This document shows, one piece after another, positions 1 through 64,000 of a stretch of DNA of 64,000 bases (position 1 is its first letter; each line of letters begins with the position of its first letter). The translations under genes were made by a program, and so were the position numbers. The stretch covers positions 168,250 through 232,249 of the forward strand of contig NZ_JAHKQH010000026.1 in the NCBI RefSeq assembly GCF_018861025.1, written 5' to 3'. Under the pieces are notes generated by a model that was not told the origin of the DNA, searched no databases, and was given only the letters and a program-made list of their open reading frames with translations. The DNA comes from Psychrosphaera sp. B3R10 (GTDB taxonomy: Bacteria; Pseudomonadota; Gammaproteobacteria; Enterobacterales; Alteromonadaceae).

Positions 1-1895
1 TCAGCGCCGTGGATTTCTATTTCAAGCTGACTGCTTTTGGTGTCGATGTTTTGTGTTGCAAACGGGTGTTCTTCAGCGCCGCAAAGTGGGCAAGGCTCGC
101 CTTCAATTAATCGAGTACGAATCTCATCTAAGCTTTCAATATCAGCCACCAGTAATTGCCGTTTATTGAGTTGCGACAATATGAGTTTTTGATTTTCTTG
201 TTTGGTTAAACACTGTGCTTTTAACTCGTTTAACCCAGCGATAGACTCCTGCAATTGCTTACTTTGCAATTCTAAAGTTTCACGTTTTTGGCTCAAGTTA
301 TCGTGCTGCTGCGCATCATTTTCTATGGAAACCGCCAAAGTGGCCTGCTCATTTACTTTTTCATAAACAAGTGCCCATTGCTGCTCAGACTGCCCGTTTA
401 AGGCGGTATCTAATTTAGCACTAGTATCACTAATTTGACGCTCTTGTTTGGCAATTTCATCCAACTCAATTTTTTGAGCCTGTTTGGCATGGCTTAATTG
501 TTGTTGTAATTGCTCTTGCTGGAATTGTAAATCAGCAACTTTTGTATCAGTGGATTTTGCGCTTTCGAGTATTTGGCCGTAATTTAAAAACTGGGTTTTT
601 AAATCTGGAATGACCGACGACAGCGCTCTATCCTGGGCATTTTCTTGTAAAAACTCGCTTAATTCTTTAACTTTTCTGTTCGCAAGTTCAATATCCTGTT
701 CGGTGGCTTCAATGTCTTTTTCAATTATCGTAATTGACGCCTCTATATCCGCTAATTGATTTTGCTCATTGGTGATATTGGTTTGTTTCTCCGCTATCTT
801 TTTATCGAGCGGAATGACCTTTTGGTCAATGAGTTCTTCGAGTTGTTTATGCTGGTTGAATTGAGTTTCATAATCTTTTTTCGCCGTAACGTTATGATTT
901 TCAGCCACCTCTAACTGTTCAACTAGTTGTTGTTTTTTAACACTCAAGTTGGCGAGTTGTGTATTTTGTTCATCAAGCTCTAACTGCGCTTTACGACAAC
1001 TTTCATAAAGCGGGGTTATCTTTTGCGCAGGTGCTGCTTTTGCCAGTTGTTCTAACTCAGGCAACGCCTGGTTTTTTTCGACTTCAAACTCAGTCTGCCT
1101 TGCCACTGCGGTTTTGATTTCAACCTGACAATCTGATATTTGAGTTAACCACTGTTGCTCTTCATTATGGTTTTTTAGTTGCGTCTTTAATCGCTGAACC
1201 TGTTCGTTTTGCGTTTTTAACGCATCGACTAAACGCTGTTTTTCTTCTTCCTCGATAAAATCAATCACCTCAAGTTTGTCAGTTAACGACTTAACCGCTG
1301 CCTTGTGCTCTTTTTGATGTTCATAAACAGTTTGCGAGATCTGTTGATAAACCTCCGTTCCCGTTAACTGCTCTAATAATGTTGCACGTTCATTTTCCTT
1401 CGCCGATAAAAAGGCGTCAAATCCGCCTTGAGCAAGCATCATGGAACGAGTAAAACGGGCAAAATCGAGGCGTGTGATATCTTCAATACTCTTTCTAACC
1501 TTAGATAAATGCGTCTCTACGACCTTTTCGCCCTTATCATCGATAAGAGCTAGTTCAGCCTTTGGCCCTTGTAAGTTGCCACCTGGGCTATGTTTTGCGC
1601 GTCGTTGTGACCAATTAGCACGATAACGATTGTTATTCACATAAAACTCAACTTCGGCAAAACATTCCGCTGTACCTCGAGTCATCAAGTCATTGTCACT
1701 TTGTGACGGTTTTATACGCGGGGTTTCATGATATAACGCCAAACAGATTGCGTCGTAAATTGTTGATTTTCCGGCACCTGTCGACCCCGTAATGGCAAAC
1801 AACCCATTGTTCACAAATTGTGGTGTGGTTAAATCGATAAACCATTGGCCTTTAAGGGAATTTATATTTTGTAGTCGGATCGATAGAATTTTCAT
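1..1895 (-). CDS. sbcC: Exonuclease subunit SbcC, N-terminal part (cut by window edge)
   Basis: ATPase subunit of the SbcCD nuclease, which cleaves DNA hairpins and double-strand ends in the cytoplasm. The reading frame opens at an ATG whose first base is 1895 and stays open to base 1, giving about 631 residues. The protein starts MKILSIRLQNINSLKG and has a Walker A motif GSTGAGKST near residues 37-45. A long Gln/Glu/Lys-rich stretch follows, typical of the coiled-coil arm. Close to the window edge (about 80-100) the complement encodes CPLC, the CxxC zinc hook at the arm apex. The return arm and C-terminal ATPase half lie outside the window. The start overlaps the stop of sbcD in an ATGA arrangement, so the two genes are translationally coupled. 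Confidence 0.95.
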   Translation of the reverse strand, partial: MKILSIRLQNINSLKGQWFIDLTTPQFVNNGLFAITGSTGAGKSTIYDAICLALYHETPRIKPSQSDNDLMTRGTAECFAEVEFYVNNNRYRANWSQRRAKHSPGGNLQGPKAELALIDDKGEKVVETHLSKVRKSIEDITRLDFARFTRSMMLAQGGFDAFLSAKENERATLLEQLTGTEVYQQISQTVYEHQKEHKAAVKSLTDKLEVIDFIEEEEKQRLVDALKTQNEQVQRLKTQLKNHNEEQQWLTQISDCQVEIKTAVARQTEFEVEKNQALPELEQLAKAAPAQKITPLYESCRKAQLELDEQNTQLANLSVKKQQLVEQLEVAENHNVTAKKDYETQFNQHKQLEELIDQKVIPLDKKIAEKQTNITNEQNQLADIEASITIIEKDIEATEQDIELANRKVKELSEFLQENAQDRALSSVIPDLKTQFLNYGQILESAKSTDTKVADLQFQQEQLQQQLSHAKQAQKIELDEIAKQERQISDTSAKLDTALNGQSEQQWALVYEKVNEQATLAVSIENDAQQHDNLSQKRETLELQSKQLQESIAGLNELKAQCLTKQENQKLILSQLNKRQLLVADIESLDEIRTRLIEGEPCPLCGAEEHPFATQNIDTKSSQLEIEIHGA

Positions 1896-3148
1896 TTCGC
1901 CACTCCATTTGAATTACCCACATCGGTTTTTTCACCGGCTAGAACTTCTGCCACAACGGAATCAAATGTGCTGGTCAGTGACGCAATGTCAGCCGGTTCT
2001 AGTTGTTCTTGCTCTAAACGCTTTTGGAATACGTCTTTTGGTGTTAACTCACTTAACGATTGTTTGGGCTTTTCACTTTTAAGTTGCGGAGTCGTGGCCT
2101 TTTTACGTTTTACTTTGATGATTTCAATTGGTGCGTCGCTGCACATATCCAGTATTTTTTGTTGTAGATCAGAAAGGTAATCGTCCGTGCTTACTTCAAC
2201 TTCAACCCAGGCTGTGTTGTCGGTTGATGACAACTCTACAGCAATGTTCTGTAACTGATGTTCTATTGAGGTCAGCGAGCCTTCGATTCGATACATGGCT
2301 TGGCTTCTCGGGATATAAAGCGGTTCTATGTCTTTTACATTTGCGCCCTCAAACTCAACCATAATAACTTGTTTTTTATGGTTGAGTTCGTCGAAACTTA
2401 GCGGTATTGGTGAACCACAATAACGGATATGTTCTTTGCCACTTACCGACATTGGCTTATGAATATGGCCTAGCGCAATATAATCCGCAGGGGGTAACTT
2501 ATCGGATGGGAACGACTCTAATGTGCCTACGTAAATTTCTCTTACCGACTCAGTCCGAGAACTGGCCAAGGTTGTTAAATGACCCGTGCTAATAATGGGT
2601 AGCTCACCACCGAGTTGTTTTCGTTGTTGCTCGGCAATATCGAAAATCGCCATAAAATGACCCGCCATCGCTTGAATAAGCGCTTTTTGCTTTTCGCTGC
2701 CCGTTTGCCCAGCAACTGAATCCAAAACATCTTTTGGCCTGATAAAAGGGATCCCACATAAAATGGCCCCCGGCTGTTTTGTATGATCGTTTAGTAGGAT
2801 CACCTGATCATTAAGATCGGCTTTTACGCCACCAATGACATAAGTGCCAAGGCAACTTAATAACGATTCAGTTTCGTTTAACGTTGCAACTGAGTCATGG
2901 TTTCCGCCCAGCACAACCAACTGGCAACCTATTTTGTGCATGCTCACGATAAACTCGTTATAAAGTGTTCTGGCATAACTCGGCGGAGTGCCAGTATCAA
3001 AGATGTCCCCCGCGACAATCACTGCGTCTATTTGCTTTTCAGTGACTTGATTTAGCAACCAATTTAAAAATGCTTTATGCTCAGCTTCTCTACTTTTGCC
3101 GATAAACCCTTGGCCTAAATGCCAGTCAGAAGTATGAATGATTTTCAT
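1892..3148 (-). CDS. sbcD: Exonuclease subunit SbcD
   Basis: Mre11-type calcineurin-like nuclease subunit that pairs with SbcC. The 418-residue product has the metal-binding motifs in order: SDWHLGQ near the N-terminus, VAGDIFDTGTP, GGNHDS near residue 80, and the GHIH motif (ALGHIHKP) past residue 220. The C-terminal 100 residues hold the capping domain. Length is close to that of E. coli SbcD (400). It is the first gene of a two-gene operon and its stop overlaps the sbcC start by 4 bases. Confidence 0.95.
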   Translation of the reverse strand: MKIIHTSDWHLGQGFIGKSREAEHKAFLNWLLNQVTEKQIDAVIVAGDIFDTGTPPSYARTLYNEFIVSMHKIGCQLVVLGGNHDSVATLNETESLLSCLGTYVIGGVKADLNDQVILLNDHTKQPGAILCGIPFIRPKDVLDSVAGQTGSEKQKALIQAMAGHFMAIFDIAEQQRKQLGGELPIISTGHLTTLASSRTESVREIYVGTLESFPSDKLPPADYIALGHIHKPMSVSGKEHIRYCGSPIPLSFDELNHKKQVIMVEFEGANVKDIEPLYIPRSQAMYRIEGSLTSIEHQLQNIAVELSSTDNTAWVEVEVSTDDYLSDLQQKILDMCSDAPIEIIKVKRKKATTPQLKSEKPKQSLSELTPKDVFQKRLEQEQLEPADIASLTSTFDSVVAEVLAGEKTDVGNSNGVAK

Positions 3149-3987
3149 ATTGGTTGCCCTTTTGTCGATTGTGGTTTTATTGCTTTCGGTTTATTGATTG
3201 CTTTCGGCTTTATTGGAAACGTTGATTTAACTTTGCTTTAGCTGTCTTTAACGTGCATTCAGCTGTGTATCTTTGGTTTTCTTTGGTTTTCTCAGCGACG
3301 TTATAGCCTTGATATCGTGCTATTTTTAACCCACAAATTTAGAAAACCCAGCTTGGTTTGCATGATGATAACGAGCTTCGCTTCCAATGGAAACCGTTAT
3401 TACTAGGCACTGTTTTAGAAGGCACGGTTATTAGTAGACACAGTTTATATATTAAAAAAGTGAACATCCCTGTCCCAGTCATCCAAGACTTTCATCATTT
3501 CCATATTATCCTTTTCATTAGATTTCCATGTCCATTTTTAGTCCGTGTCATATCCGTTTTGAATCCTTGCAATAATTCAACATCCTTTCCTATGTCCGTG
3601 TCTTCTCCATATGCTTCTCCATGTACTTAACTAAAAGCCTTTTGATGCATTTTCCCTATGCCATCGTCCCTGTTGTCTTTTGACGATATAGACTGTACAT
3701 GTCGCCGATGGCGACAAGCAATAACTGGGAATATATACACGTACAAAAATCAATCATATTGATTACGACCTAAAGCAACACATGCAGAACGCAGAACAAA
3801 CGCCTTAACGGCACTAAAACTATGTGGCGTTAATGAAGTAAAAATAAGGTGTTAAGGACGAAGAGTGTAAAAATCTGTATTAAATTTGTACATGTACGCA
3901 ACTAATTAATTTCAGGGATGTACTTCCTCCTCCATTTATTATTAATATGGAGTTACGAAATAACGGAAAACAAATTAACGGATTAAT
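3149..3987. other. Long intergenic region without a supported gene
   Basis: About 840 bases between the divergent sbcD and the WYL regulator. It is AT-rich with short pyrimidine-rich repeats (TTTGGTTTTC-type near 3275-3295, CATGTCC/GTCCGTGTC-type near 3530-3625). Two dyads lie close to the regulator: GTCGCCGATGGCGAC at 3701-3715 and GTACATGTAC at 3888-3897. A plus-strand frame at 3358-3630 has a composition unlike a protein and no ribosome-binding site, so I do not call it. Confidence 0.6.
3888..3897. promoter_or_regulatory. Palindrome GTACATGTAC upstream of WYL regulator
   Basis: A perfect 10-bp palindrome 90 bases before the regulator start. A related half, TGTACATGTCG, lies at 3694-3704 next to a second dyad. 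WYL regulators of the CapW/BrxR type bind inverted repeats in their own promoter, so this is a candidate autoregulatory operator. No data in the sequence prove binding. Confidence 0.3.
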
Positions 3988-4857
3988 ATGCAAGACTCTA
4001 ATTGGCCATACCGCTACGACCTATTATTACGACTCAGACTTATCGAAGTTGTCGCTATGTGGGAGGGGCGAGTTAACACCAATCATCTGATAAAATATTT
4101 CGGCATTAAGCGCCAACAAGCGTCAAACGACATAAAAAAATATCGTGAAGACATTGCTCCTAACAATTTAACCTACGACAAATCGGCAAAAGCGTACACC
4201 CCAAGCGCGTCATTTACAGCAGTATTAACAACAGGTAGCGCAGACGAGTACTTGCATTTATTAGAGAGAAACTCCGACCTTAACTTAAGATTTGAACGCC
4301 TCGAATTAGGCTTTGGGCACATCCATCAACTGCCTATGCCAAATCGAGCAATTAGCCCGGAAATCCTAAGGCCAATTGTTAAAGCATGTCAGCAAAACTT
4401 AAGGATTGAAGTTGATTATCGCTCGATAAATGATCCGCAACCGGATGGCCGTGTTATCGCGCCCCATTCCATTATTTATGCCGCGAATCGCTGGCACGTT
4501 CGAGCGTTTTGTGAAAAAAACCAAGGATATCGAGATTTTGTATTAACTCGATTTTTTAACACGCCAGAATTTGAAAGCGGAACAAGTGAACACACCGAAG
4601 CATTTGACATCGACTGGAACACAAAGTTAGACGTAAGCCTAGTTCCGGACCCAAGACTTACTCCAAATCAAAAACAGGTAATTGAGCACGATTACGGCAT
4701 GGAGGAAGGTAAGTTAACTCTTACGGTACGTGCTAGTTTACTTGCATATTTGTTAAAAGCCCTACGAATTGAGGCACACACTGTTCATGCCGATCCAAAA
4801 GCACAGCAAATCGTCGTTGAAAACTTTGATAAAATTAAAAATAGGGTGTTTGTTTAA
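3988..4857 (+). CDS. WYL-domain transcriptional regulator, CapW/BrxR-like
   Basis: A 289-residue DNA-binding protein. Residues about 8-75 form a winged helix (RLRLIEVVAMWEGRVN, then ASNDIKKYREDIAPNNLTYD) of the kind found in CapW and BrxR, regulators of CBASS and BREX phage-defence operons. Residues about 125-205 are the WYL domain (VDYRSIND, GRVIAPHSIIY, NRWHVRAF, YRDFVLTRF), followed by a C-terminal WCX-like extension. In known members the WYL domain senses a ligand or nucleic acid and relieves repression. No defence genes lie beside it: the neighbours are sbcCD on one side and an mscS operon on the other. It appears solitary, and its target is unknown. Confidence 0.8.
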   Translation: MQDSNWPYRYDLLLRLRLIEVVAMWEGRVNTNHLIKYFGIKRQQASNDIKKYREDIAPNNLTYDKSAKAYTPSASFTAVLTTGSADEYLHLLERNSDLNLRFERLELGFGHIHQLPMPNRAISPEILRPIVKACQQNLRIEVDYRSINDPQPDGRVIAPHSIIYAANRWHVRAFCEKNQGYRDFVLTRFFNTPEFESGTSEHTEAFDIDWNTKLDVSLVPDPRLTPNQKQVIEHDYGMEEGKLTLTVRASLLAYLLKALRIEAHTVHADPKAQQIVVENFDKIKNRVFV

Positions 4858-4897
4858 TCACTGAACATAACGTTAATGGAAATTTGGCGCTATTTTT

Positions 4898-4932
4898 AAC
4901 CTGCGCCAGGTTTTCCCTGCGTCAGGTTTTTT
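4898..4932 (+). terminator. Double mini-hairpin terminator after WYL gene
   Basis: Two related short hairpins in tandem: AACCTG-CGC-CAGGTT at 4898-4912 and CCTG-CGT-CAGG at 4916-4926. The second is followed directly by six T residues. The position, 40-75 bases after the stop, fits a rho-independent terminator. Confidence 0.55.
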
Positions 4933-5039
4933 AATCTCATTTTCGCCCAGAAACATTCAAACGTTAAAACGATTAGTTTATATCAATCCTTATAAATAAC
5001 TCAGGCGATAAATATAGAGATTGATTTAACGTATGCCCC

Positions 5040-5903
5040 TTATTTATTCTCTTGAGAAGAGCTTGGATGTGTTGATTTAACTTCAACATCAAACGGCTTG
5101 GTTTCACTTCCGGCGTATAGACTTAAGTGAGGGAATGGAATTTCAATTCCTTGCTCGTCAAAGGTCTTCTTAATCTCTTGATACATTGTGTTTTTAAGGG
5201 CTAAAAAGTTTTCCCTTTTTGCCCAAACTGAAAACTGAATATCAACTGAAGAACTGCCAAATCCCGTTAATATAAACAGCGGTGCTGGCTCTTCTAAGCA
5301 AATGACATTTTTTTCAGCAAGCCCAAATAATACGTCACGAACCGTTTCAATGTCTTCCTTATAAGCGATACCAATCTTTAAATCCGCGCGCCTAATTGGA
5401 AATTTAGTCAGGGTCGTAACTGGGCTTTTAATCATATTTTCATTTGGAATTCGGACAAATAGATTGTCAAAGGTTCGAATTTTCACTGACAGTAAATCAA
5501 TTGAAATGACTTCCCCGGTTACATCGCCTACCCTAATAATATCCGCTATTGAGAATGAACGCTCAATCATCAGGAATAATCCGCTGATAAGGTTGGATGC
5601 CGAGGTCTGTGACGCAAAACCAATCGCAACGGTCAAGATACCAGCTGCGCCAATCAATAAACTTAAATCTATGCCTATATGTTTTAATGCCGAAACAGCA
5701 AACAGCGCCAAAAGCGTATAAAAAACAACTCGCTTTAACAGAAAAAGTGCGTGTTTGGTGATCCTAGCTTCCACAAAAGTTGTAACCGCAGAACTGATCG
5801 CTCGGGAAATAAAATAGCCGACGATCAACAACAATAAAGCTTGAACCAACGTATAGAAATAAGAAGACTTTAGCTGTTCAACAAACTCAATAAAAACATC
5901 CAT
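5040..5903 (-). CDS. MscS-family mechanosensitive ion channel
   Basis: Small-conductance mechanosensitive channel of the inner membrane that opens on hypo-osmotic shock. About 287 residues. Three hydrophobic helices lie in the first 110 residues, with a pore-helix-like segment GAAGILTVAIGFASQT. The MscS beta domain follows (RVGDVTGEVISIDLLSVKIRT, then RIPNENMIKSPVTT), and then the C-terminal cytoplasmic domain ending in FPHLSLY. I start at the ATG at 5903. A TTG at 5918 would add five residues and overlap the upstream gene. The gene follows the DUF432-type gene by 7 bases, so the two are probably one operon. Confidence 0.88.
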   Translation of the reverse strand: MDVFIEFVEQLKSSYFYTLVQALLLLIVGYFISRAISSAVTTFVEARITKHALFLLKRVVFYTLLALFAVSALKHIGIDLSLLIGAAGILTVAIGFASQTSASNLISGLFLMIERSFSIADIIRVGDVTGEVISIDLLSVKIRTFDNLFVRIPNENMIKSPVTTLTKFPIRRADLKIGIAYKEDIETVRDVLFGLAEKNVICLEEPAPLFILTGFGSSSVDIQFSVWAKRENFLALKNTMYQEIKKTFDEQGIEIPFPHLSLYAGSETKPFDVEVKSTHPSSSQENK

Positions 5904-5910
5904 AAAATTG

Positions 5911-6699
5911 TTATCCAAAAAGGTTACTGATACGACGAATTAGCTTGCCTTGATCTGAGGCTTTTCGCGGGTCGCTAATTTGTATATGCTCGCTCGATTC
6001 GTTCAAATCACTACTCTCGATGTGCACTTCCACATGAGCAGAGTCATGATTTCTTTCAATCGAAATACCTGACGTCCATAGATTATGTTCCATGTCGCTG
6101 TATAAACTTAAGAAATTCACTGGCACGTTAAGTCGATTAATTGTAAATGCTTTATTGTGGTTATTTTTCACCGTAATTGGTGTCGTCGCTCGATGAGAAC
6201 GCATGACTAAATCCTCTAACCGAGTTCTTGCCGATGTGTATTTTGCGTAGCAAATATCACCGTCTATTGTCGACGCACCAAACCAAGTATCTGATGGACG
6301 CCAAAATGGCACGTCAATTAAACATTCTTTCTGTAGTAGCGCGGTAACGCTAAACCAAATAGGTGTTGTAACAAAAAGTTTAACCTTTTCACCAGCAAGG
6401 ATGGTGACAGGTGATGCAGGCCTTGTCACAACAGACTTATCTGCAAGCCGAGGGGCTACCCTCAAAGTAGTTGCAGTTTGTTTTTCTAAATATCTGCCGG
6501 CGACTTTATCGCCATCCAAATCGATATGTTGGCCGTCAGACAGTACAATTTCACTATCTAGCTCGGTTTGGGTTTCAATATTCCAAATTTTCCACTCGTC
6601 TACCAAGCGTTGGATCACAAACGATCGTTCGCCAATACTCCAGCTTCTTAGCTCAAGTTCATTAAATGAAAAATCACCCCACCATTGTTCTCGACTCAT
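5911..6699 (-). CDS. DUF432-like protein co-transcribed with mscS
   Basis: A 262-residue, mainly beta-rich soluble protein with no signal peptide or membrane segment. It starts MSREQWWGDFSF, preceded by AAGAG. The sequence resembles DUF432 proteins, which are often encoded next to mscS genes, but I recognise it from general pattern and context, not from a diagnostic motif. Its stop lies 7 bases before the mscS ATG, which suggests coupled expression. A role as a channel partner or in membrane stress is inference. Confidence 0.6.
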   Translation of the reverse strand: MSREQWWGDFSFNELELRSWSIGERSFVIQRLVDEWKIWNIETQTELDSEIVLSDGQHIDLDGDKVAGRYLEKQTATTLRVAPRLADKSVVTRPASPVTILAGEKVKLFVTTPIWFSVTALLQKECLIDVPFWRPSDTWFGASTIDGDICYAKYTSARTRLEDLVMRSHRATTPITVKNNHNKAFTINRLNVPVNFLSLYSDMEHNLWTSGISIERNHDSAHVEVHIESSDLNESSEHIQISDPRKASDQGKLIRRISNLFG

Positions 6700-6746
6700 T
6701 TGTCACTCTTAATCTGTAAATAGTAAATTAAATTGCCGCTAGCGGT

Positions 6747-7226
6747 TTAAAATATATAAGGCAGCAACAAAAACCTGAAAAGTAAATCACCAAAACCCCA
6801 AATAAAAGTTCCGGCCATTAATAACGAGACCTCTAAAATACCGAGTTGAAAACGAACATGGTCTTTTAAATAATCCAGTTTATCTTCAAATTCATCTTCG
6901 ATACTTAAGATCTCTTTATCTATGTATTCTTTCGGCGCGTTGTATTTTCTCAATTTTAATTTTGCTTTAGACAACGCCAATCGATGTTGGATATTCAATC
7001 GGCTGACAAGTAATCGTTCTTGAATTACGCCACCGATGCTTGACCAAACGCCCAGCAGGGTTACCAAGCAACCACTGCGAGTTACCCACTCGATATCGAC
7101 AAAATTTATTTTTGTTAGATAAATCCCGATACCGACTAATATTACCGCTAATGCCCAAGTCATAATGGGTTGTCTATTTTTAATATTGGCAATGTCTTCG
7201 TTGTATAAAACTTTTGGATCATTCAA
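6747..7226 (-). CDS. Small three-helix membrane protein
   Basis: Unrecognised inner-membrane protein of up to 159 residues. It has two hydrophobic segments near residues 22-65, a charged region rich in Lys/Glu around 85-125 that may be coiled coil (KAKLKLRKYNAPKEYIDKEI), and a third hydrophobic stretch near the C-terminus. The longest frame starts at a TTG at 7226 with no clear ribosome-binding site, so the N-terminus is uncertain. An internal ATG at residue 22 sits at the edge of the first helix. It precedes the DUF432-like gene by about 50 bases in the same direction and may share its transcript. Confidence 0.6.
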   Translation of the reverse strand: MNDPKVLYNEDIANIKNRQPIMTWALAVILVGIGIYLTKINFVDIEWVTRSGCLVTLLGVWSSIGGVIQERLLVSRLNIQHRLALSKAKLKLRKYNAPKEYIDKEILSIEDEFEDKLDYLKDHVRFQLGILEVSLLMAGTFIWGFGDLLFRFLLLPYIF

Positions 7227-7598
7227 GGTAATAAGATTCTTTAATTTAATGTTTAAAACTATGCAAACGGTGTTTTAACCATAGCGTATGAGCGAACTTA
7301 TGTCTTATACCCTACTTTTATTCACAACGGTAGAACAGACAAACATTCGGTAAATAAAAGTTATTATTCATTTAATTAAAGCCCACTTTTTTGCCTCAAT
7401 CTTCGATAAGTCGCCGTATTTATTATATTAAAAACCTAGGAATACCAGTTCAGTTTAACCCTAACTCATTATTAAAATGACAAAACAGTTATGAGGTTGT
7501 GTTAAATATTATTAACATTTAATGTTAAAAATGTTTGACATCAAAAAGAGAATACCTTACCTTTCATGTCAAATATATTTAACATAAAGGAAACTCAA
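7227..7598. other. Intergenic region with dyads before the membrane/XRE pair
   Basis: AT-rich divergent promoter region. It contains a near-perfect 17-bp dyad at 7512-7528 and an inverted pair TTTGACAT (7534-7541) and ATGTCAAA (7566-7573) just before the 7599 start. Nothing else is recognisable. Confidence 0.6.
7512..7573. promoter_or_regulatory. Candidate operator dyads of the XRE regulator
   Basis: TTAACATTTAATGTTAA at 7512-7528 is palindromic around its central base. TTTGACAT at 7534-7541 pairs with ATGTCAAA at 7566-7573. They lie immediately upstream of the operon encoding the XRE protein. Small XRE regulators commonly bind such dyads to repress their own operon, so this is a candidate, not a shown, operator. 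Confidence 0.4.
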
Positions 7599-8021
7599 AT
7601 GTCTTTTCACGAAAAATCCTCTTGGATAATGGCGTTATCTTTATTAGTAAGTTCAGCACTTTATTTTTTTATCATGGTGTCAATGTCTGGAACGGAAGAT
7701 TTAGCCGCACCAAACCTTCCTGTACTGATTGTTTTCACTATTGTTTTAACCGTTTTAGCAACAGTTGGTCATATTATAATTGCCGCGCTAAAGCCCTCCG
7801 AAGCAATCGACACGGTTGATGAACGTGAGCAACAGTTTTTTGCAAAGGCAAAAAGCATTGCCTCAAATGTGCTGGCAATAGGTATCTTTATTTCACTCTT
7901 TTTGTTTATCTTTTCAACGAGTGGCAACTTGCTATTTTATATGGTGCTTGGCAGTTTAATTGTGAGTCAACTCACTGAAGAAATTATGAAAATTGTATTC
8001 TACCGAAAGGCACTTTATTAA
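7599..8021 (+). CDS. Four-helix membrane protein paired with XRE regulator
   Basis: A 140-residue membrane protein with about four hydrophobic segments (residues 7-27, 40-62, 85-105 and 112-132) and a charged loop IDTVDEREQQFF between the second and third. I start at the ATG at 7599, preceded by AAGGAAA. An earlier in-frame start 33 bases upstream lacks a ribosome-binding site and would run into the candidate operator. It overlaps the downstream XRE gene by one base (TAATG). Pairs of a small membrane protein and a YozG-type XRE regulator are widespread. The function of this membrane protein is not known to me. Confidence 0.75.
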   Translation: MSFHEKSSWIMALSLLVSSALYFFIMVSMSGTEDLAAPNLPVLIVFTIVLTVLATVGHIIIAALKPSEAIDTVDEREQQFFAKAKSIASNVLAIGIFISLFLFIFSTSGNLLFYMVLGSLIVSQLTEEIMKIVFYRKALY

Positions 8022-8248
8022 TGGCAGCAAAGCAATTGCCAGTGGCAAACAATGTTAAGGAATTACGAGAATCTAACAGCGAGATGACTCAGACAGAACT
8101 TGGCGAAGCCGTTGGAGTCACTCGACAAACCGTTGCCGCGATAGAACAGCGACGGTATGCCCCAAGTTTGGAAACGGCATTTAGGATCGCTCGTGTATTT
8201 AATGTTGGCATCGAACAAGTCTTTGAATGGGACGAAACCTTTGAATAA
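8021..8248 (+). CDS. XRE-family helix-turn-helix regulator
   Basis: A 75-residue cytoplasmic DNA-binding protein that is almost entirely one Cro/C1-type helix-turn-helix: MTQTELGEAVGVTRQTVAAI followed by YAPSLETAFRIARVF and a short acidic tail. Length and sequence match the small YozG/PlcR-like XRE regulators. Translation is coupled to the preceding membrane protein gene by a TAATG overlap. It probably represses this two-gene operon through the dyads at 7512-7573. Confidence 0.88.
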   Translation: MAAKQLPVANNVKELRESNSEMTQTELGEAVGVTRQTVAAIEQRRYAPSLETAFRIARVFNVGIEQVFEWDETFE

Positions 8249-8402
8249 ATTTTGAAGTAACTGCCATCATGTTTAACTCATTTGTTATTTTAATTTACTA
8301 GCAGTTAGCTGTTAATATTGACCACATCAATTGAAACATAACTAGTGTGAACATTCATACAATACAACTTACAAAATCGCGAACTAGACTTCATGTTAAG
8401 TC

Positions 8403-8440
8403 AATTGCCTTAAATCACATTAAAGTGGTTTAAGGCAATT
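8403..8440. terminator. Bidirectional hairpin terminator
   Basis: A 16-bp stem pairs AATTGCCTTAAATCAC (8403-8418) with GTGGTTTAAGGCAATT (8425-8440), with one G-T pair and a six-base loop. It lies between convergent genes (XRE at left, GH13 at right) and can serve both. Confidence 0.65.
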
Positions 8441-8481
8441 TGGATTGGTATAAACACAATTGTGAACGTGACCTTTCCTTT

Positions 8482-9903
8482 TTAGCGTGTTGTAACTGAC
8501 CGCGTAAAAACTCGATAAGCAAAAGCAGGTAAAATAACCTTACCAGTCAAGTCAGTTTTTTCCCCCGTAAAACCATCTTGCCACATTTTACCCGATACCG
8601 TTTTAGGTATGTCAAAGCTAACACTCTGTTTTTTTGTATTCGCCAAAACCAGCACCTGTTTTAAATTGGTTGAACGTGTGAATGCGACAACATCTTTTGA
8701 ACTAAAAGCTTCTAACGACCCTCGGCGCAAAGCTTCACTTTCATTAAACATTTTAAGAATTTTAGTGTATTCCGCCGTTAACGAAGATTTACGTTTCCAA
8801 TCAATATCTTGACTGGTAAATGGAAATGTTAGTGCGTAGGGCAAACCAATTTCCTGACCGTTATAAACCATTGGGGTTGCCTGCATGTAGGCTGCGATAA
8901 CAAAAGCAGACATTGAAGCAGCTTCTCCACCAAATACAACTTGAGGTGTTCCCTCTGCGCCATTAACATCATGATTGGTTGTGTATCTTACAATCCGCTG
9001 ATCCGCTCTTGAATCTTTGTAATCGTCCGCATGTTCATTATCTAATTTGCGTGCATCACCGCCGTTAAATACGTCTTTGAGTCGGTCAAAAAAATGAAAA
9101 CCAAAATTGAAATCGAATCCCAATGCGTAGTTTTCACTTCGCGCGCCTTCTGCTAATAACAATAGATTGTGTGATTTAATCGAGCGCAGGCTCTTAATAG
9201 CATCTTCCCAAAAAGCCAAAGTTGGGCTGTCAGAATAATCAAATCGAAACCCGTCAATATTGGCGTTAAAAACCCAATAACGCATAGCATCAATCAGTTC
9301 TTGTTTCATATTATTATTTTCAAAATTAAGCTGCACAACATCGGCCCACCCATTTGGGATTGTTAGCATTCCTTTGCTATTTCGTGAATGGAAGTCTTTG
9401 TGGCTGCGAACCCAAGGGTGGTCCCAGGCAGTGTGATTTGGGACAAAATCTAAAATAACGGCCATTCCACGAGCATGAGCACCATCAACTAAGTTACGTA
9501 AGTCTTTTAACGTCCCGTACTCTGCTGCAATGCCTTTATAATCGATAATACTGTACGGTGAATTAACCGACTTAAGCTTGCCATTAGGGTAAATCGGCAT
9601 CAAATAAATAACATTAATACCAAGCGCTTTAATGTTGTCGAGTCGATTAGTAACATGCTGAAAATGACCACTTGGGCTAAATGCTCGCATATTCACTTGA
9701 TAAATTACCGTATCCTGTGGTGCCGGTACTTTATTAAAAGGAACAGCGTATTGTGAATATTCCAGTGCAAAACTGTTAAAAATGAAACCCCAAACCCCCA
9801 TTATCGATAGAAATACACGTTTAAAGCGAACTCGTGAACTCAGCAAGTTGCCAATGTTTTTAGGAGCGAACAGGCGTAAGCCTAGATGTGTTGATTTACT
9901 CAT
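8482..9903 (-). CDS. GH13 alpha-amylase family enzyme, exported
   Basis: Glycoside hydrolase acting on alpha-glucans, probably exported. The (beta/alpha)8 barrel begins around YQVNMRAFSPSGHF. Numbered from the alternative ATG at 9933, region I is DFVPNH, the nucleophile is Asp232 in DGFRFDYSD, the acid/base is Glu262 in LLLAEGA, and the third Asp is D322 in TTNHDVN. A short C-terminal beta domain follows. I prefer the ATG at 9903, which has GAGGA in front. The 9933 start adds ten residues. The N-terminus contains a hydrophobic signal-like stretch (VFLSIMGVWGFIFNSFA) after a long basic segment. It resembles the catalytic part of the GH13 at 17809. A TTAACC box lies about 100 bases upstream. 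Confidence 0.88.
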   Translation of the reverse strand: MSKSTHLGLRLFAPKNIGNLLSSRVRFKRVFLSIMGVWGFIFNSFALEYSQYAVPFNKVPAPQDTVIYQVNMRAFSPSGHFQHVTNRLDNIKALGINVIYLMPIYPNGKLKSVNSPYSIIDYKGIAAEYGTLKDLRNLVDGAHARGMAVILDFVPNHTAWDHPWVRSHKDFHSRNSKGMLTIPNGWADVVQLNFENNNMKQELIDAMRYWVFNANIDGFRFDYSDSPTLAFWEDAIKSLRSIKSHNLLLLAEGARSENYALGFDFNFGFHFFDRLKDVFNGGDARKLDNEHADDYKDSRADQRIVRYTTNHDVNGAEGTPQVVFGGEAASMSAFVIAAYMQATPMVYNGQEIGLPYALTFPFTSQDIDWKRKSSLTAEYTKILKMFNESEALRRGSLEAFSSKDVVAFTRSTNLKQVLVLANTKKQSVSFDIPKTVSGKMWQDGFTGEKTDLTGKVILPAFAYRVFTRSVTTR

Positions 9904-10005
9904 TCGTGCATTCCTCATTAAAATAAATTTCATGCCAACAGCGCATGATCGGTTTGTTTATATATAAACGTCGTAGCGTCAGCATTCGTAGAATGATTTG
10001 ATGAG

Positions 10006-10022
10006 GGTTAAAGCAGGGTTAA
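10006..10022 (-). promoter_or_regulatory. TTAACC-N5-TTAACC box, GH13 promoter
   Basis: On the minus strand the sequence is TTAACC CTGCT TTAACC, an 11-bp direct repeat. Eight bases further down lies ATCATT, a weak -10-like hexamer. The downstream gene is the GH13 enzyme at 8482-9903. It is the same motif and spacing as the other boxes of the locus. Confidence 0.55.
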
Positions 10023-10157
10023 GATTTTAAAAAAGAAGGATGTCAGTGAATACTTAGACAATACGATTACGTAGGTGTGTTGATTTATAAGCTGCCGCAA
10101 TAAAGGCAATAGGCGTAACAATATTCGACAAATTTTGTTGTAGAAATTAGGGTTAAC

Positions 10158-10174
10158 TTAACCCGAAATTAACC
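10158..10174 (+). promoter_or_regulatory. TTAACC-N5-TTAACC box without plus-strand gene
   Basis: TTAACC CGAAA TTAACC with an 11-bp period. It points away from the nearest plus-strand gene start (over 1 kb away), so it may be an auxiliary site or chance. Confidence 0.35.
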
Positions 10175-10247
10175 ACAACTGCATTACTGTGGTATTAACG
10201 ACTTAAACAATGTCATTAACAAACAAAATTAATAGATTAAAAAGAAT

Positions 10248-10808
10248 CTACTTTTCAACATAACTCACCATCAGCCATGCTTGCTGGGGAGTGGCTTCTG
10301 ACGTGACTTTAAGTTTGATATTTAATACCGATGGGTTGGCATTATGCGGTAATTCAAAGTAGAGATCTTTTGAATCCGCTAATACTGAATAATATTTAAC
10401 TTTAAATATTGACGGACGATTGTTGACCAGTCCAAATTTTGACTCTTCGATAAACGAGTTGGTATTGGTAAAGCCAAATTCATGTTGCCAATCTTTGCTA
10501 GTAATTTTAAATCGTTGGCCGTAATTATCGATGGGTGCTTTTGAAATATCGAGATTATTTAGGACGTATAATTGTTTATCGGCGTCATAGGTAAATTTGT
10601 TGTAGATTGTTGGATTCCAACCGGTATATGAGTTGGGCAAGTATAAATCGAAGTCAAGTTTATAACCACTTTGTTTGTAAAAACTGTCTTCTGTTAGTGG
10701 TGCAGACGCTTTTTCAACTAAGTAATTGTTATCACAACCTAATAGCAGCCCAAAACAACAAGGTAAATACAACAACCAAGATTTTATGTTAAATCGTAAA
10801 GTGGACAT
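10248..10808 (-). CDS. Small lipoprotein with putative starch-binding module
   Basis: A 186-residue lipoprotein with signal peptide and lipobox LLLGC, followed by Asp at +2 (CDNN). The mature part is one beta-rich domain. Its features (LYLPNSYTGWNP, YNKFTYDADKQLYVLNNLDI, GQRFKITSKDW) match the layout of the modules at the C-termini of the proteins at 17809 and 26293, where a G-W motif is followed by the FKIAS-W motif. I therefore infer a carbohydrate-binding, SusE/F-like role. It is not a recognised family member, and no catalytic motif is visible. The Asp +2 resembles Klebsiella pullulanase, a lipoprotein taken to the surface by type II secretion. Confidence 0.6.
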   Translation of the reverse strand: MSTLRFNIKSWLLYLPCCFGLLLGCDNNYLVEKASAPLTEDSFYKQSGYKLDFDLYLPNSYTGWNPTIYNKFTYDADKQLYVLNNLDISKAPIDNYGQRFKITSKDWQHEFGFTNTNSFIEESKFGLVNNRPSIFKVKYYSVLADSKDLYFELPHNANPSVLNIKLKVTSEATPQQAWLMVSYVEK

Positions 10809-11338
10809 ATCAAACCTTTATAAATTAACGTTAAGTGCAGCTAAGAAATCAAATTGTACAAATGATAATTCATCATAGCGAAATTGTTTTTTAAGGAATA
10901 TAGCATGCATACGAATGTTTCATTAATTATAACGTTAAGTGGTGTTAGGGCATGATTAGCTGTATACAAAATGTTAAGTACTAACACAGACAGTAAATTA
11001 ATAAACAACGTTTTGATTGACTAAACATAGTCATTAGACGATTAAAACAAGGCAACGTGTGACCAACAATAAATGTGTTCAAACAATATATGCTATTGTC
11101 ACAAGCTTAAGAGCGCATGTGATCTTTGACCAATCGTTGAACAAAAACGAAGGGGTTATTAAGGACATCCGGCTGAAAGATACCATTGATTTACGGTACC
11201 GATTCACCTTTTTATCAAATCGTTACTTAATTGATTTTGCTGACGTTAAGAAATTTTGTCAGGGAAATAATATATCTACTAGAAACCAAACTTGTCACAC
11301 TGGCATGTTTTACGCTAACCACCATAGGCAGTCTTAAA
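10809..11338. other. Divergent promoter region
   Basis: About 530 bases between the minus-strand lipoprotein and the plus-strand histidine kinase. They contain AACGTTAAG-type repeats (around 10826-10835 and 10930-10940). On the minus strand there are half-site pairs spaced 10 bp instead of 11. A plus-strand frame at 11059-11337 ends two bases before the kinase ATG, but it looks non-protein-like and lacks similarity to a receiver or DNA-binding domain. Confidence 0.5.
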
Positions 11339-12652
11339 ATGATCAATTTTAAGTTAGGGCAATTTAAAATAACCTTTGTCGTTACGATATCGGCTATTTT
11401 GTTTATATTTTTGTATCTTGCTTATTCTAGTTGGCATTTTCAACAACAATACGTTCATGATCAAAGTGAAGATCTCAACGAGTTTACCAATCGTTCAATT
11501 TCTAGAATAAACGCCAACCCTCACCGCTTTATCGGCGAAAATAAAGAGATAATAGGAACGCAACGAATGAAGCTCGTTGATGACTTTAATGAGTTATCTA
11601 AAATACTGCCGGCTGACGTTGGTAAAGATGATTTGGTGTATGAACAAATAAATGTCATTTTTCTCAAATTTAAAGGTTTTTTTTCGGTATCCGATGTCAC
11701 CCTAGTTTATCCGGTTGACGTTGATGGTATTCAGTTTTATGCCTATGCCTATACCAGTAACGCCATTAATGACGCTCGATTAAATACACACCTAAGTGAA
11801 GGCCTACAACCAGCAATATTTCTTGCTATTGCCCTAATATCTATACTGTTAATCGTGCAACTTATGCAAATAAATAACGTCGGAAAAATGGTAAATCAAC
11901 TGGCTAACTGGGCCGATACTTTGTCCACAACTAAGAAGTTTCAACCGCCACCAAAATTGGCTTCTGGCGGCATTAATTTCCTTGCCCATACCATGAGTAA
12001 TAGTCTTAATACTTTTAGCGACATTTTAGAGAAAGAACATACGTTTGCCCGCTTTAGCAGCCATGAGCTGCGCACTCAGGTTGCGGTGCTCTCCGTTAAT
12101 ATGGAAATACTCGAAGTCATAATGAAGGACTTGTCCTCGGAGGAACGCAAAGTTCTTAACCGAATGTTAATTGCGATTGAAGATATGAAGTACCAAACCG
12201 AAGCTCTATTATGGCTAGGTAAAGCAACAGAAAACGAGCTAGAGTTTAGTGACTGTAATATTGTTGAAATTTTAAACAAAGCAATTGAATTAAATAACCA
12301 TATTATCGAAAACAAAGATGTGAAGATCATTATGTCTGGCGGCGACTTGACCATTTTTAGTCAGGAAACATTATTGCAAATAGCCTTGAACAACTTGATC
12401 CGAAACGCATTTCAAAATACCAACGAGGGGCTTGTCCATATCGCCGTTGCTCGTAGTAGTTTTTCTATTGTAAATACCAACATGGGTTCGCCTGGGAATA
12501 GTAAAAATTTAGATGGTTTTGGTATAGGTTTGGTTCTTGTACAGCGTATTGTTGAAAAGATAGACCTCGTTTATAACGTCGAAAACTTTGATAAGGGCCG
12601 CTCAGTCGAGTTGTCATTGGCAAACGTAATCATCGATGTCAGTGAAAAATAG
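11339..12652 (+). CDS. Sensor histidine kinase of the starch locus
   Basis: A 438-residue inner-membrane histidine kinase. One membrane helix spans residues about 9-30 and a second about 152-175, enclosing a periplasmic sensor domain of roughly 120 residues that I do not recognise. The phospho-acceptor is His242 in SSHELRT. The ATP-binding domain has an N box (LNNLIRNAFQNT) and a G2 box (GFGIGLVLVQRI), but the G1 box is degenerate (SIVNTNMGSP, lacking the usual D-x-G-x-G). The start is the ATG at 11339; a longer frame from 11231 has no ribosome-binding site. No response regulator is adjacent. The only candidate within the locus is at 31104, so the pair is probably split. Confidence 0.85.
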   Translation: MINFKLGQFKITFVVTISAILFIFLYLAYSSWHFQQQYVHDQSEDLNEFTNRSISRINANPHRFIGENKEIIGTQRMKLVDDFNELSKILPADVGKDDLVYEQINVIFLKFKGFFSVSDVTLVYPVDVDGIQFYAYAYTSNAINDARLNTHLSEGLQPAIFLAIALISILLIVQLMQINNVGKMVNQLANWADTLSTTKKFQPPPKLASGGINFLAHTMSNSLNTFSDILEKEHTFARFSSHELRTQVAVLSVNMEILEVIMKDLSSEERKVLNRMLIAIEDMKYQTEALLWLGKATENELEFSDCNIVEILNKAIELNNHIIENKDVKIIMSGGDLTIFSQETLLQIALNNLIRNAFQNTNEGLVHIAVARSSFSIVNTNMGSPGNSKNLDGFGIGLVLVQRIVEKIDLVYNVENFDKGRSVELSLANVIIDVSEK

Positions 12653-12680
12653 TTGATAACCCTAAAATAAATGCAAAAGC

Positions 12681-12697
12681 TTAACCGTTATTTAACC
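12681..12697 (+). promoter_or_regulatory. TTAACC box, promoter of GH13 lipoprotein
   Basis: TTAACC GTTAT TTAACC, 11-bp period, 48 bases before the ATG at 12745. The -10-like TTTATA at 12706-12711 follows after 8 bases. Spacing fits an OmpR/PhoB-type activator that replaces the -35 element. Confidence 0.6.
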
Positions 12698-12744
12698 TCA
12701 ATTTATTTATATTTCTTTACTGTCTAAATTAGTTAAGGAACACA

Positions 12745-14643
12745 ATGAATAAATTTACTTTTGCAATAATTCCGCTTTTAGTAATTGTTATTCCAGGCTG
12801 TAATTCAATATTTTTGCCTAAGTCAGTCACTACCGAAAATTCGAATATCAGTGCGTCCCAACAAGACGACCGTTTTTCAAAGGAGTTTGTCCCTCAATGG
12901 GCGAAAAGTGCCATTTGGTATCAAATTTTCCCCGAACGGTTTAGAAATGGCGACGTAACAAACGATCCACAACTTATCGATGCTAAAGGTGCGGATCCTG
13001 CGGAACCGGCCAAAACTTGGGAACTTCACCCCTGGGGAAGTGACTGGTACAAACTGCAAGAGTATGAAACAACCAATGGTGAACCAGAACTTTGGAAACA
13101 TCTTTTGCGCCGTCGTTATGGCGGTGACTTACAAGGCGTCATTGACCAATTGCCTTATCTACAGGATTTAGGTATAAACGCCATCTATTTAAATCCAATA
13201 TTTGACTCACCATCGTTGCATAAATACGATGCGGTTTCATACCATCATGTCTCACCCAATTTTGGTCCCGATCCGATCGGTGATAGAAAGTTAATAGACC
13301 AAGAAAACCCACTTGACCCAGACTCTTGGGTTTGGACATCAGCCGATGAATTAGCCCTTAAGCTTATTGCAGATGCACATAAAATGGGCATTAAGATCAT
13401 ATTTGATGGTGTTTTTAACCACATGGGAGTTAACAGTTTTGCTTTTAAAAATTTAATGCAACACCAGGAAAAATCACCGTTTAAAGACTGGTTTATTGTG
13501 CATAGTTTTGACGATAAAGAAGCCGGAACCACATTTGATTACGAAGGTTGGTTTGGCGTTAAATCCCTTCCTGAATTTAAAGAAGATGAAAACGGCCTAG
13601 TACAAGGTCCTAAAGATTACGTATTCGCAGCCACCGAACGCTGGATGAATCCAAAGGGGAAAGGCGCCGAATATGGCATCGACGGCTGGCGACTCGATGT
13701 TGCATTTTGTATTGCACATCAGTTTTGGAAAGATTGGCGCGTACATGTGAAATCCCTCAATCCAGATGCATATTTGACCGCAGAGATTGTTGATACACCC
13801 GACAATGTCAAACCTTATATGCAAGGTGATGAGTTTGATGGCGAAATGAATTATAACTTTGCCTTTGCCGCATCTGAATTCTTTTTTAATCCCGAAAACA
13901 TAGCAATAACTGCGACTGAATTTGACCAAAAACTGGCTGAACTTCGTACCTTGTATCCAGCAGGTGTTGCCTACACAGTCCAAAATTTATTTGGTAGCCA
14001 CGATTCAAATCGGATCGGTTCACATATTGTTAATCGCGGTATTGGTAACTTTAGAGATTGGGCTCAATATTTCAACCTCTCTCAAGCTGGCAATAACCGA
14101 GACTACAATGTTCGAAAACCTAACGAACAAGAAATTAATTTACAAAAGTTATTTGTCACCCTGCAAATGACCTATGTCGGTGCTCCAATGATTTATTATG
14201 GAGACGAAGTTGGTATGTGGGGCGGTAATGATCCAGATAGCAGAAAACCAATGATTTGGTCTGACATTAACTATCAGGACGAAATAACCAACCCCGATGG
14301 AAGTCACAGAGCACCCGATAAAGTCAGTGCTAATTTAGAGTTACGGGAACATTATAAAAAAATGATAACACTAAGAAACTCTCATCCGGCATTAAGTGTC
14401 GGCGACTACCAAACTTTAGTCACGGACGATAAAAATGGTATTTTGGCGTTTCAGCGTCAATTTGAAGACGAAACTATCTGGGTGATAATTAACAACTCAG
14501 GGGAAGCTCAAACGGTTAACATTTCGTCTTTATCGTTTAGTAAAGCCCGTAATCTAACTACTCTCGATAATGTGATTGCCAACAACGGCTACATGACAAT
14601 TGCGGTACAACCTAAATCTGGTGCTGTTTTTAAAGTAAAATAA
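12745..14643 (+). CDS. GH13 alpha-amylase family lipoprotein
   Basis: A 632-residue glycoside hydrolase anchored as a lipoprotein (signal ending IVIPGC). The GH13 barrel runs from about residue 52 (IWYQIFPERF) to about 540. Region I is DGVFNH, the nucleophile is Asp318 in DGWRLDVAF, the acid/base is Glu347 in YLTAEIVD, and the third Asp is D420 in GSHDSNR. The overall layout (RYGGDLQGV, INAIYLNPIFDSPSLHKYD) resembles cyclomaltodextrinase/neopullulanase-type enzymes. It therefore probably cleaves imported maltodextrins in the periplasm, though substrate choice is inference. A ribosome-binding site AAGGAA precedes the ATG. The gene follows the kinase gene by about 90 bases but has its own box-type promoter. 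Confidence 0.9.
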   Translation: MNKFTFAIIPLLVIVIPGCNSIFLPKSVTTENSNISASQQDDRFSKEFVPQWAKSAIWYQIFPERFRNGDVTNDPQLIDAKGADPAEPAKTWELHPWGSDWYKLQEYETTNGEPELWKHLLRRRYGGDLQGVIDQLPYLQDLGINAIYLNPIFDSPSLHKYDAVSYHHVSPNFGPDPIGDRKLIDQENPLDPDSWVWTSADELALKLIADAHKMGIKIIFDGVFNHMGVNSFAFKNLMQHQEKSPFKDWFIVHSFDDKEAGTTFDYEGWFGVKSLPEFKEDENGLVQGPKDYVFAATERWMNPKGKGAEYGIDGWRLDVAFCIAHQFWKDWRVHVKSLNPDAYLTAEIVDTPDNVKPYMQGDEFDGEMNYNFAFAASEFFFNPENIAITATEFDQKLAELRTLYPAGVAYTVQNLFGSHDSNRIGSHIVNRGIGNFRDWAQYFNLSQAGNNRDYNVRKPNEQEINLQKLFVTLQMTYVGAPMIYYGDEVGMWGGNDPDSRKPMIWSDINYQDEITNPDGSHRAPDKVSANLELREHYKKMITLRNSHPALSVGDYQTLVTDDKNGILAFQRQFEDETIWVIINNSGEAQTVNISSLSFSKARNLTTLDNVIANNGYMTIAVQPKSGAVFKVK

Positions 14644-14665
14644 AATGCTTTCCAGCTAGTTATTA

Positions 14666-14701
14666 AACAGCACTTAATGCGAAAAAAAATTAAGTGCTGT
14701 T
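14666..14701 (+). terminator. Hairpin terminator after GH13 gene
   Basis: AACAGCACTTAA at 14666-14677 pairs with TTAAGTGCTGTT at 14690-14701 around an A-rich loop. It lies 23 bases after the stop. Confidence 0.65.
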
Positions 14702-14721
14702 CTCATTATCGGAGCATGTTG

Positions 14722-14738
14722 TTAACCTATTCTTAACT
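14722..14738 (+). promoter_or_regulatory. TTAACC box, promoter of GH97
   Basis: TTAACC TATTC TTAACT, 11-bp period. A -10-like TTATAA at 14746-14751 follows after 7 bases. The GH97 gene starts 113 bases downstream. Confidence 0.6.
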
Positions 14739-14850
14739 CTTTATTTTATAAACTCCTTCCCTAATAAACCCTGCACTATATAGATTAAGTGTAAATCCAA
14801 ATAATATCCGTTTGTTTTTGGAAACGGATTAAGTTTAAACAGAGAAAAGT

Positions 14851-16872
14851 ATGAAAAATATTTTTGCCGTCTTAAGTGTGTTTGTCATCGCCGCTTGTTC
14901 ACAAAACGCCCCTTCAAAGTCAGGCCAGCTTTCAGTTGCCTCGCCAGATAAAACATTAACGTTAGAATTTGTTGTCAACAAAAAGGGAGAAATAGGATAC
15001 CAAGTTTTGCATCAAACTAAAGGAATGGTGATTGATACGTCTGCACTTGGGTTTGCTTTTAAAAACATGCCCACGCTCGACCGATTTGAGGTACTAACAA
15101 CTAAACAAAACTCAGTTTTGACTGAGTGGACTTCACCTTGGGGGCAAAATAAGCAACACCAAGATAGTCATAACGAATTGTTGGTCAAGTTTAAAGAGAA
15201 AGACGGTGGCCGGTTACTAAATGTCAGAGTTCGTGCATTTAATGATGGTGTCGGTTTCCGCTACGAATTTCCTCAGCAAGACTCCATGAATGACGTCGTA
15301 ATCATGGACGAAAAAACTCAATTTATATTACCTACGGAGCAGCAAGCATGGTGGATAGAAGCCAATTATGACTCTTACGAAAAACCTTATCAACATACGC
15401 CTCTTTCACAAGTTAAACATGCAAATACCCCTCTGACTATGGTAGCACCAAATGGGTTACATATTAGTATTCATGAAGCGGCTTTAACTGACTACTCTAG
15501 TATGACTCTGATTTCTAAAACTAAAAATACATTAGAAGCCGAACTTGTGCCCTGGGCGAATGGCGAAAAAGTGGTCAAAACCGTTCCTTTTAATACGCCT
15601 TGGCGCACCATACAAATTAGCGATAATGCCGCAGGCCTTGCTAATTCAGACTTAATTTTAAATTTGAACGAACCAAATCAGTTAGCGGATACCAGCTGGA
15701 TTAAGCCAATGACTTACATGGGCATTTGGTGGGAGATCCATTTAGGCGTTGGAACTTGGAATATGGGTGAACGCCATGCAGCAACTACAGAACGCGCCAT
15801 AAAGTACATTGATTTTGCCGTTGAAAATAATGTTGGCGGTGTGTTATTTGAAGGTTGGAACAAAGGTTGGGGACAGTGGGGAAAACGTGAGGCTTATGTG
15901 GTACCAGCCGATGATTTTGACCTCCAAAAAGTGGCTGATTATGCTCGTGAGAAAGGCGTTAAAATAATTGGCCACAACGAAACGGAAGGCCGAATTGAAG
16001 CCTATGAATCCCACGTTGAAGAAATTTTTAAGATCTATACCGATCTTGGTATTAACACCGTAAAAACCGGCTATGTTGCAGAAAAAGGCTTTATTAACGG
16101 CGAGCATCATCAAGGCCAATATGGCGTTAATCACTACCGTAAAATTGTGAAGCTCGCTGCACAATATAAGATTATGATAAATGCCCACGAGCCAATCAAA
16201 GACACAGGTATTCGACGCACATGGCCAAATATGATGACACGTGAAGGTGCCAAAGGCGGTGAATGGAATGCATGGAGTGAAGGGAATTCTGCAGAGTATT
16301 TATTAACACTGCCTTTTACTCGTTTATTAGCAGGGCCTATGGATTATACCCCTGGTATTTTTGATATCGATTACAGTCATTTTGAAGGTAAACGATACAA
16401 TTGGGCAGGCGAACCGCAAACGGGTGACTATCGTGTACATACCACACTTGCCAGGCAATTAGCCGACATGGTGATATTATACAGCCCGTTACAAATGGCG
16501 TCCGATGCCGTTGAAAACTACGAAGATCATCCGGCATTTACATTTATTCGAGACTTAAAAATGGACTTTGAGAGCTCGTTTGTTGTTGATGCAAAAATAG
16601 GTGAATACATTACGGTTGTGCGTCAAACAGGTAACGAATGGTTTATCGGCAGCGGCACCAATAACACCGCCCGCACATTACGATTAACATTGGATTTTTT
16701 GCCAAAAAGCCAAACGTTTATTGCGGAAATTTATCGTGACGATACAGACACCCACTTCGAAACAAATCCAGAGTCTTACAAGATAGAGAAAATAGAAGTG
16801 ACCAGTACCGATGAATTACCTTTAATATTGGCACCCGGTGGTGGTCAAGCAATTCGAATTTCAGCTAAATAA
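14851..16872 (+). CDS. GH97 alpha-glucosidase lipoprotein (SusB-like)
   Basis: A 673-residue lipoprotein (lipobox IAAC) of family GH97, which releases glucose from the non-reducing end of maltodextrins. The N-terminal beta-super-sandwich covers about residues 25-280. The barrel follows (TYMGIWWEIH, GVLFEGWNKGWG) and the C-terminal beta domain begins near 575. Candidate catalytic glutamates are E377 (GHNETEG), E447 (NAHEP) and E471 (GGEWNAW). Their spacing of 70 and 24 residues matches Glu439, Glu508 and Glu532 of Bacteroides SusB, so it should be the inverting alpha-glucosidase type and not the retaining alpha-galactosidase type. It has its own promoter box and terminator. It probably works in the periplasm and feeds the transporter at 21132. 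Confidence 0.95.
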   Translation: MKNIFAVLSVFVIAACSQNAPSKSGQLSVASPDKTLTLEFVVNKKGEIGYQVLHQTKGMVIDTSALGFAFKNMPTLDRFEVLTTKQNSVLTEWTSPWGQNKQHQDSHNELLVKFKEKDGGRLLNVRVRAFNDGVGFRYEFPQQDSMNDVVIMDEKTQFILPTEQQAWWIEANYDSYEKPYQHTPLSQVKHANTPLTMVAPNGLHISIHEAALTDYSSMTLISKTKNTLEAELVPWANGEKVVKTVPFNTPWRTIQISDNAAGLANSDLILNLNEPNQLADTSWIKPMTYMGIWWEIHLGVGTWNMGERHAATTERAIKYIDFAVENNVGGVLFEGWNKGWGQWGKREAYVVPADDFDLQKVADYAREKGVKIIGHNETEGRIEAYESHVEEIFKIYTDLGINTVKTGYVAEKGFINGEHHQGQYGVNHYRKIVKLAAQYKIMINAHEPIKDTGIRRTWPNMMTREGAKGGEWNAWSEGNSAEYLLTLPFTRLLAGPMDYTPGIFDIDYSHFEGKRYNWAGEPQTGDYRVHTTLARQLADMVILYSPLQMASDAVENYEDHPAFTFIRDLKMDFESSFVVDAKIGEYITVVRQTGNEWFIGSGTNNTARTLRLTLDFLPKSQTFIAEIYRDDTDTHFETNPESYKIEKIEVTSTDELPLILAPGGGQAIRISAK

Positions 16873-16885
16873 TCAATGCAGTTTC

Positions 16886-16919
16886 AAGCCTTACAAGTTA
16901 AGTTAATCTTGTAAGGCTT
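16886..16919 (+). terminator. Hairpin terminator after GH97
   Basis: A perfect 12-bp stem, AAGCCTTACAAG (16886-16897) with CTTGTAAGGCTT (16908-16919), lies 13 bases after the stop. It ends 17 bases before the stop of the convergent transposase gene. Confidence 0.7.
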
Positions 16920-16936
16920 ATCGTTCCTCGATAGTC

Positions 16937-17203
16937 TTATGCTGAAAGTAGCTTTAACTTTTCATTAAGTTTGCTGTTTTCGCGGATTAGACGTTTGTTC
17001 TCTCTTTCCAATTGTTTTAGTTTTTGCGCATCTAATCTTGCCTTATCTGGCAACAACATACCCTGTTCATACAAATGAAGCCATTTTACCAAGTTTCTTT
17101 TTCCCGCCTTAAATTTTTCTGATGCGGCTTGGATGGTCATCTGATTTTCGATAATCGTTTTTACACATTGGAGTTTAAATTCGTCACTATAATTTTTGGG
17201 CAT
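16937..17203 (-). CDS. IS3-family OrfA-like protein, solitary
   Basis: An 88-residue protein of the IS3/IS911 OrfA type. It has an N-terminal helix-turn-helix (YSDEFKLQCVKTI, ASEKFKAGKRNLVKWL) and a C-terminal leucine-zipper-like stretch (LKQLERENKRLIRENSKL). No orfB integrase frame follows: downstream is the GH97 terminator. No terminal inverted repeats were found. It is most likely a remnant of an insertion sequence, though the frame is intact and a retained DNA-binding role cannot be excluded. It sits inside the starch locus between GH97 and a GH13 gene. Confidence 0.8.
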   Translation of the reverse strand: MPKNYSDEFKLQCVKTIIENQMTIQAASEKFKAGKRNLVKWLHLYEQGMLLPDKARLDAQKLKQLERENKRLIRENSKLNEKLKLLSA

Positions 17204-17435
17204 AACTGCAACTCTGTCTACGCTTTGTATCTATTACCGATAACTTATTAAGGGCAATCTCTTTTACGAATTGTCCTTTTTAAGGGGTGTTGAAAATTGT
17301 ATTCAGCTAAATTACGTTATTTCTAAACACATCTTTAAAAATGCCTTAATGCAATCATTCCACTGAACGGCATTCTAAGTTACCGAAACACAATGTAATC
17401 CGTATAGCCGTGTTTATTAATCTTAAACTATGCAA

Positions 17436-17452
17436 GGTTAGAATAAGGTTAA
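17436..17452 (-). promoter_or_regulatory. TTAACC-type box, one mismatch
   Basis: On the minus strand TTAACC TTATT CTAACC, 11-bp period, then TTTAAG after 8 bases. There is no starch gene on this side, only the OrfA remnant. Confidence 0.4.
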
Positions 17453-17475
17453 GTTTAAGTTTAAGTTTAAGTTTA
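17449..17475 (+). repeat. TTTAAG hexamer microsatellite
   Basis: A run of TTAAG, three TTTAAG units and TTTA. It is a simple-sequence repeat in non-coding DNA that overlaps the edge of a TTAACC-type box, so copy number could alter spacing. Confidence 0.7.
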
Positions 17476-17609
17476 TAATAAATAGATATTACTATTTAAA
17501 AGAATATCAAAGGACAACAAACGCTATAATGAGACCAGTCACACCCTAACGAATTAATATTAATAGATTATATTTAAACACGAATGAGATAAATTATTTA
17601 CAGGAGTTC

Positions 17610-17626
17610 TTAACCAAAAATTAACC
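17610..17626 (+). promoter_or_regulatory. TTAACC box, promoter of multidomain GH13
   Basis: TTAACC AAAAA TTAACC, 11-bp period. The -10-like CATATT at 17635-17640 follows after 8 bases. The gene starts 183 bases downstream, leaving a long untranslated leader. Confidence 0.6.
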
Positions 17627-17808
17627 CCGCCCAACATATTATTGCACCATCTTTTATGAATTGTGCTTGATGTTATACGGACAATTATTATTCATGGAAC
17701 TATCCTCTTGGATAACAATCACTAGTCTGTATCTGTTCATTTCTCTTTATAAGCGGTAACTCAAATTAAAAACAAAATTTGAAAAAAATAATAATTAAGG
17801 GTTTGTTC

Positions 17809-20574
17809 ATGAATATAAAAATAATAATTGGGCTTAGTGTTTTCTCGCTGCTCTGCGGTTGCTCTAGCGACTCTGACTCAAGTGATGACGCCACCAATCA
17901 ACAAGAAACAACAGCAAGTACGCCATTACCAATCACACCTCCCATTGTGGCAAATGACGACGACCGATTTATTGATACTGATCTAGATGGTATCGCAGAC
18001 AAGTTAGATATGTGCAGCGAAACCATAAGCAATGCAGAAGTTGATGCCCAGGGTTGTTTAACGTCAATCCGCATTCAAGCAGAAGATTATATTGAATACC
18101 TTGATTTAACCGATGGGAATGCCGGAGCTCAATACCGCAATGACAACGTGGATATTTTTACTGCGGGTGATACAGACGCCGGATATGCAATTAGAGACAC
18201 CCAAATTGCTGAATGGCTAAGTTATAAAGTCACTTTACCAGAGGGCTATTATCAATTAAACAGCCGTGTTGCCTCCTCAACAGGTGCAGGTCAATACAGT
18301 ATTTATCTCAATGACCAACCAATAGGCTTAGACACAATTAATCATGTTATTGGTGATGATAAAAGTTGGAGTACGCGCCGCGTGACTAAAACTCTAATTT
18401 CAGCCGGTGAGCACACGCTGAAGGTCTTTATCGACGAAGCGGGCGTTGACTTAAACTGGTTGGAATTTGTCGCCACAGGGCCAACCGTGTCATGTGAAGA
18501 TGGTAAACCAACACTTGAAAGCAACTTTGAATGTGAAGTAACACCGTTGACGGCGGAACAATCTAAAGCAACCCAGGACCGGATTTTCTATGAAATGAAT
18601 TTCAGCGTACTTGGCCGCGACAACGCGTTGCAAAAGGTCACAGCGCAACTTGATCACATAACCTCTTTAAACGTTGATACCCTATGGTTAATGCCTCTTC
18701 ATCCTCGTGGTGGCACAACCGAAACGACTTTTAACGTAAACTATTTATTACCTGATAGAGAATACAGCCTAAGCCCTTATGGGATTTCTGACTACCTTAC
18801 TATTGAAGAAAATCTTGGCGATATTAACGATTTACGGTTATTGATAAATGAAGCACACAAACGTGGCGTGTCCGTTATTTTAGATTGGGTGGCAAATCAT
18901 ACATCGTGGAATCATCCTTGGTTATTAAACAAAGACTGGTATACCCAAATAGACAATGTCGTTGTACAACCTCAAGAATTTGCATGGTATGACGTTGCAG
19001 ATCTGAATTTTGACAACTCGCAAATGCGTGCTGCAATGATCGACAGTATGATTTACTGGATTAACATTGGCGTAGATGGATTCCGATGTGATTACGCTGA
19101 GGGGGTTCCAGATGATTTCTGGCAAGCCGCCATCAGCCAAATCAGAGACGTTAACCCCAACGCCATTATGTTGGCTGAAGGCACTGTTAACCATTTAAAC
19201 TTAGGGTTTGATTTAACCTATTCGTGGGAATCGAACACCAGTGTTAAAGACGCCATTGAAACTGCAGATGCGACGCTAGTAACCGCTCGTCAAGAATTAC
19301 AAAACTCAACCTACAACATGCAAGCGGGTACACATTTACTACGATACTCAACAAATCATGACCTATCTGCGTGGGAAGAAAATCCAATTCAAATCGCTTG
19401 CGTTCAAATAGAAGAAGATTGCACAGCATTTACCGAACTTGCACAACAAGGTGCACTTGCACAATTTGCATTGCATTTATTTTACGGTGACGTGCCATTA
19501 ATTTACAGTGGCCAAGAAGTTGGTGAAGAAAAAAACATCAGTTTCTATGGCGATGACATCATTGATTGGACCAAAAACGCAGGCGTATTAGCCGAGTATC
19601 AACAGTTACTTTCTTATTATTCTGATTCAACAATTACCAAGTTAGGGATTGAAAAGTCCTATCCAGATGACACAGTTGTCGCTGTGCAAAAAACACATGG
19701 CGACAAACGGCTGGTAATGTTAACCAATGTCCTAAAAACAGAAAACACCTTCATTATTCCAGAAGGTTTACAGGGAGATTATGTCAATGCGTTAACTGGT
19801 CAAACTGTGGTTTTAGATACCAATTTTGTCTTAAGTGCGTTTGAGTATGTATTACTTACTCAAGATTATGCTGAAGCGGGTCCAGCCTACGGAGATACTC
19901 AATTGTATATTCGCAGCGATTTTAATGGTTGGTCAGCTTATGATCCTATGATTTATGTTGGGAATAAAACCTACATAGGTGCCGCAAATATCAGTGCTAC
20001 TGGCAGTTTCTATTTCAAATTTGCTAATGCTGAATGGAACTTCCGAATTGGCGCCGAAGGCATAGCACCACTTGACCAACCTTTAGTTTTGTCAATTCTT
20101 ACGGATGATTATGACCCAGCGCAAACACTGCAAATTGACGACATAGGACTTTATGTCTTTACGTTAAATACCCAAGATCCAAACGCACCGGTATTAACCA
20201 TAAGCAAAGATATTACAACTTACGCTGGTGTTCCACTTTACATCCGTGGCTTTGATGATATTTGGGACACATCTAGACCCATGACTTACTTTGGGGCTGG
20301 TTATTACGCTTTTGATATTATCGCAAATCAAAATGCCGACTTGAGTTTCAGCAAGTACTTTAAAATAGCCTCAGAAGCCTGGAGCAATCCCAATGCAGGC
20401 GGCGCACAAATTGTATTAAACGGCGACTTTGTGGTAGTACAAGAAGTTGACGATGCAATGAGCTTAGGTTTAACTGAGCAGACTAAATTGCGTATTATTT
20501 ATCATGCAATTGACGACACCACAAACGAAGGTGAAGTTACGGTATTATCTTTACCACTTCCCCCTTCGGATTAG
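17809..20574 (+). CDS. Multidomain GH13 amylase lipoprotein with CBM6-like and C-terminal modules
   Basis: A 921-residue lipoprotein (LLCGC, then Ser-Ser-Asp) that probably degrades starch at the cell surface. Domains in order: a Ser/Asp/Thr-rich linker; a calcium-binding thrombospondin-3-like segment DTDLDGIADKLDMC (about 54-67); a CBM6-like domain (IRIQAEDYIEYLD to about 213); the GH13 barrel (about 255-650); and two different C-terminal beta modules (about 694-802 and 805-921). Catalytic residues are present: D428 in GFRCDYAEG, E457 in MLAEGT and D518 in TNHDLS. I start at the ATG at 17809, preceded by AAGGG. An upstream TTG at 17779 would add ten basic residues. The C-terminal modules are closely similar to those of the protein at 26293. 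Confidence 0.9.
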   Translation: MNIKIIIGLSVFSLLCGCSSDSDSSDDATNQQETTASTPLPITPPIVANDDDRFIDTDLDGIADKLDMCSETISNAEVDAQGCLTSIRIQAEDYIEYLDLTDGNAGAQYRNDNVDIFTAGDTDAGYAIRDTQIAEWLSYKVTLPEGYYQLNSRVASSTGAGQYSIYLNDQPIGLDTINHVIGDDKSWSTRRVTKTLISAGEHTLKVFIDEAGVDLNWLEFVATGPTVSCEDGKPTLESNFECEVTPLTAEQSKATQDRIFYEMNFSVLGRDNALQKVTAQLDHITSLNVDTLWLMPLHPRGGTTETTFNVNYLLPDREYSLSPYGISDYLTIEENLGDINDLRLLINEAHKRGVSVILDWVANHTSWNHPWLLNKDWYTQIDNVVVQPQEFAWYDVADLNFDNSQMRAAMIDSMIYWINIGVDGFRCDYAEGVPDDFWQAAISQIRDVNPNAIMLAEGTVNHLNLGFDLTYSWESNTSVKDAIETADATLVTARQELQNSTYNMQAGTHLLRYSTNHDLSAWEENPIQIACVQIEEDCTAFTELAQQGALAQFALHLFYGDVPLIYSGQEVGEEKNISFYGDDIIDWTKNAGVLAEYQQLLSYYSDSTITKLGIEKSYPDDTVVAVQKTHGDKRLVMLTNVLKTENTFIIPEGLQGDYVNALTGQTVVLDTNFVLSAFEYVLLTQDYAEAGPAYGDTQLYIRSDFNGWSAYDPMIYVGNKTYIGAANISATGSFYFKFANAEWNFRIGAEGIAPLDQPLVLSILTDDYDPAQTLQIDDIGLYVFTLNTQDPNAPVLTISKDITTYAGVPLYIRGFDDIWDTSRPMTYFGAGYYAFDIIANQNADLSFSKYFKIASEAWSNPNAGGAQIVLNGDFVVVQEVDDAMSLGLTEQTKLRIIYHAIDDTTNEGEVTVLSLPLPPSD

Positions 20575-20622
20575 CGTTTTAGAAAGTAAGATAAATAAAA
20601 CACTACATTAGAAGTTAATGTT

Positions 20623-20654
20623 AAAAACCTCAAACCCCCATATTTGAGGTTTTT
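20623..20654 (+). terminator. Hairpin terminator after GH13
   Basis: AAAAACCTCAAA (20623-20634) pairs with TTTGAGGTTTTT (20643-20654) around an eight-base loop, 48 bases after the stop. The stem ends in T residues on both strands, so it may act in both directions. Confidence 0.75.
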
Positions 20655-21091
20655 AATGTCTAATAATTTGGATGATTATTAATCTAACCAGTAGCACATA
20701 AAACAGTTTTACCACATTATTAATCACTGCTATCCCCCTTTAAAAACCAGATCATAACTGAATTCAGGACACAATTCAGCCAAGTAGGCATCACTGCATA
20801 TTTTCCAATGTTCAGCACATCGGAGACAAGCACACATATGAAGTTGACTGGCATTACAGCTCGTTTATTCATGTACACATTTAAAACTAGATAACTCGTG
20901 GAAATCGGTTGACGTAGTGACTGATGTAGATTTGGAGAGGTAAACAAAGCGGCTTTTCCTCGCCTTAAATAACATTGAAACAGGTGTTTGGGGAAGTAAA
21001 AAGCAGTTAAAACGTCTGATAAATGATGTAATAACAGTTCAGCAGGTCTAATAACCGCGTTCGATAGATAAATGGACGGCATTCTTAACAA
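20655..21091. other. Intergenic region without a supported gene
   Basis: About 440 bases between convergent genes. An open frame on the minus strand (20720-21091) and short open stretches in other frames exist. None has a ribosome-binding site or a recognisable domain. It could be eroded coding sequence, but I cannot show this. Confidence 0.45.
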
Positions 21092-21118
21092 GGAGACGAT
21101 TTAGGTTAACTCGTCTCC
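21092..21118 (-). terminator. Hairpin after the sugar transporter gene
   Basis: GGAGACGA (21092-21099) pairs with TCGTCTCC (21111-21118), 14 bases beyond the stop of the transporter. The T-run on the minus strand is weak. Confidence 0.45.
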
Positions 21119-21131
21119 ACAAATCTAATTA

Positions 21132-22457
21132 TTACTTAGGAATAACGGCATTGGCTGCCAATTTATCCGATGGTGTTGCGCAATAAATACCGTAAAATGC
21201 AATATAAACAAAACAAAGAACAGGTACGACAAACGCATATTGTAAACCAATCGCATCGGCGATACTCCCCTGAATCAACGGTAAAATCGCGCCGCCAACG
21301 ATGGCTAAGCACAAAATGCCAGACCCTTGACTGGTGTGCTTTTTTAATCCAGTAATTGCCAAGCTGAAGATGGTGGGGAACATTATTGAGTTGCATAAAC
21401 CAACCAATAATATTGCCCACATGGCTAAATACCCCGTAGAGAACATAACGCACAACAACAAAAGCACTGCGCACATTGCGTTAAATGACAATAATTTTGC
21501 AGCTGATATTTTCTGCATTACTGCAGCACCGATAAATCGGCCGACCATCGCGCCGCCAAAATAATAGGCTATATAATTAGCAGCTTGGGACTCTTCTAAA
21601 CCCGCAATAGAATCCATCGACAAGAAACTAATGAGAAAACTGCCGATCCCAACCTCAGCACCGACATAAACAAATATTCCGACTGCTCCTAAGGTGAGCT
21701 TGGGGAACTGCCACGCCGAACCTTCACTTTGTTTTTGGTCGCCATCAACGTTGTTTGCGCCTAATTTAGGTAAATTAATGAAGGAAAATATAACGGCTAA
21801 ACAAAACAGAACGCCGGCCAAAAGCAAATAAGGTATTTGTATAGCCAATATGTCATTTTCTGTTATCGACGACAAAATTAGCCAACTGCCAAAAAATGGT
21901 GCAAGCGTGGTACCCAATGAATTAAACGCCTGCGAAAGTGTTAGTCGAGACGAGGCCGTTTTTTCTGCACCTAACACACTAACAAATGGATTAGCGGAAA
22001 CTTGCAATAGTGTAACTCCCGTCGCGAGAACAAAAAGCGCCCCCAAAAAGAAGTTATAAGACGAATAACTGGCTGCCGGATAAAATAGTAAACATCCTAA
22101 ACAGGCTATTAGTAATCCTGTGACGATGCCCTTTTGAAAGCCAATTTTACTAACAAGCTTGCCCGCAGGTATCGATGAAATAAAATAGGCCCCAAAAAAG
22201 CAAAATTGAACCAACATGACTTGTGTATAATTTAAGGCGAATAACCCCTTTAGATAGGGAATTAAGATATCGTTGAGGCAAGTAATAAAACCCCACATAA
22301 AAAACAACGCGATCAATGACCTTAGCGCAAATTTGTAGTTTTTATCCTCCAGTGAATTGGCTGAATTTTGAGCGTTTCCCAAACTAAAAGTTTGCCCTTC
22401 TATTAACTGCCCTTTACCTGCTGATTCATTCAATATTGCCTGTTCTGGTACTGCCAT
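21132..22457 (-). CDS. FucP/GluP-family sugar:proton symporter
   Basis: A 441-residue major-facilitator inner-membrane transporter with about 12 hydrophobic segments. It belongs to the fucose/galactose/glucose:H+ symporter group, as shown by [19 protein letters not shown] in helix 1, the loop [13 protein letters not shown], and [12 protein letters not shown] in helix 5. About 45 polar residues precede helix 1. Within this locus it most likely takes up glucose made in the periplasm by GH97 and GH13 enzymes. The product could also be another hexose. No TTAACC box is visible upstream, so it may be regulated differently from its neighbours. Confidence 0.88.
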
Positions 22458-22757
22458 AAATTGTTCCTTCTTAGTGATTAGTATTGTTTAAGACCAAGTG
22501 TAAAACAAAGGCTTCGACCCCTTTATTTACGGCGCTAAACGCCATTGCCTAATCTTAAATTGAAATGACTAAATGAATCCTTATTGGTCGTTTTATTCAC
22601 AAACTACATGCATAAATTTGTTGCCAACAAGGGGGGATTAGTCTGAAATCACTATATGGGACCTGAAGTTAATAAGCGGTTACCGAAGTAGAGGTTTTTG
22701 ATTTTAATCATTAAATTATAGTTTACGGCCATAACCCCTCTAAATAAAAGACAATAA
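22458..22757. other. Promoter region of the transporter
   Basis: 300 bases between two minus-strand genes. I see no TTAACC direct repeat here and no open frame of interest. Confidence 0.5.
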
Positions 22758-22781
22758 AAAGGCAGCTGTAATGCTGCCTTT
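22758..22781 (-). terminator. Hairpin terminator of the TonB receptor gene
   Basis: AAAGGCAGC (22758-22766) pairs with GCTGCCTTT (22773-22781) around TGTAAT. On the minus strand the stem is followed by a T-run, 6 bases after the receptor stop. Confidence 0.8.
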
Positions 22782-22787
22782 AACAAA

Positions 22788-25700
22788 TTAAAAAGTGTAA
22801 TCAATGCCCATAAAGTAGTTACGGCCAAAGTATTGAATATTACCGGTCTTAGACCTGTCTCCATAATAAGAGCGGTTAGCTTCATCCGTTAAGTTATTCA
22901 CCGATACGAGTACATTAAACTTGTCGGTAATATCGTAAGACGCCTGCCAATCAATAATGGTTTCTTCAGTAACATAAGCGATATTGCCCGATGTACCGCT
23001 CACTCTGCCCAAATATTCAGAGCGGTAGCGGGTACTAATGCGAGTATCAAAACCCTCATAGTCATAAAACAAGGTCGCTGAATAAACTCTAGGAGATAAT
23101 CCTTCTAGTGGTACGCCCACATCTTCACGACCTGTGCCCACATCTAGATTACGAGTGATCTCACTTTCGGTATACGAAAAGCTTCCAGAAAAACCAAAAC
23201 CAGACCACGCACCTGGTAACATTGAATAAACCTGCGTATAACCAAGTTCAACTCCACGAATGTAACCTCCTTGGTCGTTGTTTACCGTCATGATCATGTC
23301 ACCAGGTTCAACTGCACGACCAATGTCTGAATACACTGGAACATCAATGCCATTGCCGGCAAAGTCATAGTTTTGTAGCGTACGAGTTTCGGTAAATGAC
23401 TCGATGTCTTTATTAAACAAAGCAACAAATGCATTACCATCTGTTTCTACAAAATAATATTCGTAGGTAAAGTCATATTGAGTTGCTAAAAAGGGTTCAA
23501 TAAATGGATTGGTACCCATTGCCATATTAACGACATTTTTACCATCGCGAGCTCGGTCATATTCATATGAATAACCACCACTTACCGCCATTTCTGTCAG
23601 TTGTGGACGAGCCATAACTTTTGCCGCTGCAAACTTAAAGTACTGATTATCAGTAATGCCAAAGGTTAAATTTATTGACGGTAAGATGTTGGTATACGAA
23701 TGCTCAAGCGTACGGTACAAGTAATCAGAGCTTTCACCACCTACATCGTCAACAATCAAATCTCCAGTGCCAACAACTTCCAATACGGTTTGACCGTTGT
23801 TATCTCTAATTGGGTCGCCGTTGTCATCGTAGGCAACTGTTTGAGAATTTGGCGCCTCAACAACACCAGTTGCTTCTTGTGTTGTTTTAATAACACGCAA
23901 ACCAATATTACCAGTTAATGCATGCCCGACAATTTCGGTATCTAAATTAGCAAGTAAATAGCCCGCTTGAATGTCTTCTTCAATAAATCTATCAGCTCCT
24001 ATAGACCAAGAAGCAGCAACCCCCCATACATCAACACCGTCTGTCGATAGCGGATTGCCATTTGCATCAACTGCCCATTTGTTACTGATTTCATCAGGGT
24101 CAAATGCTAAAAAGGCTGGTAGCGTAGAAAATTCGCCGCTTAACTGTACTGCCGTTACTTCATTAGCTGATAGCTTATAAGGCTGAAAACGAGCCACTTC
24201 TTGACCATTTTGATAGCTAATATAATTACCAGCACGCATTACGTCTTGATGGATAAGGTTTCTATGGACACCATTTTCATAATGACCAGGGCCACCGTAA
24301 GACCACATGCTTCTTAATGAATTATGTTGACGGTTCGAGACTCGGAACCCAGCTTCAACAGTGCTAATGATACTAAAATCAAGTTCGTACACTAGGTCGA
24401 GCTTAAAAGCGTCTGCCTGATTTTCTTCAAAATGTGGGAATTTAGCGTTATTGACCACCATCATTTTATTGATGTCGGTGAAATCCACTAACTGACCTGC
24501 TTCATTTGTTATAGAAACTTCAGGGATTTTTAAACCATTTGTTTGATAATTAACAACTAAATCCGTATCAACTTTAGGCGTAACCGCATTTGCGTCGTCA
24601 AACATCATCAGATTCATTTCAGCGTCGACAAAATCTTGTGACGCTTTCGAATGAGAGAAGTCTATGGCAATCGTTAAGTCGTCAAATAACCACTCTGCGT
24701 TTAAGCCAACCGTAATCGTATCGCTGTAACGGCTGCTATTATCTGACGATGTTCTGATATTAAGTGGATTAGAGCCGCCAATACGTTGACTATTTTGACA
24801 AGGAACCGACACCGTACCAGCCGTTAACTGGTCACACGTACCAGGCTCATATGTAGCAAACGGTGTGTAATAACCACTGTGATATTCACCACCAATTATC
24901 GAATAACCATCAGTGTCATTTCCCACAACAACAGGGTCAATTAAATCAACGGAATTGTTAATGTCATTTGATACGATAGACCCTAGACCACTAATAAAAA
25001 TGCCGCGTTCCCACAATTTTGAATCAAATTTCGAATAGAAAACATCTGCTTTTAACGTAAAGTTATCGGTTGGTTGCCATGCGATTGCTGCCATGATCCC
25101 GTTACGTGTATCTTCACCACCACGGGTCATTAATTCAAAACCATCGGTATACGAAATACAATTAACGTTTTCATAGCTCGGTTGTATGTCTTCTCCTTCC
25201 GCGAGACAATCCGTCAAACCAGGGATGCCATCTAAACGAACATTTTGATAGGAATACGCACCACTTAGGAACTGGTTTGACACTGATGGTGCAAACAAAC
25301 TAGCCCCACCAATCGCAACACCTAAAGTATCGTCTAAAAATTTACCTTTATATGAAAAGCTTAATCTATGCCCAACCGACGCAGCGTCAGGATGTTCACC
25401 TGAAAGTGAATTTCCAGTTAACTGAGCATTAACATGAAACTGGCTGTCATCTTCCATATCCAAAGGATTTGACGTACCTAAATCAACCGTACCGGCCACA
25501 CCGCCTTCTATTAGTGAGGCTTTTTGAGACTTGTACACCATCGCGCTGCTTATTAATTCAGAAGGAAACTGTGAAAACTCTACCGACCGGCCACCGTCTG
25601 ACGATACCTGCTCACGCCCGTTCATAGTAGTGAATACATAATTGCCAGATAAACCACGAATATTCAATTCACTTGATTGACCACCCGTTCTAACTGCTGT

Positions 25701-26030
25701 TACTCCCGGTAAACGAGTTAATGCATCAGCAATGGATAAGTCAGGCAATGCACCTAAGTCATCTGCTGTTACGACATCGACTATCGTATCTGAAAATCGC
25801 TTGATGTTAATTGATTCAACCATACTGCGTCGAAACGATCCGGTCACCTGGATAACTTCGATATCGCTGTTTTCATCACTCTTTACTTCACTCTCAACTT
25901 TACTCGCGACTTCTGTTTGACTAATAGTTGAAATTTTACTTTTATCATCGACTTCAACTGATATAGTTTGAAAACTCATACCCGTGAGTATTAACGACAT
26001 CGTAAGTTGATTAAGCTTAAAATTGTGCAT
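22788..26030 (-). CDS. TonB-dependent receptor for maltodextrins
   Basis: Outer-membrane active transporter of about 1080 residues. After the signal sequence comes an acidic spacer and a TonB-box region (IEVIQVTGSFRRSM). The plug domain follows (DLGALPDLSIADALTRLPGV, then GQSSELNIRGL), and then the 22-strand barrel ending in the terminal aromatic YFMGIDYTF. Large size and the plug style match the TonB receptors of sugar loci in Alteromonadales and Xanthomonadales (MalA-like). The substrate is inferred from its neighbours. I start at the ATG at 26030, preceded by AGGA; the longest frame from 26102 would bury the signal peptide. It is divergent from the pullulanase-like gene, and both promoters carry a TTAACC box. 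Confidence 0.9.
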   Translation of the reverse strand: MHNFKLNQLTMSLILTGMSFQTISVEVDDKSKISTISQTEVASKVESEVKSDENSDIEVIQVTGSFRRSMVESINIKRFSDTIVDVVTADDLGALPDLSIADALTRLPGVTAVRTGGQSSELNIRGLSGNYVFTTMNGREQVSSDGGRSVEFSQFPSELISSAMVYKSQKASLIEGGVAGTVDLGTSNPLDMEDDSQFHVNAQLTGNSLSGEHPDAASVGHRLSFSYKGKFLDDTLGVAIGGASLFAPSVSNQFLSGAYSYQNVRLDGIPGLTDCLAEGEDIQPSYENVNCISYTDGFELMTRGGEDTRNGIMAAIAWQPTDNFTLKADVFYSKFDSKLWERGIFISGLGSIVSNDINNSVDLIDPVVVGNDTDGYSIIGGEYHSGYYTPFATYEPGTCDQLTAGTVSVPCQNSQRIGGSNPLNIRTSSDNSSRYSDTITVGLNAEWLFDDLTIAIDFSHSKASQDFVDAEMNLMMFDDANAVTPKVDTDLVVNYQTNGLKIPEVSITNEAGQLVDFTDINKMMVVNNAKFPHFEENQADAFKLDLVYELDFSIISTVEAGFRVSNRQHNSLRSMWSYGGPGHYENGVHRNLIHQDVMRAGNYISYQNGQEVARFQPYKLSANEVTAVQLSGEFSTLPAFLAFDPDEISNKWAVDANGNPLSTDGVDVWGVAASWSIGADRFIEEDIQAGYLLANLDTEIVGHALTGNIGLRVIKTTQEATGVVEAPNSQTVAYDDNGDPIRDNNGQTVLEVVGTGDLIVDDVGGESSDYLYRTLEHSYTNILPSINLTFGITDNQYFKFAAAKVMARPQLTEMAVSGGYSYEYDRARDGKNVVNMAMGTNPFIEPFLATQYDFTYEYYFVETDGNAFVALFNKDIESFTETRTLQNYDFAGNGIDVPVYSDIGRAVEPGDMIMTVNNDQGGYIRGVELGYTQVYSMLPGAWSGFGFSGSFSYTESEITRNLDVGTGREDVGVPLEGLSPRVYSATLFYDYEGFDTRISTRYRSEYLGRVSGTSGNIAYVTEETIIDWQASYDITDKFNVLVSVNNLTDEANRSYYGDRSKTGNIQYFGRNYFMGIDYTF

Positions 26031-26145
26031 GTGAATAATTCCTAAACTTCGCTTATCTTGCATTGATTTGTTGTATTCATCCACGATATTAAAAGAACCC
26101 AATAAAGTGGTATGTAAGCATTTAAATCGAGCATAAACAGCAAGT

Positions 26146-26162
26146 GGTTAAGGAAAGGTTAA
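26146..26162 (-). promoter_or_regulatory. TTAACC box, promoter of TonB receptor
   Basis: Minus strand TTAACC TTTCC TTAACC, 11-bp period. The -10-like TTTATG (26137-26132) follows after 8 bases. Confidence 0.6.
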
Positions 26163-26208
26163 GGTGAATTGGCGACATTTATTAACTCGTCAAATAATAA
26201 TTTTTGTC

Positions 26209-26225
26209 TTAACCACACCTTAACC
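26209..26225 (+). promoter_or_regulatory. TTAACC box, promoter of pullulanase-like gene
   Basis: TTAACC ACACC TTAACC, 11-bp period. The -10-like TAATAA (26233-26238) follows after 7 bases. The gene starts 68 bases downstream of the box. Confidence 0.6.
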
Positions 26226-26292
26226 CTATTACTAATAAATTGTCGGGGATCTTAAATTTCTACCCTGATAAACCGCTGAGTGTGAGATAACA

Positions 26293-29200
26293 ATGAACAT
26301 GAATTTACGAATACAAAGTAGAATATTCGCCACGTGTGTAATTAGTAGTACCCTCTTATCATTATTTGGCTGTGACGTGTCAAATGAAGAAGGATTGAAA
26401 AGCGAATTTCAAGCCACTTTACAAACCCCACTGACATGCCGCTTCCCAGATACTATCGCTGCAGATAGTTTTGGTGAGCCAATTTTAGATGAGAACGCTA
26501 ACACCAGTTGTGAACGGGTAGAGTTAGCCTGCGAAAATGCACTTTATGACCATGACTCACATTCATGCCTTCCATTGGCTCGTCATCCACTCGCACCACT
26601 TGAAGTGGCTGAAGCGATACCAGAAGACGGCAACTGGGCAACCGTATTTTACTGGCGCGATGAATTTGCCAATGTCGACCCACAGACCTTACTTTCGCCG
26701 CCTGACAACGAAAATAAATGGGTAATTCATGCATGGAACAACGACGTTTGTAATGCATGGGACCCTGATTATCAACAACCAGGAAACAGCAACAATTACC
26801 AAGAAGTTGAAAAAATATATTGGACAACTTCATGGACCGGCGGACTACTTCCTGACGGCTTTGATGAAAATTACGGTTTATTTTGGAAATTTAAATTACT
26901 GCCACTTGATGACGTAAATGAAGAAGGTGTTCCGCGTCGTACCGACTGTGTTCATTACATTGTGCACGACATAAACAACGATATACGTGGCCATATTGAT
27001 GACTTAAGAGGCGACGTTGGCAATAATCCAACCGCTAGCTTATATAATCCTGACAATATGAATTACATTCATAATGAGCTCTCTACACCAATTACCGGCT
27101 CTAGTATTAACCCTTATTACGTGCCACCTGGGGAATTAGCCACAAGCGTTCGCCGCGTAGATCCTAAGTGGTATGCACACTGGATAGATACAAGCACCAT
27201 TTTGTTAGGTGACAGTGGATTAGAAAACTCGTTTGGTCCTATGACCCAAAGTGTGAAACTATTTTACGGTCCAGGCGATATTCGTTTCTTCCCAGGCGAC
27301 GGTTACCGAGGAGTTGATTTTATTGAATTTACTCGACAAGGTGACAGTTCATTATTAACACCAGAACAAGCTGCATCATCTCTCGCCGCAGCAAGTAATT
27401 TTTCAGTATTTACCACCGACACTGACATTACACCTGAATTAGCCAAAACTATTTTGCAAGGCACAATCACTGTAGTAGCTGAAAACGCCGACCAAGAAAT
27501 GATTGCAGCAACAGGTGTGCAAACCGCAAAAATTATCGACGCGCTTTATACGCAAGGCAACAACGACGCAAATGAAGCAACTCTTGGCGTGATTTATGAA
27601 GACGGCAAAGTTAAAAACGCTCTTTGGGCGCCAACGGCACAAAGTGTGATTATAAATATTTATAACGATGTATTTGTCGACGGGGATTATGAGCTATTTA
27701 AATCTCAAGAAATGACGTTTGATATCCTTACCGGGATCTGGTCATTTGAAGCTTCAGCAGCCGACGTAGACCAAAAGTTATTCCAATACGAAGTTAGTGT
27801 TTTTCATTCAGAGACTGGTAAATTCGAATCCCTTGATGTAGTCGACCCATATTCAGTGAATCTGACAACCAATACGGAATATTCAAAATACGTAAACTTA
27901 GATGATGCGAACTTATTGCCAAGCGGCTGGACGCAAAATACAGCTGTAAACATGGTTAATCCCGAGGACTACGTATTTTATACGGGCCATGTGCGTGACT
28001 TCAGTATCTTAGATGAGTCAACAACGCCAGCACATCGAGGTAAATTTTTAGCCTTTACTGATAGCACAAGCTCTCCTGTGCAACATCTTCAATCATTGGC
28101 CGATGCAGGTATTACGCACGTGCAACTGATGCCGATTAACAATATTGCGAACATTGACGACCGAGCAGAATCTTCGGTGAACTTAGGCAATACGGTAAGT
28201 AAGTTATGCGGTAAAAAACCAGGCGCTGAGGTATGCTTAGATATTGGCGAAAACAGCACAGAGACCTTAGGCGACATTTTAGCCGGCCTAGATTCGACAT
28301 CAGACAAATCTCGTGACTTGTTATCAGAATTAGTAAACATCGACTCGTACGACTTTGGTTACAACTCCAATCTATTTACAGCACCAGAAGGTATTTATGC
28401 CACAAACTCTGCTGACTCGTCTCGGATAATCGAATTACGTGAAATGGTTCAGGCTTTACATGACATGGGGTTGAAAGTCTCTCTTGATTTTGACTTTAGC
28501 CATACCAACGATTCAGGCTTATTGGACGACTCGATATTAGACCAAGTCGTTCCAGGGTATTATCATCGACGCGACCCGCAAACAGGACGTATTTTAGATG
28601 TAACAAGTGCCGAAGATACCGCATCTGAACACGCCATGATGACTAAGCTCATTGCCGATACATTGGTCACTTATAGCAAACATTTTAATATTGACGCTTT
28701 CCACTTAACTGCTATTGACTTGATTCCAAGTGACAGCTTGCTAGCCATTCGGAATGCAGTTAAAGCCGTAAACGATAATACCTATATTTATGGCTCTGCC
28801 AACAATATAGCGCTTTCGACTTTTACTGCAGCCAATGCAACAACCCTTACAAATACAGAAGTCGGATTGGTTAATGCCAATATGCAGGATGCGGTGACAA
28901 GTGCAGTTCTATTTAATCAATCGCAGTTTATCGATGAAATAGATAAATTGCGCATTTCTATGGTGGGTAATATTGCAAACTACAGATTGGAAAATAAAAT
29001 GGGCAATATAAATCAGGCAAAAGACCTTTATACGAATAGTCTAGTTCAAGACCCTGCCGAGATCGTCAATACCATTGCAACGGTTAATTCAGAAACGTTA
29101 TTTGATGCGCTACAGTATAACTTGGCGGGTGATTTTTTACCTGACGAACGTATTCGTGCCCACCAAATCTCTATGGCAATCCCTTTGTTAAGCCAAGGTA

Positions 29201-30915
29201 TACCGTCATTGCAAATGGGCAGCGATTTATTGCGCTCAAAATCAATGTCAACTCTAAGTAACACTGGCGGTGACTGGATAAACCGCGTGGACTTTACACA
29301 ACAATCCAACAACTGGAATGTCGCTTTACCAATTATGTTAAGCGATGAAGTTAAAGCCAAATCCCTGTTAATGGATAGCAATATTCAGGTTTATTCTGAC
29401 AATATAAATAGCAGTGCGGAACTTGTTAAAGAGTTTTTACAGATCCGTAAATCAAGTCCACTATTTCGCTTAACAACAGCCGATGACATCATTGACCGAG
29501 TTGGCTTCCACAATACTGGCCAAAACGCGTTGCATAATTTAATTGCAATGAGTATTGATGATGGAAAAGGTTGTGTCGTCAGTAAACTTAATTATGAAGG
29601 TTTATGTGATGATGACGAGCAACGAGTTGACTTAGACCCTAGCGTTGATGCCATTTTTGTTGTTATTAATGGCGGATTAAATCAACAAACATTAAGTTTA
29701 GACATTGTGGGTGAATTTGAGCTGCATTCAATTCAGCAAAGTTCACATGACGCGGCAACCCAAAAGGCGTTTTACCAAACGACTAGCTTTGGTGGCCAAT
29801 TGGTCGTTCCAGCGTTAACAACAGCCGTATTTATTAAACCACAGGTTGTTGAGCAAGGTACCGGCTACAGCGCTTTTGCTAGTGTCGGACTTCCTTCGGT
29901 AACCCCTTACAACAATCACACTATCTATCTGCATAACGACGCAAATGAGAGTAATGATTTACCGGTTTTCGAGTACATGGGTGATGGTATATATGAGCTG
30001 ACAGTTACGCTTAATGTAGGTGCTCACAACTTTACTATTGGCGATTATGATCTATCTGAATTTAACGTTGGTGGTGATATCATAATCGAACTCGATACGG
30101 GAATTGTGATTGGCCAGTCAGCAATAACCAATACTATTAATATTACCGCGGCCGGCCGCTATACCTTTAGTTTAAATGCATTAGACCCCAAAATGCCGAC
30201 ACTTACTGTGACTGGTGGTTCGACGCAACCGAGTTACGGAGAAACAGAGTTGTTAATTCGCGGTGATTTTAATGGCTGGTCTGAAGACAATCCAATGATT
30301 TATGTCGGCAACAATACCTATGTAGGTACGGTCGATATCACAGCAACAGGCAACTTTTATTACAAGTTTGCTAATGCCGCATGGGACTTCAGAATTGGTA
30401 ACGAGTTTCAAACGACGTTAAATGAGTCTATAAATATGTCGATTCTTACCGATTCGTACGACCCTGCACCAACGTTGCAAATTGACGATATTGGCCTGTA
30501 CTTCTTTGTGATAAATGCAAATAACCCTGCCGCTCCTATCGTAACGATAAGTAAAGAAGTGCCGACCTATGCGGGTGAAATCTTATACGTCCGAGGTTTT
30601 GATTCGATATGGGATACAAGTCGACCTATGACATACTATGGCGCTGGATATTACGCACTGGACATACTTGCTGTTCAAAATGAAGACTTAACATTTGACA
30701 AGTTCTTTAAGATTGCCGCTGAATCTTGGAGCAATCCTAATTCAGGCGGCGCACAAGTTACCTTAAACGGTGGATTTGTTGCGACGCAAACCGTGGATGA
30801 CGCCATTACATTAGCGTTAGATGAAGAGACACAATTACGAATTATTTATCACGCCATTGATGATGTAAATAATCTCGGGGAAATTGCTGTTCAAGCCCTA
30901 GCAGTGAATGAATAA
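26293..30915 (+). CDS. Pullulanase-like lipoprotein without catalytic residues
   Basis: A 1540-residue lipoprotein (LSLFGC, Asp at +2) with the architecture of type I pullulanase. It has a CBM41-like domain (about 140-240: WVIHAWNND, FWKFKLLPL, CVHYIVHD), a CBM48-like domain (about 435-540: NALWAPTAQSV), a GH13 domain (about 550-1110) and beta modules to the end. Pullulanase landmarks persist (GYYHRRDPQTGR, ASEHAMM, DLLRSKSM, WINRVDF), but the active site is gone. Region I reads DFDFSH (Ser736 for Asn). The nucleophile position is Thr806 in IDAFHLTAID, the acid/base is Ser835 in IYGSANN, and the third Asp is Asn932 in TVNSETLF. The reading frame is intact over 4.6 kb, so this looks like a conserved non-enzymatic role, probably starch binding. 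The last 225 residues are closely similar to those of the 17809 protein. Confidence 0.85.
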   Translation: MNMNLRIQSRIFATCVISSTLLSLFGCDVSNEEGLKSEFQATLQTPLTCRFPDTIAADSFGEPILDENANTSCERVELACENALYDHDSHSCLPLARHPLAPLEVAEAIPEDGNWATVFYWRDEFANVDPQTLLSPPDNENKWVIHAWNNDVCNAWDPDYQQPGNSNNYQEVEKIYWTTSWTGGLLPDGFDENYGLFWKFKLLPLDDVNEEGVPRRTDCVHYIVHDINNDIRGHIDDLRGDVGNNPTASLYNPDNMNYIHNELSTPITGSSINPYYVPPGELATSVRRVDPKWYAHWIDTSTILLGDSGLENSFGPMTQSVKLFYGPGDIRFFPGDGYRGVDFIEFTRQGDSSLLTPEQAASSLAAASNFSVFTTDTDITPELAKTILQGTITVVAENADQEMIAATGVQTAKIIDALYTQGNNDANEATLGVIYEDGKVKNALWAPTAQSVIINIYNDVFVDGDYELFKSQEMTFDILTGIWSFEASAADVDQKLFQYEVSVFHSETGKFESLDVVDPYSVNLTTNTEYSKYVNLDDANLLPSGWTQNTAVNMVNPEDYVFYTGHVRDFSILDESTTPAHRGKFLAFTDSTSSPVQHLQSLADAGITHVQLMPINNIANIDDRAESSVNLGNTVSKLCGKKPGAEVCLDIGENSTETLGDILAGLDSTSDKSRDLLSELVNIDSYDFGYNSNLFTAPEGIYATNSADSSRIIELREMVQALHDMGLKVSLDFDFSHTNDSGLLDDSILDQVVPGYYHRRDPQTGRILDVTSAEDTASEHAMMTKLIADTLVTYSKHFNIDAFHLTAIDLIPSDSLLAIRNAVKAVNDNTYIYGSANNIALSTFTAANATTLTNTEVGLVNANMQDAVTSAVLFNQSQFIDEIDKLRISMVGNIANYRLENKMGNINQAKDLYTNSLVQDPAEIVNTIATVNSETLFDALQYNLAGDFLPDERIRAHQISMAIPLLSQGIPSLQMGSDLLRSKSMSTLSNTGGDWINRVDFTQQSNNWNVALPIMLSDEVKAKSLLMDSNIQVYSDNINSSAELVKEFLQIRKSSPLFRLTTADDIIDRVGFHNTGQNALHNLIAMSIDDGKGCVVSKLNYEGLCDDDEQRVDLDPSVDAIFVVINGGLNQQTLSLDIVGEFELHSIQQSSHDAATQKAFYQTTSFGGQLVVPALTTAVFIKPQVVEQGTGYSAFASVGLPSVTPYNNHTIYLHNDANESNDLPVFEYMGDGIYELTVTLNVGAHNFTIGDYDLSEFNVGGDIIIELDTGIVIGQSAITNTINITAAGRYTFSLNALDPKMPTLTVTGGSTQPSYGETELLIRGDFNGWSEDNPMIYVGNNTYVGTVDITATGNFYYKFANAAWDFRIGNEFQTTLNESINMSILTDSYDPAPTLQIDDIGLYFFVINANNPAAPIVTISKEVPTYAGEILYVRGFDSIWDTSRPMTYYGAGYYALDILAVQNEDLTFDKFFKIAAESWSNPNSGGAQVTLNGGFVATQTVDDAITLALDEETQLRIIYHAIDDVNNLGEIAVQALAVNE

Positions 30916-30944
30916 AGTTATGCAGTTAACAAGCTGATTATATT

Positions 30945-30975
30945 AGGGCATCAACTAAAAAGTTGATGCCCTTTT
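30945..30975 (+). terminator. Strong rho-independent terminator
   Basis: AGGGCATCAACT (30945-30956), loop AAAA, AGTTGATGCCCT (30961-30972), then TTT. It separates the pullulanase-like gene from the regulator gene. Confidence 0.88.
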
Positions 30976-31001
30976 GGTTTTAACAATATAAAAGATGTTA
31001 G

Positions 31002-31017
31002 TTAACTCTCATTAACT
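31002..31017 (+). promoter_or_regulatory. TTAACT repeat before the response regulator
   Basis: TTAACT at 31002-31007 and again at 31012-31017, a 10-bp rather than 11-bp period, with TTATAT 4 bases further on. It may be a variant autoregulatory site of the regulator. Confidence 0.35.
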
Positions 31018-31103
31018 GCGGTTATATTTCGTTATTGTAGTAAAATAGGGTCAACACCCGCTAAATAAGTGAATATCGCATTTCACTTCAAAGAGTTTAC
31101 TTT

Positions 31104-31781
31104 ATGAATTTACGTGTCCTATTTGTTGAAGACGATAAAAATCTCGCTATCTCAATTGTTCATTATTTGGAATTAAATTCCATTGTTTGTGATTATTGTA
31201 GCGACGGGAATCTAGCGTTAAACCTACTGAAAACCAACAAATACGATGTCATCATAAGTGATGTAAACATGCCTGAAATGGATGGATATACGTTTTGTTC
31301 AAAAGTGAGAGAACAGGGATACGATGTTCCACTAATGATGTTAACTGCATTGACTGAAATTGACGATAAGTTAACAGGATTTGACAGTGGTGCCGATGAT
31401 TACCTGACCAAACCCTTTGAAATGAAAGAGCTTCTTGCCCGTATTTTTTCTCTAGCCAAACGCCGAAGCGGCAACATGAAGCTATTAAAAATTAAAGAGT
31501 TAGGTCTAGAGCTTAATTTAGATAACCACATTGCATTTCGCGACAATATAAAATTAAACTTGCCGCCGTCGTGTTGGATAATTTTAGAAACACTCGCCCG
31601 AGCATATCCAAAACCCGTTAAAAAATCCGATATCGAATTTGCGATTTGGGGTGATGAACTCCCGGACAGCAACAGCTTAAAAGTCCATATTCACGGATTA
31701 CGAAAAAATTTAGACAAGCCATTTGAATCTCCTATTTTACACATCATTACCGGTTTTGGTTTTGAGTTAAGGCCAGCATAA
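31104..31781 (+). CDS. OmpR-family response regulator of the starch locus
   Basis: A 225-residue two-component regulator. The receiver domain (1-120) has the acidic pair EDD near residues 9-11, phospho-acceptor Asp53 in IISDVNMPEMDG, Thr in MLTAL and Lys in LTKPF. The C-terminal winged helix (about 128-222) ends in the recognition segment SLKVHIHGLRKNL and the wing IITGFGFEL. No kinase is adjacent: downstream lies a separate spondin operon with its own pair. I infer that its kinase is the orphan at 11339 and that it binds the TTAACC direct repeats across the locus. Confidence 0.88.
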   Translation: MNLRVLFVEDDKNLAISIVHYLELNSIVCDYCSDGNLALNLLKTNKYDVIISDVNMPEMDGYTFCSKVREQGYDVPLMMLTALTEIDDKLTGFDSGADDYLTKPFEMKELLARIFSLAKRRSGNMKLLKIKELGLELNLDNHIAFRDNIKLNLPPSCWIILETLARAYPKPVKKSDIEFAIWGDELPDSNSLKVHIHGLRKNLDKPFESPILHIITGFGFELRPA

Positions 31782-32039
31782 TAACGATAAATACATTAGG
31801 CTAAACCTATCGTAGTGTTAGATTTTAGCCTGCCATCGCACGCCGGTTTATCTTCTATTTGTATTTATTGTTAGTTCCTCCAACCTCCAATTCCCTTAAT
31901 ATTTGTTCTGTAAAGACATAAATATTGAGTTGTGACCAAAAAACACCATCTTCTTTATCAAATTGTGATTTTGTCGTGATACTTTTGGGATAAATTCGAT
32001 TCATGATTGTTAGGGTCAAAACTAACAAGAGAAAAGAAC

Positions 32040-32741
32040 ATGAAAAAACTACAACGAATTTTACTTCCTTCACTCGCCGTCTTATTTTCACAAAACGCAC
32101 TGTCGGCCGAACTCGACATTAAAGTCACTAATCTAACTCACGGTTTACACTTTACCCCGTTGCTTGTTACAGCACATGGTGCCGATGCGTACTTATATAA
32201 AACAGGTATGGCGGCAAGTGAAGATCTGCAAAAAATGGCTGAAGGCGGCGACATTTCAGGTTTGTCTTCAATGTTAATGGGCATCAATGCTGATGTTGTT
32301 GAAAATCCAGCGGCGGGTCTATTAGCGCCAGGCACCTCAACTATGACCATGTTATCTACAGCCGCCACTAACACCCATTTATCTTTGGTTACTATGTTAT
32401 TGCCAACAAACGATGGTTTTGTTGGGCTCGATAGTTGGGAAATTCCAACGACGGCTGGCACATATACAGTTTATCTAAATGGCTATGACGCTGGCACCGA
32501 AGCCAATAATGAAATTATCAATGGCGGCGGCATGCCGGGTGTTTTAGGTATTCCCGCAGATCCTTCTGGAAACAATGGCACAGGTGGCACGGGCGTGACA
32601 GATATGGAAGAGACTCAAGTCGTCCATATACACCGAGGAAATTTAGGTGATGACGACGCTGCTGGTGGCATGTCAGATGTGAATAACAAAGTTCATCGTT
32701 GGTTAAACCCGGTAGCTAAAGTGACAATTACGGTTAAATAA
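32040..32741 (+). CDS. Spondin-domain exported protein
   Basis: A 233-residue secreted or periplasmic protein with signal peptide (SLAVLFSQNALSA). The mature part is one spondin N-terminal-like domain (LDIKVTNLTHGLHFTPLLV, GTSTMTM, LVTMLLPTNDGFVGLDSWEI, YDAGTEANNE). In animals such domains mediate adhesion and bind calcium. The bacterial role is unknown. I start at the ATG at 32040, preceded by AGAGAAAAG. It is the first gene of a four-gene operon with a paralogue and a two-component system. Confidence 0.85.
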   Translation: MKKLQRILLPSLAVLFSQNALSAELDIKVTNLTHGLHFTPLLVTAHGADAYLYKTGMAASEDLQKMAEGGDISGLSSMLMGINADVVENPAAGLLAPGTSTMTMLSTAATNTHLSLVTMLLPTNDGFVGLDSWEIPTTAGTYTVYLNGYDAGTEANNEIINGGGMPGVLGIPADPSGNNGTGGTGVTDMEETQVVHIHRGNLGDDDAAGGMSDVNNKVHRWLNPVAKVTITVK

Positions 32742-32751
32742 GGAGTACCTC

Positions 32752-33468
32752 ATGAAACCTAATTTATTAAAATCAATAAGCATGGCGGCAGTCGTATCAA
32801 GCGCCTTGCTGATATCTGCCTGTAGCAGTGACGATGACGACGATATGATGGTTGTCGAAATGCCAGTTCCTGTTGACGTTTCGTATTCAATTACAGTTAC
32901 CAACCTAACTTATAGTCAGCCTTTTTCACCTATCTCGATTGTATTACATGACGATGGGCAACTATGGCAGATTGGTGAAAGTGCATCGGTTGCTTTAGAA
33001 AAACTTGCTGAGTCTGGTGATAACTCAGAGCTATTTACCCAAAGTGTCGTAACGGCTTCTATGGCGGGTGCAGGTATCTTAATGCCCGGTCAATCGGAAA
33101 CAGTTTCGATCACCATTGAGGACAACACAACGTCTCTTTTGTCACTTGCAACAATGCTTGTGAATACAAATGACGCGTTTACCGGTCTTAATAGTATACC
33201 GCTGGCAGATCTCGGTGTTGGTGACAGTTGGTCCAAAATGGTTGGGGCCTATGATGCCGGGACAGAAGCCAATAGCGAAAGTGCAGGCACTATGCCTGGA
33301 CCTGCTGATGGCGGCGCAGGCTTCGATACGCAACGTGATGATACCGACATAGTCACTATGCATCCCGGTGTTGTGTCAATGCATGACGGGCTGTCTACCT
33401 CAGTATTGACTCAAGCCCATAAGTTTGACCAACCGACAGCAAAAATAACGATTACAAGAACGGAGTAA
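32752..33468 (+). CDS. Spondin-domain lipoprotein
   Basis: A 238-residue paralogue of the preceding protein, exported as a lipoprotein (LLISAC) with an acidic Asp run after the cysteine. The spondin domain keeps the landmarks ITVTNLTYSQPFSPISIV, LATMLVNTNDAFTGLNSI and YDAGTEANSE. The ribosome-binding site AAGGAG is strong, and the gene begins 10 bases after the previous stop. It may be the surface-anchored partner of the free form. Confidence 0.87.
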   Translation: MKPNLLKSISMAAVVSSALLISACSSDDDDDMMVVEMPVPVDVSYSITVTNLTYSQPFSPISIVLHDDGQLWQIGESASVALEKLAESGDNSELFTQSVVTASMAGAGILMPGQSETVSITIEDNTTSLLSLATMLVNTNDAFTGLNSIPLADLGVGDSWSKMVGAYDAGTEANSESAGTMPGPADGGAGFDTQRDDTDIVTMHPGVVSMHDGLSTSVLTQAHKFDQPTAKITITRTE

Positions 33469-33471
33469 ACT

Positions 33472-34281
33472 ATGACAGATTCAGTGCTTATTGTGGAAGA
33501 TGATTTTGACATCGCTGACCTAATTCGCGTCAACTTGTTAGAATTAGGTATTCATACAGAGCACGAGTCTGACGGTTCTAAAGCATTAGCAAAGGCTCTT
33601 AACGAGCCTTTTAGTCTTTTGCTTTTGGATGTCATGTTGCCTTCATTGTCTGGCTTAGATATTTGCAAGCAGGTCAGACACGAAAAGCCCGAACAAGCTA
33701 TCATCATGTTAACGGCCAAAAATTCCGAAATGGATCGTGTCCTTGGACTCGAACTAGGCGCCGATGACTACATGACCAAACCCTTTAGCGTGCGTGAGCT
33801 GCAAGCCCGCGTCAGATCACAATTACGTAAAGTTAATATCCTTAACCAGCGATATGGTATGTCGCCTTTAACATCTGACGTTGCTGATTCCTATCAAGTC
33901 GGAAGTTTACTAATTAATGGTCAATTGCACCGGGCCACTATAGACCAAACCGTGTTAGAACTAACCGCCACTGAATTTGATTTATTAAAACATTTTGCCA
34001 AACATCCAGATCAAGTATTTAGCCGTGCGCAATTGCTAGAAGCCGTTTGGGGATATGGTCACAGTGGCTACGAACATACGGTGAATTCACATATTAATCG
34101 CCTACGGGCCAAACTTGAACAAAACCCAACAAACGCGGAAATCATCCAAACTGTTTGGGGCGTAGGTTATAAGCTCAACGCCCAAAATACCAAATCGTCT
34201 ATGTTCGATAGCAATACCAATACCAATAACAATAACAACGCTACCCAATCCACGACTTCTAAACTGAAGGGAACTCACTAA
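33472..34281 (+). CDS. OmpR-family response regulator, spondin operon
   Basis: A 269-residue two-component regulator with phospho-acceptor Asp53 in LLLDVMLPSLSG, receiver Lys in MTKPF, and a C-terminal winged helix ending in VWGVGYKL. About 27 extra residues follow, rich in Asn and Thr (SNTNTNNNNNATQSTTS) and encoded by a CAATAC/CAATAA simple repeat. Normal members end soon after GVGYKL, so this tail is unusual. The ribosome-binding site is embedded in the stop region of the spondin gene, and the kinase start overlaps this stop by one base. Confidence 0.9.
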   Translation: MTDSVLIVEDDFDIADLIRVNLLELGIHTEHESDGSKALAKALNEPFSLLLLDVMLPSLSGLDICKQVRHEKPEQAIIMLTAKNSEMDRVLGLELGADDYMTKPFSVRELQARVRSQLRKVNILNQRYGMSPLTSDVADSYQVGSLLINGQLHRATIDQTVLELTATEFDLLKHFAKHPDQVFSRAQLLEAVWGYGHSGYEHTVNSHINRLRAKLEQNPTNAEIIQTVWGVGYKLNAQNTKSSMFDSNTNTNNNNNATQSTTSKLKGTH

Positions 34282-35840
34282 TGTCTTTGTATAAACGACT
34301 CGTTTTATCGCTCTCTTTGGTTTTTGCCGCAATCATTTATTTGGTTGTATGGTGGAGTGGAGAGCTAAAAGAAAATACCCAACTAGAATCGGAGCAGCGA
34401 CTCCATCTTGGATTAGCCGAACATTTAGTGACAGACAACCCGTTATTGGCGCAGGGGGTTTATGATTACGATGCATTAAAAGGCCTATTTCATACCCTTA
34501 TGATGCTAGGCCCAAGCTTTGAGTTTTACTACGTCGATACACAGGGCAAAATCATCACTTACTCTGCCGACCCCGGTAAAGTAAAACGCACTCATATTGA
34601 TACGACCCCCATTAAATCGGTAATTAGCAATCGCATTAATACTGCGACTTTACCCCCTCAAAATGCGGCCTCAGATACAAGTGTTGATACAAGCGTAGAC
34701 AACAATTTAATCACCTCTTTGCCAATTTTGGGCGACGACCCAAGGCAAGTTGATCATCAAAAAATATTCTCAGCAGCTCCTGTATTGCGAGACGGTGAAT
34801 TACAAGGCTACTTGTATATCATTATCCGTGGCGAGAACTACGACTCGATAATGCAAGCTGTCAAAGCCAACAATCAGTTTGGCGAGTCTTCAATAATTGC
34901 CGCGATTTCACTGGCAGTTATGCTGCTATTGCTTTTAGGGTTATTTCGTTATTTCACCTTGCCTTTGTGCAAAATTTCTAACGCGATAAAAGGACTTAGC
35001 AATGAAAATTGGGAAACGCAAAAACTTAATCTCAATTTAACCATGTCACAGGACAACGAACTGCAACTTGTAGTTACCACGATCAATACCATGTTAGGCC
35101 AAATTCAGAAGCAATTTAGTCAATTGCAAAATATCGACGAACAACGCCGTGTATTACTTGCAGATCTATCGCATGACCTACGTACACCATTGGCGAGCCT
35201 ACAAGGTTACATCGAAACGTTACATATACACGGTGAGAAGTTATCAGCAGTGGAGCGCAGTAAATTCATTGATATTTCAATGAAAAATTCCAAAAACTTA
35301 AAGCTGTTAATAGACCAGATATTCGAATTAGCGTACCTCGAAGGTGGCCAAGTTACGCTGCAAAATGAGTCTGTCGCTCTTGGTGAACTCATCTACGACG
35401 TGGCAGCTAAGTTTGAACTTAAAGCCGCTGCAAAACGCATTAATATCACCGTCGACCCAGCTGAATGTAACTATCAAATATTTGCCGATATTGGCAAGCT
35501 AGAGCGGGTACTGTCCAATCTCATCGACAATGCGATAAGACATACACCAGAGAATGGGGAAATTACCCTTTCGGTTGCTGAACACAGTAAAGATGGCAAA
35601 AAACTGGAAATTGCAGTTAAAGACACAGGAATTGGCATTAATCAAAATGAGCTTACCCATATTTTTAATGCAAGATATCGCGCCAGCAACAGCCAAGAAG
35701 ATAAACAATCCCACGCAGGTTTAGGATTAGCCATCAGCCAGAAGTTGGTACAGCTATTTAATTCTGAATTATCCGTTGAAAGCCAACTTGGCAAAGGCAC
35801 CCGTTTTAGTTTTGAAGTCGTCAAAACACAGTTAGTGTAA
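34281..35840 (+). CDS. Sensor histidine kinase, spondin operon
   Basis: A 519-residue inner-membrane kinase with helices at about 7-25 and 207-228 and a periplasmic sensor of 180 residues. The sensor includes an acidic insert with a DTSVDTSVD repeat. A HAMP linker follows, then HisKA with His298 in DLSHDLRTP, an N box (LSNLIDNAIRHT), a G1 box (VKDTGIGI) and a G2 box (GLGLAISQKL). It is the cognate partner of the regulator encoded just upstream, as shown by the TAATG overlap. Confidence 0.93.
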   Translation: MSLYKRLVLSLSLVFAAIIYLVVWWSGELKENTQLESEQRLHLGLAEHLVTDNPLLAQGVYDYDALKGLFHTLMMLGPSFEFYYVDTQGKIITYSADPGKVKRTHIDTTPIKSVISNRINTATLPPQNAASDTSVDTSVDNNLITSLPILGDDPRQVDHQKIFSAAPVLRDGELQGYLYIIIRGENYDSIMQAVKANNQFGESSIIAAISLAVMLLLLLGLFRYFTLPLCKISNAIKGLSNENWETQKLNLNLTMSQDNELQLVVTTINTMLGQIQKQFSQLQNIDEQRRVLLADLSHDLRTPLASLQGYIETLHIHGEKLSAVERSKFIDISMKNSKNLKLLIDQIFELAYLEGGQVTLQNESVALGELIYDVAAKFELKAAAKRINITVDPAECNYQIFADIGKLERVLSNLIDNAIRHTPENGEITLSVAEHSKDGKKLEIAVKDTGIGINQNELTHIFNARYRASNSQEDKQSHAGLGLAISQKLVQLFNSELSVESQLGKGTRFSFEVVKTQLV

Positions 35841-35959
35841 ACCCACGTTTATAACGACAATAACGAGTTTGTTTAAACCAAGCGCATCAAAGGAAAGTGG
35901 CGTCTTGGTTCGGTTTAAAAGGCTTTGACTTAGTTAGAGATTTGTCCGCGTTAGGTTTT

Positions 35960-37366
35960 CTACATGGCCAAATGTTGTTTAAACATAGGAATAAACTCAT
36001 CTTCTCGATGACTTACAAATAATACGGTACTGTGTTTTTGTTGGTCTAACGTTTGTAAAAACTTCAGAACTCGATGACGGTTCACTTCGTCTAGGCCCTG
36101 CGTAGGCTCATCCATAACCAATAAATACGGAGATTTAACCAACGCTCGAACAATCAATACCAGACGTTGCTCACCAAAGCTTAAATCAGATAAGAGTTTA
36201 GCGCTATACTGCAACATACCTATTTTAGCTAACCATTGTTTGGCAATGTCGGTGTGCTTTGACTCAACTTGCTGATAGACCCCAATCGAATCAAAAAATC
36301 CTGAGACTACTGTGGCCAAAACGGTACAAGATACCCGATATTGGCGATGAATTTCAGGGCTAACAATGCCCATTTGTTTTTTAATCTGCCATATGCTTTC
36401 GCCTTGCCCACGAACAAAACCCAACACGCTCAACTTGTTGTTGTAACACTGCGGGTGGTCACCTGTGACGAGTTGTAACAAGGTCGATTTACCGCAACCA
36501 TTTGCGCCAGTAACTAAGGTATGTTGCAATGGCTTAATAGCAAAATCGAGTTCACTAAAAATAATATCCGATTGATAACTGACCTTGCCATTTTGTAATT
36601 CAACAAGATAATCGTGGGGATATGGCGCGGGTTCTTCTAGATGTTCTGGCCAAGCGACATCCGCTAACTCGTCGGTCATTAACGACTCTAATTGGCGTTG
36701 AATTTGTTGTTCATCAATACCGGATAAATCGATTAATTTTCCTTCGTCGATAATGGCAATTTGCTCACACCAAGCAGGAATATCATCGCGGTTACTTAAA
36801 CACAACAACACAGTGATGCCATAATCACTCAAAGTATTAAGCAAGTCTGATAACTCATTAACCGATTTTAAATCTAAACTGTCAAACGGGTTGTCGCATA
36901 TTAACAGCTGCAAATGCGGAGACTCTATATGGTCTAATAGCGCTTTTAATATAAGTAGCTTTCGGCTTTCACCGGTGCTTAATAAGCGATACCCTTTATC
37001 CATAACATGCGACAGTGAAAACTGTGCGACAAGCGGATTTTGATGTTGATTAACTGGCAAAAAATCACGTGCCGGCGTGCCATCATCGATACAATCAGTG
37101 ATATCTGTTTCATCAATTTTGAGTTCGTTTTCATACACCTCTTGAAGCGTCTCAAACGAAACCACCTTAACTTGTTCAGGACTAGGGACGACAAAACGCT
37201 CGAATGACTCTAAGGTAACGTCATCAATCAACATTTTATCTAGGTATTGTTTTCCAGAACCATTACGCCCGACAACGCAAGCTTTTTGACCGGCGTTAAT
37301 TTGCCAATGTGCTATGGATAACTTGTCGTGGATTAGATTTTTAATGTCGACTATCGGTGAATGCAT
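35960..37366 (-). CDS. modF: ModF-like double ABC ATPase
   Basis: A 468-residue cytoplasmic protein with two ABC ATPase domains and no membrane segment. Domain 1 has Walker A GRNGSGK and the signature LSTGESRK. Domain 2 has Walker A GANGCGKST, the signature LSFGEQR and Walker B LLVMDEPTQGLD. Length and order match E. coli ModF (490 residues; formerly photorepair protein PhrA). Its precise role is unclear even in E. coli. No modABC genes are nearby. Confidence 0.85.
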   Translation of the reverse strand: MHSPIVDIKNLIHDKLSIAHWQINAGQKACVVGRNGSGKQYLDKMLIDDVTLESFERFVVPSPEQVKVVSFETLQEVYENELKIDETDITDCIDDGTPARDFLPVNQHQNPLVAQFSLSHVMDKGYRLLSTGESRKLLILKALLDHIESPHLQLLICDNPFDSLDLKSVNELSDLLNTLSDYGITVLLCLSNRDDIPAWCEQIAIIDEGKLIDLSGIDEQQIQRQLESLMTDELADVAWPEHLEEPAPYPHDYLVELQNGKVSYQSDIIFSELDFAIKPLQHTLVTGANGCGKSTLLQLVTGDHPQCYNNKLSVLGFVRGQGESIWQIKKQMGIVSPEIHRQYRVSCTVLATVVSGFFDSIGVYQQVESKHTDIAKQWLAKIGMLQYSAKLLSDLSFGEQRLVLIVRALVKSPYLLVMDEPTQGLDEVNRHRVLKFLQTLDQQKHSTVLFVSHREDEFIPMFKQHLAM

Positions 37367-37853
37367 TTATGGACTACTTTATGGCAATTGAATGAAAACA
37401 AACGAACTAATTATAATAATTTGAATTGTTTTTAACACAACAACTAACTCGTTATTAATAATCACCTTTTCGTATCAACAGCGCTCAGACAACTTGCACC
37501 TATATGCAAATGAAATCTTGTCACTTTACAATTTGAACAATAAAACGAAGCCAGTTAGGAAATGTATTGAGTTAACAACCTTTAAGTCTATTTTGTCTTA
37601 AGCTCTTACCTATGCTTATTCCACTATTTCAGAGCCATTAGATGCCACTTAATTTTGCCGTAAGGGAAGCCATCAATGGGCCAAATTTAAGTAATTTACT
37701 GGGAATAACAAACTGCGGAACCCGAAATGTTATACACTTACCTATATTCTAATTTTTCTTATACTTGATGAAACGTTATTTTGCCTTTTTGGCCTTAATT
37801 ATATGTTGATACTTTTCGGAAAAAACACGTTTACTGACTAGCATGGAGTCACA
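37367..37853. other. Divergent intergenic region
   Basis: About 490 AT-rich bases between modF and the DHH gene. I see no open frame, strong hairpin or repeat. Confidence 0.5.
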
Positions 37854-38693
37854 ATGCACCACTTTGTTATTTACCATAAATCTTGCCCCGACGGATTTGG
37901 CGCAGCGCTCGCATTAAAGGTATTTTTAGATAGAGAGCACCCTAATGACGTTACCGAATTTCACGCAGCAAACCATGGTGAGCCAGTTCCAGACATTGAC
38001 GGTAAAACCGTTTACATCGTTGATTTTGCCTATAATCGCGAAACAACCATAGATATTAACAACCGCGCAGAATCGCTGATCGTACTCGACCACCATAAAT
38101 CGGCGGAAGGTGCATTGGCAAACCTAGATTATTGTACGTTTGACATGTCACGTAGTGGCGCCATGATCGCCTGGCAGCATTTTAATCCAAAACTGCCAGT
38201 GCCATTACTTATTAAATATATTCAAGACAAAGACTTATGGACTTGGGCACTGCCACAAAGTAAAGAGTTTTCAGCTGGTTTGTCGCTATTTGCATTACAC
38301 TTTGATATTTGGATGCCGTTACTTGACGACACTAAAATTAGCGACGTCATTGAAGGCGGAAAAACGATTTTGGCTTATGAACAGAAGTTGGTAAAACGCG
38401 CTATAGGCCGTGGAATAAGAATGGTAACGGTTGCTGGCTATCAAGTGCCAATGTTAAATACCACCATATTGGCCAGTGAAATTGGCAACGAACTAGCCAT
38501 TGGGCATCCTTTTGCTGTTACCTATTTTGATACCGCCGACAAACGTATATTTTCGTTACGTTCGGCTAAAGACGGGGTCGATGTTTCTGAGATTGCGAAA
38601 CGTTTTACTGGCGGCGGTGGGCATTTTCACGCATCTGGTTTTGCCATTGCGCTTGATCAGTTACCCACCGGTGATCTTCTTAACCCAAGCTAG
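37854..38693 (+). CDS. DHH/DHHA1-family phosphoesterase
   Basis: A 279-residue cytoplasmic protein. Its N-terminal DHH domain has the metal-binding motifs HKSCPDGFGAA (Asp-containing), VDFAY and LDHHKSA. Its C-terminal DHHA1 part has GGGGHFHASGF. The layout resembles NrnB-type oligoribonuclease or related nucleotide phosphoesterases. The exact substrate (nano-RNA, pAp or cyclic-dinucleotide linear products) cannot be told from the sequence. It stands alone and ends at a strong terminator. Confidence 0.83.
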   Translation: MHHFVIYHKSCPDGFGAALALKVFLDREHPNDVTEFHAANHGEPVPDIDGKTVYIVDFAYNRETTIDINNRAESLIVLDHHKSAEGALANLDYCTFDMSRSGAMIAWQHFNPKLPVPLLIKYIQDKDLWTWALPQSKEFSAGLSLFALHFDIWMPLLDDTKISDVIEGGKTILAYEQKLVKRAIGRGIRMVTVAGYQVPMLNTTILASEIGNELAIGHPFAVTYFDTADKRIFSLRSAKDGVDVSEIAKRFTGGGGHFHASGFAIALDQLPTGDLLNPS

Positions 38694-38709
38694 TATTGGT
38701 TAAGTCAAA

Positions 38710-38747
38710 AAAAAGCGTTGAACTTAGTAATAAGCTCAACGCTTTTT
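38710..38747. terminator. Bidirectional terminator
   Basis: AAAAAGCGTTGA pairs with TCAACGCTTTTT around an inner CTTA/TAAG stem with one mismatch. It lies between the convergent DHH and alginate lyase genes. Confidence 0.85.
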
Positions 38748-38785
38748 ATTTGTAATATTTTTACGTTTACGCAATCTACATTCGA

Positions 38786-40192
38786 TTAGTTATGGGTATT
38801 TACCAAGTCATAAATGGTCACTTGCGCATAATCGTGACTATCACCCGAGTTATTTTGATTATAAACCCCAGCTTTGAAATACATATACTGATTACCAGAT
38901 CCGTAACGACTGCCAGACATATCAAATCGTTCGAACGCTAACTGTGTTTCATTTTGAGAAATGGTCACGTCAAGTTGATCCCCAACAACCTTAATCTCAT
39001 AAGTAAAGGTTTCACCAAGTTCAATTCCATCACTAGGATTGCTGGCATTATCCGAACGTGAACCTAGCATTTCACGGTACACATCATCGCCGCCCAACAC
39101 TTCGTGTGCAAAATAAATACTGCCTTTGGAATTATTAGGGAGCTTGCGATAATAAAGTCGAATAGGTTCGTCGTCATTTGCATGGATTTGGCCAATGATC
39201 ACTCGTCCAATTTGATAATCTTCACCGGTTGATGTGACATGGTCAACTTTAAGTGTGGTACGTAATACACCATCAACCCCGCCCGCTTTTGCTTGTTCCG
39301 TAGCCGATGCACTTGAAAACACCCAGTTATTTTTATTGATCCCTTGAGTCGATATGCTCTTATTTCCCCGGCGTAACATTTCACGTAATTCGGTTCGAAT
39401 ATATTTAGTGTTTTCCGAAGTTTTAAAACCTCGGACATTTGTTCTAAAAACTAATCCGGCATCAATCGATTGATAAAAGAATCGTGGGTCGAAATATCCA
39501 CCAGCCAAATCGTTTTCATAAATGCTGTCGGATTTTCCGTTATTGTCAACATCAGTTGGCACACTTAGATACCAATCAATAAGTTCGATATTTTGGGTTA
39601 CCGTTCTATCACAGCCAAAAACTTGAATTTCTATAATGTCGGAAATATCGTTTAGCTCGTTACCCAGAGAAGTAAATTTAACAAACCGGCCAGTTATCGC
39701 TCCGGTTCCATCTTCGTCAAAATTAATTCGAGTTGCAATCAAGCTATCGGGGTCTGACGAACCACTAACGACAACTTCTTGCCAGTCGACAAGATTGTCA
39801 GAAACATGTATTTCATAATAATGACTGATATTAGGATTTAGCCAACTTACTAGAACGTCTGAAATCAATGCCCCTTTGGTCAGTTTTATAATTGCGCTCG
39901 TCCCGTTTGATTGACTCTTCCAAACAAGGTTATCTTTGTATTTTTTATCAATGAGGTAATTAACGGAAAAACCAACCTCGTCGGTTTGTTCAGTAGATAC
40001 AGATTCAATACCTAACTCAAAAATTGAGCTGCAACTAATAGGTTCTAAGTCGGGGTAAGTTTCCGGTTCGGTTGTTCCAGAGTTGTCATCAACGACAGTG
40101 TCATTTTGTGGTTTTGACTCTCCCATTGACGGATCAGCAGTACACCCAGCGAGCAATAGCATCAAAGCTATAGCAGATAATATTATTTTCAT
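38786..40192 (-). CDS. PL7 alginate lyase lipoprotein with F5/8C (CBM32-like) domain
   Basis: A 468-residue lipoprotein (LLLAGC) that cleaves alginate by beta-elimination. After a Ser/Thr/Glu linker comes an F5/8 type C-like domain (about 55-190: ISHYYEIHVSDNLVDWQEV, ITGRFVKFTSLG). The PL7 jelly-roll follows with its three family motifs: RTELREM near residue 266, QIH in IIGQIHAND, and YFKAGVYNQ near the C-terminus. QIH (not QVH) is generally linked to polyguluronate or mixed activity. I start at the ATG at 40192, since the longer frame places ten residues before the signal peptide. No other alginate gene is in view. Confidence 0.92.
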   Translation of the reverse strand: MKIILSAIALMLLLAGCTADPSMGESKPQNDTVVDDNSGTTEPETYPDLEPISCSSIFELGIESVSTEQTDEVGFSVNYLIDKKYKDNLVWKSQSNGTSAIIKLTKGALISDVLVSWLNPNISHYYEIHVSDNLVDWQEVVVSGSSDPDSLIATRINFDEDGTGAITGRFVKFTSLGNELNDISDIIEIQVFGCDRTVTQNIELIDWYLSVPTDVDNNGKSDSIYENDLAGGYFDPRFFYQSIDAGLVFRTNVRGFKTSENTKYIRTELREMLRRGNKSISTQGINKNNWVFSSASATEQAKAGGVDGVLRTTLKVDHVTSTGEDYQIGRVIIGQIHANDDEPIRLYYRKLPNNSKGSIYFAHEVLGGDDVYREMLGSRSDNASNPSDGIELGETFTYEIKVVGDQLDVTISQNETQLAFERFDMSGSRYGSGNQYMYFKAGVYNQNNSGDSHDYAQVTIYDLVNTHN

Positions 40193-40397
40193 ATTAACAA
40201 CTTCATATTTTGGCATTACCAAGTACTATTACCAAAAATACAACCAAATGCAATTAGTATTGATTAAAAGACAACTAAATTGGTAATAACAAATTACCAA
40301 CCTCAATTACTAACTTTAAGGTGGCACACCTTAACTTCACATTTGCTGATGACCAACGCCCCCTCCGTCGGGCAACTAGTTGGCCTTAGATGTCTCC

Positions 40398-41747
40398 CTA
40401 TGTGGCATCGGGCGTAACGCATTTTTCAACTTGTTCCAATATTTCCGCTTTAGATGACGGCTTTATGATGTAACCTTTAATGCCCATAGAAGCCCACTTT
40501 TTAAATAAGTCTTTTCGCTTGTTGCCCGTAAGTGCGATGACAGGAACAGGGTTATCACCGCCGGTCTTATTAATATGTTTGGTCGTATTTAAACCATCCA
40601 GTTTTGGCATAAATAAATCCATAATGATGCAATCATAACGCTTGGTCTTTATCAGCTTTAATGCCGCTAAACCATCGTCGGCTTGAGACACTATATAATT
40701 GGCATCACCCAGTACTTTGACTAACATTTCGCGATAAAGATCATTGTCTTCAACAACCAAAATGGATTTTTGTTTCGTAATTAAATTGGGTTCAGACGCT
40801 TCTCCAGCGAACTCTTCTTGCTCTGGCTGAGGTTTGTCTATTGCAGCTGGCTCATTACCATCACTTAAATGTATTGCGCTACTTTCCTCATTGTTGGCTT
40901 CGATTTTGGCCTCTTCTTTAGATCCCTCGGTGAGCTTTTGTTGTTCGTCACGTTTTTTCTTTTTCGCCACGGTTTTTTGCAGTTGTTTATTGCGTTCATT
41001 TGCTTGGTATTGATTATGGACTCGGGTTTCCGTAGCCAATGTTTTTTTCTCGACCATAGTCGCAACCATGTCGTCGAGGCTAATTTGCAGCTCTTTTTCC
41101 AGACTTTCTAACATTGGTGCTAAGTGATTTTTAGCGATATTTTCCAATACTTTTTGGGGATCTTCGTTCGTCAATTCTTCTGACGATTCACTAACGACTT
41201 GGCCTAGCTTATTTTTACAATCTTGAATACTGCCCGACAATGCGCTTTTACACTCAACCCCTTTATCAATGAGCTCAGCAAGCTCTTCATCGATTATGTC
41301 AAACTGTTCATCCGTAATGCCTTCATATTTTTTAACGGTATGTTTTATTAATGCGTTATGCACAATAATTTTTAATCTAAATTTTTCATATAACGGCTGG
41401 TAAACAAAATAATTGTCGAACAACCCCTTTATACACGCTCGAAATGCAATATTGGACTCTTTGTTTTTACACAACAAAATTGCATCGTGATTATGTGAAA
41501 CCAGCTTTTCCTCAACTAATTTAGAATACAATTCAATGCTTTCCATGACAGTATTAAGCGCAAATAGAATGACGGGTGGTTGAAATTTCTCGACTACCTT
41601 TCCAATGTTATTGGCATTTGGGATCGCACGAAACTCACTGACTTGCTCAGCGATAATTGCCGCTGCGCCCAATATATCTTCGTTATTGTCGTTTATTAAA
41701 ATGACCTGAGGGTGTTTACTCGCCATTTTATTATTTGCTTCAGCCAC
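40398..41747 (-). CDS. Pseudoreceiver-receiver protein, left arm of phosphorelay
   Basis: About 449 residues. The N-terminal domain (about 1-115) is receiver-like but lacks the phospho-acceptor (PPVILFALNTVMES at the Asp strand). A Glu/Lys/Gln-rich coiled linker covers about 140-315. The C-terminal receiver is complete (VVEDN, Asp377 in CIIMDLFMPKLDG, Thr in IALTG, Lys in IIKP). No DNA-binding or enzyme domain is present. I start at the GTG at 41747, which has GAGGAA in front and overlaps the Hpt stop. The paralogue at 46952 likewise starts GTG-GCT. An ATG at 41762 is the alternative. It is the third gene of the operon kinase-Hpt-this. Confidence 0.78.
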   Translation of the reverse strand: MAEANNKMASKHPQVILINDNNEDILGAAAIIAEQVSEFRAIPNANNIGKVVEKFQPPVILFALNTVMESIELYSKLVEEKLVSHNHDAILLCKNKESNIAFRACIKGLFDNYFVYQPLYEKFRLKIIVHNALIKHTVKKYEGITDEQFDIIDEELAELIDKGVECKSALSGSIQDCKNKLGQVVSESSEELTNEDPQKVLENIAKNHLAPMLESLEKELQISLDDMVATMVEKKTLATETRVHNQYQANERNKQLQKTVAKKKKRDEQQKLTEGSKEEAKIEANNEESSAIHLSDGNEPAAIDKPQPEQEEFAGEASEPNLITKQKSILVVEDNDLYREMLVKVLGDANYIVSQADDGLAALKLIKTKRYDCIIMDLFMPKLDGLNTTKHINKTGGDNPVPVIALTGNKRKDLFKKWASMGIKGYIIKPSSKAEILEQVEKCVTPDAT

Positions 41748-42090
41748 GTTTAATTTCCTCATAAACCGATTTGATGGCCTTACCTATTTTGACAATTAAT
41801 ACTTTGCATTCGTTGCGTTTTGTCTCCGTGCTATTATGTTCAAGCGTCTGTAGATAATATGAAAGTTGCTCTGCACCAATTGCCTTTGACGACGTTTTTA
41901 AAAAGTGAGAACGGTCTTTAATTTTCGTAAAATCACCTTCTTTGTAGGATGAAACCAATTGATTATAAATAGTCTGGGCCTGTTGAATAAAGTCCAATTC
42001 ACACTTTTTGATATATTCCATATCATCACCAACTAACTCTTTCATAATGTCGCGATTCAACACGGACAATGTACTTAATACCTCATCCAT
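41740..42090 (-). CDS. Histidine phosphotransfer (Hpt) protein, left arm
   Basis: A 116-residue helical bundle with the Hpt motif around His62 ([14 protein letters not shown]). It should relay phosphate between the receiver of the hybrid kinase and a downstream receiver. It overlaps the kinase stop by 8 bases and the next gene start by about 8 bases, so the three are translated together. Confidence 0.88.
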
Positions 42091-44917
42091 ACCATTTCTC
42101 CATTATTGTTTTCAGATCGGCTAATTTCACCGGTTTGCTAATAAAATCATTCATCCCAACAGATAAGCAATGCTCTTTGTCACCTGACATCGCCGCCCCC
42201 GTAATTGCTACGATGGGAATTGTTGTCATCATATCTTTAAGTTCCAATTTACGGATATTTAGCGTCAATTCATAACCATCCATTTCCGGCATATGGCAAT
42301 CAGTTAAAATTAACTTATAGTTTCTTTCTTGCCACATTTTAAGGGCTTCTACGCCATCGCCAGCAGTGTCGACAACGTAGCCTAATCTCACCATTTGCTT
42401 GTTGATTAAATCTTGATTAAATGGATTATCTTCAACAATAAGAATATCGGCGATTTTAGTTGCCTCCACATCGTCTTGTTTAGAAGTGAGTTCGGTCGCA
42501 TTAGCGTCCGTAGAGAACAAATCAAGCTCAGCGAGCTCATCAAATAAATCGAAGTCGTCTGCTTCTGCCTCCGCTTGTGCTTTTGATCTTTTGTCTGAGT
42601 CGTAAAAATGAATAATGTTGGACAATAACTGATTTCGCGTTGTTGGTTTTATCGGGATAGGTCTAAATTTTGGATTGTTATTTACAAACGTATCAAGCTC
42701 CGAACGGTCTATTGCGACAGCAATGTCATGTGCGGGAATATAATGTGCGAGCTGTTCCAAATTATTCTTCACAAACTCGTTTTCGCCAATCAAGGCAAAA
42801 GTAATATCGATGTCATCAGCATTGAGCGTTTTAATCGCTTCGGCCGTAAATTCGTGGGGGATAAAAGTAACGTTTGCACCTTCCGACTCTAAATACGCTT
42901 TATATCGTCGAGACACTTTAACTAAGTACTGGTTAAAATTAATTATTGTGATTCTTTTGTCGAGTAATTTAGATGCTTCCAAGTTATCTTCACTTGCTCG
43001 CCACACAGGCAGATGAAGTGAAAAAGTAGAGCCGACATGCAACTCACTTTCTAACGCGATATGACCGCCCATCATGTCAGCTAACTTACCGCAAATTGCA
43101 AGACCTAAACCAGTGCCACCGTACTTCCGGGTCGTCGACTTTTCTGCCTGCACAAAAGGTGAAAATAGAGAGTTTTGGACATCTTTGGCGATACCAATAC
43201 CGTTATCTCGAATCGAAAAGACCATACTCGTGAGCGCCCCTGTCGTTTTAGCCACATAAACGTCAACGACAATTTTGCCTACTTTATCGCTATTGGAACT
43301 GGTAAATTTAATTGCATTACCAAGTAGGTTAAAGAGTATTTGCCTCAGTCGAACATCGTCCCCCATAACTAATTTGGGGATATCGGGGGCTTCCCTTACA
43401 TCGAGGATCAGGTTCTTTTTGGAGGCAACAGGAAGAAATATTTTACAAATATTGTCTATAACCTCAGAAATGGAAAAGGGTTCATCTTCCAATTCCAGTT
43501 TACCCGCTTCGATTTTATTCAAATCCAAAATATCATTCAAAATAGAAACTAAGTTATCTGCCGCCGTTTTTGAAATTTCAATTAAAGATCGAGTTTCCTG
43601 CTTTAGGTCGTCGTCAAATGCCAGCTCTAAGTTGCCAATAATAGCGTTCATCGGCGTCCGTAGCTCATGACTCATCATCGCTAAGAAATCACTTTTTGCT
43701 TTATTAGCTAACTCTGCACGCTCAGACGCTTGCGCCAATGCTTCGGTTCGTTGTGCCACCCGTTGCTCTAATTCAACATTGAGCTTACGCATTTGTTCAC
43801 GGTGCACAATGGTCTCAGTTTGGTCGATACAAACACCATACAATTGTCGTGAAAGCTCATCAGTATTACGTTTGATTACGCCCTTGGCATGAATGTGCTT
43901 AACAGCTTTATCGGGAATACACACCCTAAAGTCGACTTCAAATGATTGCTCGGTTAACACCACTTTATTTAATGTCGTCAGTAACTCGTTTATATCGTCA
44001 TGGTGCACTCGGTCCCGCCACTTTCCTTTTTTTAAACCGACTTTATCTTCCAATTCAAAGATATCGGCAGTGACATGATCCCAATCCCAAAACCATCGAC
44101 CATTGAGCCCTTCTACACCTGTCCAAGTGCCGATTAACCCCGCTTCTAATGCGAGTTTTTTTGATTCATTTGCATTACTTAATTCAACTAAAACTTCTTT
44201 TTCTGCTGTGCAATCTTGTAATGAACCGACAACACTCGTCACGCCATAATTATTTTTATAAGCATCTCCCCGTAACGAAAACCATTTTAACTCGCCATAA
44301 ACAACTACCCGAAATTCAAACTGCAGAGGAATTGATAACTCAATGTGATTTAAGAAAAAAACATCGAATATGGGCTGATCTGCCTCCAAAACTAGCTTTT
44401 TGAAGTGTTGCCAGTCTAAAAGTTCTGATTTTTTCACACCTAGTAATGCTTTCATATGTGCCGAAAAGTACGCTTTATTTACACTGGGAATATATTCCCA
44501 AGTGCCAATCCCTGCACTTTCAGTGGCGGTTAATATTTTGTCTAAACTAAGAGCATAACTTTGTTCGTCAGCAATCACTTCAGTTGATATTTTAAATGTG
44601 CAAATGACAAAAATATCAGTATTCGTGTGGATCCGTTTTGCTGAAACATTAATTTTTCGATGGACATTTCCCCTATCATTTACGACCAGTTCAAATTGCT
44701 TATCACCCGCAACAAGTTGCTTTAAAAATGCCGCAAATGTTGTTGCACCGCTGCGCCATTTAGGGTCAAAACTTTCGCCAACTTTTATTGGAAGGTAAGG
44801 AGAAATTTCATTTTCAAAACCAGATGACAAACGACTAGCATTGCCTTTTTCATCAAAAATAGCTGCGGCGATGTTTGCAAAATCAAAATAGTCGATTAAC
44901 TCTTGATTACTTGTCAT
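42083..44917 (-). CDS. Cytoplasmic hybrid histidine kinase with PAS domains
   Basis: A 944-residue hybrid kinase without membrane segments. Three PAS-like regions occupy about 1-370. The second and third have the PAS_3 pattern ([15 protein letters not shown], then [11 protein letters not shown]). A coiled coil follows at about 375-410. HisKA has His417 in [11 protein letters not shown]. The ATPase domain has an N box ([12 protein letters not shown]), a G1 box (IRDNGIGI) and a G2 box ([10 protein letters not shown]). A degenerate receiver-like domain (about 660-775) precedes an acidic linker and a complete receiver with Asp873 in [13 protein letters not shown]. The ligand sensed is unknown. 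It drives the Hpt relay encoded next to it. Confidence 0.92.
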
Positions 44918-45327
44918 TTATGCTCCGGATATTTTAATTTTGTAGGTCGATTTAGCCATCTATAAGATTCTGATTTGAATAAACTAGTAAAGTAAAACGA
45001 CTTTTCAACTCTATATCGTGCGTTTGTGGCGGGAACGTAATGTTTATCTAGCGCATTTAAGAACAAAATATCTTGACGTAAATTACAAATATCTTAAAAA
45101 CAAAACAGTTTAGACCGCTTTTCAGAAGCTAAATACTTCAGCTTTGCTAACGAATAGCTTAGTTCACTTTGCACAGAAAGCCAGTTAGCCATTGCAGAGC
45201 TACAACCTATCCATTCGGACAAATTTATTAAACGAGTGTAAAAAATTAAAATCTAATCTAAATCAACACGGCAATTACTTTTAGTTGGTCTATATTTGAT
45301 CCATTGGTATTTATTAAAAAGAATTAC
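44918..45327. other. Divergent promoter region between the two relay arms
   Basis: About 410 AT-rich bases separating the left and right arms. I see no clear palindrome or direct repeat and no open frame. Confidence 0.5.
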
Positions 45328-46569
45328 ATGATTGATAAATTCATACTCGTTGTAGACGATGATCCATTATTGAGGAAAATACTTGCTCGGATGCTAAAAG
45401 ATCTGGGTCAACATAAGGTGCTTATTGCTATTGATGGCTTTGCCGCGATGGATTTAGTGACAAAACACGGCAATGATATTGGCTTTATTCTCAGTGATTT
45501 AAAAATGCCAGGAATGGATGGCGTTGAATTTTTTAGACATTTAGCGGAGTTAGAAACTCAAATTCCCCTCGCGATTATGACAGGAACAGACTCTAGGCTT
45601 GTTGAATCTATCGTAGAATTAACCATTCGACGTGGGCTAAATTACAAAGGGACGTTAACTAAACCTGTCAGCCAATATGCCCTTGCATCCTTACTTCAGA
45701 CACAAATAACGGTGACGACAGTCAGCGAAAAAGCGACTGTCACTAATATCTCACGAAATGCTGTTTCAGAAATTACCGTTGCCATGCTTGGCAAGGCAAT
45801 CATTAGAGATGAAATTGAATGTTATTTGCAACCTCAAATTGACGCAAAAACATTAGATGTTATTGGTTTTGAAGCACTCGCAAGATGGCACCATCCGGAA
45901 CTGGGTCTTATCATGCCAGACAGGTTTATCACTGTTGCCGAAAATAACTTTTTAATTGATGAACTCACGTTTCAAATTTTTAGAAAAGGATTAGAAAGCT
46001 TTAGAAAAATAAAATCCAAATTGGATTATGCGACGATTAGTTTTAACCTTTCTTCAAACTCATTAAATAATACTGAATTGCCTGAAATTTTGAGTGACCT
46101 GTTGTATGAAAATAAAATACAGTTTTCTGAAGTCGTGATAGAAATAACAGAGTCCAAGCTTTCATTGGATTTTGTAAATTCCCTAGATGTGATGACCCGA
46201 CTGAGCTTAAAAGGGTTTAATTTGTCGATTGATGATTTTGGTACCGGATTCAGCTCACTTGAACAATTACAAAAATTTCCTTTTACCGAACTAAAAATCG
46301 ATCGCGTTTTTACTCAAAACCTTGATATCAGCCCAACATCACAACTTTTGGTTGAGTCAAGTGTCAGACTCGCTCAAAAAATGGGTCTCAAAGTCGTAGC
46401 GGAGGGTGTTGAAACAGAACAACAAATCAGTCAATTGCGGACTATGGGGTGTGATATTTTACAAGGATTTTATTTTAGTAAAGCATTAGATAGTAAGCAG
46501 ATAGAAATCTGGCTTAATAACCGGAAAAACACGACTTCGTTAGATATTTCACAAACGTTGTCGACTTAA
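45328..46569 (+). CDS. REC-EAL c-di-GMP phosphodiesterase
   Basis: A 413-residue cytoplasmic protein. The N-terminal receiver has Asp57 in FILSDLKMPGMDG. The C-terminal EAL domain (about 155-405) keeps its active-site landmarks: EAL at 182-184 (GFEALARW), the glutamate of EITES, DDFGTGFSS, KIDR, VVAEGVET and LQGF. It should hydrolyse c-di-GMP to pGpG when the receiver is phosphorylated or released. I start at the ATG at 45328; a TTG at 45304 is a weaker choice. It heads the right arm and is probably controlled by the hybrid kinase through Hpt. Confidence 0.92.
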   Translation: MIDKFILVVDDDPLLRKILARMLKDLGQHKVLIAIDGFAAMDLVTKHGNDIGFILSDLKMPGMDGVEFFRHLAELETQIPLAIMTGTDSRLVESIVELTIRRGLNYKGTLTKPVSQYALASLLQTQITVTTVSEKATVTNISRNAVSEITVAMLGKAIIRDEIECYLQPQIDAKTLDVIGFEALARWHHPELGLIMPDRFITVAENNFLIDELTFQIFRKGLESFRKIKSKLDYATISFNLSSNSLNNTELPEILSDLLYENKIQFSEVVIEITESKLSLDFVNSLDVMTRLSLKGFNLSIDDFGTGFSSLEQLQKFPFTELKIDRVFTQNLDISPTSQLLVESSVRLAQKMGLKVVAEGVETEQQISQLRTMGCDILQGFYFSKALDSKQIEIWLNNRKNTTSLDISQTLST

Positions 46570-46595
46570 TTTTTCAACAAATATGAGTTTTTCCA

Positions 46596-46946
46596 ATGGC
46601 AGAAAGTAATTTTATAAATACCGATGAAATTGACAAGATATTTGGTCGTATAGACCGTGATGAAAAAATTCAGACAATTGTTGATCTAGCTAAAGATTTT
46701 GTAAAAAAGCGCAGTGAGTTGTTACGCTTAAAAAATGAAATGGACCTAGATAATTTTAAATTAATTTCCCATTCACTTAAGTCAAACTGTAGATACATTG
46801 GGGCTACCGCCCTAAGCCAATGCTCGTTTACTTTAGAAAAGACAGAGTCATTTAATGAAGATGGGTTCGACAATCATTGGCAACTATTTTTATCAACTTA
46901 TAACAATACAATGAACGACATTAAGTTATCTTTACAGGAATTATAA
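46596..46946 (+). CDS. Histidine phosphotransfer (Hpt) protein, right arm
   Basis: A 116-residue helical protein with the Hpt motif around His59 (ISHSLKSNCRYIGA). It is similar in size and position to the left-arm Hpt but divergent in sequence. It lies 26 bases after the REC-EAL gene and 5 bases before the next. Confidence 0.85.
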   Translation: MAESNFINTDEIDKIFGRIDRDEKIQTIVDLAKDFVKKRSELLRLKNEMDLDNFKLISHSLKSNCRYIGATALSQCSFTLEKTESFNEDGFDNHWQLFLSTYNNTMNDIKLSLQEL

Positions 46947-46951
46947 ACGGC

Positions 46952-48250
46952 GTGGCTAAGTCAATCAGTACCAGAGATAAGTTAAATCATATAATAATCT
47001 TTAGGGAGGATAATGAGCTTGATGCCTTAGCCGTGTCGAAGATCTTAGATTACTTTCAACATGTTTTAGTAATAACAGACATCAATAAATTAATTGAACA
47101 AATGAAAGACTTAACGCCTAAAGTCATATTTTTTTCGTTTGAACACATCGAAACCACACTCCAACGCTACTATTCTTTGATAGATGACCTTAAAACAACC
47201 CCATGTTGTGAGCATAAGCTTGTGGTTCTTTGCAAAAAAAATGAGGAAGGAACTGCGTTTGCTGCCTACAACACACAGGTAATTGACGAATACCTTATCA
47301 GTCGTCCGCTTTATGAAAAAACACGGCCTATTCTATTAGCCAAACAACTACTACGCGAGCTCGGCGTTCATTTTACGACAAATGGCAGAATCCAATATCA
47401 ACTTACTAATCTAGAGCTTAAAAACGAACTTGTCGAAATAATTGAAGGGGCTTTGGATCGCAAACAGGCGTTTAAAACCGAATTAGAAAACAGCATAATA
47501 AAACTCGACTCAGCGATAACTGCTGCTCAGGAACGTTTTGAAAAAAATCAAAAAGCAGAGCTAAATTTAGACGATATAAAAAACTTGTTGAGTCAAATAA
47601 AGTCCAATGAGATCCGCCCTGAATTATTAGAATTGCAAAACAAAGCCCTGTCTTTGCTCAATGGTTTTGTAAAATCTACAACTTCTCTTGTCACAAAAAT
47701 GGATCCGAATAATGCATCAATAGATGAGGTTGAACGGGTCGAAAATACTGGCGACACCAGTCTAGAGCAAAACGAATTAAAACAAAGTACAGCACACCAT
47801 AAAGTTACAACCCCACCACTAAATGGCGAGCAAACAATCGATTTTGAGAAACGGCTTAGAGAGCTTCAAAGTCCGCAGAAAATAAGAGTCCTTTTAGTTG
47901 AAGATGACGAAATGTCACTAAATTTAAGTGCTAGATTATTTAAGAAATCGACCTTTAAATTTGATTATGCTGTAAGTGGCCGAGATGCCTTAAATAAACT
48001 AGATAACAATGAATACGATATTGTTTTTCTAGACATTAACCTTCCGGACTCTGATGGGTTATCTATCGCAGCGCAGCTAACAAATAGTAAATCAATAAAC
48101 GCTGACACATCTATAGTTGTACTTACCGGTAGCCACAGTAAATTGACAATTAGACGCGCAGGTCAAGTTGGCGCAAAAGCCTACTTAATAAAACCCCTTC
48201 GTGAATCGACGCTACGCGTGGCACTAGATAAATGCGGCTATGAATATTGA
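46952..48250 (+). CDS. Pseudoreceiver-receiver protein, right arm
   Basis: A 432-residue paralogue of the 40398-41747 product. The N-terminal receiver-like domain lacks the acceptor Asp (VIFFSFEHIET) but shares landmarks with the paralogue (LVVLCKKNEEG, RPLYEKTRP). A charged helical linker follows, then a complete receiver with EDDE, Asp361 in IVFLDINLPDSDG and Lys in LIKP. It starts at GTG, with CAGGAA a short way upstream. No output domain is present, so it probably acts by protein contact or as a phosphate sink. Confidence 0.82.
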   Translation: MAKSISTRDKLNHIIIFREDNELDALAVSKILDYFQHVLVITDINKLIEQMKDLTPKVIFFSFEHIETTLQRYYSLIDDLKTTPCCEHKLVVLCKKNEEGTAFAAYNTQVIDEYLISRPLYEKTRPILLAKQLLRELGVHFTTNGRIQYQLTNLELKNELVEIIEGALDRKQAFKTELENSIIKLDSAITAAQERFEKNQKAELNLDDIKNLLSQIKSNEIRPELLELQNKALSLLNGFVKSTTSLVTKMDPNNASIDEVERVENTGDTSLEQNELKQSTAHHKVTTPPLNGEQTIDFEKRLRELQSPQKIRVLLVEDDEMSLNLSARLFKKSTFKFDYAVSGRDALNKLDNNEYDIVFLDINLPDSDGLSIAAQLTNSKSINADTSIVVLTGSHSKLTIRRAGQVGAKAYLIKPLRESTLRVALDKCGYEY

Positions 48251-48289
48251 CCATAGGGAAATTGTCTAAACCACACAAAATAAAAACGC

Positions 48290-49228
48290 CTATTCTTCTA
48301 TAGCCCCGATTGCACGATTTTTTAATTTTGCCCCCTGGCAGCTTAAAAATGCTTTTTCGATTATCTCGGCTGATGTATCGCAGTTATTACTGTTTATTGC
48401 TAAACCCACGCTACAGTCCACTACCACATTAACTGTTTCACCATTTTGGTCTGTGATCATGTAATTATCGTCAATCGTTTTCAGCTGGCTTTTGGCCGCA
48501 GAAATAGCATCTTGAATTGTCTGCGAATTAGGAAACATAGTCACAAATTCATTGCCATCGTAGCGCGCAATAAAGTCCGACGCTCGGCTAAATAGTCGTA
48601 ACCTGTTGGCGATGAGAGACAAAATGTCATCTCCAGCCTGATGTCCATGTTTTTCATTTATTTGGGGAATATTATTAATTTTCAAATAACAAACACTAAA
48701 TTTTGTGTTGTAACGTACACCGCAATTTATCATCACATCTAGTTTTTCAATTAATGCTTCACGGTTATATAACTTGGTCAGAAAATCATGTTTGGCAGAA
48801 CGCTGTAAACTTTTACTGGTTTTAACTCTTAAAATAGAAAATCGAATAACACGTAACAGCAACGACGCGGTTAGCTCTGATTTAGGAATAAAGTCTTGAG
48901 CTCCGTAATTAATAAATTCTTCACCAGTGGAGTCGGCCTCAGCACCCGAAACAACAACTATGGGAATTGCGTCAATTAATGAGCTTATTTTAATGATAGT
49001 GTCGAGCCCTCTAGAATCGGGGACATTTAAGTCGACAAGTACAATCTCAGGGGTAAAGTTAACAAGCCCGGTTAACAACGCTTCCAAAGAATCAAACACA
49101 ACTAAAGTATGACTTTGAAAAACATCGGTATTGAGTGCTTTTCTAATTACCGTTGCGGAAAACGCATCATCTTCTAAAAGGTAAATTAAAAAGCCTTGAG
49201 TCGTCTCTGCGGTTAACTTCTTTTCCAT
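48290..49228 (-). CDS. REC-GGDEF protein with degenerate active site
   Basis: About 312 residues. The receiver domain has Asp66 in VLVDLNVPDSRG. The GGDEF-family domain (about 150-310) reads DGNEF at 224-228 where GGDEF is expected, so the catalytic Asp is Asn. The inhibitory-site motif RxxD is intact (RASD at 215-218, five residues earlier). It is therefore probably not a cyclase but a c-di-GMP receptor, although this is inference. I start at the ATG at 49228, preceded by GGAAGG. It is convergent with the right arm. Confidence 0.85.
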   Translation of the reverse strand: MEKKLTAETTQGFLIYLLEDDAFSATVIRKALNTDVFQSHTLVVFDSLEALLTGLVNFTPEIVLVDLNVPDSRGLDTIIKISSLIDAIPIVVVSGAEADSTGEEFINYGAQDFIPKSELTASLLLRVIRFSILRVKTSKSLQRSAKHDFLTKLYNREALIEKLDVMINCGVRYNTKFSVCYLKINNIPQINEKHGHQAGDDILSLIANRLRLFSRASDFIARYDGNEFVTMFPNSQTIQDAISAAKSQLKTIDDNYMITDQNGETVNVVVDCSVGLAINSNNCDTSAEIIEKAFLSCQGAKLKNRAIGAIEE

Positions 49229-49393
49229 TACCAACCCTTCCTTTGTTGTAATGTTTTACCAGTTTGAATGACCAACCATAACACCTAACGGAGCTTTTTA
49301 AGTAATACTTTGACGGAATGAAGGGGTTAATCTTCATTCCTAACAACCTTTATTTAATTTTCACCTGTTAAGCGTTAATGGAATTTGGCGTTA

Positions 49394-51049
49394 CTACATA
49401 TTTGGATAATTTGGACCACCGCCACCTTCTGGTGTAACCCAAATTATATTTTGTGAGGGATCTTTAATGTCACAAGTCTTACAATGGACACAGTTTTGGC
49501 TGTTGATTTGTAGACGTTTTTCGTTTGACTCTTCAACGATCTCATAGACACCTGCAGGGCAATAGCGCTGCGCTGGTTCATCGAACACGTTTAAATTGAC
49601 TTTAATCGGTATATCTTTGTCAATAAGTTGTAAATGAACAGGTTGCCCTTCTTCATGATTCGTATTTGACAAAAATACCGAAGACAATTTGTCAAAACTC
49701 AACTTTCCGTCAGGTTTAGGATAGTGAATTGGATCACATTTGGCTGCCGGTTTCATTGTCGCATAATCAGGCGTTTCATCTTTAAAGGTAAACGGCATTT
49801 TGCCGCCAAATAGATTTTGATCTAACGTGTTATACGCTCCGCCAAAAATGGTCCCTAATTTGTGCAGCGCGCCACCAAAGTTTTTAGCGCTTTCCAGTTC
49901 TTGATATAACCAACTCTGTTCAAATGATGTTTGATACTGAACTAAGTCAGATTGCCCTTCATCGCCTGCTAACAAAGCGTCGACAATAGTATCTGCTGCG
50001 ATCATTGCAGACTTCATAGCGGCATGATTACCTTTGATCTTCGCAAAATTTAATGTCCCTGCATTGCAGCCGACCAAGAAGCCGCCCGGCATCGTCATTT
50101 TAGGCAAGGAATAAAGTCCGCCTTTGGCGATAGCGCGCGCACCGTATGAGATCCGTTTACCATTTGCTAAATATTTAGCATATACCGGATGATGTTTCAT
50201 TCTTTGGAATTCATCAAATGGACTCATATGTGGATTTGAATAGTTCAAATCAACAATTAATCCACAGACAACTTGATTATTATCGGCATGGTAAAGATAG
50301 CCACCACCATTCGACTCACTCGATAATGGCCAACCAGCGGTATGTATCACTAAACCTTCTTGATGAACCTCTGGAGAGACTTCCCAGAGCTCTTTGAAGC
50401 CTAATCCGAAGTGTTGAGGCGATGAATCACGGTCGAGTTCAAATTTAGAAATTAATTCTTTGCCTAAATGACCTCTAGCACCTTCGGCAAAAATAGTATA
50501 TTTTGCTTTCAGTTCCATACCAGGCATAAATGAATCTTTTTGTTGCCCTTCTTCATTTAGCCCCATATCTCCGGTTTGAATACCAACGACTGCACCGTCT
50601 TTATATAAAACACGCGATGCGGCAAACCCTGGGAATATTTCAACACCTAATTGTTCCGCTTGTTCTGCCAACCAACGGCATACATTGCCCATAGAGACAA
50701 TATAATTACCATCGTTGTGCATAGTTTTTGGGAAAGCAAAGCTAGGAACCGTGTTTGAGCCGGTTTCATTACGTAAAAAGTAGACTTCATCGTGGCTCAC
50801 TTTAGTTATAAGCGGTGCGTCTTTTTCAGACCAATCAGGGATAAGTTCGTTAAGTGCTTTAGGTTCAAAAACGGCACCAGATAACACATGAGCGCCAACT
50901 TCAGAGCCTTTTTCAACAACACAAACCAATAATTCTTGCTCATTTTCCTGAGCCTTTTGCATTATTCGAATAGCCGCAGATAAACCCGCTGGTCCAGCGC
51001 CAACAATGACTACATCAAAATCCATAGATTCGCGTTCGATTTCAGACAA
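49394..51049 (-). CDS. Electron transfer flavoprotein-ubiquinone oxidoreductase
   Basis: A 551-residue membrane-associated flavoprotein that passes electrons from ETF to ubiquinone during fatty-acid and amino-acid oxidation. The FAD-binding motif VVIVGAGPAGLSAAI lies at the N-terminus. A second flavin-region motif is GGFLVGCNAGTLNFAKIKG. The C-terminal 4Fe-4S ligands are in RYCPAGVY and NCVHCKTCDIKDP. Length matches the family. The ETF subunit genes are not in the window. Confidence 0.95.
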   Translation of the reverse strand: MSEIERESMDFDVVIVGAGPAGLSAAIRIMQKAQENEQELLVCVVEKGSEVGAHVLSGAVFEPKALNELIPDWSEKDAPLITKVSHDEVYFLRNETGSNTVPSFAFPKTMHNDGNYIVSMGNVCRWLAEQAEQLGVEIFPGFAASRVLYKDGAVVGIQTGDMGLNEEGQQKDSFMPGMELKAKYTIFAEGARGHLGKELISKFELDRDSSPQHFGLGFKELWEVSPEVHQEGLVIHTAGWPLSSESNGGGYLYHADNNQVVCGLIVDLNYSNPHMSPFDEFQRMKHHPVYAKYLANGKRISYGARAIAKGGLYSLPKMTMPGGFLVGCNAGTLNFAKIKGNHAAMKSAMIAADTIVDALLAGDEGQSDLVQYQTSFEQSWLYQELESAKNFGGALHKLGTIFGGAYNTLDQNLFGGKMPFTFKDETPDYATMKPAAKCDPIHYPKPDGKLSFDKLSSVFLSNTNHEEGQPVHLQLIDKDIPIKVNLNVFDEPAQRYCPAGVYEIVEESNEKRLQINSQNCVHCKTCDIKDPSQNIIWVTPEGGGGPNYPNM

Positions 51050-51260
51050 AATACTCTCCCGTTATTTTTATAATTTTTTCGGTGCCATGTATCAGTTTAT
51101 TTATAGTAGGGATTTGCTTAGTTTTAAAGCTGAACAGGCTATTTAAATCGATTCTACCTTACCTTTACGTAAACTGCATTTACTAGACTTATTTTTGAAA
51201 TTGAGTAAAAAAATAATTCGGAATGAATTTTTGACAAAATTGCCTATCGAATATGTTTGC

Positions 51261-54200
51261 TCACTTATCGCGCGCGAATATCGCTTTAGCCAAATATGCG
51301 TACCGCCGTAACATGATAAGTAGCACCAACCACAAGTAGTCATCAAGTGCGCCAGATGATTTTTCAGTGCTTTTATCTTTATTGCTATTAGAAGTTTCAA
51401 CGTTACCAATCGGTTCATCCGTTGAAATGGAGTACGTTTTTTGCCAACCTTCCTTAAAATGAAAAGTACCCTCGAATCGAATTATTTTGCCAAGCATGCT
51501 TTCGTCGACAGTTAAAACTGAAGCGCCGCTCGCAACTACTACATCATCTGCATACCAAGTGTAATCATCGAAATTATACGTTTCGTTATATTGTCGAAGC
51601 CGGTCAAATGTATTTATAACGCCGTTAATGCTGATAATTGAGCCCGCAATAACTTCAAAGTCATCGCTATGATAGTTTAAAACCTGTAGCCTAGTATTAT
51701 GAAAAATCGGATCTTCCTGGGGAACTATTTCAACAGATATTAGATACTGATAAACCAAACTCTCTGTTTTAATTTCTACAGAAAAATTATCTTCTCCGAA
51801 AAAATTTGGTTTTGGTCGATAAGTAATTTCCCAGTTGCCATTATTATTGTCATACATCGCAACACCTGACATAGGAGAATTAATGATAAGGAGTTCACTG
51901 GAATTGGCACTTACCTGAGGCAACAAAAAGGACGAATTTCCGCTATCTTCGGTAACAGTCAGGTTGAAATTTTCTTTTTTAAATTCGATCGGTTGACTAA
52001 AGTCAACACTGTGCAATGTGACGCCATGCAACGAACTCGTCATTATTTCGACTTTGTTATTATCTATCTTATTAAATTGGTTTCCACTCGAATCACTAAA
52101 GTAATTATATGCCGATCTTTTATCTGGGATCATATCTTCTGACATGTTTAACATAAAACTATCTGCATCAACCAAATCACTAGTGGCATTACCGTTTATG
52201 TCAAATGATTTGAGCTGAAATGTCGGGCGCCCCAGTATTCCGCCATCAATAATGACATAAAATTGGTGCTGATCTATCATCCATATCGACTTGGGCAATA
52301 CATCGTTTTCTAACAAACGTATACCTTCCTCAGCAAAATCAAATTGTACCTGACCTTTTTCATTCAGTTTAGCGATGAACCCTGTCGAATTGACTTCATA
52401 TTTGCCATATTCGTCAAATACACCTGTTATATAAATATTATTAGCACTATCAGGAGTGAAAGAAAGCCCTGTAACACTTGTATCGTGCTTAAATTCAGCC
52501 ACCCCATTGTTGCCAAACTCAGTAATGAAATTACCGTTGGCATCTAGCTTAAATAAAGTTAAAAAACTGGGAACAGCGGGCGATTCAACCGTCACCATTA
52601 TTAGAGTTTCATTTTTTTCAGTTCGCAAAACCTTTAAATTGCTAGTGTCATATCCAATATTTCCGAAATTATCATCCCAAGTAAAAATGACTAGTCCATT
52701 CTGACCAAAATTGACGTCAAGCGAACCGTTTTCATCTAGCCGTAAAATAATAACGTCTTGCTGACCCCGATAAGCTGCAGTTTTGTCTATTAGGAATACA
52801 TCAACTCCACCGTCAATATTTGGTTCTATCCAGCTAATTTTTAAAACAGAGTACCCTTCGACTTTAAGGTAATTATTTTTACCCTCAAGAAAATTTGTAT
52901 CCAGCTTTCCAAATTGGTTATAGCGATAAATAGCAGAATTGCGATACGTCCAAATATTATTATTACCATCAATTACATAGGGTTTATTTAACGGTAAATC
53001 GGACTTTGTGCTTAAGTCACTTCCTTGGGAAAATGCGTTGTCTAACTGACCATTTATATCGAGCATAAAAAAACGTTGATTATCGGTATAAACGAGTCTT
53101 CTTCCATCACTAAATGATTCAAAGGATACAGGATTACCTTGACCGTATAAATTATCAATATAGTATAAGTTTGTATTAAACGAAGCGGGTTGAGTAGGAG
53201 ATGTTTGTACTCCAGCTGGCGACAAATAGCGGAAGTATGTGTTTCTTGGATTTTCCCCCTTGTAAGTAAATAAAAGACCACCGTCTTTTGCATATTCAGC
53301 ATTTCCACCAAAGAAATAATTTACGTCACCTTTTATCCAAAACACACCTTTTGTACCAAATGTTAAGTCGATCGCCTTATCTTTAAGTTTAAATATCATT
53401 AAGGATTTGTCATATTCTACATTTTTGCGTTTTACTTCGGCAATTACAAACTGCTCGCCGTTAACAATGTCTGTTGCAAATTCAGTTCTAAAATGAAACT
53501 TATCTTCTTCAAATTCACTAAATACATCTGCACTGTAATTTTTTAAATCAATGTCGCCTAACAGATCACCATCAATATTTATGTACCACACACCTTGGAC
53601 GCTGTTTATTGCATGATAAGTCTTACCTGCGTCTGTTTTTAACGCGCTCGTTCTTACCCCGATGTGGTTTTGTTTTGAACCTGATAATTTATCGCCGTCA
53701 GAAATATAAAAATTACTAGCAAACGACTTCATGCCGTCATCAGCAAAAGTCCTATCAATAGAGCCATCTTGGTTTATACGTATAAATGTTGTATCACCAA
53801 ATCCCAAACTGACACCGAGCAAGACTTGATTATTAGTAGAACCAGTAATAAATGTTTTAACAAAGTAGCCCAAGCTGTATCTGTGAGTATAAAACAACCT
53901 CATAGACCAACCTGTTTTACCAAAATATTTGTCTGCTGTGCCGTCACTAGAAAATTTAAATAAGTGAACTTGCCGTTTTTCAACATCATAGCCTTCTAAA
54001 CCAGTCAACAATGAAATATATATATCCCCTCCCTCATCAACAAAGATACTGCCTAATTGATTCCCCAACGGTTGGAAAAAAGCACTGTCTACAAATTCAA
54101 TCGAAGCTTCGCCATTAACTCCGAAGGACTTATTTTGCGCTCCTGAATGGCTAAACTTTCTTATTTCTAATTTATTGTCATCTAAAAAAGCCAACAGGAA

Positions 54201-54359
54201 ACCATCAGAAATTTTTATTCTGAGGTCAGAATCAGTGTCGTTACGGACGATAGGCGATGAAAGCTGAGCATTAAACTCAACTTTTGTCATTGGAACTGCT
54301 GCGTGGGATAAGTTGGTAAAATCTAAAATAAGCAGTAAAAATATCAACGTCCGTGTCAT
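51261..54359 (-). CDS. Large exported protein with delta-60-type repeats
   Basis: A 1032-residue exported protein with signal peptide (LIFLLLILDFTNLSHA). Residues about 40-760 contain repeats of the delta-60 or beta-propeller type, each with an F-G-x-x-G landmark (FGVNGEASIEF, YFGKTGW, TFADDGMKSF, TFGTKGVF, NFGQNGLVIF, EFGNNGVAEF). Beta-sandwich modules follow (about 790-990: FNLTVTEDSGNSSF and PKPNFFGEDNFSVEI, cadherin/Ig-like). The C-terminus is a Ser/Lys-rich spacer, one hydrophobic helix (DDYLWLVLLIML) and basic residues, which resembles a cleavable C-terminal sorting signal. The start is taken at the ATG at 54359. The function is unknown. Confidence 0.75.
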   Translation of the reverse strand: MTRTLIFLLLILDFTNLSHAAVPMTKVEFNAQLSSPIVRNDTDSDLRIKISDGFLLAFLDDNKLEIRKFSHSGAQNKSFGVNGEASIEFVDSAFFQPLGNQLGSIFVDEGGDIYISLLTGLEGYDVEKRQVHLFKFSSDGTADKYFGKTGWSMRLFYTHRYSLGYFVKTFITGSTNNQVLLGVSLGFGDTTFIRINQDGSIDRTFADDGMKSFASNFYISDGDKLSGSKQNHIGVRTSALKTDAGKTYHAINSVQGVWYINIDGDLLGDIDLKNYSADVFSEFEEDKFHFRTEFATDIVNGEQFVIAEVKRKNVEYDKSLMIFKLKDKAIDLTFGTKGVFWIKGDVNYFFGGNAEYAKDGGLLFTYKGENPRNTYFRYLSPAGVQTSPTQPASFNTNLYYIDNLYGQGNPVSFESFSDGRRLVYTDNQRFFMLDINGQLDNAFSQGSDLSTKSDLPLNKPYVIDGNNNIWTYRNSAIYRYNQFGKLDTNFLEGKNNYLKVEGYSVLKISWIEPNIDGGVDVFLIDKTAAYRGQQDVIILRLDENGSLDVNFGQNGLVIFTWDDNFGNIGYDTSNLKVLRTEKNETLIMVTVESPAVPSFLTLFKLDANGNFITEFGNNGVAEFKHDTSVTGLSFTPDSANNIYITGVFDEYGKYEVNSTGFIAKLNEKGQVQFDFAEEGIRLLENDVLPKSIWMIDQHQFYVIIDGGILGRPTFQLKSFDINGNATSDLVDADSFMLNMSEDMIPDKRSAYNYFSDSSGNQFNKIDNNKVEIMTSSLHGVTLHSVDFSQPIEFKKENFNLTVTEDSGNSSFLLPQVSANSSELLIINSPMSGVAMYDNNNGNWEITYRPKPNFFGEDNFSVEIKTESLVYQYLISVEIVPQEDPIFHNTRLQVLNYHSDDFEVIAGSIISINGVINTFDRLRQYNETYNFDDYTWYADDVVVASGASVLTVDESMLGKIIRFEGTFHFKEGWQKTYSISTDEPIGNVETSNSNKDKSTEKSSGALDDYLWLVLLIMLRRYAYLAKAIFARDK

Positions 54360-55196
54360 AAAAATAGAACCTAATTGTAAAAATAGAATACGCAAACTAC
54401 TTAATTAAATTAAGGTCGTCAATAGCATAGAGGGTTTTAACTATTATCGAAAAATCCCTAAAACAATTACAGTTAATCGCTACCTAAACACATAACCGAA
54501 GGCCCAAATTCGGTGGATGTCTGGTTTAATTTTCAGACTTAAAATTACATGGGTGTCTGCTTAAACTCAGGCTTCAACTCACATGGGTGTCTACTTAAAA
54601 ATGCATGGGGGCCTGGTTAAATTTGTGTGGGTGTCTACTTAAACTTATCTGCTTTAACTTGTGTTTAATTTGGGTGGGTGTCTGGTTAATTTTGTGTGGG
54701 AGCCTGCTTATACTCGTGCTTAATTTTGTGTGGGTGTCTGGTTAATTTTGAATGGCTGTCTGGTTAAATTTGTATGGGAGCCTGCTTATACTCGTGCTTA
54801 ATTTTGGGTGGGTGTCTGTTTAATTTTGTGTGGGTGTCTGGTTAAAATTAAACTTATGCTTAAACTTGTGATTAATTTGGTGGAGGGTCAGCTTATTTTA
54901 GGCCGTTTAAATTTTTGCAAAAAATTTATGACTGTCGTGCTAATGCGTCTCCAACTAAGATACCTGACATATCGCTATACTAAGGTATTTCCAAAGTTGC
55001 AGACCGTTCATTTGTGCTAACAATAATTTGATTTAAGGAATTTACTTTAAAAAACGTGTCTTTTTGTACTCGTTATTAAATGACACAATGATGCGATAGT
55101 TTGAGAAAGCACTAACTATAGGAAGCGAAATTGCTTCACCCCCTATTCAGTTAGACAACGGCTAAATAATCAGCCGATCAACTAATTGTGGTAATT
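54360..55196. other. Long intergenic region dominated by a degenerate repeat array
   Basis: About 840 bases. The centre (54511-54900) is a degenerate array of GGGTGTCTGGTTAA-type units. The right part (54900-55190) holds no recognisable element. A short plus-strand frame (54808-55020) runs through the array and is not credible as a gene. Confidence 0.6.
54511..54900 (+). repeat. Degenerate array of about 13 GTGGGTGTCTGGTTAA units
   Basis: Units begin near 54511, 54548, 54582, 54604, 54625, 54672, 54694, 54728, 54751, 54772, 54806, 54829 and 54879. The core is TGGGTGTCTGGTTAA or the variant TGGGAGCCTGCTTATA. Spacing is irregular, 20-50 bases. A longer 78-bp unit is duplicated: GGGAGCCTGCTTATACTCGT occurs at 54699 and 54777. 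The core reversed (GACACCCAC) also occurs at the right end of the window. It could be a REP-type element or the footprint of slippage. Confidence 0.75.
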
Positions 55197-55502
55197 CTAG
55201 TTACCACCACCAACTGGACCTTTAAGGGCGCCAACTTGGTTTTGCAATACTTCATCTAAAACGGTTTTAGTGCGTGAACGTGCTTGACGTTGTTTCTTCG
55301 TTGTACATTTCATTTTAGAGATACGTGAACCGGTAGGTGCTTCACTACGACACTTTATATCAGCTTTAGCTTGCTTTAATTTTTCTTCTTGTGTCATATT
55401 TTGAGCAACTTCTTTACTCGTAGTCGCTTTATCAGCCGTCGATTTACAACCAACTGCAGTTACTACCATAAGCGAAATAAAAACTAATTTTAATGTTTTC
55501 AT
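55197..55502 (-). CDS. Small lipoprotein of unknown function
   Basis: A 101-residue lipoprotein with lipobox VTAVGC. The mature part is a Lys/Gln/Glu-rich helix, then two cysteines (DIKCRSEAPTGSRISKMKC) and a basic segment, ending GPVGGGN. The ATG at 55502 has AAGGA 7 bases upstream, so I prefer it to the longer frame from 55559. It stands alone. Confidence 0.7.
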   Translation of the reverse strand: MKTLKLVFISLMVVTAVGCKSTADKATTSKEVAQNMTQEEKLKQAKADIKCRSEAPTGSRISKMKCTTKKQRQARSRTKTVLDEVLQNQVGALKGPVGGGN

Positions 55503-56073
55503 AATTGTTCCTTTTAAATTGTGTCCATAAACTTGGATTAACGTTGTATTAGTTAGCAATTCTAAAACATTAAGATGCAGTAGTACATTTGCCGAACTTG
55601 CCTTGTTATAACAAACTTAATGACCATGTTACAAGAATTTAGCGTCGATTTTAAAGTCATCGTTTTTTTAGGCACAAGCTCTTTTTTACCGTCTAATTCA
55701 CGTTAACTCACCCGATAAAAATTTAGAGTTTACCCGTATAAAAAAACGATAAACAGCTAGAGTAGCTAACCCGCCTAGCGCTAACGTATTTTTATATGTT
55801 AATAAACACCAAGAAGTACTTTACAAAACATCTAAATATGTCAGCCGAAAACATTTTGTAAAACCGCTATATGGAAACTATTCATTACAGCATCAAAAAA
55901 TACGTTCAAATGAATTTTTTTAACTAATCGCGTAAATGTAGTGTGTTATTCCAATTACGTGCGTTAACTTAGCTATACACTTTAGCAAAAAATCAAAAAC
56001 ACCTATATTGAGCAAAATTTGCACTTAGTTTTAAAACATTTATGATGCGCAAAATTTTTTAGAGGATACAAAA
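55503..56073. other. Intergenic promoter region
   Basis: About 570 AT-rich bases between divergent genes. I see no gene, strong hairpin or repeat. Confidence 0.5.
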
Positions 56074-56451
56074 TTGAAAAGTGTATTAACAATTGTTTTA
56101 CTTGCAACTATGTTTGCGCCGACGTATGTAAAAGCTAACGACGGTTTAGCTGAAACAATTTGTAGTTATATCGAAGTTGATAATAAATCACGTTTACGTA
56201 AAGTTTTGAAAGCAAACAACATACGGATCAGAAACATCTATGACTCTGTTTTGTGTGACGGTCAAACAATGTTACGTTTTGCAATTACGAGCGAAGCGAA
56301 TTCTGTTGGTGGATTTATCGTTTCAAAATTACCTGTTGTTGCGTTAAACACTCCAGAATCAAATGGCAAAACACTTGTTCAATGGGCTGACGAATTTGGT
56401 CACAGTGCTTCTCCAGTCGTTGCAATTGCTCGAGACAGAATGGGCGAATAA
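56074..56451 (+). CDS. DUF3718-type exported protein
   Basis: A 125-residue exported protein with signal peptide (LLATMFAPTYVKA) and two cysteines (ICSYI, VLCDG) likely to form a disulfide. The layout (LAETICSYIEVDNKSRLRKVL) matches the DUF3718 family known from Alteromonadales and Vibrionales; its function is not known. The best start is a TTG with AGAGGA 8 bases upstream. No ATG gives a full signal peptide. Confidence 0.7.
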   Translation: MKSVLTIVLLATMFAPTYVKANDGLAETICSYIEVDNKSRLRKVLKANNIRIRNIYDSVLCDGQTMLRFAITSEANSVGGFIVSKLPVVALNTPESNGKTLVQWADEFGHSASPVVAIARDRMGE

Positions 56452-56523
56452 TTGCTTATATTTCAAAGATCAGATTTTTCGTTAACTTTTAGAGTTAACC
56501 AAATCGCTCTTTTATAAAGCAAA

Positions 56524-56560
56524 AAAAATGGCGTTACACTTAAGTGTTAACGCCATTTTT
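56524..56560. terminator. Bidirectional terminator
   Basis: AAAAATGGCGTTA pairs with TAACGCCATTTTT, with inner CACTT/AAGTG. It lies between the convergent DUF3718 gene and the fdx end of the isc operon. Confidence 0.88.
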
Positions 56561-56575
56561 GTTTCAGACAAAAAA

Positions 56576-56914
56576 CTAATTATTTTCTTTTGCGTGGTTT
56601 AGACTGTACTTAGGAATTTCAACAACCAAATCTTCATCTTGAATAATGGCTTGGCAGCCTAAACGTGATTCCATTTCCAAACCCCATGCTTTATCTAGCA
56701 TATCGTCTTCCAGCTCATCGCTCTCAGACAGTGAATCAAAACCTTCACGAACAATAATATGACATGTTGTACAGGCACATACCTTTTCACAAGCATGTTC
56801 AACATCTATATCATTCGCTAATGCAACGTCCAGTACCGACTGTCCTTTTTTTGCTTCCAATACTGCGCCATCGGGGCAAAGCTCTGGGTGAGGTAATACA
56901 ATTATTTGAGGCAT
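56576..56914 (-). CDS. fdx: ISC system 2Fe-2S ferredoxin
   Basis: A 112-residue adrenodoxin-type ferredoxin that supplies electrons for iron-sulfur cluster assembly. Ligand cysteines lie in HACEKVCACTTCHIIV and in LGCQ further on. It is the last gene of the isc cluster; no iscX follows, the next element being a terminator. Confidence 0.95.
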   Translation of the reverse strand: MPQIIVLPHPELCPDGAVLEAKKGQSVLDVALANDIDVEHACEKVCACTTCHIIVREGFDSLSESDELEDDMLDKAWGLEMESRLGCQAIIQDEDLVVEIPKYSLNHAKENN

Positions 56915-56942
56915 GTTTAATCTCTACATTCTGTAATTTGTT

Positions 56943-58808
56943 TTATACGTCTTCAACCGCTTGACCGGTTAAAGCTTGTTTAATACTGTCTTCCATTCGA
57001 CGAGCTGCAAACGGCTGACTAATATCATCAAGCTGCTTGATCTTGTCTTTAATTATTGAGCCATCTTCGCCCTGGCAACTCTCTTGTAACAACTGAATGG
57101 CCTTATCTATTGCTGCTCGTTCAGTATCGTCGGCAATTAGATGACCTGATTGAGATATTGCCAATTCCAACGACTCAATCATACGCTTTGCATCAACTTG
57201 CTGTTCACGAAGCATTCTTGCTTGCATGTCTTCTTTTGCATTTCTCATTGACGATGTAAGCATATTCGCTATTTCGTCTTCTTCAAGTCCATATGAAGGT
57301 TTTACTTGAATTGATGCCTCAACCCCTGTCGATTTTTCCATTGCGGTAACACTTAATAAGCCGTCCGCATCAATATTAAACGTAACTCGAATAACCGCAA
57401 TACCAGCGGTTAGCGGCGGTATACCTTTTAATACAAACCGAGCCAATGAACGACAATCGTCAACTAATTCACGTTCACCCTGTAGAACATGAATAGCCAT
57501 CATCGTTTGGCCATCTTTGTATGTGGTAAATTCTTGTGCTCTCGCGACTGGGATTGTGGTGTTTCTTGGAATGACTTTCTCTACCAAGCCCCCCATTGTT
57601 TCTAACCCTAAAGATAATGGCGTCACATCCAGTAGCAACATATTAGAGTCGGGCTTGTTACCAACTAATAAGTCAGCTTGAATTGAAGCACCAATAGCAA
57701 CAACTTGGTCCGGATCAATAGTGGTTAAAGGGGTACGTTTGAAAAAACCTTCCACTTTTTCTCGGACTAGAGGTACACGAGTAGAGCCCCCCACCATGAC
57801 CACTTCTAAGATATCTTCGGCTTCTATTTCAGCGTCTTTTAACGCTCGTCGGCAGCTTTTCAGGGTTTTCTTAACTAATTCGGCAATACCATCTTCAAAC
57901 AATTGTTTAGTGAAAGTCCCGCTAACCTCACCTTCTTGAATAGAAAGTTGATACTCGACAGAATCATCTAACGTTAATTGCTCTTTTACTTTACGTCCTA
58001 AATCGTACAGCTTTCTTAAACTTTTCGCTGTTAGCCCACTTTTTGGTAGTGCATGCAATTCAATCAGTTTTGAAACGATTGTACGATCGAAGTCATCACC
58101 ACCAAGCGCCGAATCGCCGCCCGTTGACAACACTTCAAAAACGCCCTTATTTAAGCGTAAAATTGAAATATCAAACGTACCACCACCAAGGTCATAAACC
58201 GCAATAATGCCTTCCTGTCCAGAGTCTAAACCATACGCAATCGCCGCAGCTGTTGGCTCATTAATCAGACGTAATACTTTTATTCCAGCAAGTTCGGCAG
58301 CGTCTTTTGTACCGTGGCGTTGAGCGTCATCAAAGTATGCAGGAACGGTAATTACGGCACCTTGCAAGTCGCCGCCAAGTGAACTTTCAGCACGTTGGCG
58401 GAGGTTATATAAAATCTCCGCTGATACTTCAATTGGGTTTTTCTCCCCCTGTGCTGTTTGAATATTGACGGTATGCTCTTTTTCAACAAACTGGTACGGC
58501 AAATCGCCATATAACGCATTGATGTCGGATAATCCACGGCCTAAAAAGCGTTTAACCGATACTATGGTATTTTCAGGATCATCTGCTGCGCTGTTTTTTG
58601 CGTCGTCACCTATCATTACCGCCTTCGGCAAATAGCGAACAACAGATGGCAGTGAAAACCGCCCTTCTTCGTCGGGTAAAACACCTGGTTTACCACTACG
58701 TACCGCTGCGACTAACGAGTTAGTTGTGCCTAAGTCAATCCCAACTGCAAGCTTATGTTCGTGAGGGTTGGTACTTTGTCCAGGTTCAGCAATTTGTAAT
58801 AAAGCCAT
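56943..58808 (-). CDS. hscA: Fe-S protein assembly chaperone HscA
   Basis: A 621-residue Hsp70-type ATPase that releases clusters from IscU. Nucleotide-binding motifs are [27 protein letters not shown] and [10 protein letters not shown]. The substrate-binding domain begins near [16 protein letters not shown]. HscA binds the LPPVK motif of IscU, present in the iscU product here. It lies between hscB and fdx. Confidence 0.96.
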
Positions 58809-58837
58809 CTAAATACATTTCCAGTTGATATTCATTT

Positions 58838-59356
58838 TTAATCGTCTAATAACTTGTCTTCTAGCTGTTGCGCTTCGGACTTCAATTTGTAAACAAACCG
58901 AAGTTTACGTACAGCAACCGCAGCTGAGTCGTAATCTTGCGAATTAAACAGTGATTCAAATTGATTGGTGTATTGCACTACGAGTTGTTTCACGTCATCG
59001 TAAAAGTCATCAAACGCTGACTCTTTGTCCGATGCTGTTTCAATATCTTCAAGCTCTTCACGCAACTCCATTTGCTGCATCAAAAACATGCCATCTTTAA
59101 TGGTAGTTTGCTCATGCTTTACATCAAAACCGTGTTCCATCACCATGTATTCAGCGCGTGACAATGGGTGTTTTAACGTTTCAAAGGCGTCATTGATTTC
59201 TGAGGATGTTTGTACCGCAAGGAGTCGCTCACGGTCTGAGCCGCTAGCAAAATTGTCAGGGTGGACTTTCTTTTGAATATCACGATATCGTTGAGTTAAT
59301 AAGTTGGTATCAACTTGGAAATCAACGGGTAAATCAAACAACGAGAAATAACGCAT
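58838..59356 (-). CDS. hscB: Co-chaperone HscB
   Basis: A 172-residue J-protein partner of HscA. The J domain has HPDNF (KKVHPDNFASG). The C-terminal three-helix bundle that binds IscU follows. It lies 29 bases upstream of hscA. Confidence 0.95.
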   Translation of the reverse strand: MRYFSLFDLPVDFQVDTNLLTQRYRDIQKKVHPDNFASGSDRERLLAVQTSSEINDAFETLKHPLSRAEYMVMEHGFDVKHEQTTIKDGMFLMQQMELREELEDIETASDKESAFDDFYDDVKQLVVQYTNQFESLFNSQDYDSAAVAVRKLRFVYKLKSEAQQLEDKLLDD

Positions 59357-59474
59357 AAAAACCTTTAATACAATTTAACTAAAATAATTACGAAACTTGT
59401 AATGCAAGATTTTAAAACAGTTAAGGCCATTACCTTTGGGGTAAATGGCCTTATTAATACAAATCTAAAACAGA

Positions 59475-59798
59475 CTATATGGTGAAGCTTTCACCACAAC
59501 CACATTCGTCTTTTTGATTCGGGTTCACAAATTCGAACCCTTCATTCAACCCATTTTTCACAAAATCTAATTTTGTTCCATCTAGATAAACTAAGCTTTT
59601 TGCATCGACAATGACTTTAACGTCTTTGTCTTCAAAAACTTCATCGCCGTCTTCGATATCGTCAACAAATTCCAACACGTAAGCCAATCCTGAGCATCCT
59701 GTTGTTTTCACGCCTAAGCGCAGGCCTAAGCCTTTACCACGGTTGTGTAAAAACGATTTTACTCTATCTGCTGCCGAATCGGTTAAACTGATGGCCAT
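59475..59798 (-). CDS. iscA: Iron-sulfur assembly protein IscA
   Basis: A 107-residue A-type carrier. The three conserved cysteines are in [14 protein letters not shown] and CGCGESF near the C-terminus. Order and spacing within the isc operon are typical. Confidence 0.96.
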
Positions 59799-59870
59799 TT
59801 ACTGCTGCCTCTATCTAAATAAGTTGAAAGTAAAACTAAGCTATTACGCTGTGAAAACACAGCTTAATAC

Positions 59871-60254
59871 CTAATTGTTCTTTTTAGCTTTGTAATCTTC
59901 AATTGCTGCTTTGATCGCGTCTTCAGCAAGAATTGAACAGTGAATTTTCACTGGTGGTAGCGCAAGTTCTTCAGCAATTTCAGTGTTGCTAAGTTGCTGA
60001 GCTTCATCGATTGACTTGCCCTTAACCCACTCTGTTACAAGTGAAGAAGAAGCGATCGCAGAACCACAACCATATGTCTTAAACTTTGCGTCTTCGATAA
60101 TACCGTTTTCGCCAATCTTAAGTTGTAGCTTCATTACATCGCCACAAGCCGGTGCGCCAACCATACCCGTTGCAATAGTTGGATCATTTTTGTCAAAAGA
60201 ACCAACGTTACGAGGGTTTTCGTAGTGGTCTATTACTTTTTCGCTATAAGCCAT
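59871..60254 (-). CDS. iscU: Iron-sulfur scaffold IscU
   Basis: A 127-residue scaffold protein. Cluster cysteines lie in GAPACGDVMK, YGCGSAIASSS and KIHCSILAEDAI. The HscA recognition sequence LPPVK precedes the third cysteine. Confidence 0.97.
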   Translation of the reverse strand: MAYSEKVIDHYENPRNVGSFDKNDPTIATGMVGAPACGDVMKLQLKIGENGIIEDAKFKTYGCGSAIASSSLVTEWVKGKSIDEAQQLSNTEIAEELALPPVKIHCSILAEDAIKAAIEDYKAKKNN

Positions 60255-60322
60255 TTTAAGCTCCTTAATCGAAAACTCGATTAATAATTAATTTGAAAAT
60301 TCGTTACCGCTACTAGATAAAC

Positions 60323-61537
60323 CTAGTGTGCAGCCCATTGCACGCTATTTAAATCAACACCATCTTTGAACATTTCCCAAAGCGGCGACATTTCACGTAA
60401 TTTGTCGATTGCGTTGTTAACTTGTCCGATAACATGGTCGATGTCAGCTTCTGTCGTAAAACGACCAATACTGAATCGAATCGAGCTATGTGCTAGCTCG
60501 TCTGTCAAACCTAATGCTCTCAATACATATGAAGGCTCTAAAGAAGCAGACGTACAGGCTGAACCTGAAGATACCGCCATGTCTTTTAGTGCCATAATTA
60601 AACTTTCGCCTTCAACAAAGTTAAAGCTTACATTGAAGATACCTGGAACGCGGCTCTCTAAGTCACCATTGATGTAGGTTTCTTCGATATGTTTAACACC
60701 GTTCCAAAGTTTTTCACGTAGTTCGATAATGTGTTTTGTGTCTTTTTCCATATCTTGCTTAGCAATACGGAATGCTTCACCCATACCCACAATCTGATGT
60801 ACAGGTAGTGTACCAGAACGGAAACCACGCTCATGGCCGCCACCGTGCATTTGCGCTTCTAAGCGAATACGAGGTTTACGACTAACATATAATGCGCCAA
60901 TACCCTTAGGGCCGTATATTTTATGCGCTGAAAATGACATTAGATCCACTTTCAATTCTGACAAATCAACTGGGATTTTACCGGCACTTTGTGCGCCATC
61001 AACATGGAATACAATTTTACGTTCACGACACATTTCGCCAATTTTAGCGATATCTTGAATAACACCAATTTCATTGTTTACATGCATGATGCTTACAACA
61101 ACAGTGTCGTCACGCATTGTTTTTGCAAGTACGTCTAAGTCAACAAGGCCGTTTGGTAATACGTCTAAATACGTTACTTCAAAACCTTGGCGTTCTAATT
61201 CACGACAGGTATCTAAAACGGCTTTATGTTCAGTTTTAGCCGTAATAATGTGCTTACCCTTTTTGCTATAAAAATGAGCTGCACCTTTAATCGCTAAGTT
61301 ATTAGACTCTGTTGCACCCGATGTAAAAACAATTTCGCGTGGGTCAGCATTTACTAATTCAGCAATATTATTTCTGGCGATATCAACTAATTCTTCTGCT
61401 TGCCAGCCATATTTGTGTGACCGCGACGCTGGGTTACCAAATGTGCCATCCATTGTTAACGACTTCATCATTTCTTCTGCTACACGAGGGTCAACTGGTG
61501 TGGTAGCTGCGTAATCTAGATAGATTGGTAACTTCAT
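60323..61537 (-). CDS. iscS: Cysteine desulfurase IscS
   Basis: A 404-residue PLP enzyme that removes sulfur from cysteine for cluster assembly and tRNA thiolation. PLP lysine is in [12 protein letters not shown], and the catalytic Cys is in [13 protein letters not shown]. The C-terminus ([10 protein letters not shown]) is the IscU-binding tail. I start at the ATG at 61537, which follows GGAGA; four extra residues upstream are possible. Confidence 0.97.
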
Positions 61538-61587
61538 TAAATTCTCCACGAACGAATTAAAAACCTGCGTTTATACAGGTAGAACAA

Positions 61588-62058
61588 TTATAAATTTTGC
61601 GCTGCTAAACGAATAGTCGTATGTTCAGCATCTTGCCGCTCTGCTACGGCTTTTACGTCTTTTTGTTGAACCAATTCACCAATCGAAATATCACTTAAAA
61701 AGTTTTCTATTCGATCGCTCAGATTCGACCATAATTTATGAGTAAGACAGCGAGTGCCACTCAAACAATCGCCTTTTCCGCCACACTTAGTTGCATCTAC
61801 ACTTTCATCTACAGCAGCGATAACTTCGCTAATGGAGATTTCTAATGCATTGCGTCCAAGAAAATAACCACCACCTGGGCCTCTTACACTGTTTACCAAC
61901 TCGCTTTTACGAAGTTTGGCGAACAACTGCTCTAAATAAGAAAGCGAAATTCCCTGGCGTTCTGATATATCGGTTAACGGTACGGGTCCATTTGACGTAT
62001 GTAATGCAACATCTAGCATTGCTGTAACGGCATAACGACCTTTAGATGTAAGCTTCAT
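61588..62058 (-). CDS. iscR: Fe-S responsive regulator IscR
   Basis: A 156-residue Rrf2-family winged-helix regulator. The cluster ligands are present in [18 protein letters not shown] (three Cys and His). It represses the isc operon when it holds a 2Fe-2S cluster. It is the first gene of the operon and lies downstream of the double site at 62105-62160. Confidence 0.96.
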
Positions 62059-62104
62059 TTCTCACCTTTCACGTTAAAAATGTGGACCCTTTCGATGGGG
62101 TCGC

Positions 62105-62160
62105 ATTTTACAAACCTGAGTAAATTAGTCAAGTACTTATACCTGACTAATTTACTCGGG
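62105..62160 (-). promoter_or_regulatory. isc promoter with two inverted IscR-type sites
   Basis: On the minus strand TTGACT (62132-62127) and TAAAAT (62110-62105) form a sigma-70 promoter with a 16-bp spacer. The spacer carries AATTTACTCAGG, like gamma-proteobacterial IscR type 1 sites. A 17-bp inverted copy with one mismatch lies upstream: arms at 62115-62131 and 62144-62160. Two IscR sites at this promoter fit autorepression. Confidence 0.7.
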
Positions 62161-62181
62161 TTTAAATAAAACGCAAGGACT

Positions 62182-63000
62182 TTATATCGTCGGATCGAAG
62201 GCGTGCATACCTGCGACGCGCTGTTCAGCAGCTTTTTGGCCTTCTTCCACAAACTCTTTTGAGTCGACGTCGATGACCGGTAATTCTTTATTGCAGACAG
62301 TACCACCCATTTTTGTGACTTCTGAGCACACTGAAGCTAGCTTCTCGTCCATAATAGTAATGTGGTCTAACATTGCGCCAATTGCTTTGGCGACAGGATC
62401 TGGGTTATCTGGTGACACCGCATAAGCGTCAAAACCATATTTTTGCGCCATCTGCGTACGCTTTTTATCATCTGTTGCAGCTGAAGTCGGCGCGTTTACT
62501 ATTCGCCCTGGAATACCGACAACAGTGGCGTTCTCAGGAACTTCTTTAACAACAACAGAGTTAGAACCAACACGGGCATTTTTGCCAACTAAAATCGGAC
62601 CTAAAATTTTCGCCCCGGCCCCTACGACAACACCATCTAACAATGTTGGATGCCTTTTCCCAGCATTCCAACTTGTCCCACCTAAGGTCACACCGTGATA
62701 AAGCGTTACATCGTCACCAATTTCTGCCGTTTCGCCGATTACGACGCCCATGCCGTGGTCGATGAAAAATCGACGGCCAATAGTAGCACCGGGGTGAATT
62801 TCAACCCCTGTCAACCAGCGTGCGATAGTTGAAATGTAACGTGCCAACCATTTCCAGTTTGCGCGCCACAGACTATGTGATATTCGTTGAAACCAGATCG
62901 CATGAAGTCCAGGATAGTTAAACAATATTTCCCAATTGCTGCGCGCAGCTGGGTCACGATTGTAAACACTTGCTATATCTTCTTTAATGCGATCAAACAT
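62182..63000 (-). CDS. cysE: Serine O-acetyltransferase
   Basis: A 272-residue enzyme making O-acetylserine for cysteine synthesis. The N-terminal helical domain is followed by a left-handed beta-helix of hexapeptide repeats ([20 protein letters not shown], then [20 protein letters not shown]). The C-terminal tail is long, as in E. coli CysE (273). It supplies the cysteine that IscS uses and lies upstream of iscR in the same direction. Confidence 0.95.
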
Positions 63001-63024
63001 TGGGAACGTTACTCTTTAATTAGT

Positions 63025-63747
63025 TTAGTTTTTAATTAACTTAGTTATAGAAGTGAGGACACCTCTTAATATATTCAACTCGTGGGACTCAGGTCGTGCC
63101 CGATTAAATACACGACGAAGCTTTGACATAACTTGCCCAGGATGTTGTTTAATAATAAATCCGGTATGAACCAAGGTTTCTTCCAAATGCTGATAAAAAC
63201 CTTCTAGTTGACCGCTATTAGGATAGTCGGCTTCAAACGGCTCATATTGCTCACCTTCTTTTTCTAAAAAGTTCATGCGAACTTCGTAGGAAAGTGTTTG
63301 AACCGCCATTGCCAGATTTAAAGAACTGTATTCTGGATTTGCCGGAATATGAACATGGAACTGGCACTGCTGTAATTCTTCGTTGGTGAGGCCCGAGTTT
63401 TCTCGCCCAAATACCAAAGCAACTTTATGTTTTTCGCCTTCTTCAACTACTTTTTTACCACACTCTCGAGGACCGACCATTGGCCAAGATAACGTGCGTG
63501 AACGAGCACTTGCTGCAATTGATAATCCACAGTCTGCGATGGCTTCTTGCAAAGTATCTACAATTTTGAGATTGCCCAAGATATCGGTCGCTCCAGCGGC
63601 TAAAGCAGAAGTATGGCTATCTGGAGGCTGCACAGGATCGACAAGTACTAAGTCTTTAATTCCCATCGTTTTCATTGCGCGCGCAGCAGACCCGATATTT
63701 CCGGTATGTGAGGTATTTACCAATACAATTCTTACGTTATCTAACAT
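63025..63747 (-). CDS. trmJ: tRNA (cytidine/uridine-2'-O-)-methyltransferase TrmJ
   Basis: A 240-residue SPOUT enzyme that methylates position 32 of certain tRNAs. Family motifs: [31 protein letters not shown], and [19 protein letters not shown] forming the trefoil knot. It precedes cysE by 24 bases; the gene order trmJ-cysE-isc is common in gamma-proteobacteria. Confidence 0.95.
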
Positions 63748-63922
63748 TCACTCAGTCATTCTAGTAGTTAAGCCGGCCGCAGTTTAACACAATAGCGGTG
63801 TAGGAATTAAGCCAAAATACGCTGTCGTTAACTCATTTTTTTATTAGATATTATCTGAATACCACTAATGCCCAGATTTTGTACGGACATTTAGCCCCAT
63901 GAAGATCAGTGAAAGGAATAAT

Positions 63923-64000
63923 AACGTAGACACCCACCGTAGTTTTAACCGCCTGACAAAAAACAACGTAGACACCCACCGTTGTTTTAACCACATAACG
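63923..64000. repeat. Direct repeat AACGTAGACACCCACCGT, 42-bp period, running off the window
   Basis: Copies at 63923 and 63965 share AACGTAGACACCCACCGT and a following GTTTTAACC. The array continues past the window. The reverse complement GGTGGGTGTCTAC is the core of the array at 54511-54900. Confidence 0.7.

What the first reader, a model, noticed from the sequence alone, without database searches (positions are those of the whole stretch)
26293..30915. Full-length pullulanase homologue with every catalytic residue replaced
The GH13 domain aligns with type I pullulanase across long stretches (GYYHRRDPQTGR, ASEHAMM, DLLRSKSM, WINRVDF). Yet the nucleophile Asp is Thr806, the acid/base Glu is Ser835, the transition-state Asp is Asn932 with its preceding His replaced by Val, and the region I Asn is Ser736. 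The frame is open for 1540 codons, and the binding modules (CBM41-like, CBM48-like, C-terminal modules) are retained. It has its own promoter box and is divergent from the TonB receptor. This points to selection for a non-enzymatic function. I propose a surface starch-binding protein that plays the part of SusE/SusF in a gammaproteobacterium.
Basis: partly seen in the sequence, partly recalled or inferred. Interest (0 to 1): 0.78.

Follow-up and report, generated by a model that had tools for sequence, protein, structure and literature searches.

The report
Dead pullulanase beside starch uptake receptor
A bacterial starch-use gene cluster keeps a full-length debranching-enzyme look-alike whose cutting residues are gone, one of a small family of such proteins; it likely holds starch on the cell surface for the uptake receptor encoded next to it, a helper role known mainly from a different bacterial group.

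Summary

Best reading: a pullulanase turned surface starch-binding partner of a TonB receptor in an Alteromonadaceae-type gammaproteobacterium, working like SusE/SusF without being their homologue. Binding, surface location and receptor contact are inferred.

The parts
26293..30915 (+). dead pullulanase-fold gene, 1540 aa, predicted lipoprotein
26293..26373 (+). signal peptide and lipobox, Cys27 (codon 26371-26373); slot-specific start GC[DN]xSNE
   Evidence: sequence; motif in 7 of 7 dead and 7 of 9 intact slot proteins, 0 of 104 others
26623..27162 (+). CBM41-like N-terminal domain, residues 111-290 (by fold on PulA; borders approximate)
   Evidence: intact sisters hit PF03714
27172..27540 (+). 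Pullulanase_N2 domain, residues 294-416
27583..27855 (+). CBM48-like domain, residues 431-521 (under Pfam cut-off)
27970..29301 (+). GH13 barrel, residues 560-1003 (borders approximate), catalytic residues lost
28498..28500 (+). S736 in place of region-I Asn
28708..28710 (+). T806 in place of nucleophile Asp
28795..28797 (+). S835 in place of acid/base Glu
29083..29088 (+). V931-N932 in place of transition-state His-Asp
29302..29838 (+). pullulanase C domain, residues 1004-1182
29896..30225 (+). C-terminal module 1 (SusE/X25-like fold), W-K-W lost
30226..30564 (+). C-terminal module 2 (SusF/X25/AmyP-SBD-like fold), W1329-K1358-W1364 kept
30565..30906 (+). C-terminal module 3 (Amy703 N-domain-like fold), W1440-K1473-W1479 kept
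30945..30972 (+). terminator-like stem-loop after the gene
   Evidence: such sites not above shuffles in number
26147..26163 (+). direct-repeat box GTTAAG-N5-GTTAAG, exact
26208..26224 (-). second exact box, opposite strand
22788..26102 (-). TonB-dependent receptor, divergent partner
17779..20574 (+). GH13 amylase, predicted lipoprotein, catalytic motifs intact; modules 2-3 copy at 19879-20571 (start more likely ATG 17809)
21132..22457 (-). GluP-type glucose/galactose MFS transporter
14851..16872 (+). GH97 glycosidase
12745..14643 (+). GH13, cyclomaltodextrinase/neopullulanase-like
8482..9933 (-). GH13 amylase
31104..31781 (+). OmpR/PhoB-type response regulator; next gene in all three dead loci
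11231..12652 (+). possible sensor kinase (HisKA under cut-off)
17609..17625 (-). one-mismatch box upstream of amylase
14721..14737 (-). one-mismatch box upstream of GH97
12680..12696 (-). one-mismatch box upstream of GH13
10007..10173 (.). two one-mismatch boxes (10007 + and 10157 -) upstream of amylase 8482-9933

Best explanation
The gene encodes a pullulanase-fold protein that has lost its catalytic residues, is predicted to be a lipoprotein on the outer surface, and likely binds starch there and passes it to the divergently encoded TonB receptor. Shown: the sequence losses, one dead clade sister to intact proteins in the same receptor-linked place, conservation of the protein while silent sites are saturated, co-occurrence with the receptor, shared direct-repeat boxes, and two C-terminal modules shared with the nearby amylase. 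Predicted: the fold and the lipid anchor. Inferred: export by the type II route used by PulA, starch binding by the CBM41-like domain and C-terminal modules 2 and 3, and contact with the receptor. In this model the lipoprotein amylase (SusG-like role) cuts starch held by the dead protein, products pass through the receptor, and the GH97, GH13 and GluP genes finish the work inside.
For: Fold on PulA. Seven dead members, 113 of 113 other listed relatives intact. One dead clade, SH-aLRT 100. Silent sites 27-33% identical against proteins 61-71%. Receptor orthologue divergent to the gene in 3 dead and 5 intact loci; same 7 of 295 genomes hold both. Exact boxes between the two genes in 7 of 8 slot genomes; 7 boxes with at most one mismatch in the window against 0.58 +- 0.78 in shuffles, all between genes of the starch cluster. 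SusF/SusE/X25/AmyP-SBD-like modules, W-K-W kept in module 2 (7 of 7) and module 3 (5 of 5). Amylase carries the same two modules at 64% identity. GspD above cut-off in the genome.
Against: No binding, location or contact was measured. Module 1 lost W-K-W in 7 of 7; module 3 is absent from 2 of 7 members. Many former active-site positions are lost, so the old cleft may bind no sugar. Sequence profiles do not find SusE/SusF, CBM41 or X25 in the window protein. The seven co-occurring genomes span only four genera and are not independent. Two of the three dead loci are from metagenome-assembled genomes.
Confidence: 0.6

Rival explanations
1. It is a non-catalytic subunit that forms a hetero-oligomer with an active debranching enzyme or with the amylase and steers it, as plant ISA2 does with ISA1.
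For: ISA2 has lost catalytic residues, binds ISA1 and is long conserved (PMC12510319, passages). All 8 slot genomes hold another intact pullulanase, and the amylase shares two modules.
Against: The constant partner is the TonB receptor; the intact pullulanases of the window's genome lie on other contigs, and intact sisters hold the same receptor-linked place.
Confidence: 0.16
2. It still acts on alpha-glucans through an unusual catalytic set.
For: A GH13 amylase group with His in place of the transition-state Asp is active (BmaN1, PMC5347038, abstract). The transition-state Asp survives in 3 of 7 members.
Against: BmaN1 keeps nucleophile and acid/base; here both are lost in 7 of 7, with the neighbouring Arg and His, and the replacements vary between members.
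Confidence: 0.06
3. It is a surface sensor: it binds starch and signals to the two-component system rather than feeding uptake.
For: An OmpR/PhoB-type regulator is the next gene in 3 of 3 dead loci and a possible kinase lies in the cluster.
Against: Intact sisters in the same place also pair with the receptor; the regulator is not adjacent in 4 of the 5 intact loci examined; an outer-surface protein has no shown path to a kinase.
Confidence: 0.08
4. It is a decaying enzyme gene.
For: Intact pullulanases are present elsewhere; long stem branch, 0.59 changes per column; the barrel is slightly less conserved than the whole in dead pairs.
Against: Full-length frames in the members with DNA at hand, protein far more conserved than silent sites, new residues fixed in 7 of 7 (D687, D734, S736, F937), conserved boxes and partner.
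Confidence: 0.02

Closest known systems
Klebsiella PulA (type I pullulanase, surface lipoprotein exported by the type II secretion system)
   Same: Fold along residues 100-1199, domain order, lipobox; the genome has GspD. PulA export: PMC7857515, passages.
   Different: Catalytic residues lost; three extra C-terminal modules; gene paired with a TonB receptor.
Intact slot pullulanases of Catenovulum and Saccharobesus
   Same: Same length, N-terminal motif, divergent TonB receptor, boxes; sister clade.
   Different: All catalytic residues present; module 1 keeps W-K-W; no copy of the modules on an amylase at E 1e-60.
Bacteroides SusE, SusF, SusD and SGBPs of outer-membrane utilisomes
   Different: Main body is a dead GH13 enzyme; no SusE/SusF or SusD sequence match; gammaproteobacterial.
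Plant ISA2
   Same: Debranching-enzyme fold conserved without catalytic residues (PMC12510319, passages).
   Different: Plastid partner of ISA1; no receptor, no lipoprotein.
BmaN1-type GH13 amylases
   Same: GH13 with a replaced catalytic residue.
   Different: Keep nucleophile and acid/base and are active (PMC5347038, abstract).

Membership tests
type I pullulanase (active GH13_13 enzyme) | PulA fold with N2 and C domains | tested here: met
type I pullulanase (active GH13_13 enzyme) | catalytic Asp, Glu, Asp | tested here: not met
   T806, S835, N932
type I pullulanase (active GH13_13 enzyme) | score above NCBIfam cut-off | tested here: not met
   TIGR02103 646 against 697.6, TIGR02104 263.4 against 504.5 bits
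SusE/SusF | sequence match to PF16411 | tested here: not met
   no match to E 0.1 in the window protein; an intact sister has one under cut-off, 23.8 against 27.5 bits
SusE/SusF | tandem starch-binding beta modules | tested here: met
SusE/SusF | binds starch at the cell surface | not testable with these tools
   needs purified protein and cell assays
SusD | SusD family sequence | tested here: not met
   no SusD family among Pfam matches to E 0.1
SusD | dedicated one-to-one partner of a TonB receptor | tested here: met
   genomic linkage only: 7 of 7 receptor-bearing genomes of 295, adjacent and divergent
ISA2-type non-catalytic debranching subunit | debranching fold without catalytic residues, conserved over time | tested here: met
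ISA2-type non-catalytic debranching subunit | complex with an active paralogue | not tested

The most novel reading that the evidence does not exclude
A gammaproteobacterial lineage independently built its own Sus-type outer-membrane starch machine by switching off a receptor-linked pullulanase and keeping it as the dedicated starch-holding partner of a TonB receptor, while a neighbouring surface amylase came to carry the same binding modules and does the cutting.
Probability: 0.45. Interest if true: 0.8.

Novelty: new variant of a known kind. Interest (0 to 1): 0.66.

Why it matters
[quoted passage not shown] A conserved dead enzyme tied to one such receptor is a concrete, testable candidate for a convergent partner. 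Dead and intact sisters in the same gene place also form a natural matched pair for asking what a surface pullulanase does beyond cutting.

Tried and rejected
Chance or sequencing artefact: rejected, since seven distinct members share the losses. Pseudogene: rejected. Active GH13 of the BmaN1 kind: unlikely. Sigma-70 promoter: not above shuffles. The exact-box count alone is unremarkable genome-wide (2 hits, and 2 for the reversed control pattern, in the window's genome); its placement and the one-mismatch count are what matter; with two mismatches the excess is weaker (15 against 8.1 +- 2.8) and some hits lie inside genes. Redundancy as the cause of the loss: all 8 slot genomes, intact ones included, keep another intact pullulanase (for the window's own copy), so redundancy does not separate the two groups. 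No dN/dS ratio was computed because silent sites are saturated. Families missing from the structural hit lists were not ruled out. Literature: eight searches of an open-licence library listed no report of a dead pullulanase as a TonB-linked binding protein; most subscription journals are not held, so this does not show that none exists.

Limits of the counts: of 512 relatives, the 120 listed were examined; P0002, a shorter record of the window protein, was left out. One search drew 295 genomes from a larger family, and slot genes were told from other pullulanases by score (1307.8 bits and more against 996.3 and less) and by the adjacent receptor. One search used 42 chosen rows. One search used three dead and five intact loci, with barrel borders approximate. 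One search used rows of a chosen 18-row alignment for module 1. Absence of the module copy from intact genomes was seen at E 1e-60 only, and for two neighbouring GH13 genes directly.

Full report

A FAMILY. A protein search listed 120 of 512 relatives. Besides the window's own protein, six further distinct ones at 56-76% identity share the losses. Nucleophile Asp is T, S or N and acid/base Glu is S or T in 7 of 7; the Arg and the transition-state His are gone in 7 of 7; the transition-state Asp remains in 3 of 7; the region-I Asn is Ser in 7 of 7. The other 113 listed relatives keep Arg, Asp, Glu, His and Asp in 113 of 113; at the region-I Asn 16 of them have Pro. Of 91 barrel positions at least 97% conserved in those 113, the dead clade keeps 57 in all members, loses 20 (at most one member keeps them) and varies at 14. 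Four positions fixed anew in all seven are D687, D734, S736 and F937.

ORIGIN. In a 42-row tree the seven dead proteins form one clade (SH-aLRT 100). It is sister to nine intact proteins, among them Catenovulum and Saccharobesus sequences; the sixteen together have support 100, the nine alone 93. The dead stem is long (0.59 changes per column), branches inside are ordinary. One loss explains the data.

SELECTION. Between three dead loci, 4-fold degenerate sites are 27-33% identical, which is saturation, while proteins are 61-71% and barrels 59-70% identical. In ten intact pairs the barrel is more conserved than the whole in 10 of 10, by 1-10 points; in dead pairs it is 1-2 points less in 3 of 3. 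Constraint on the barrel is relaxed but far from absent.

PARTNERSHIP. The divergent neighbour is a TonB-dependent receptor of TIGR01782 type. Its orthologue lies divergent to the gene in the Paraglaciecola and Aestuariibacter dead loci, both metagenome-assembled (69% identical), and in five intact loci (55-58%). Among 295 family genomes the receptor at E 1e-290 or better occurs in seven, exactly those with this gene: two dead, five intact. The next receptor is far off, 837 against 1351 bits. The seven span four genera and are not independent. The start GC[DN]xSNE is in 7 of 7 dead and 7 of 9 intact slot proteins and in none of the other 104 listed. Paraglaciecola belongs to Alteromonadaceae, Gammaproteobacteria, and the genome holding what appears to be that locus is of the window's own family, so the window's host is inferred to be of that family.

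REGULATION. GTTAAG-N5-GTTAAG, an 11-base direct repeat of the kind OmpR/PhoB-type regulators use (recalled), occurs exactly twice in the window's genome, both times between receptor and dead gene, one per strand. The reversed control pattern also has two hits there, so position is the point. With one mismatch the window has seven, against 0.58 +- 0.78 in shuffles. All seven lie between the ORFs: at 10007 and 10157 (amylase 8482-9933), 12680 (GH13 12745), 14721 (GH97 14851), 17609 (amylase 17779), 26147 and 26208. Over eight slot genomes 15 of 25 exact boxes lie between the two genes; seven genomes have two or three there, and G138 has no exact box, only one with a mismatch. A response regulator (31104-31781) is the next gene in all three dead loci; that it reads the boxes is inferred.

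HOW IT LIKELY WORKS. The cluster has a cyclomaltodextrinase/neopullulanase-like GH13, a GH97, a lipoprotein amylase, a TonB receptor, a GluP transporter and this protein. That is the part list of Bacteroides Sus (recalled) with the dead pullulanase where SusD/E/F would stand. PulA is a lipoprotein exported by a type II system (PMC7857515, passages), and GspD is above cut-off in the window's genome and in both other dead genomes. I infer that the protein sits on the surface, holds alpha-glucan with its N- and C-terminal modules, and works with receptor and amylase, as glycan-binding lipoproteins do with SusCD (PMC7618045, passages). Whether it is nearer a SusE/F tether or a SusD-like lid cannot be settled; the modules favour a tether.

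LIMITS. Nothing here measures binding, activity, location or contact.

Noticed in passing
10007-17625 and 26147-26224: A direct-repeat box (GTTAAG-N5-GTTAAG) ties the starch genes together; likely the site of the neighbouring OmpR/PhoB-type regulator.
   Followed up: partly
10248-10808 (-): A 186-aa protein without Pfam match recurs beside the regulator and kinase homologues in L007 and L044.
   Followed up: no
32007-35840 (+): Two spondin-domain proteins followed by a second response regulator and a histidine kinase.
   Followed up: no
38786-40222 (-): Alginate lyase (PF08787, 201.5 bits) close to the starch cluster.
   Followed up: no
G000:C16:321577-324627 and several loci: More distant receptors (about 42-47% identical) lie within some kilobases of pullulanase matches in other genomes (for example G119, G155, G169, G223), so receptor-pullulanase linkage may be older than this slot.
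   Followed up: no
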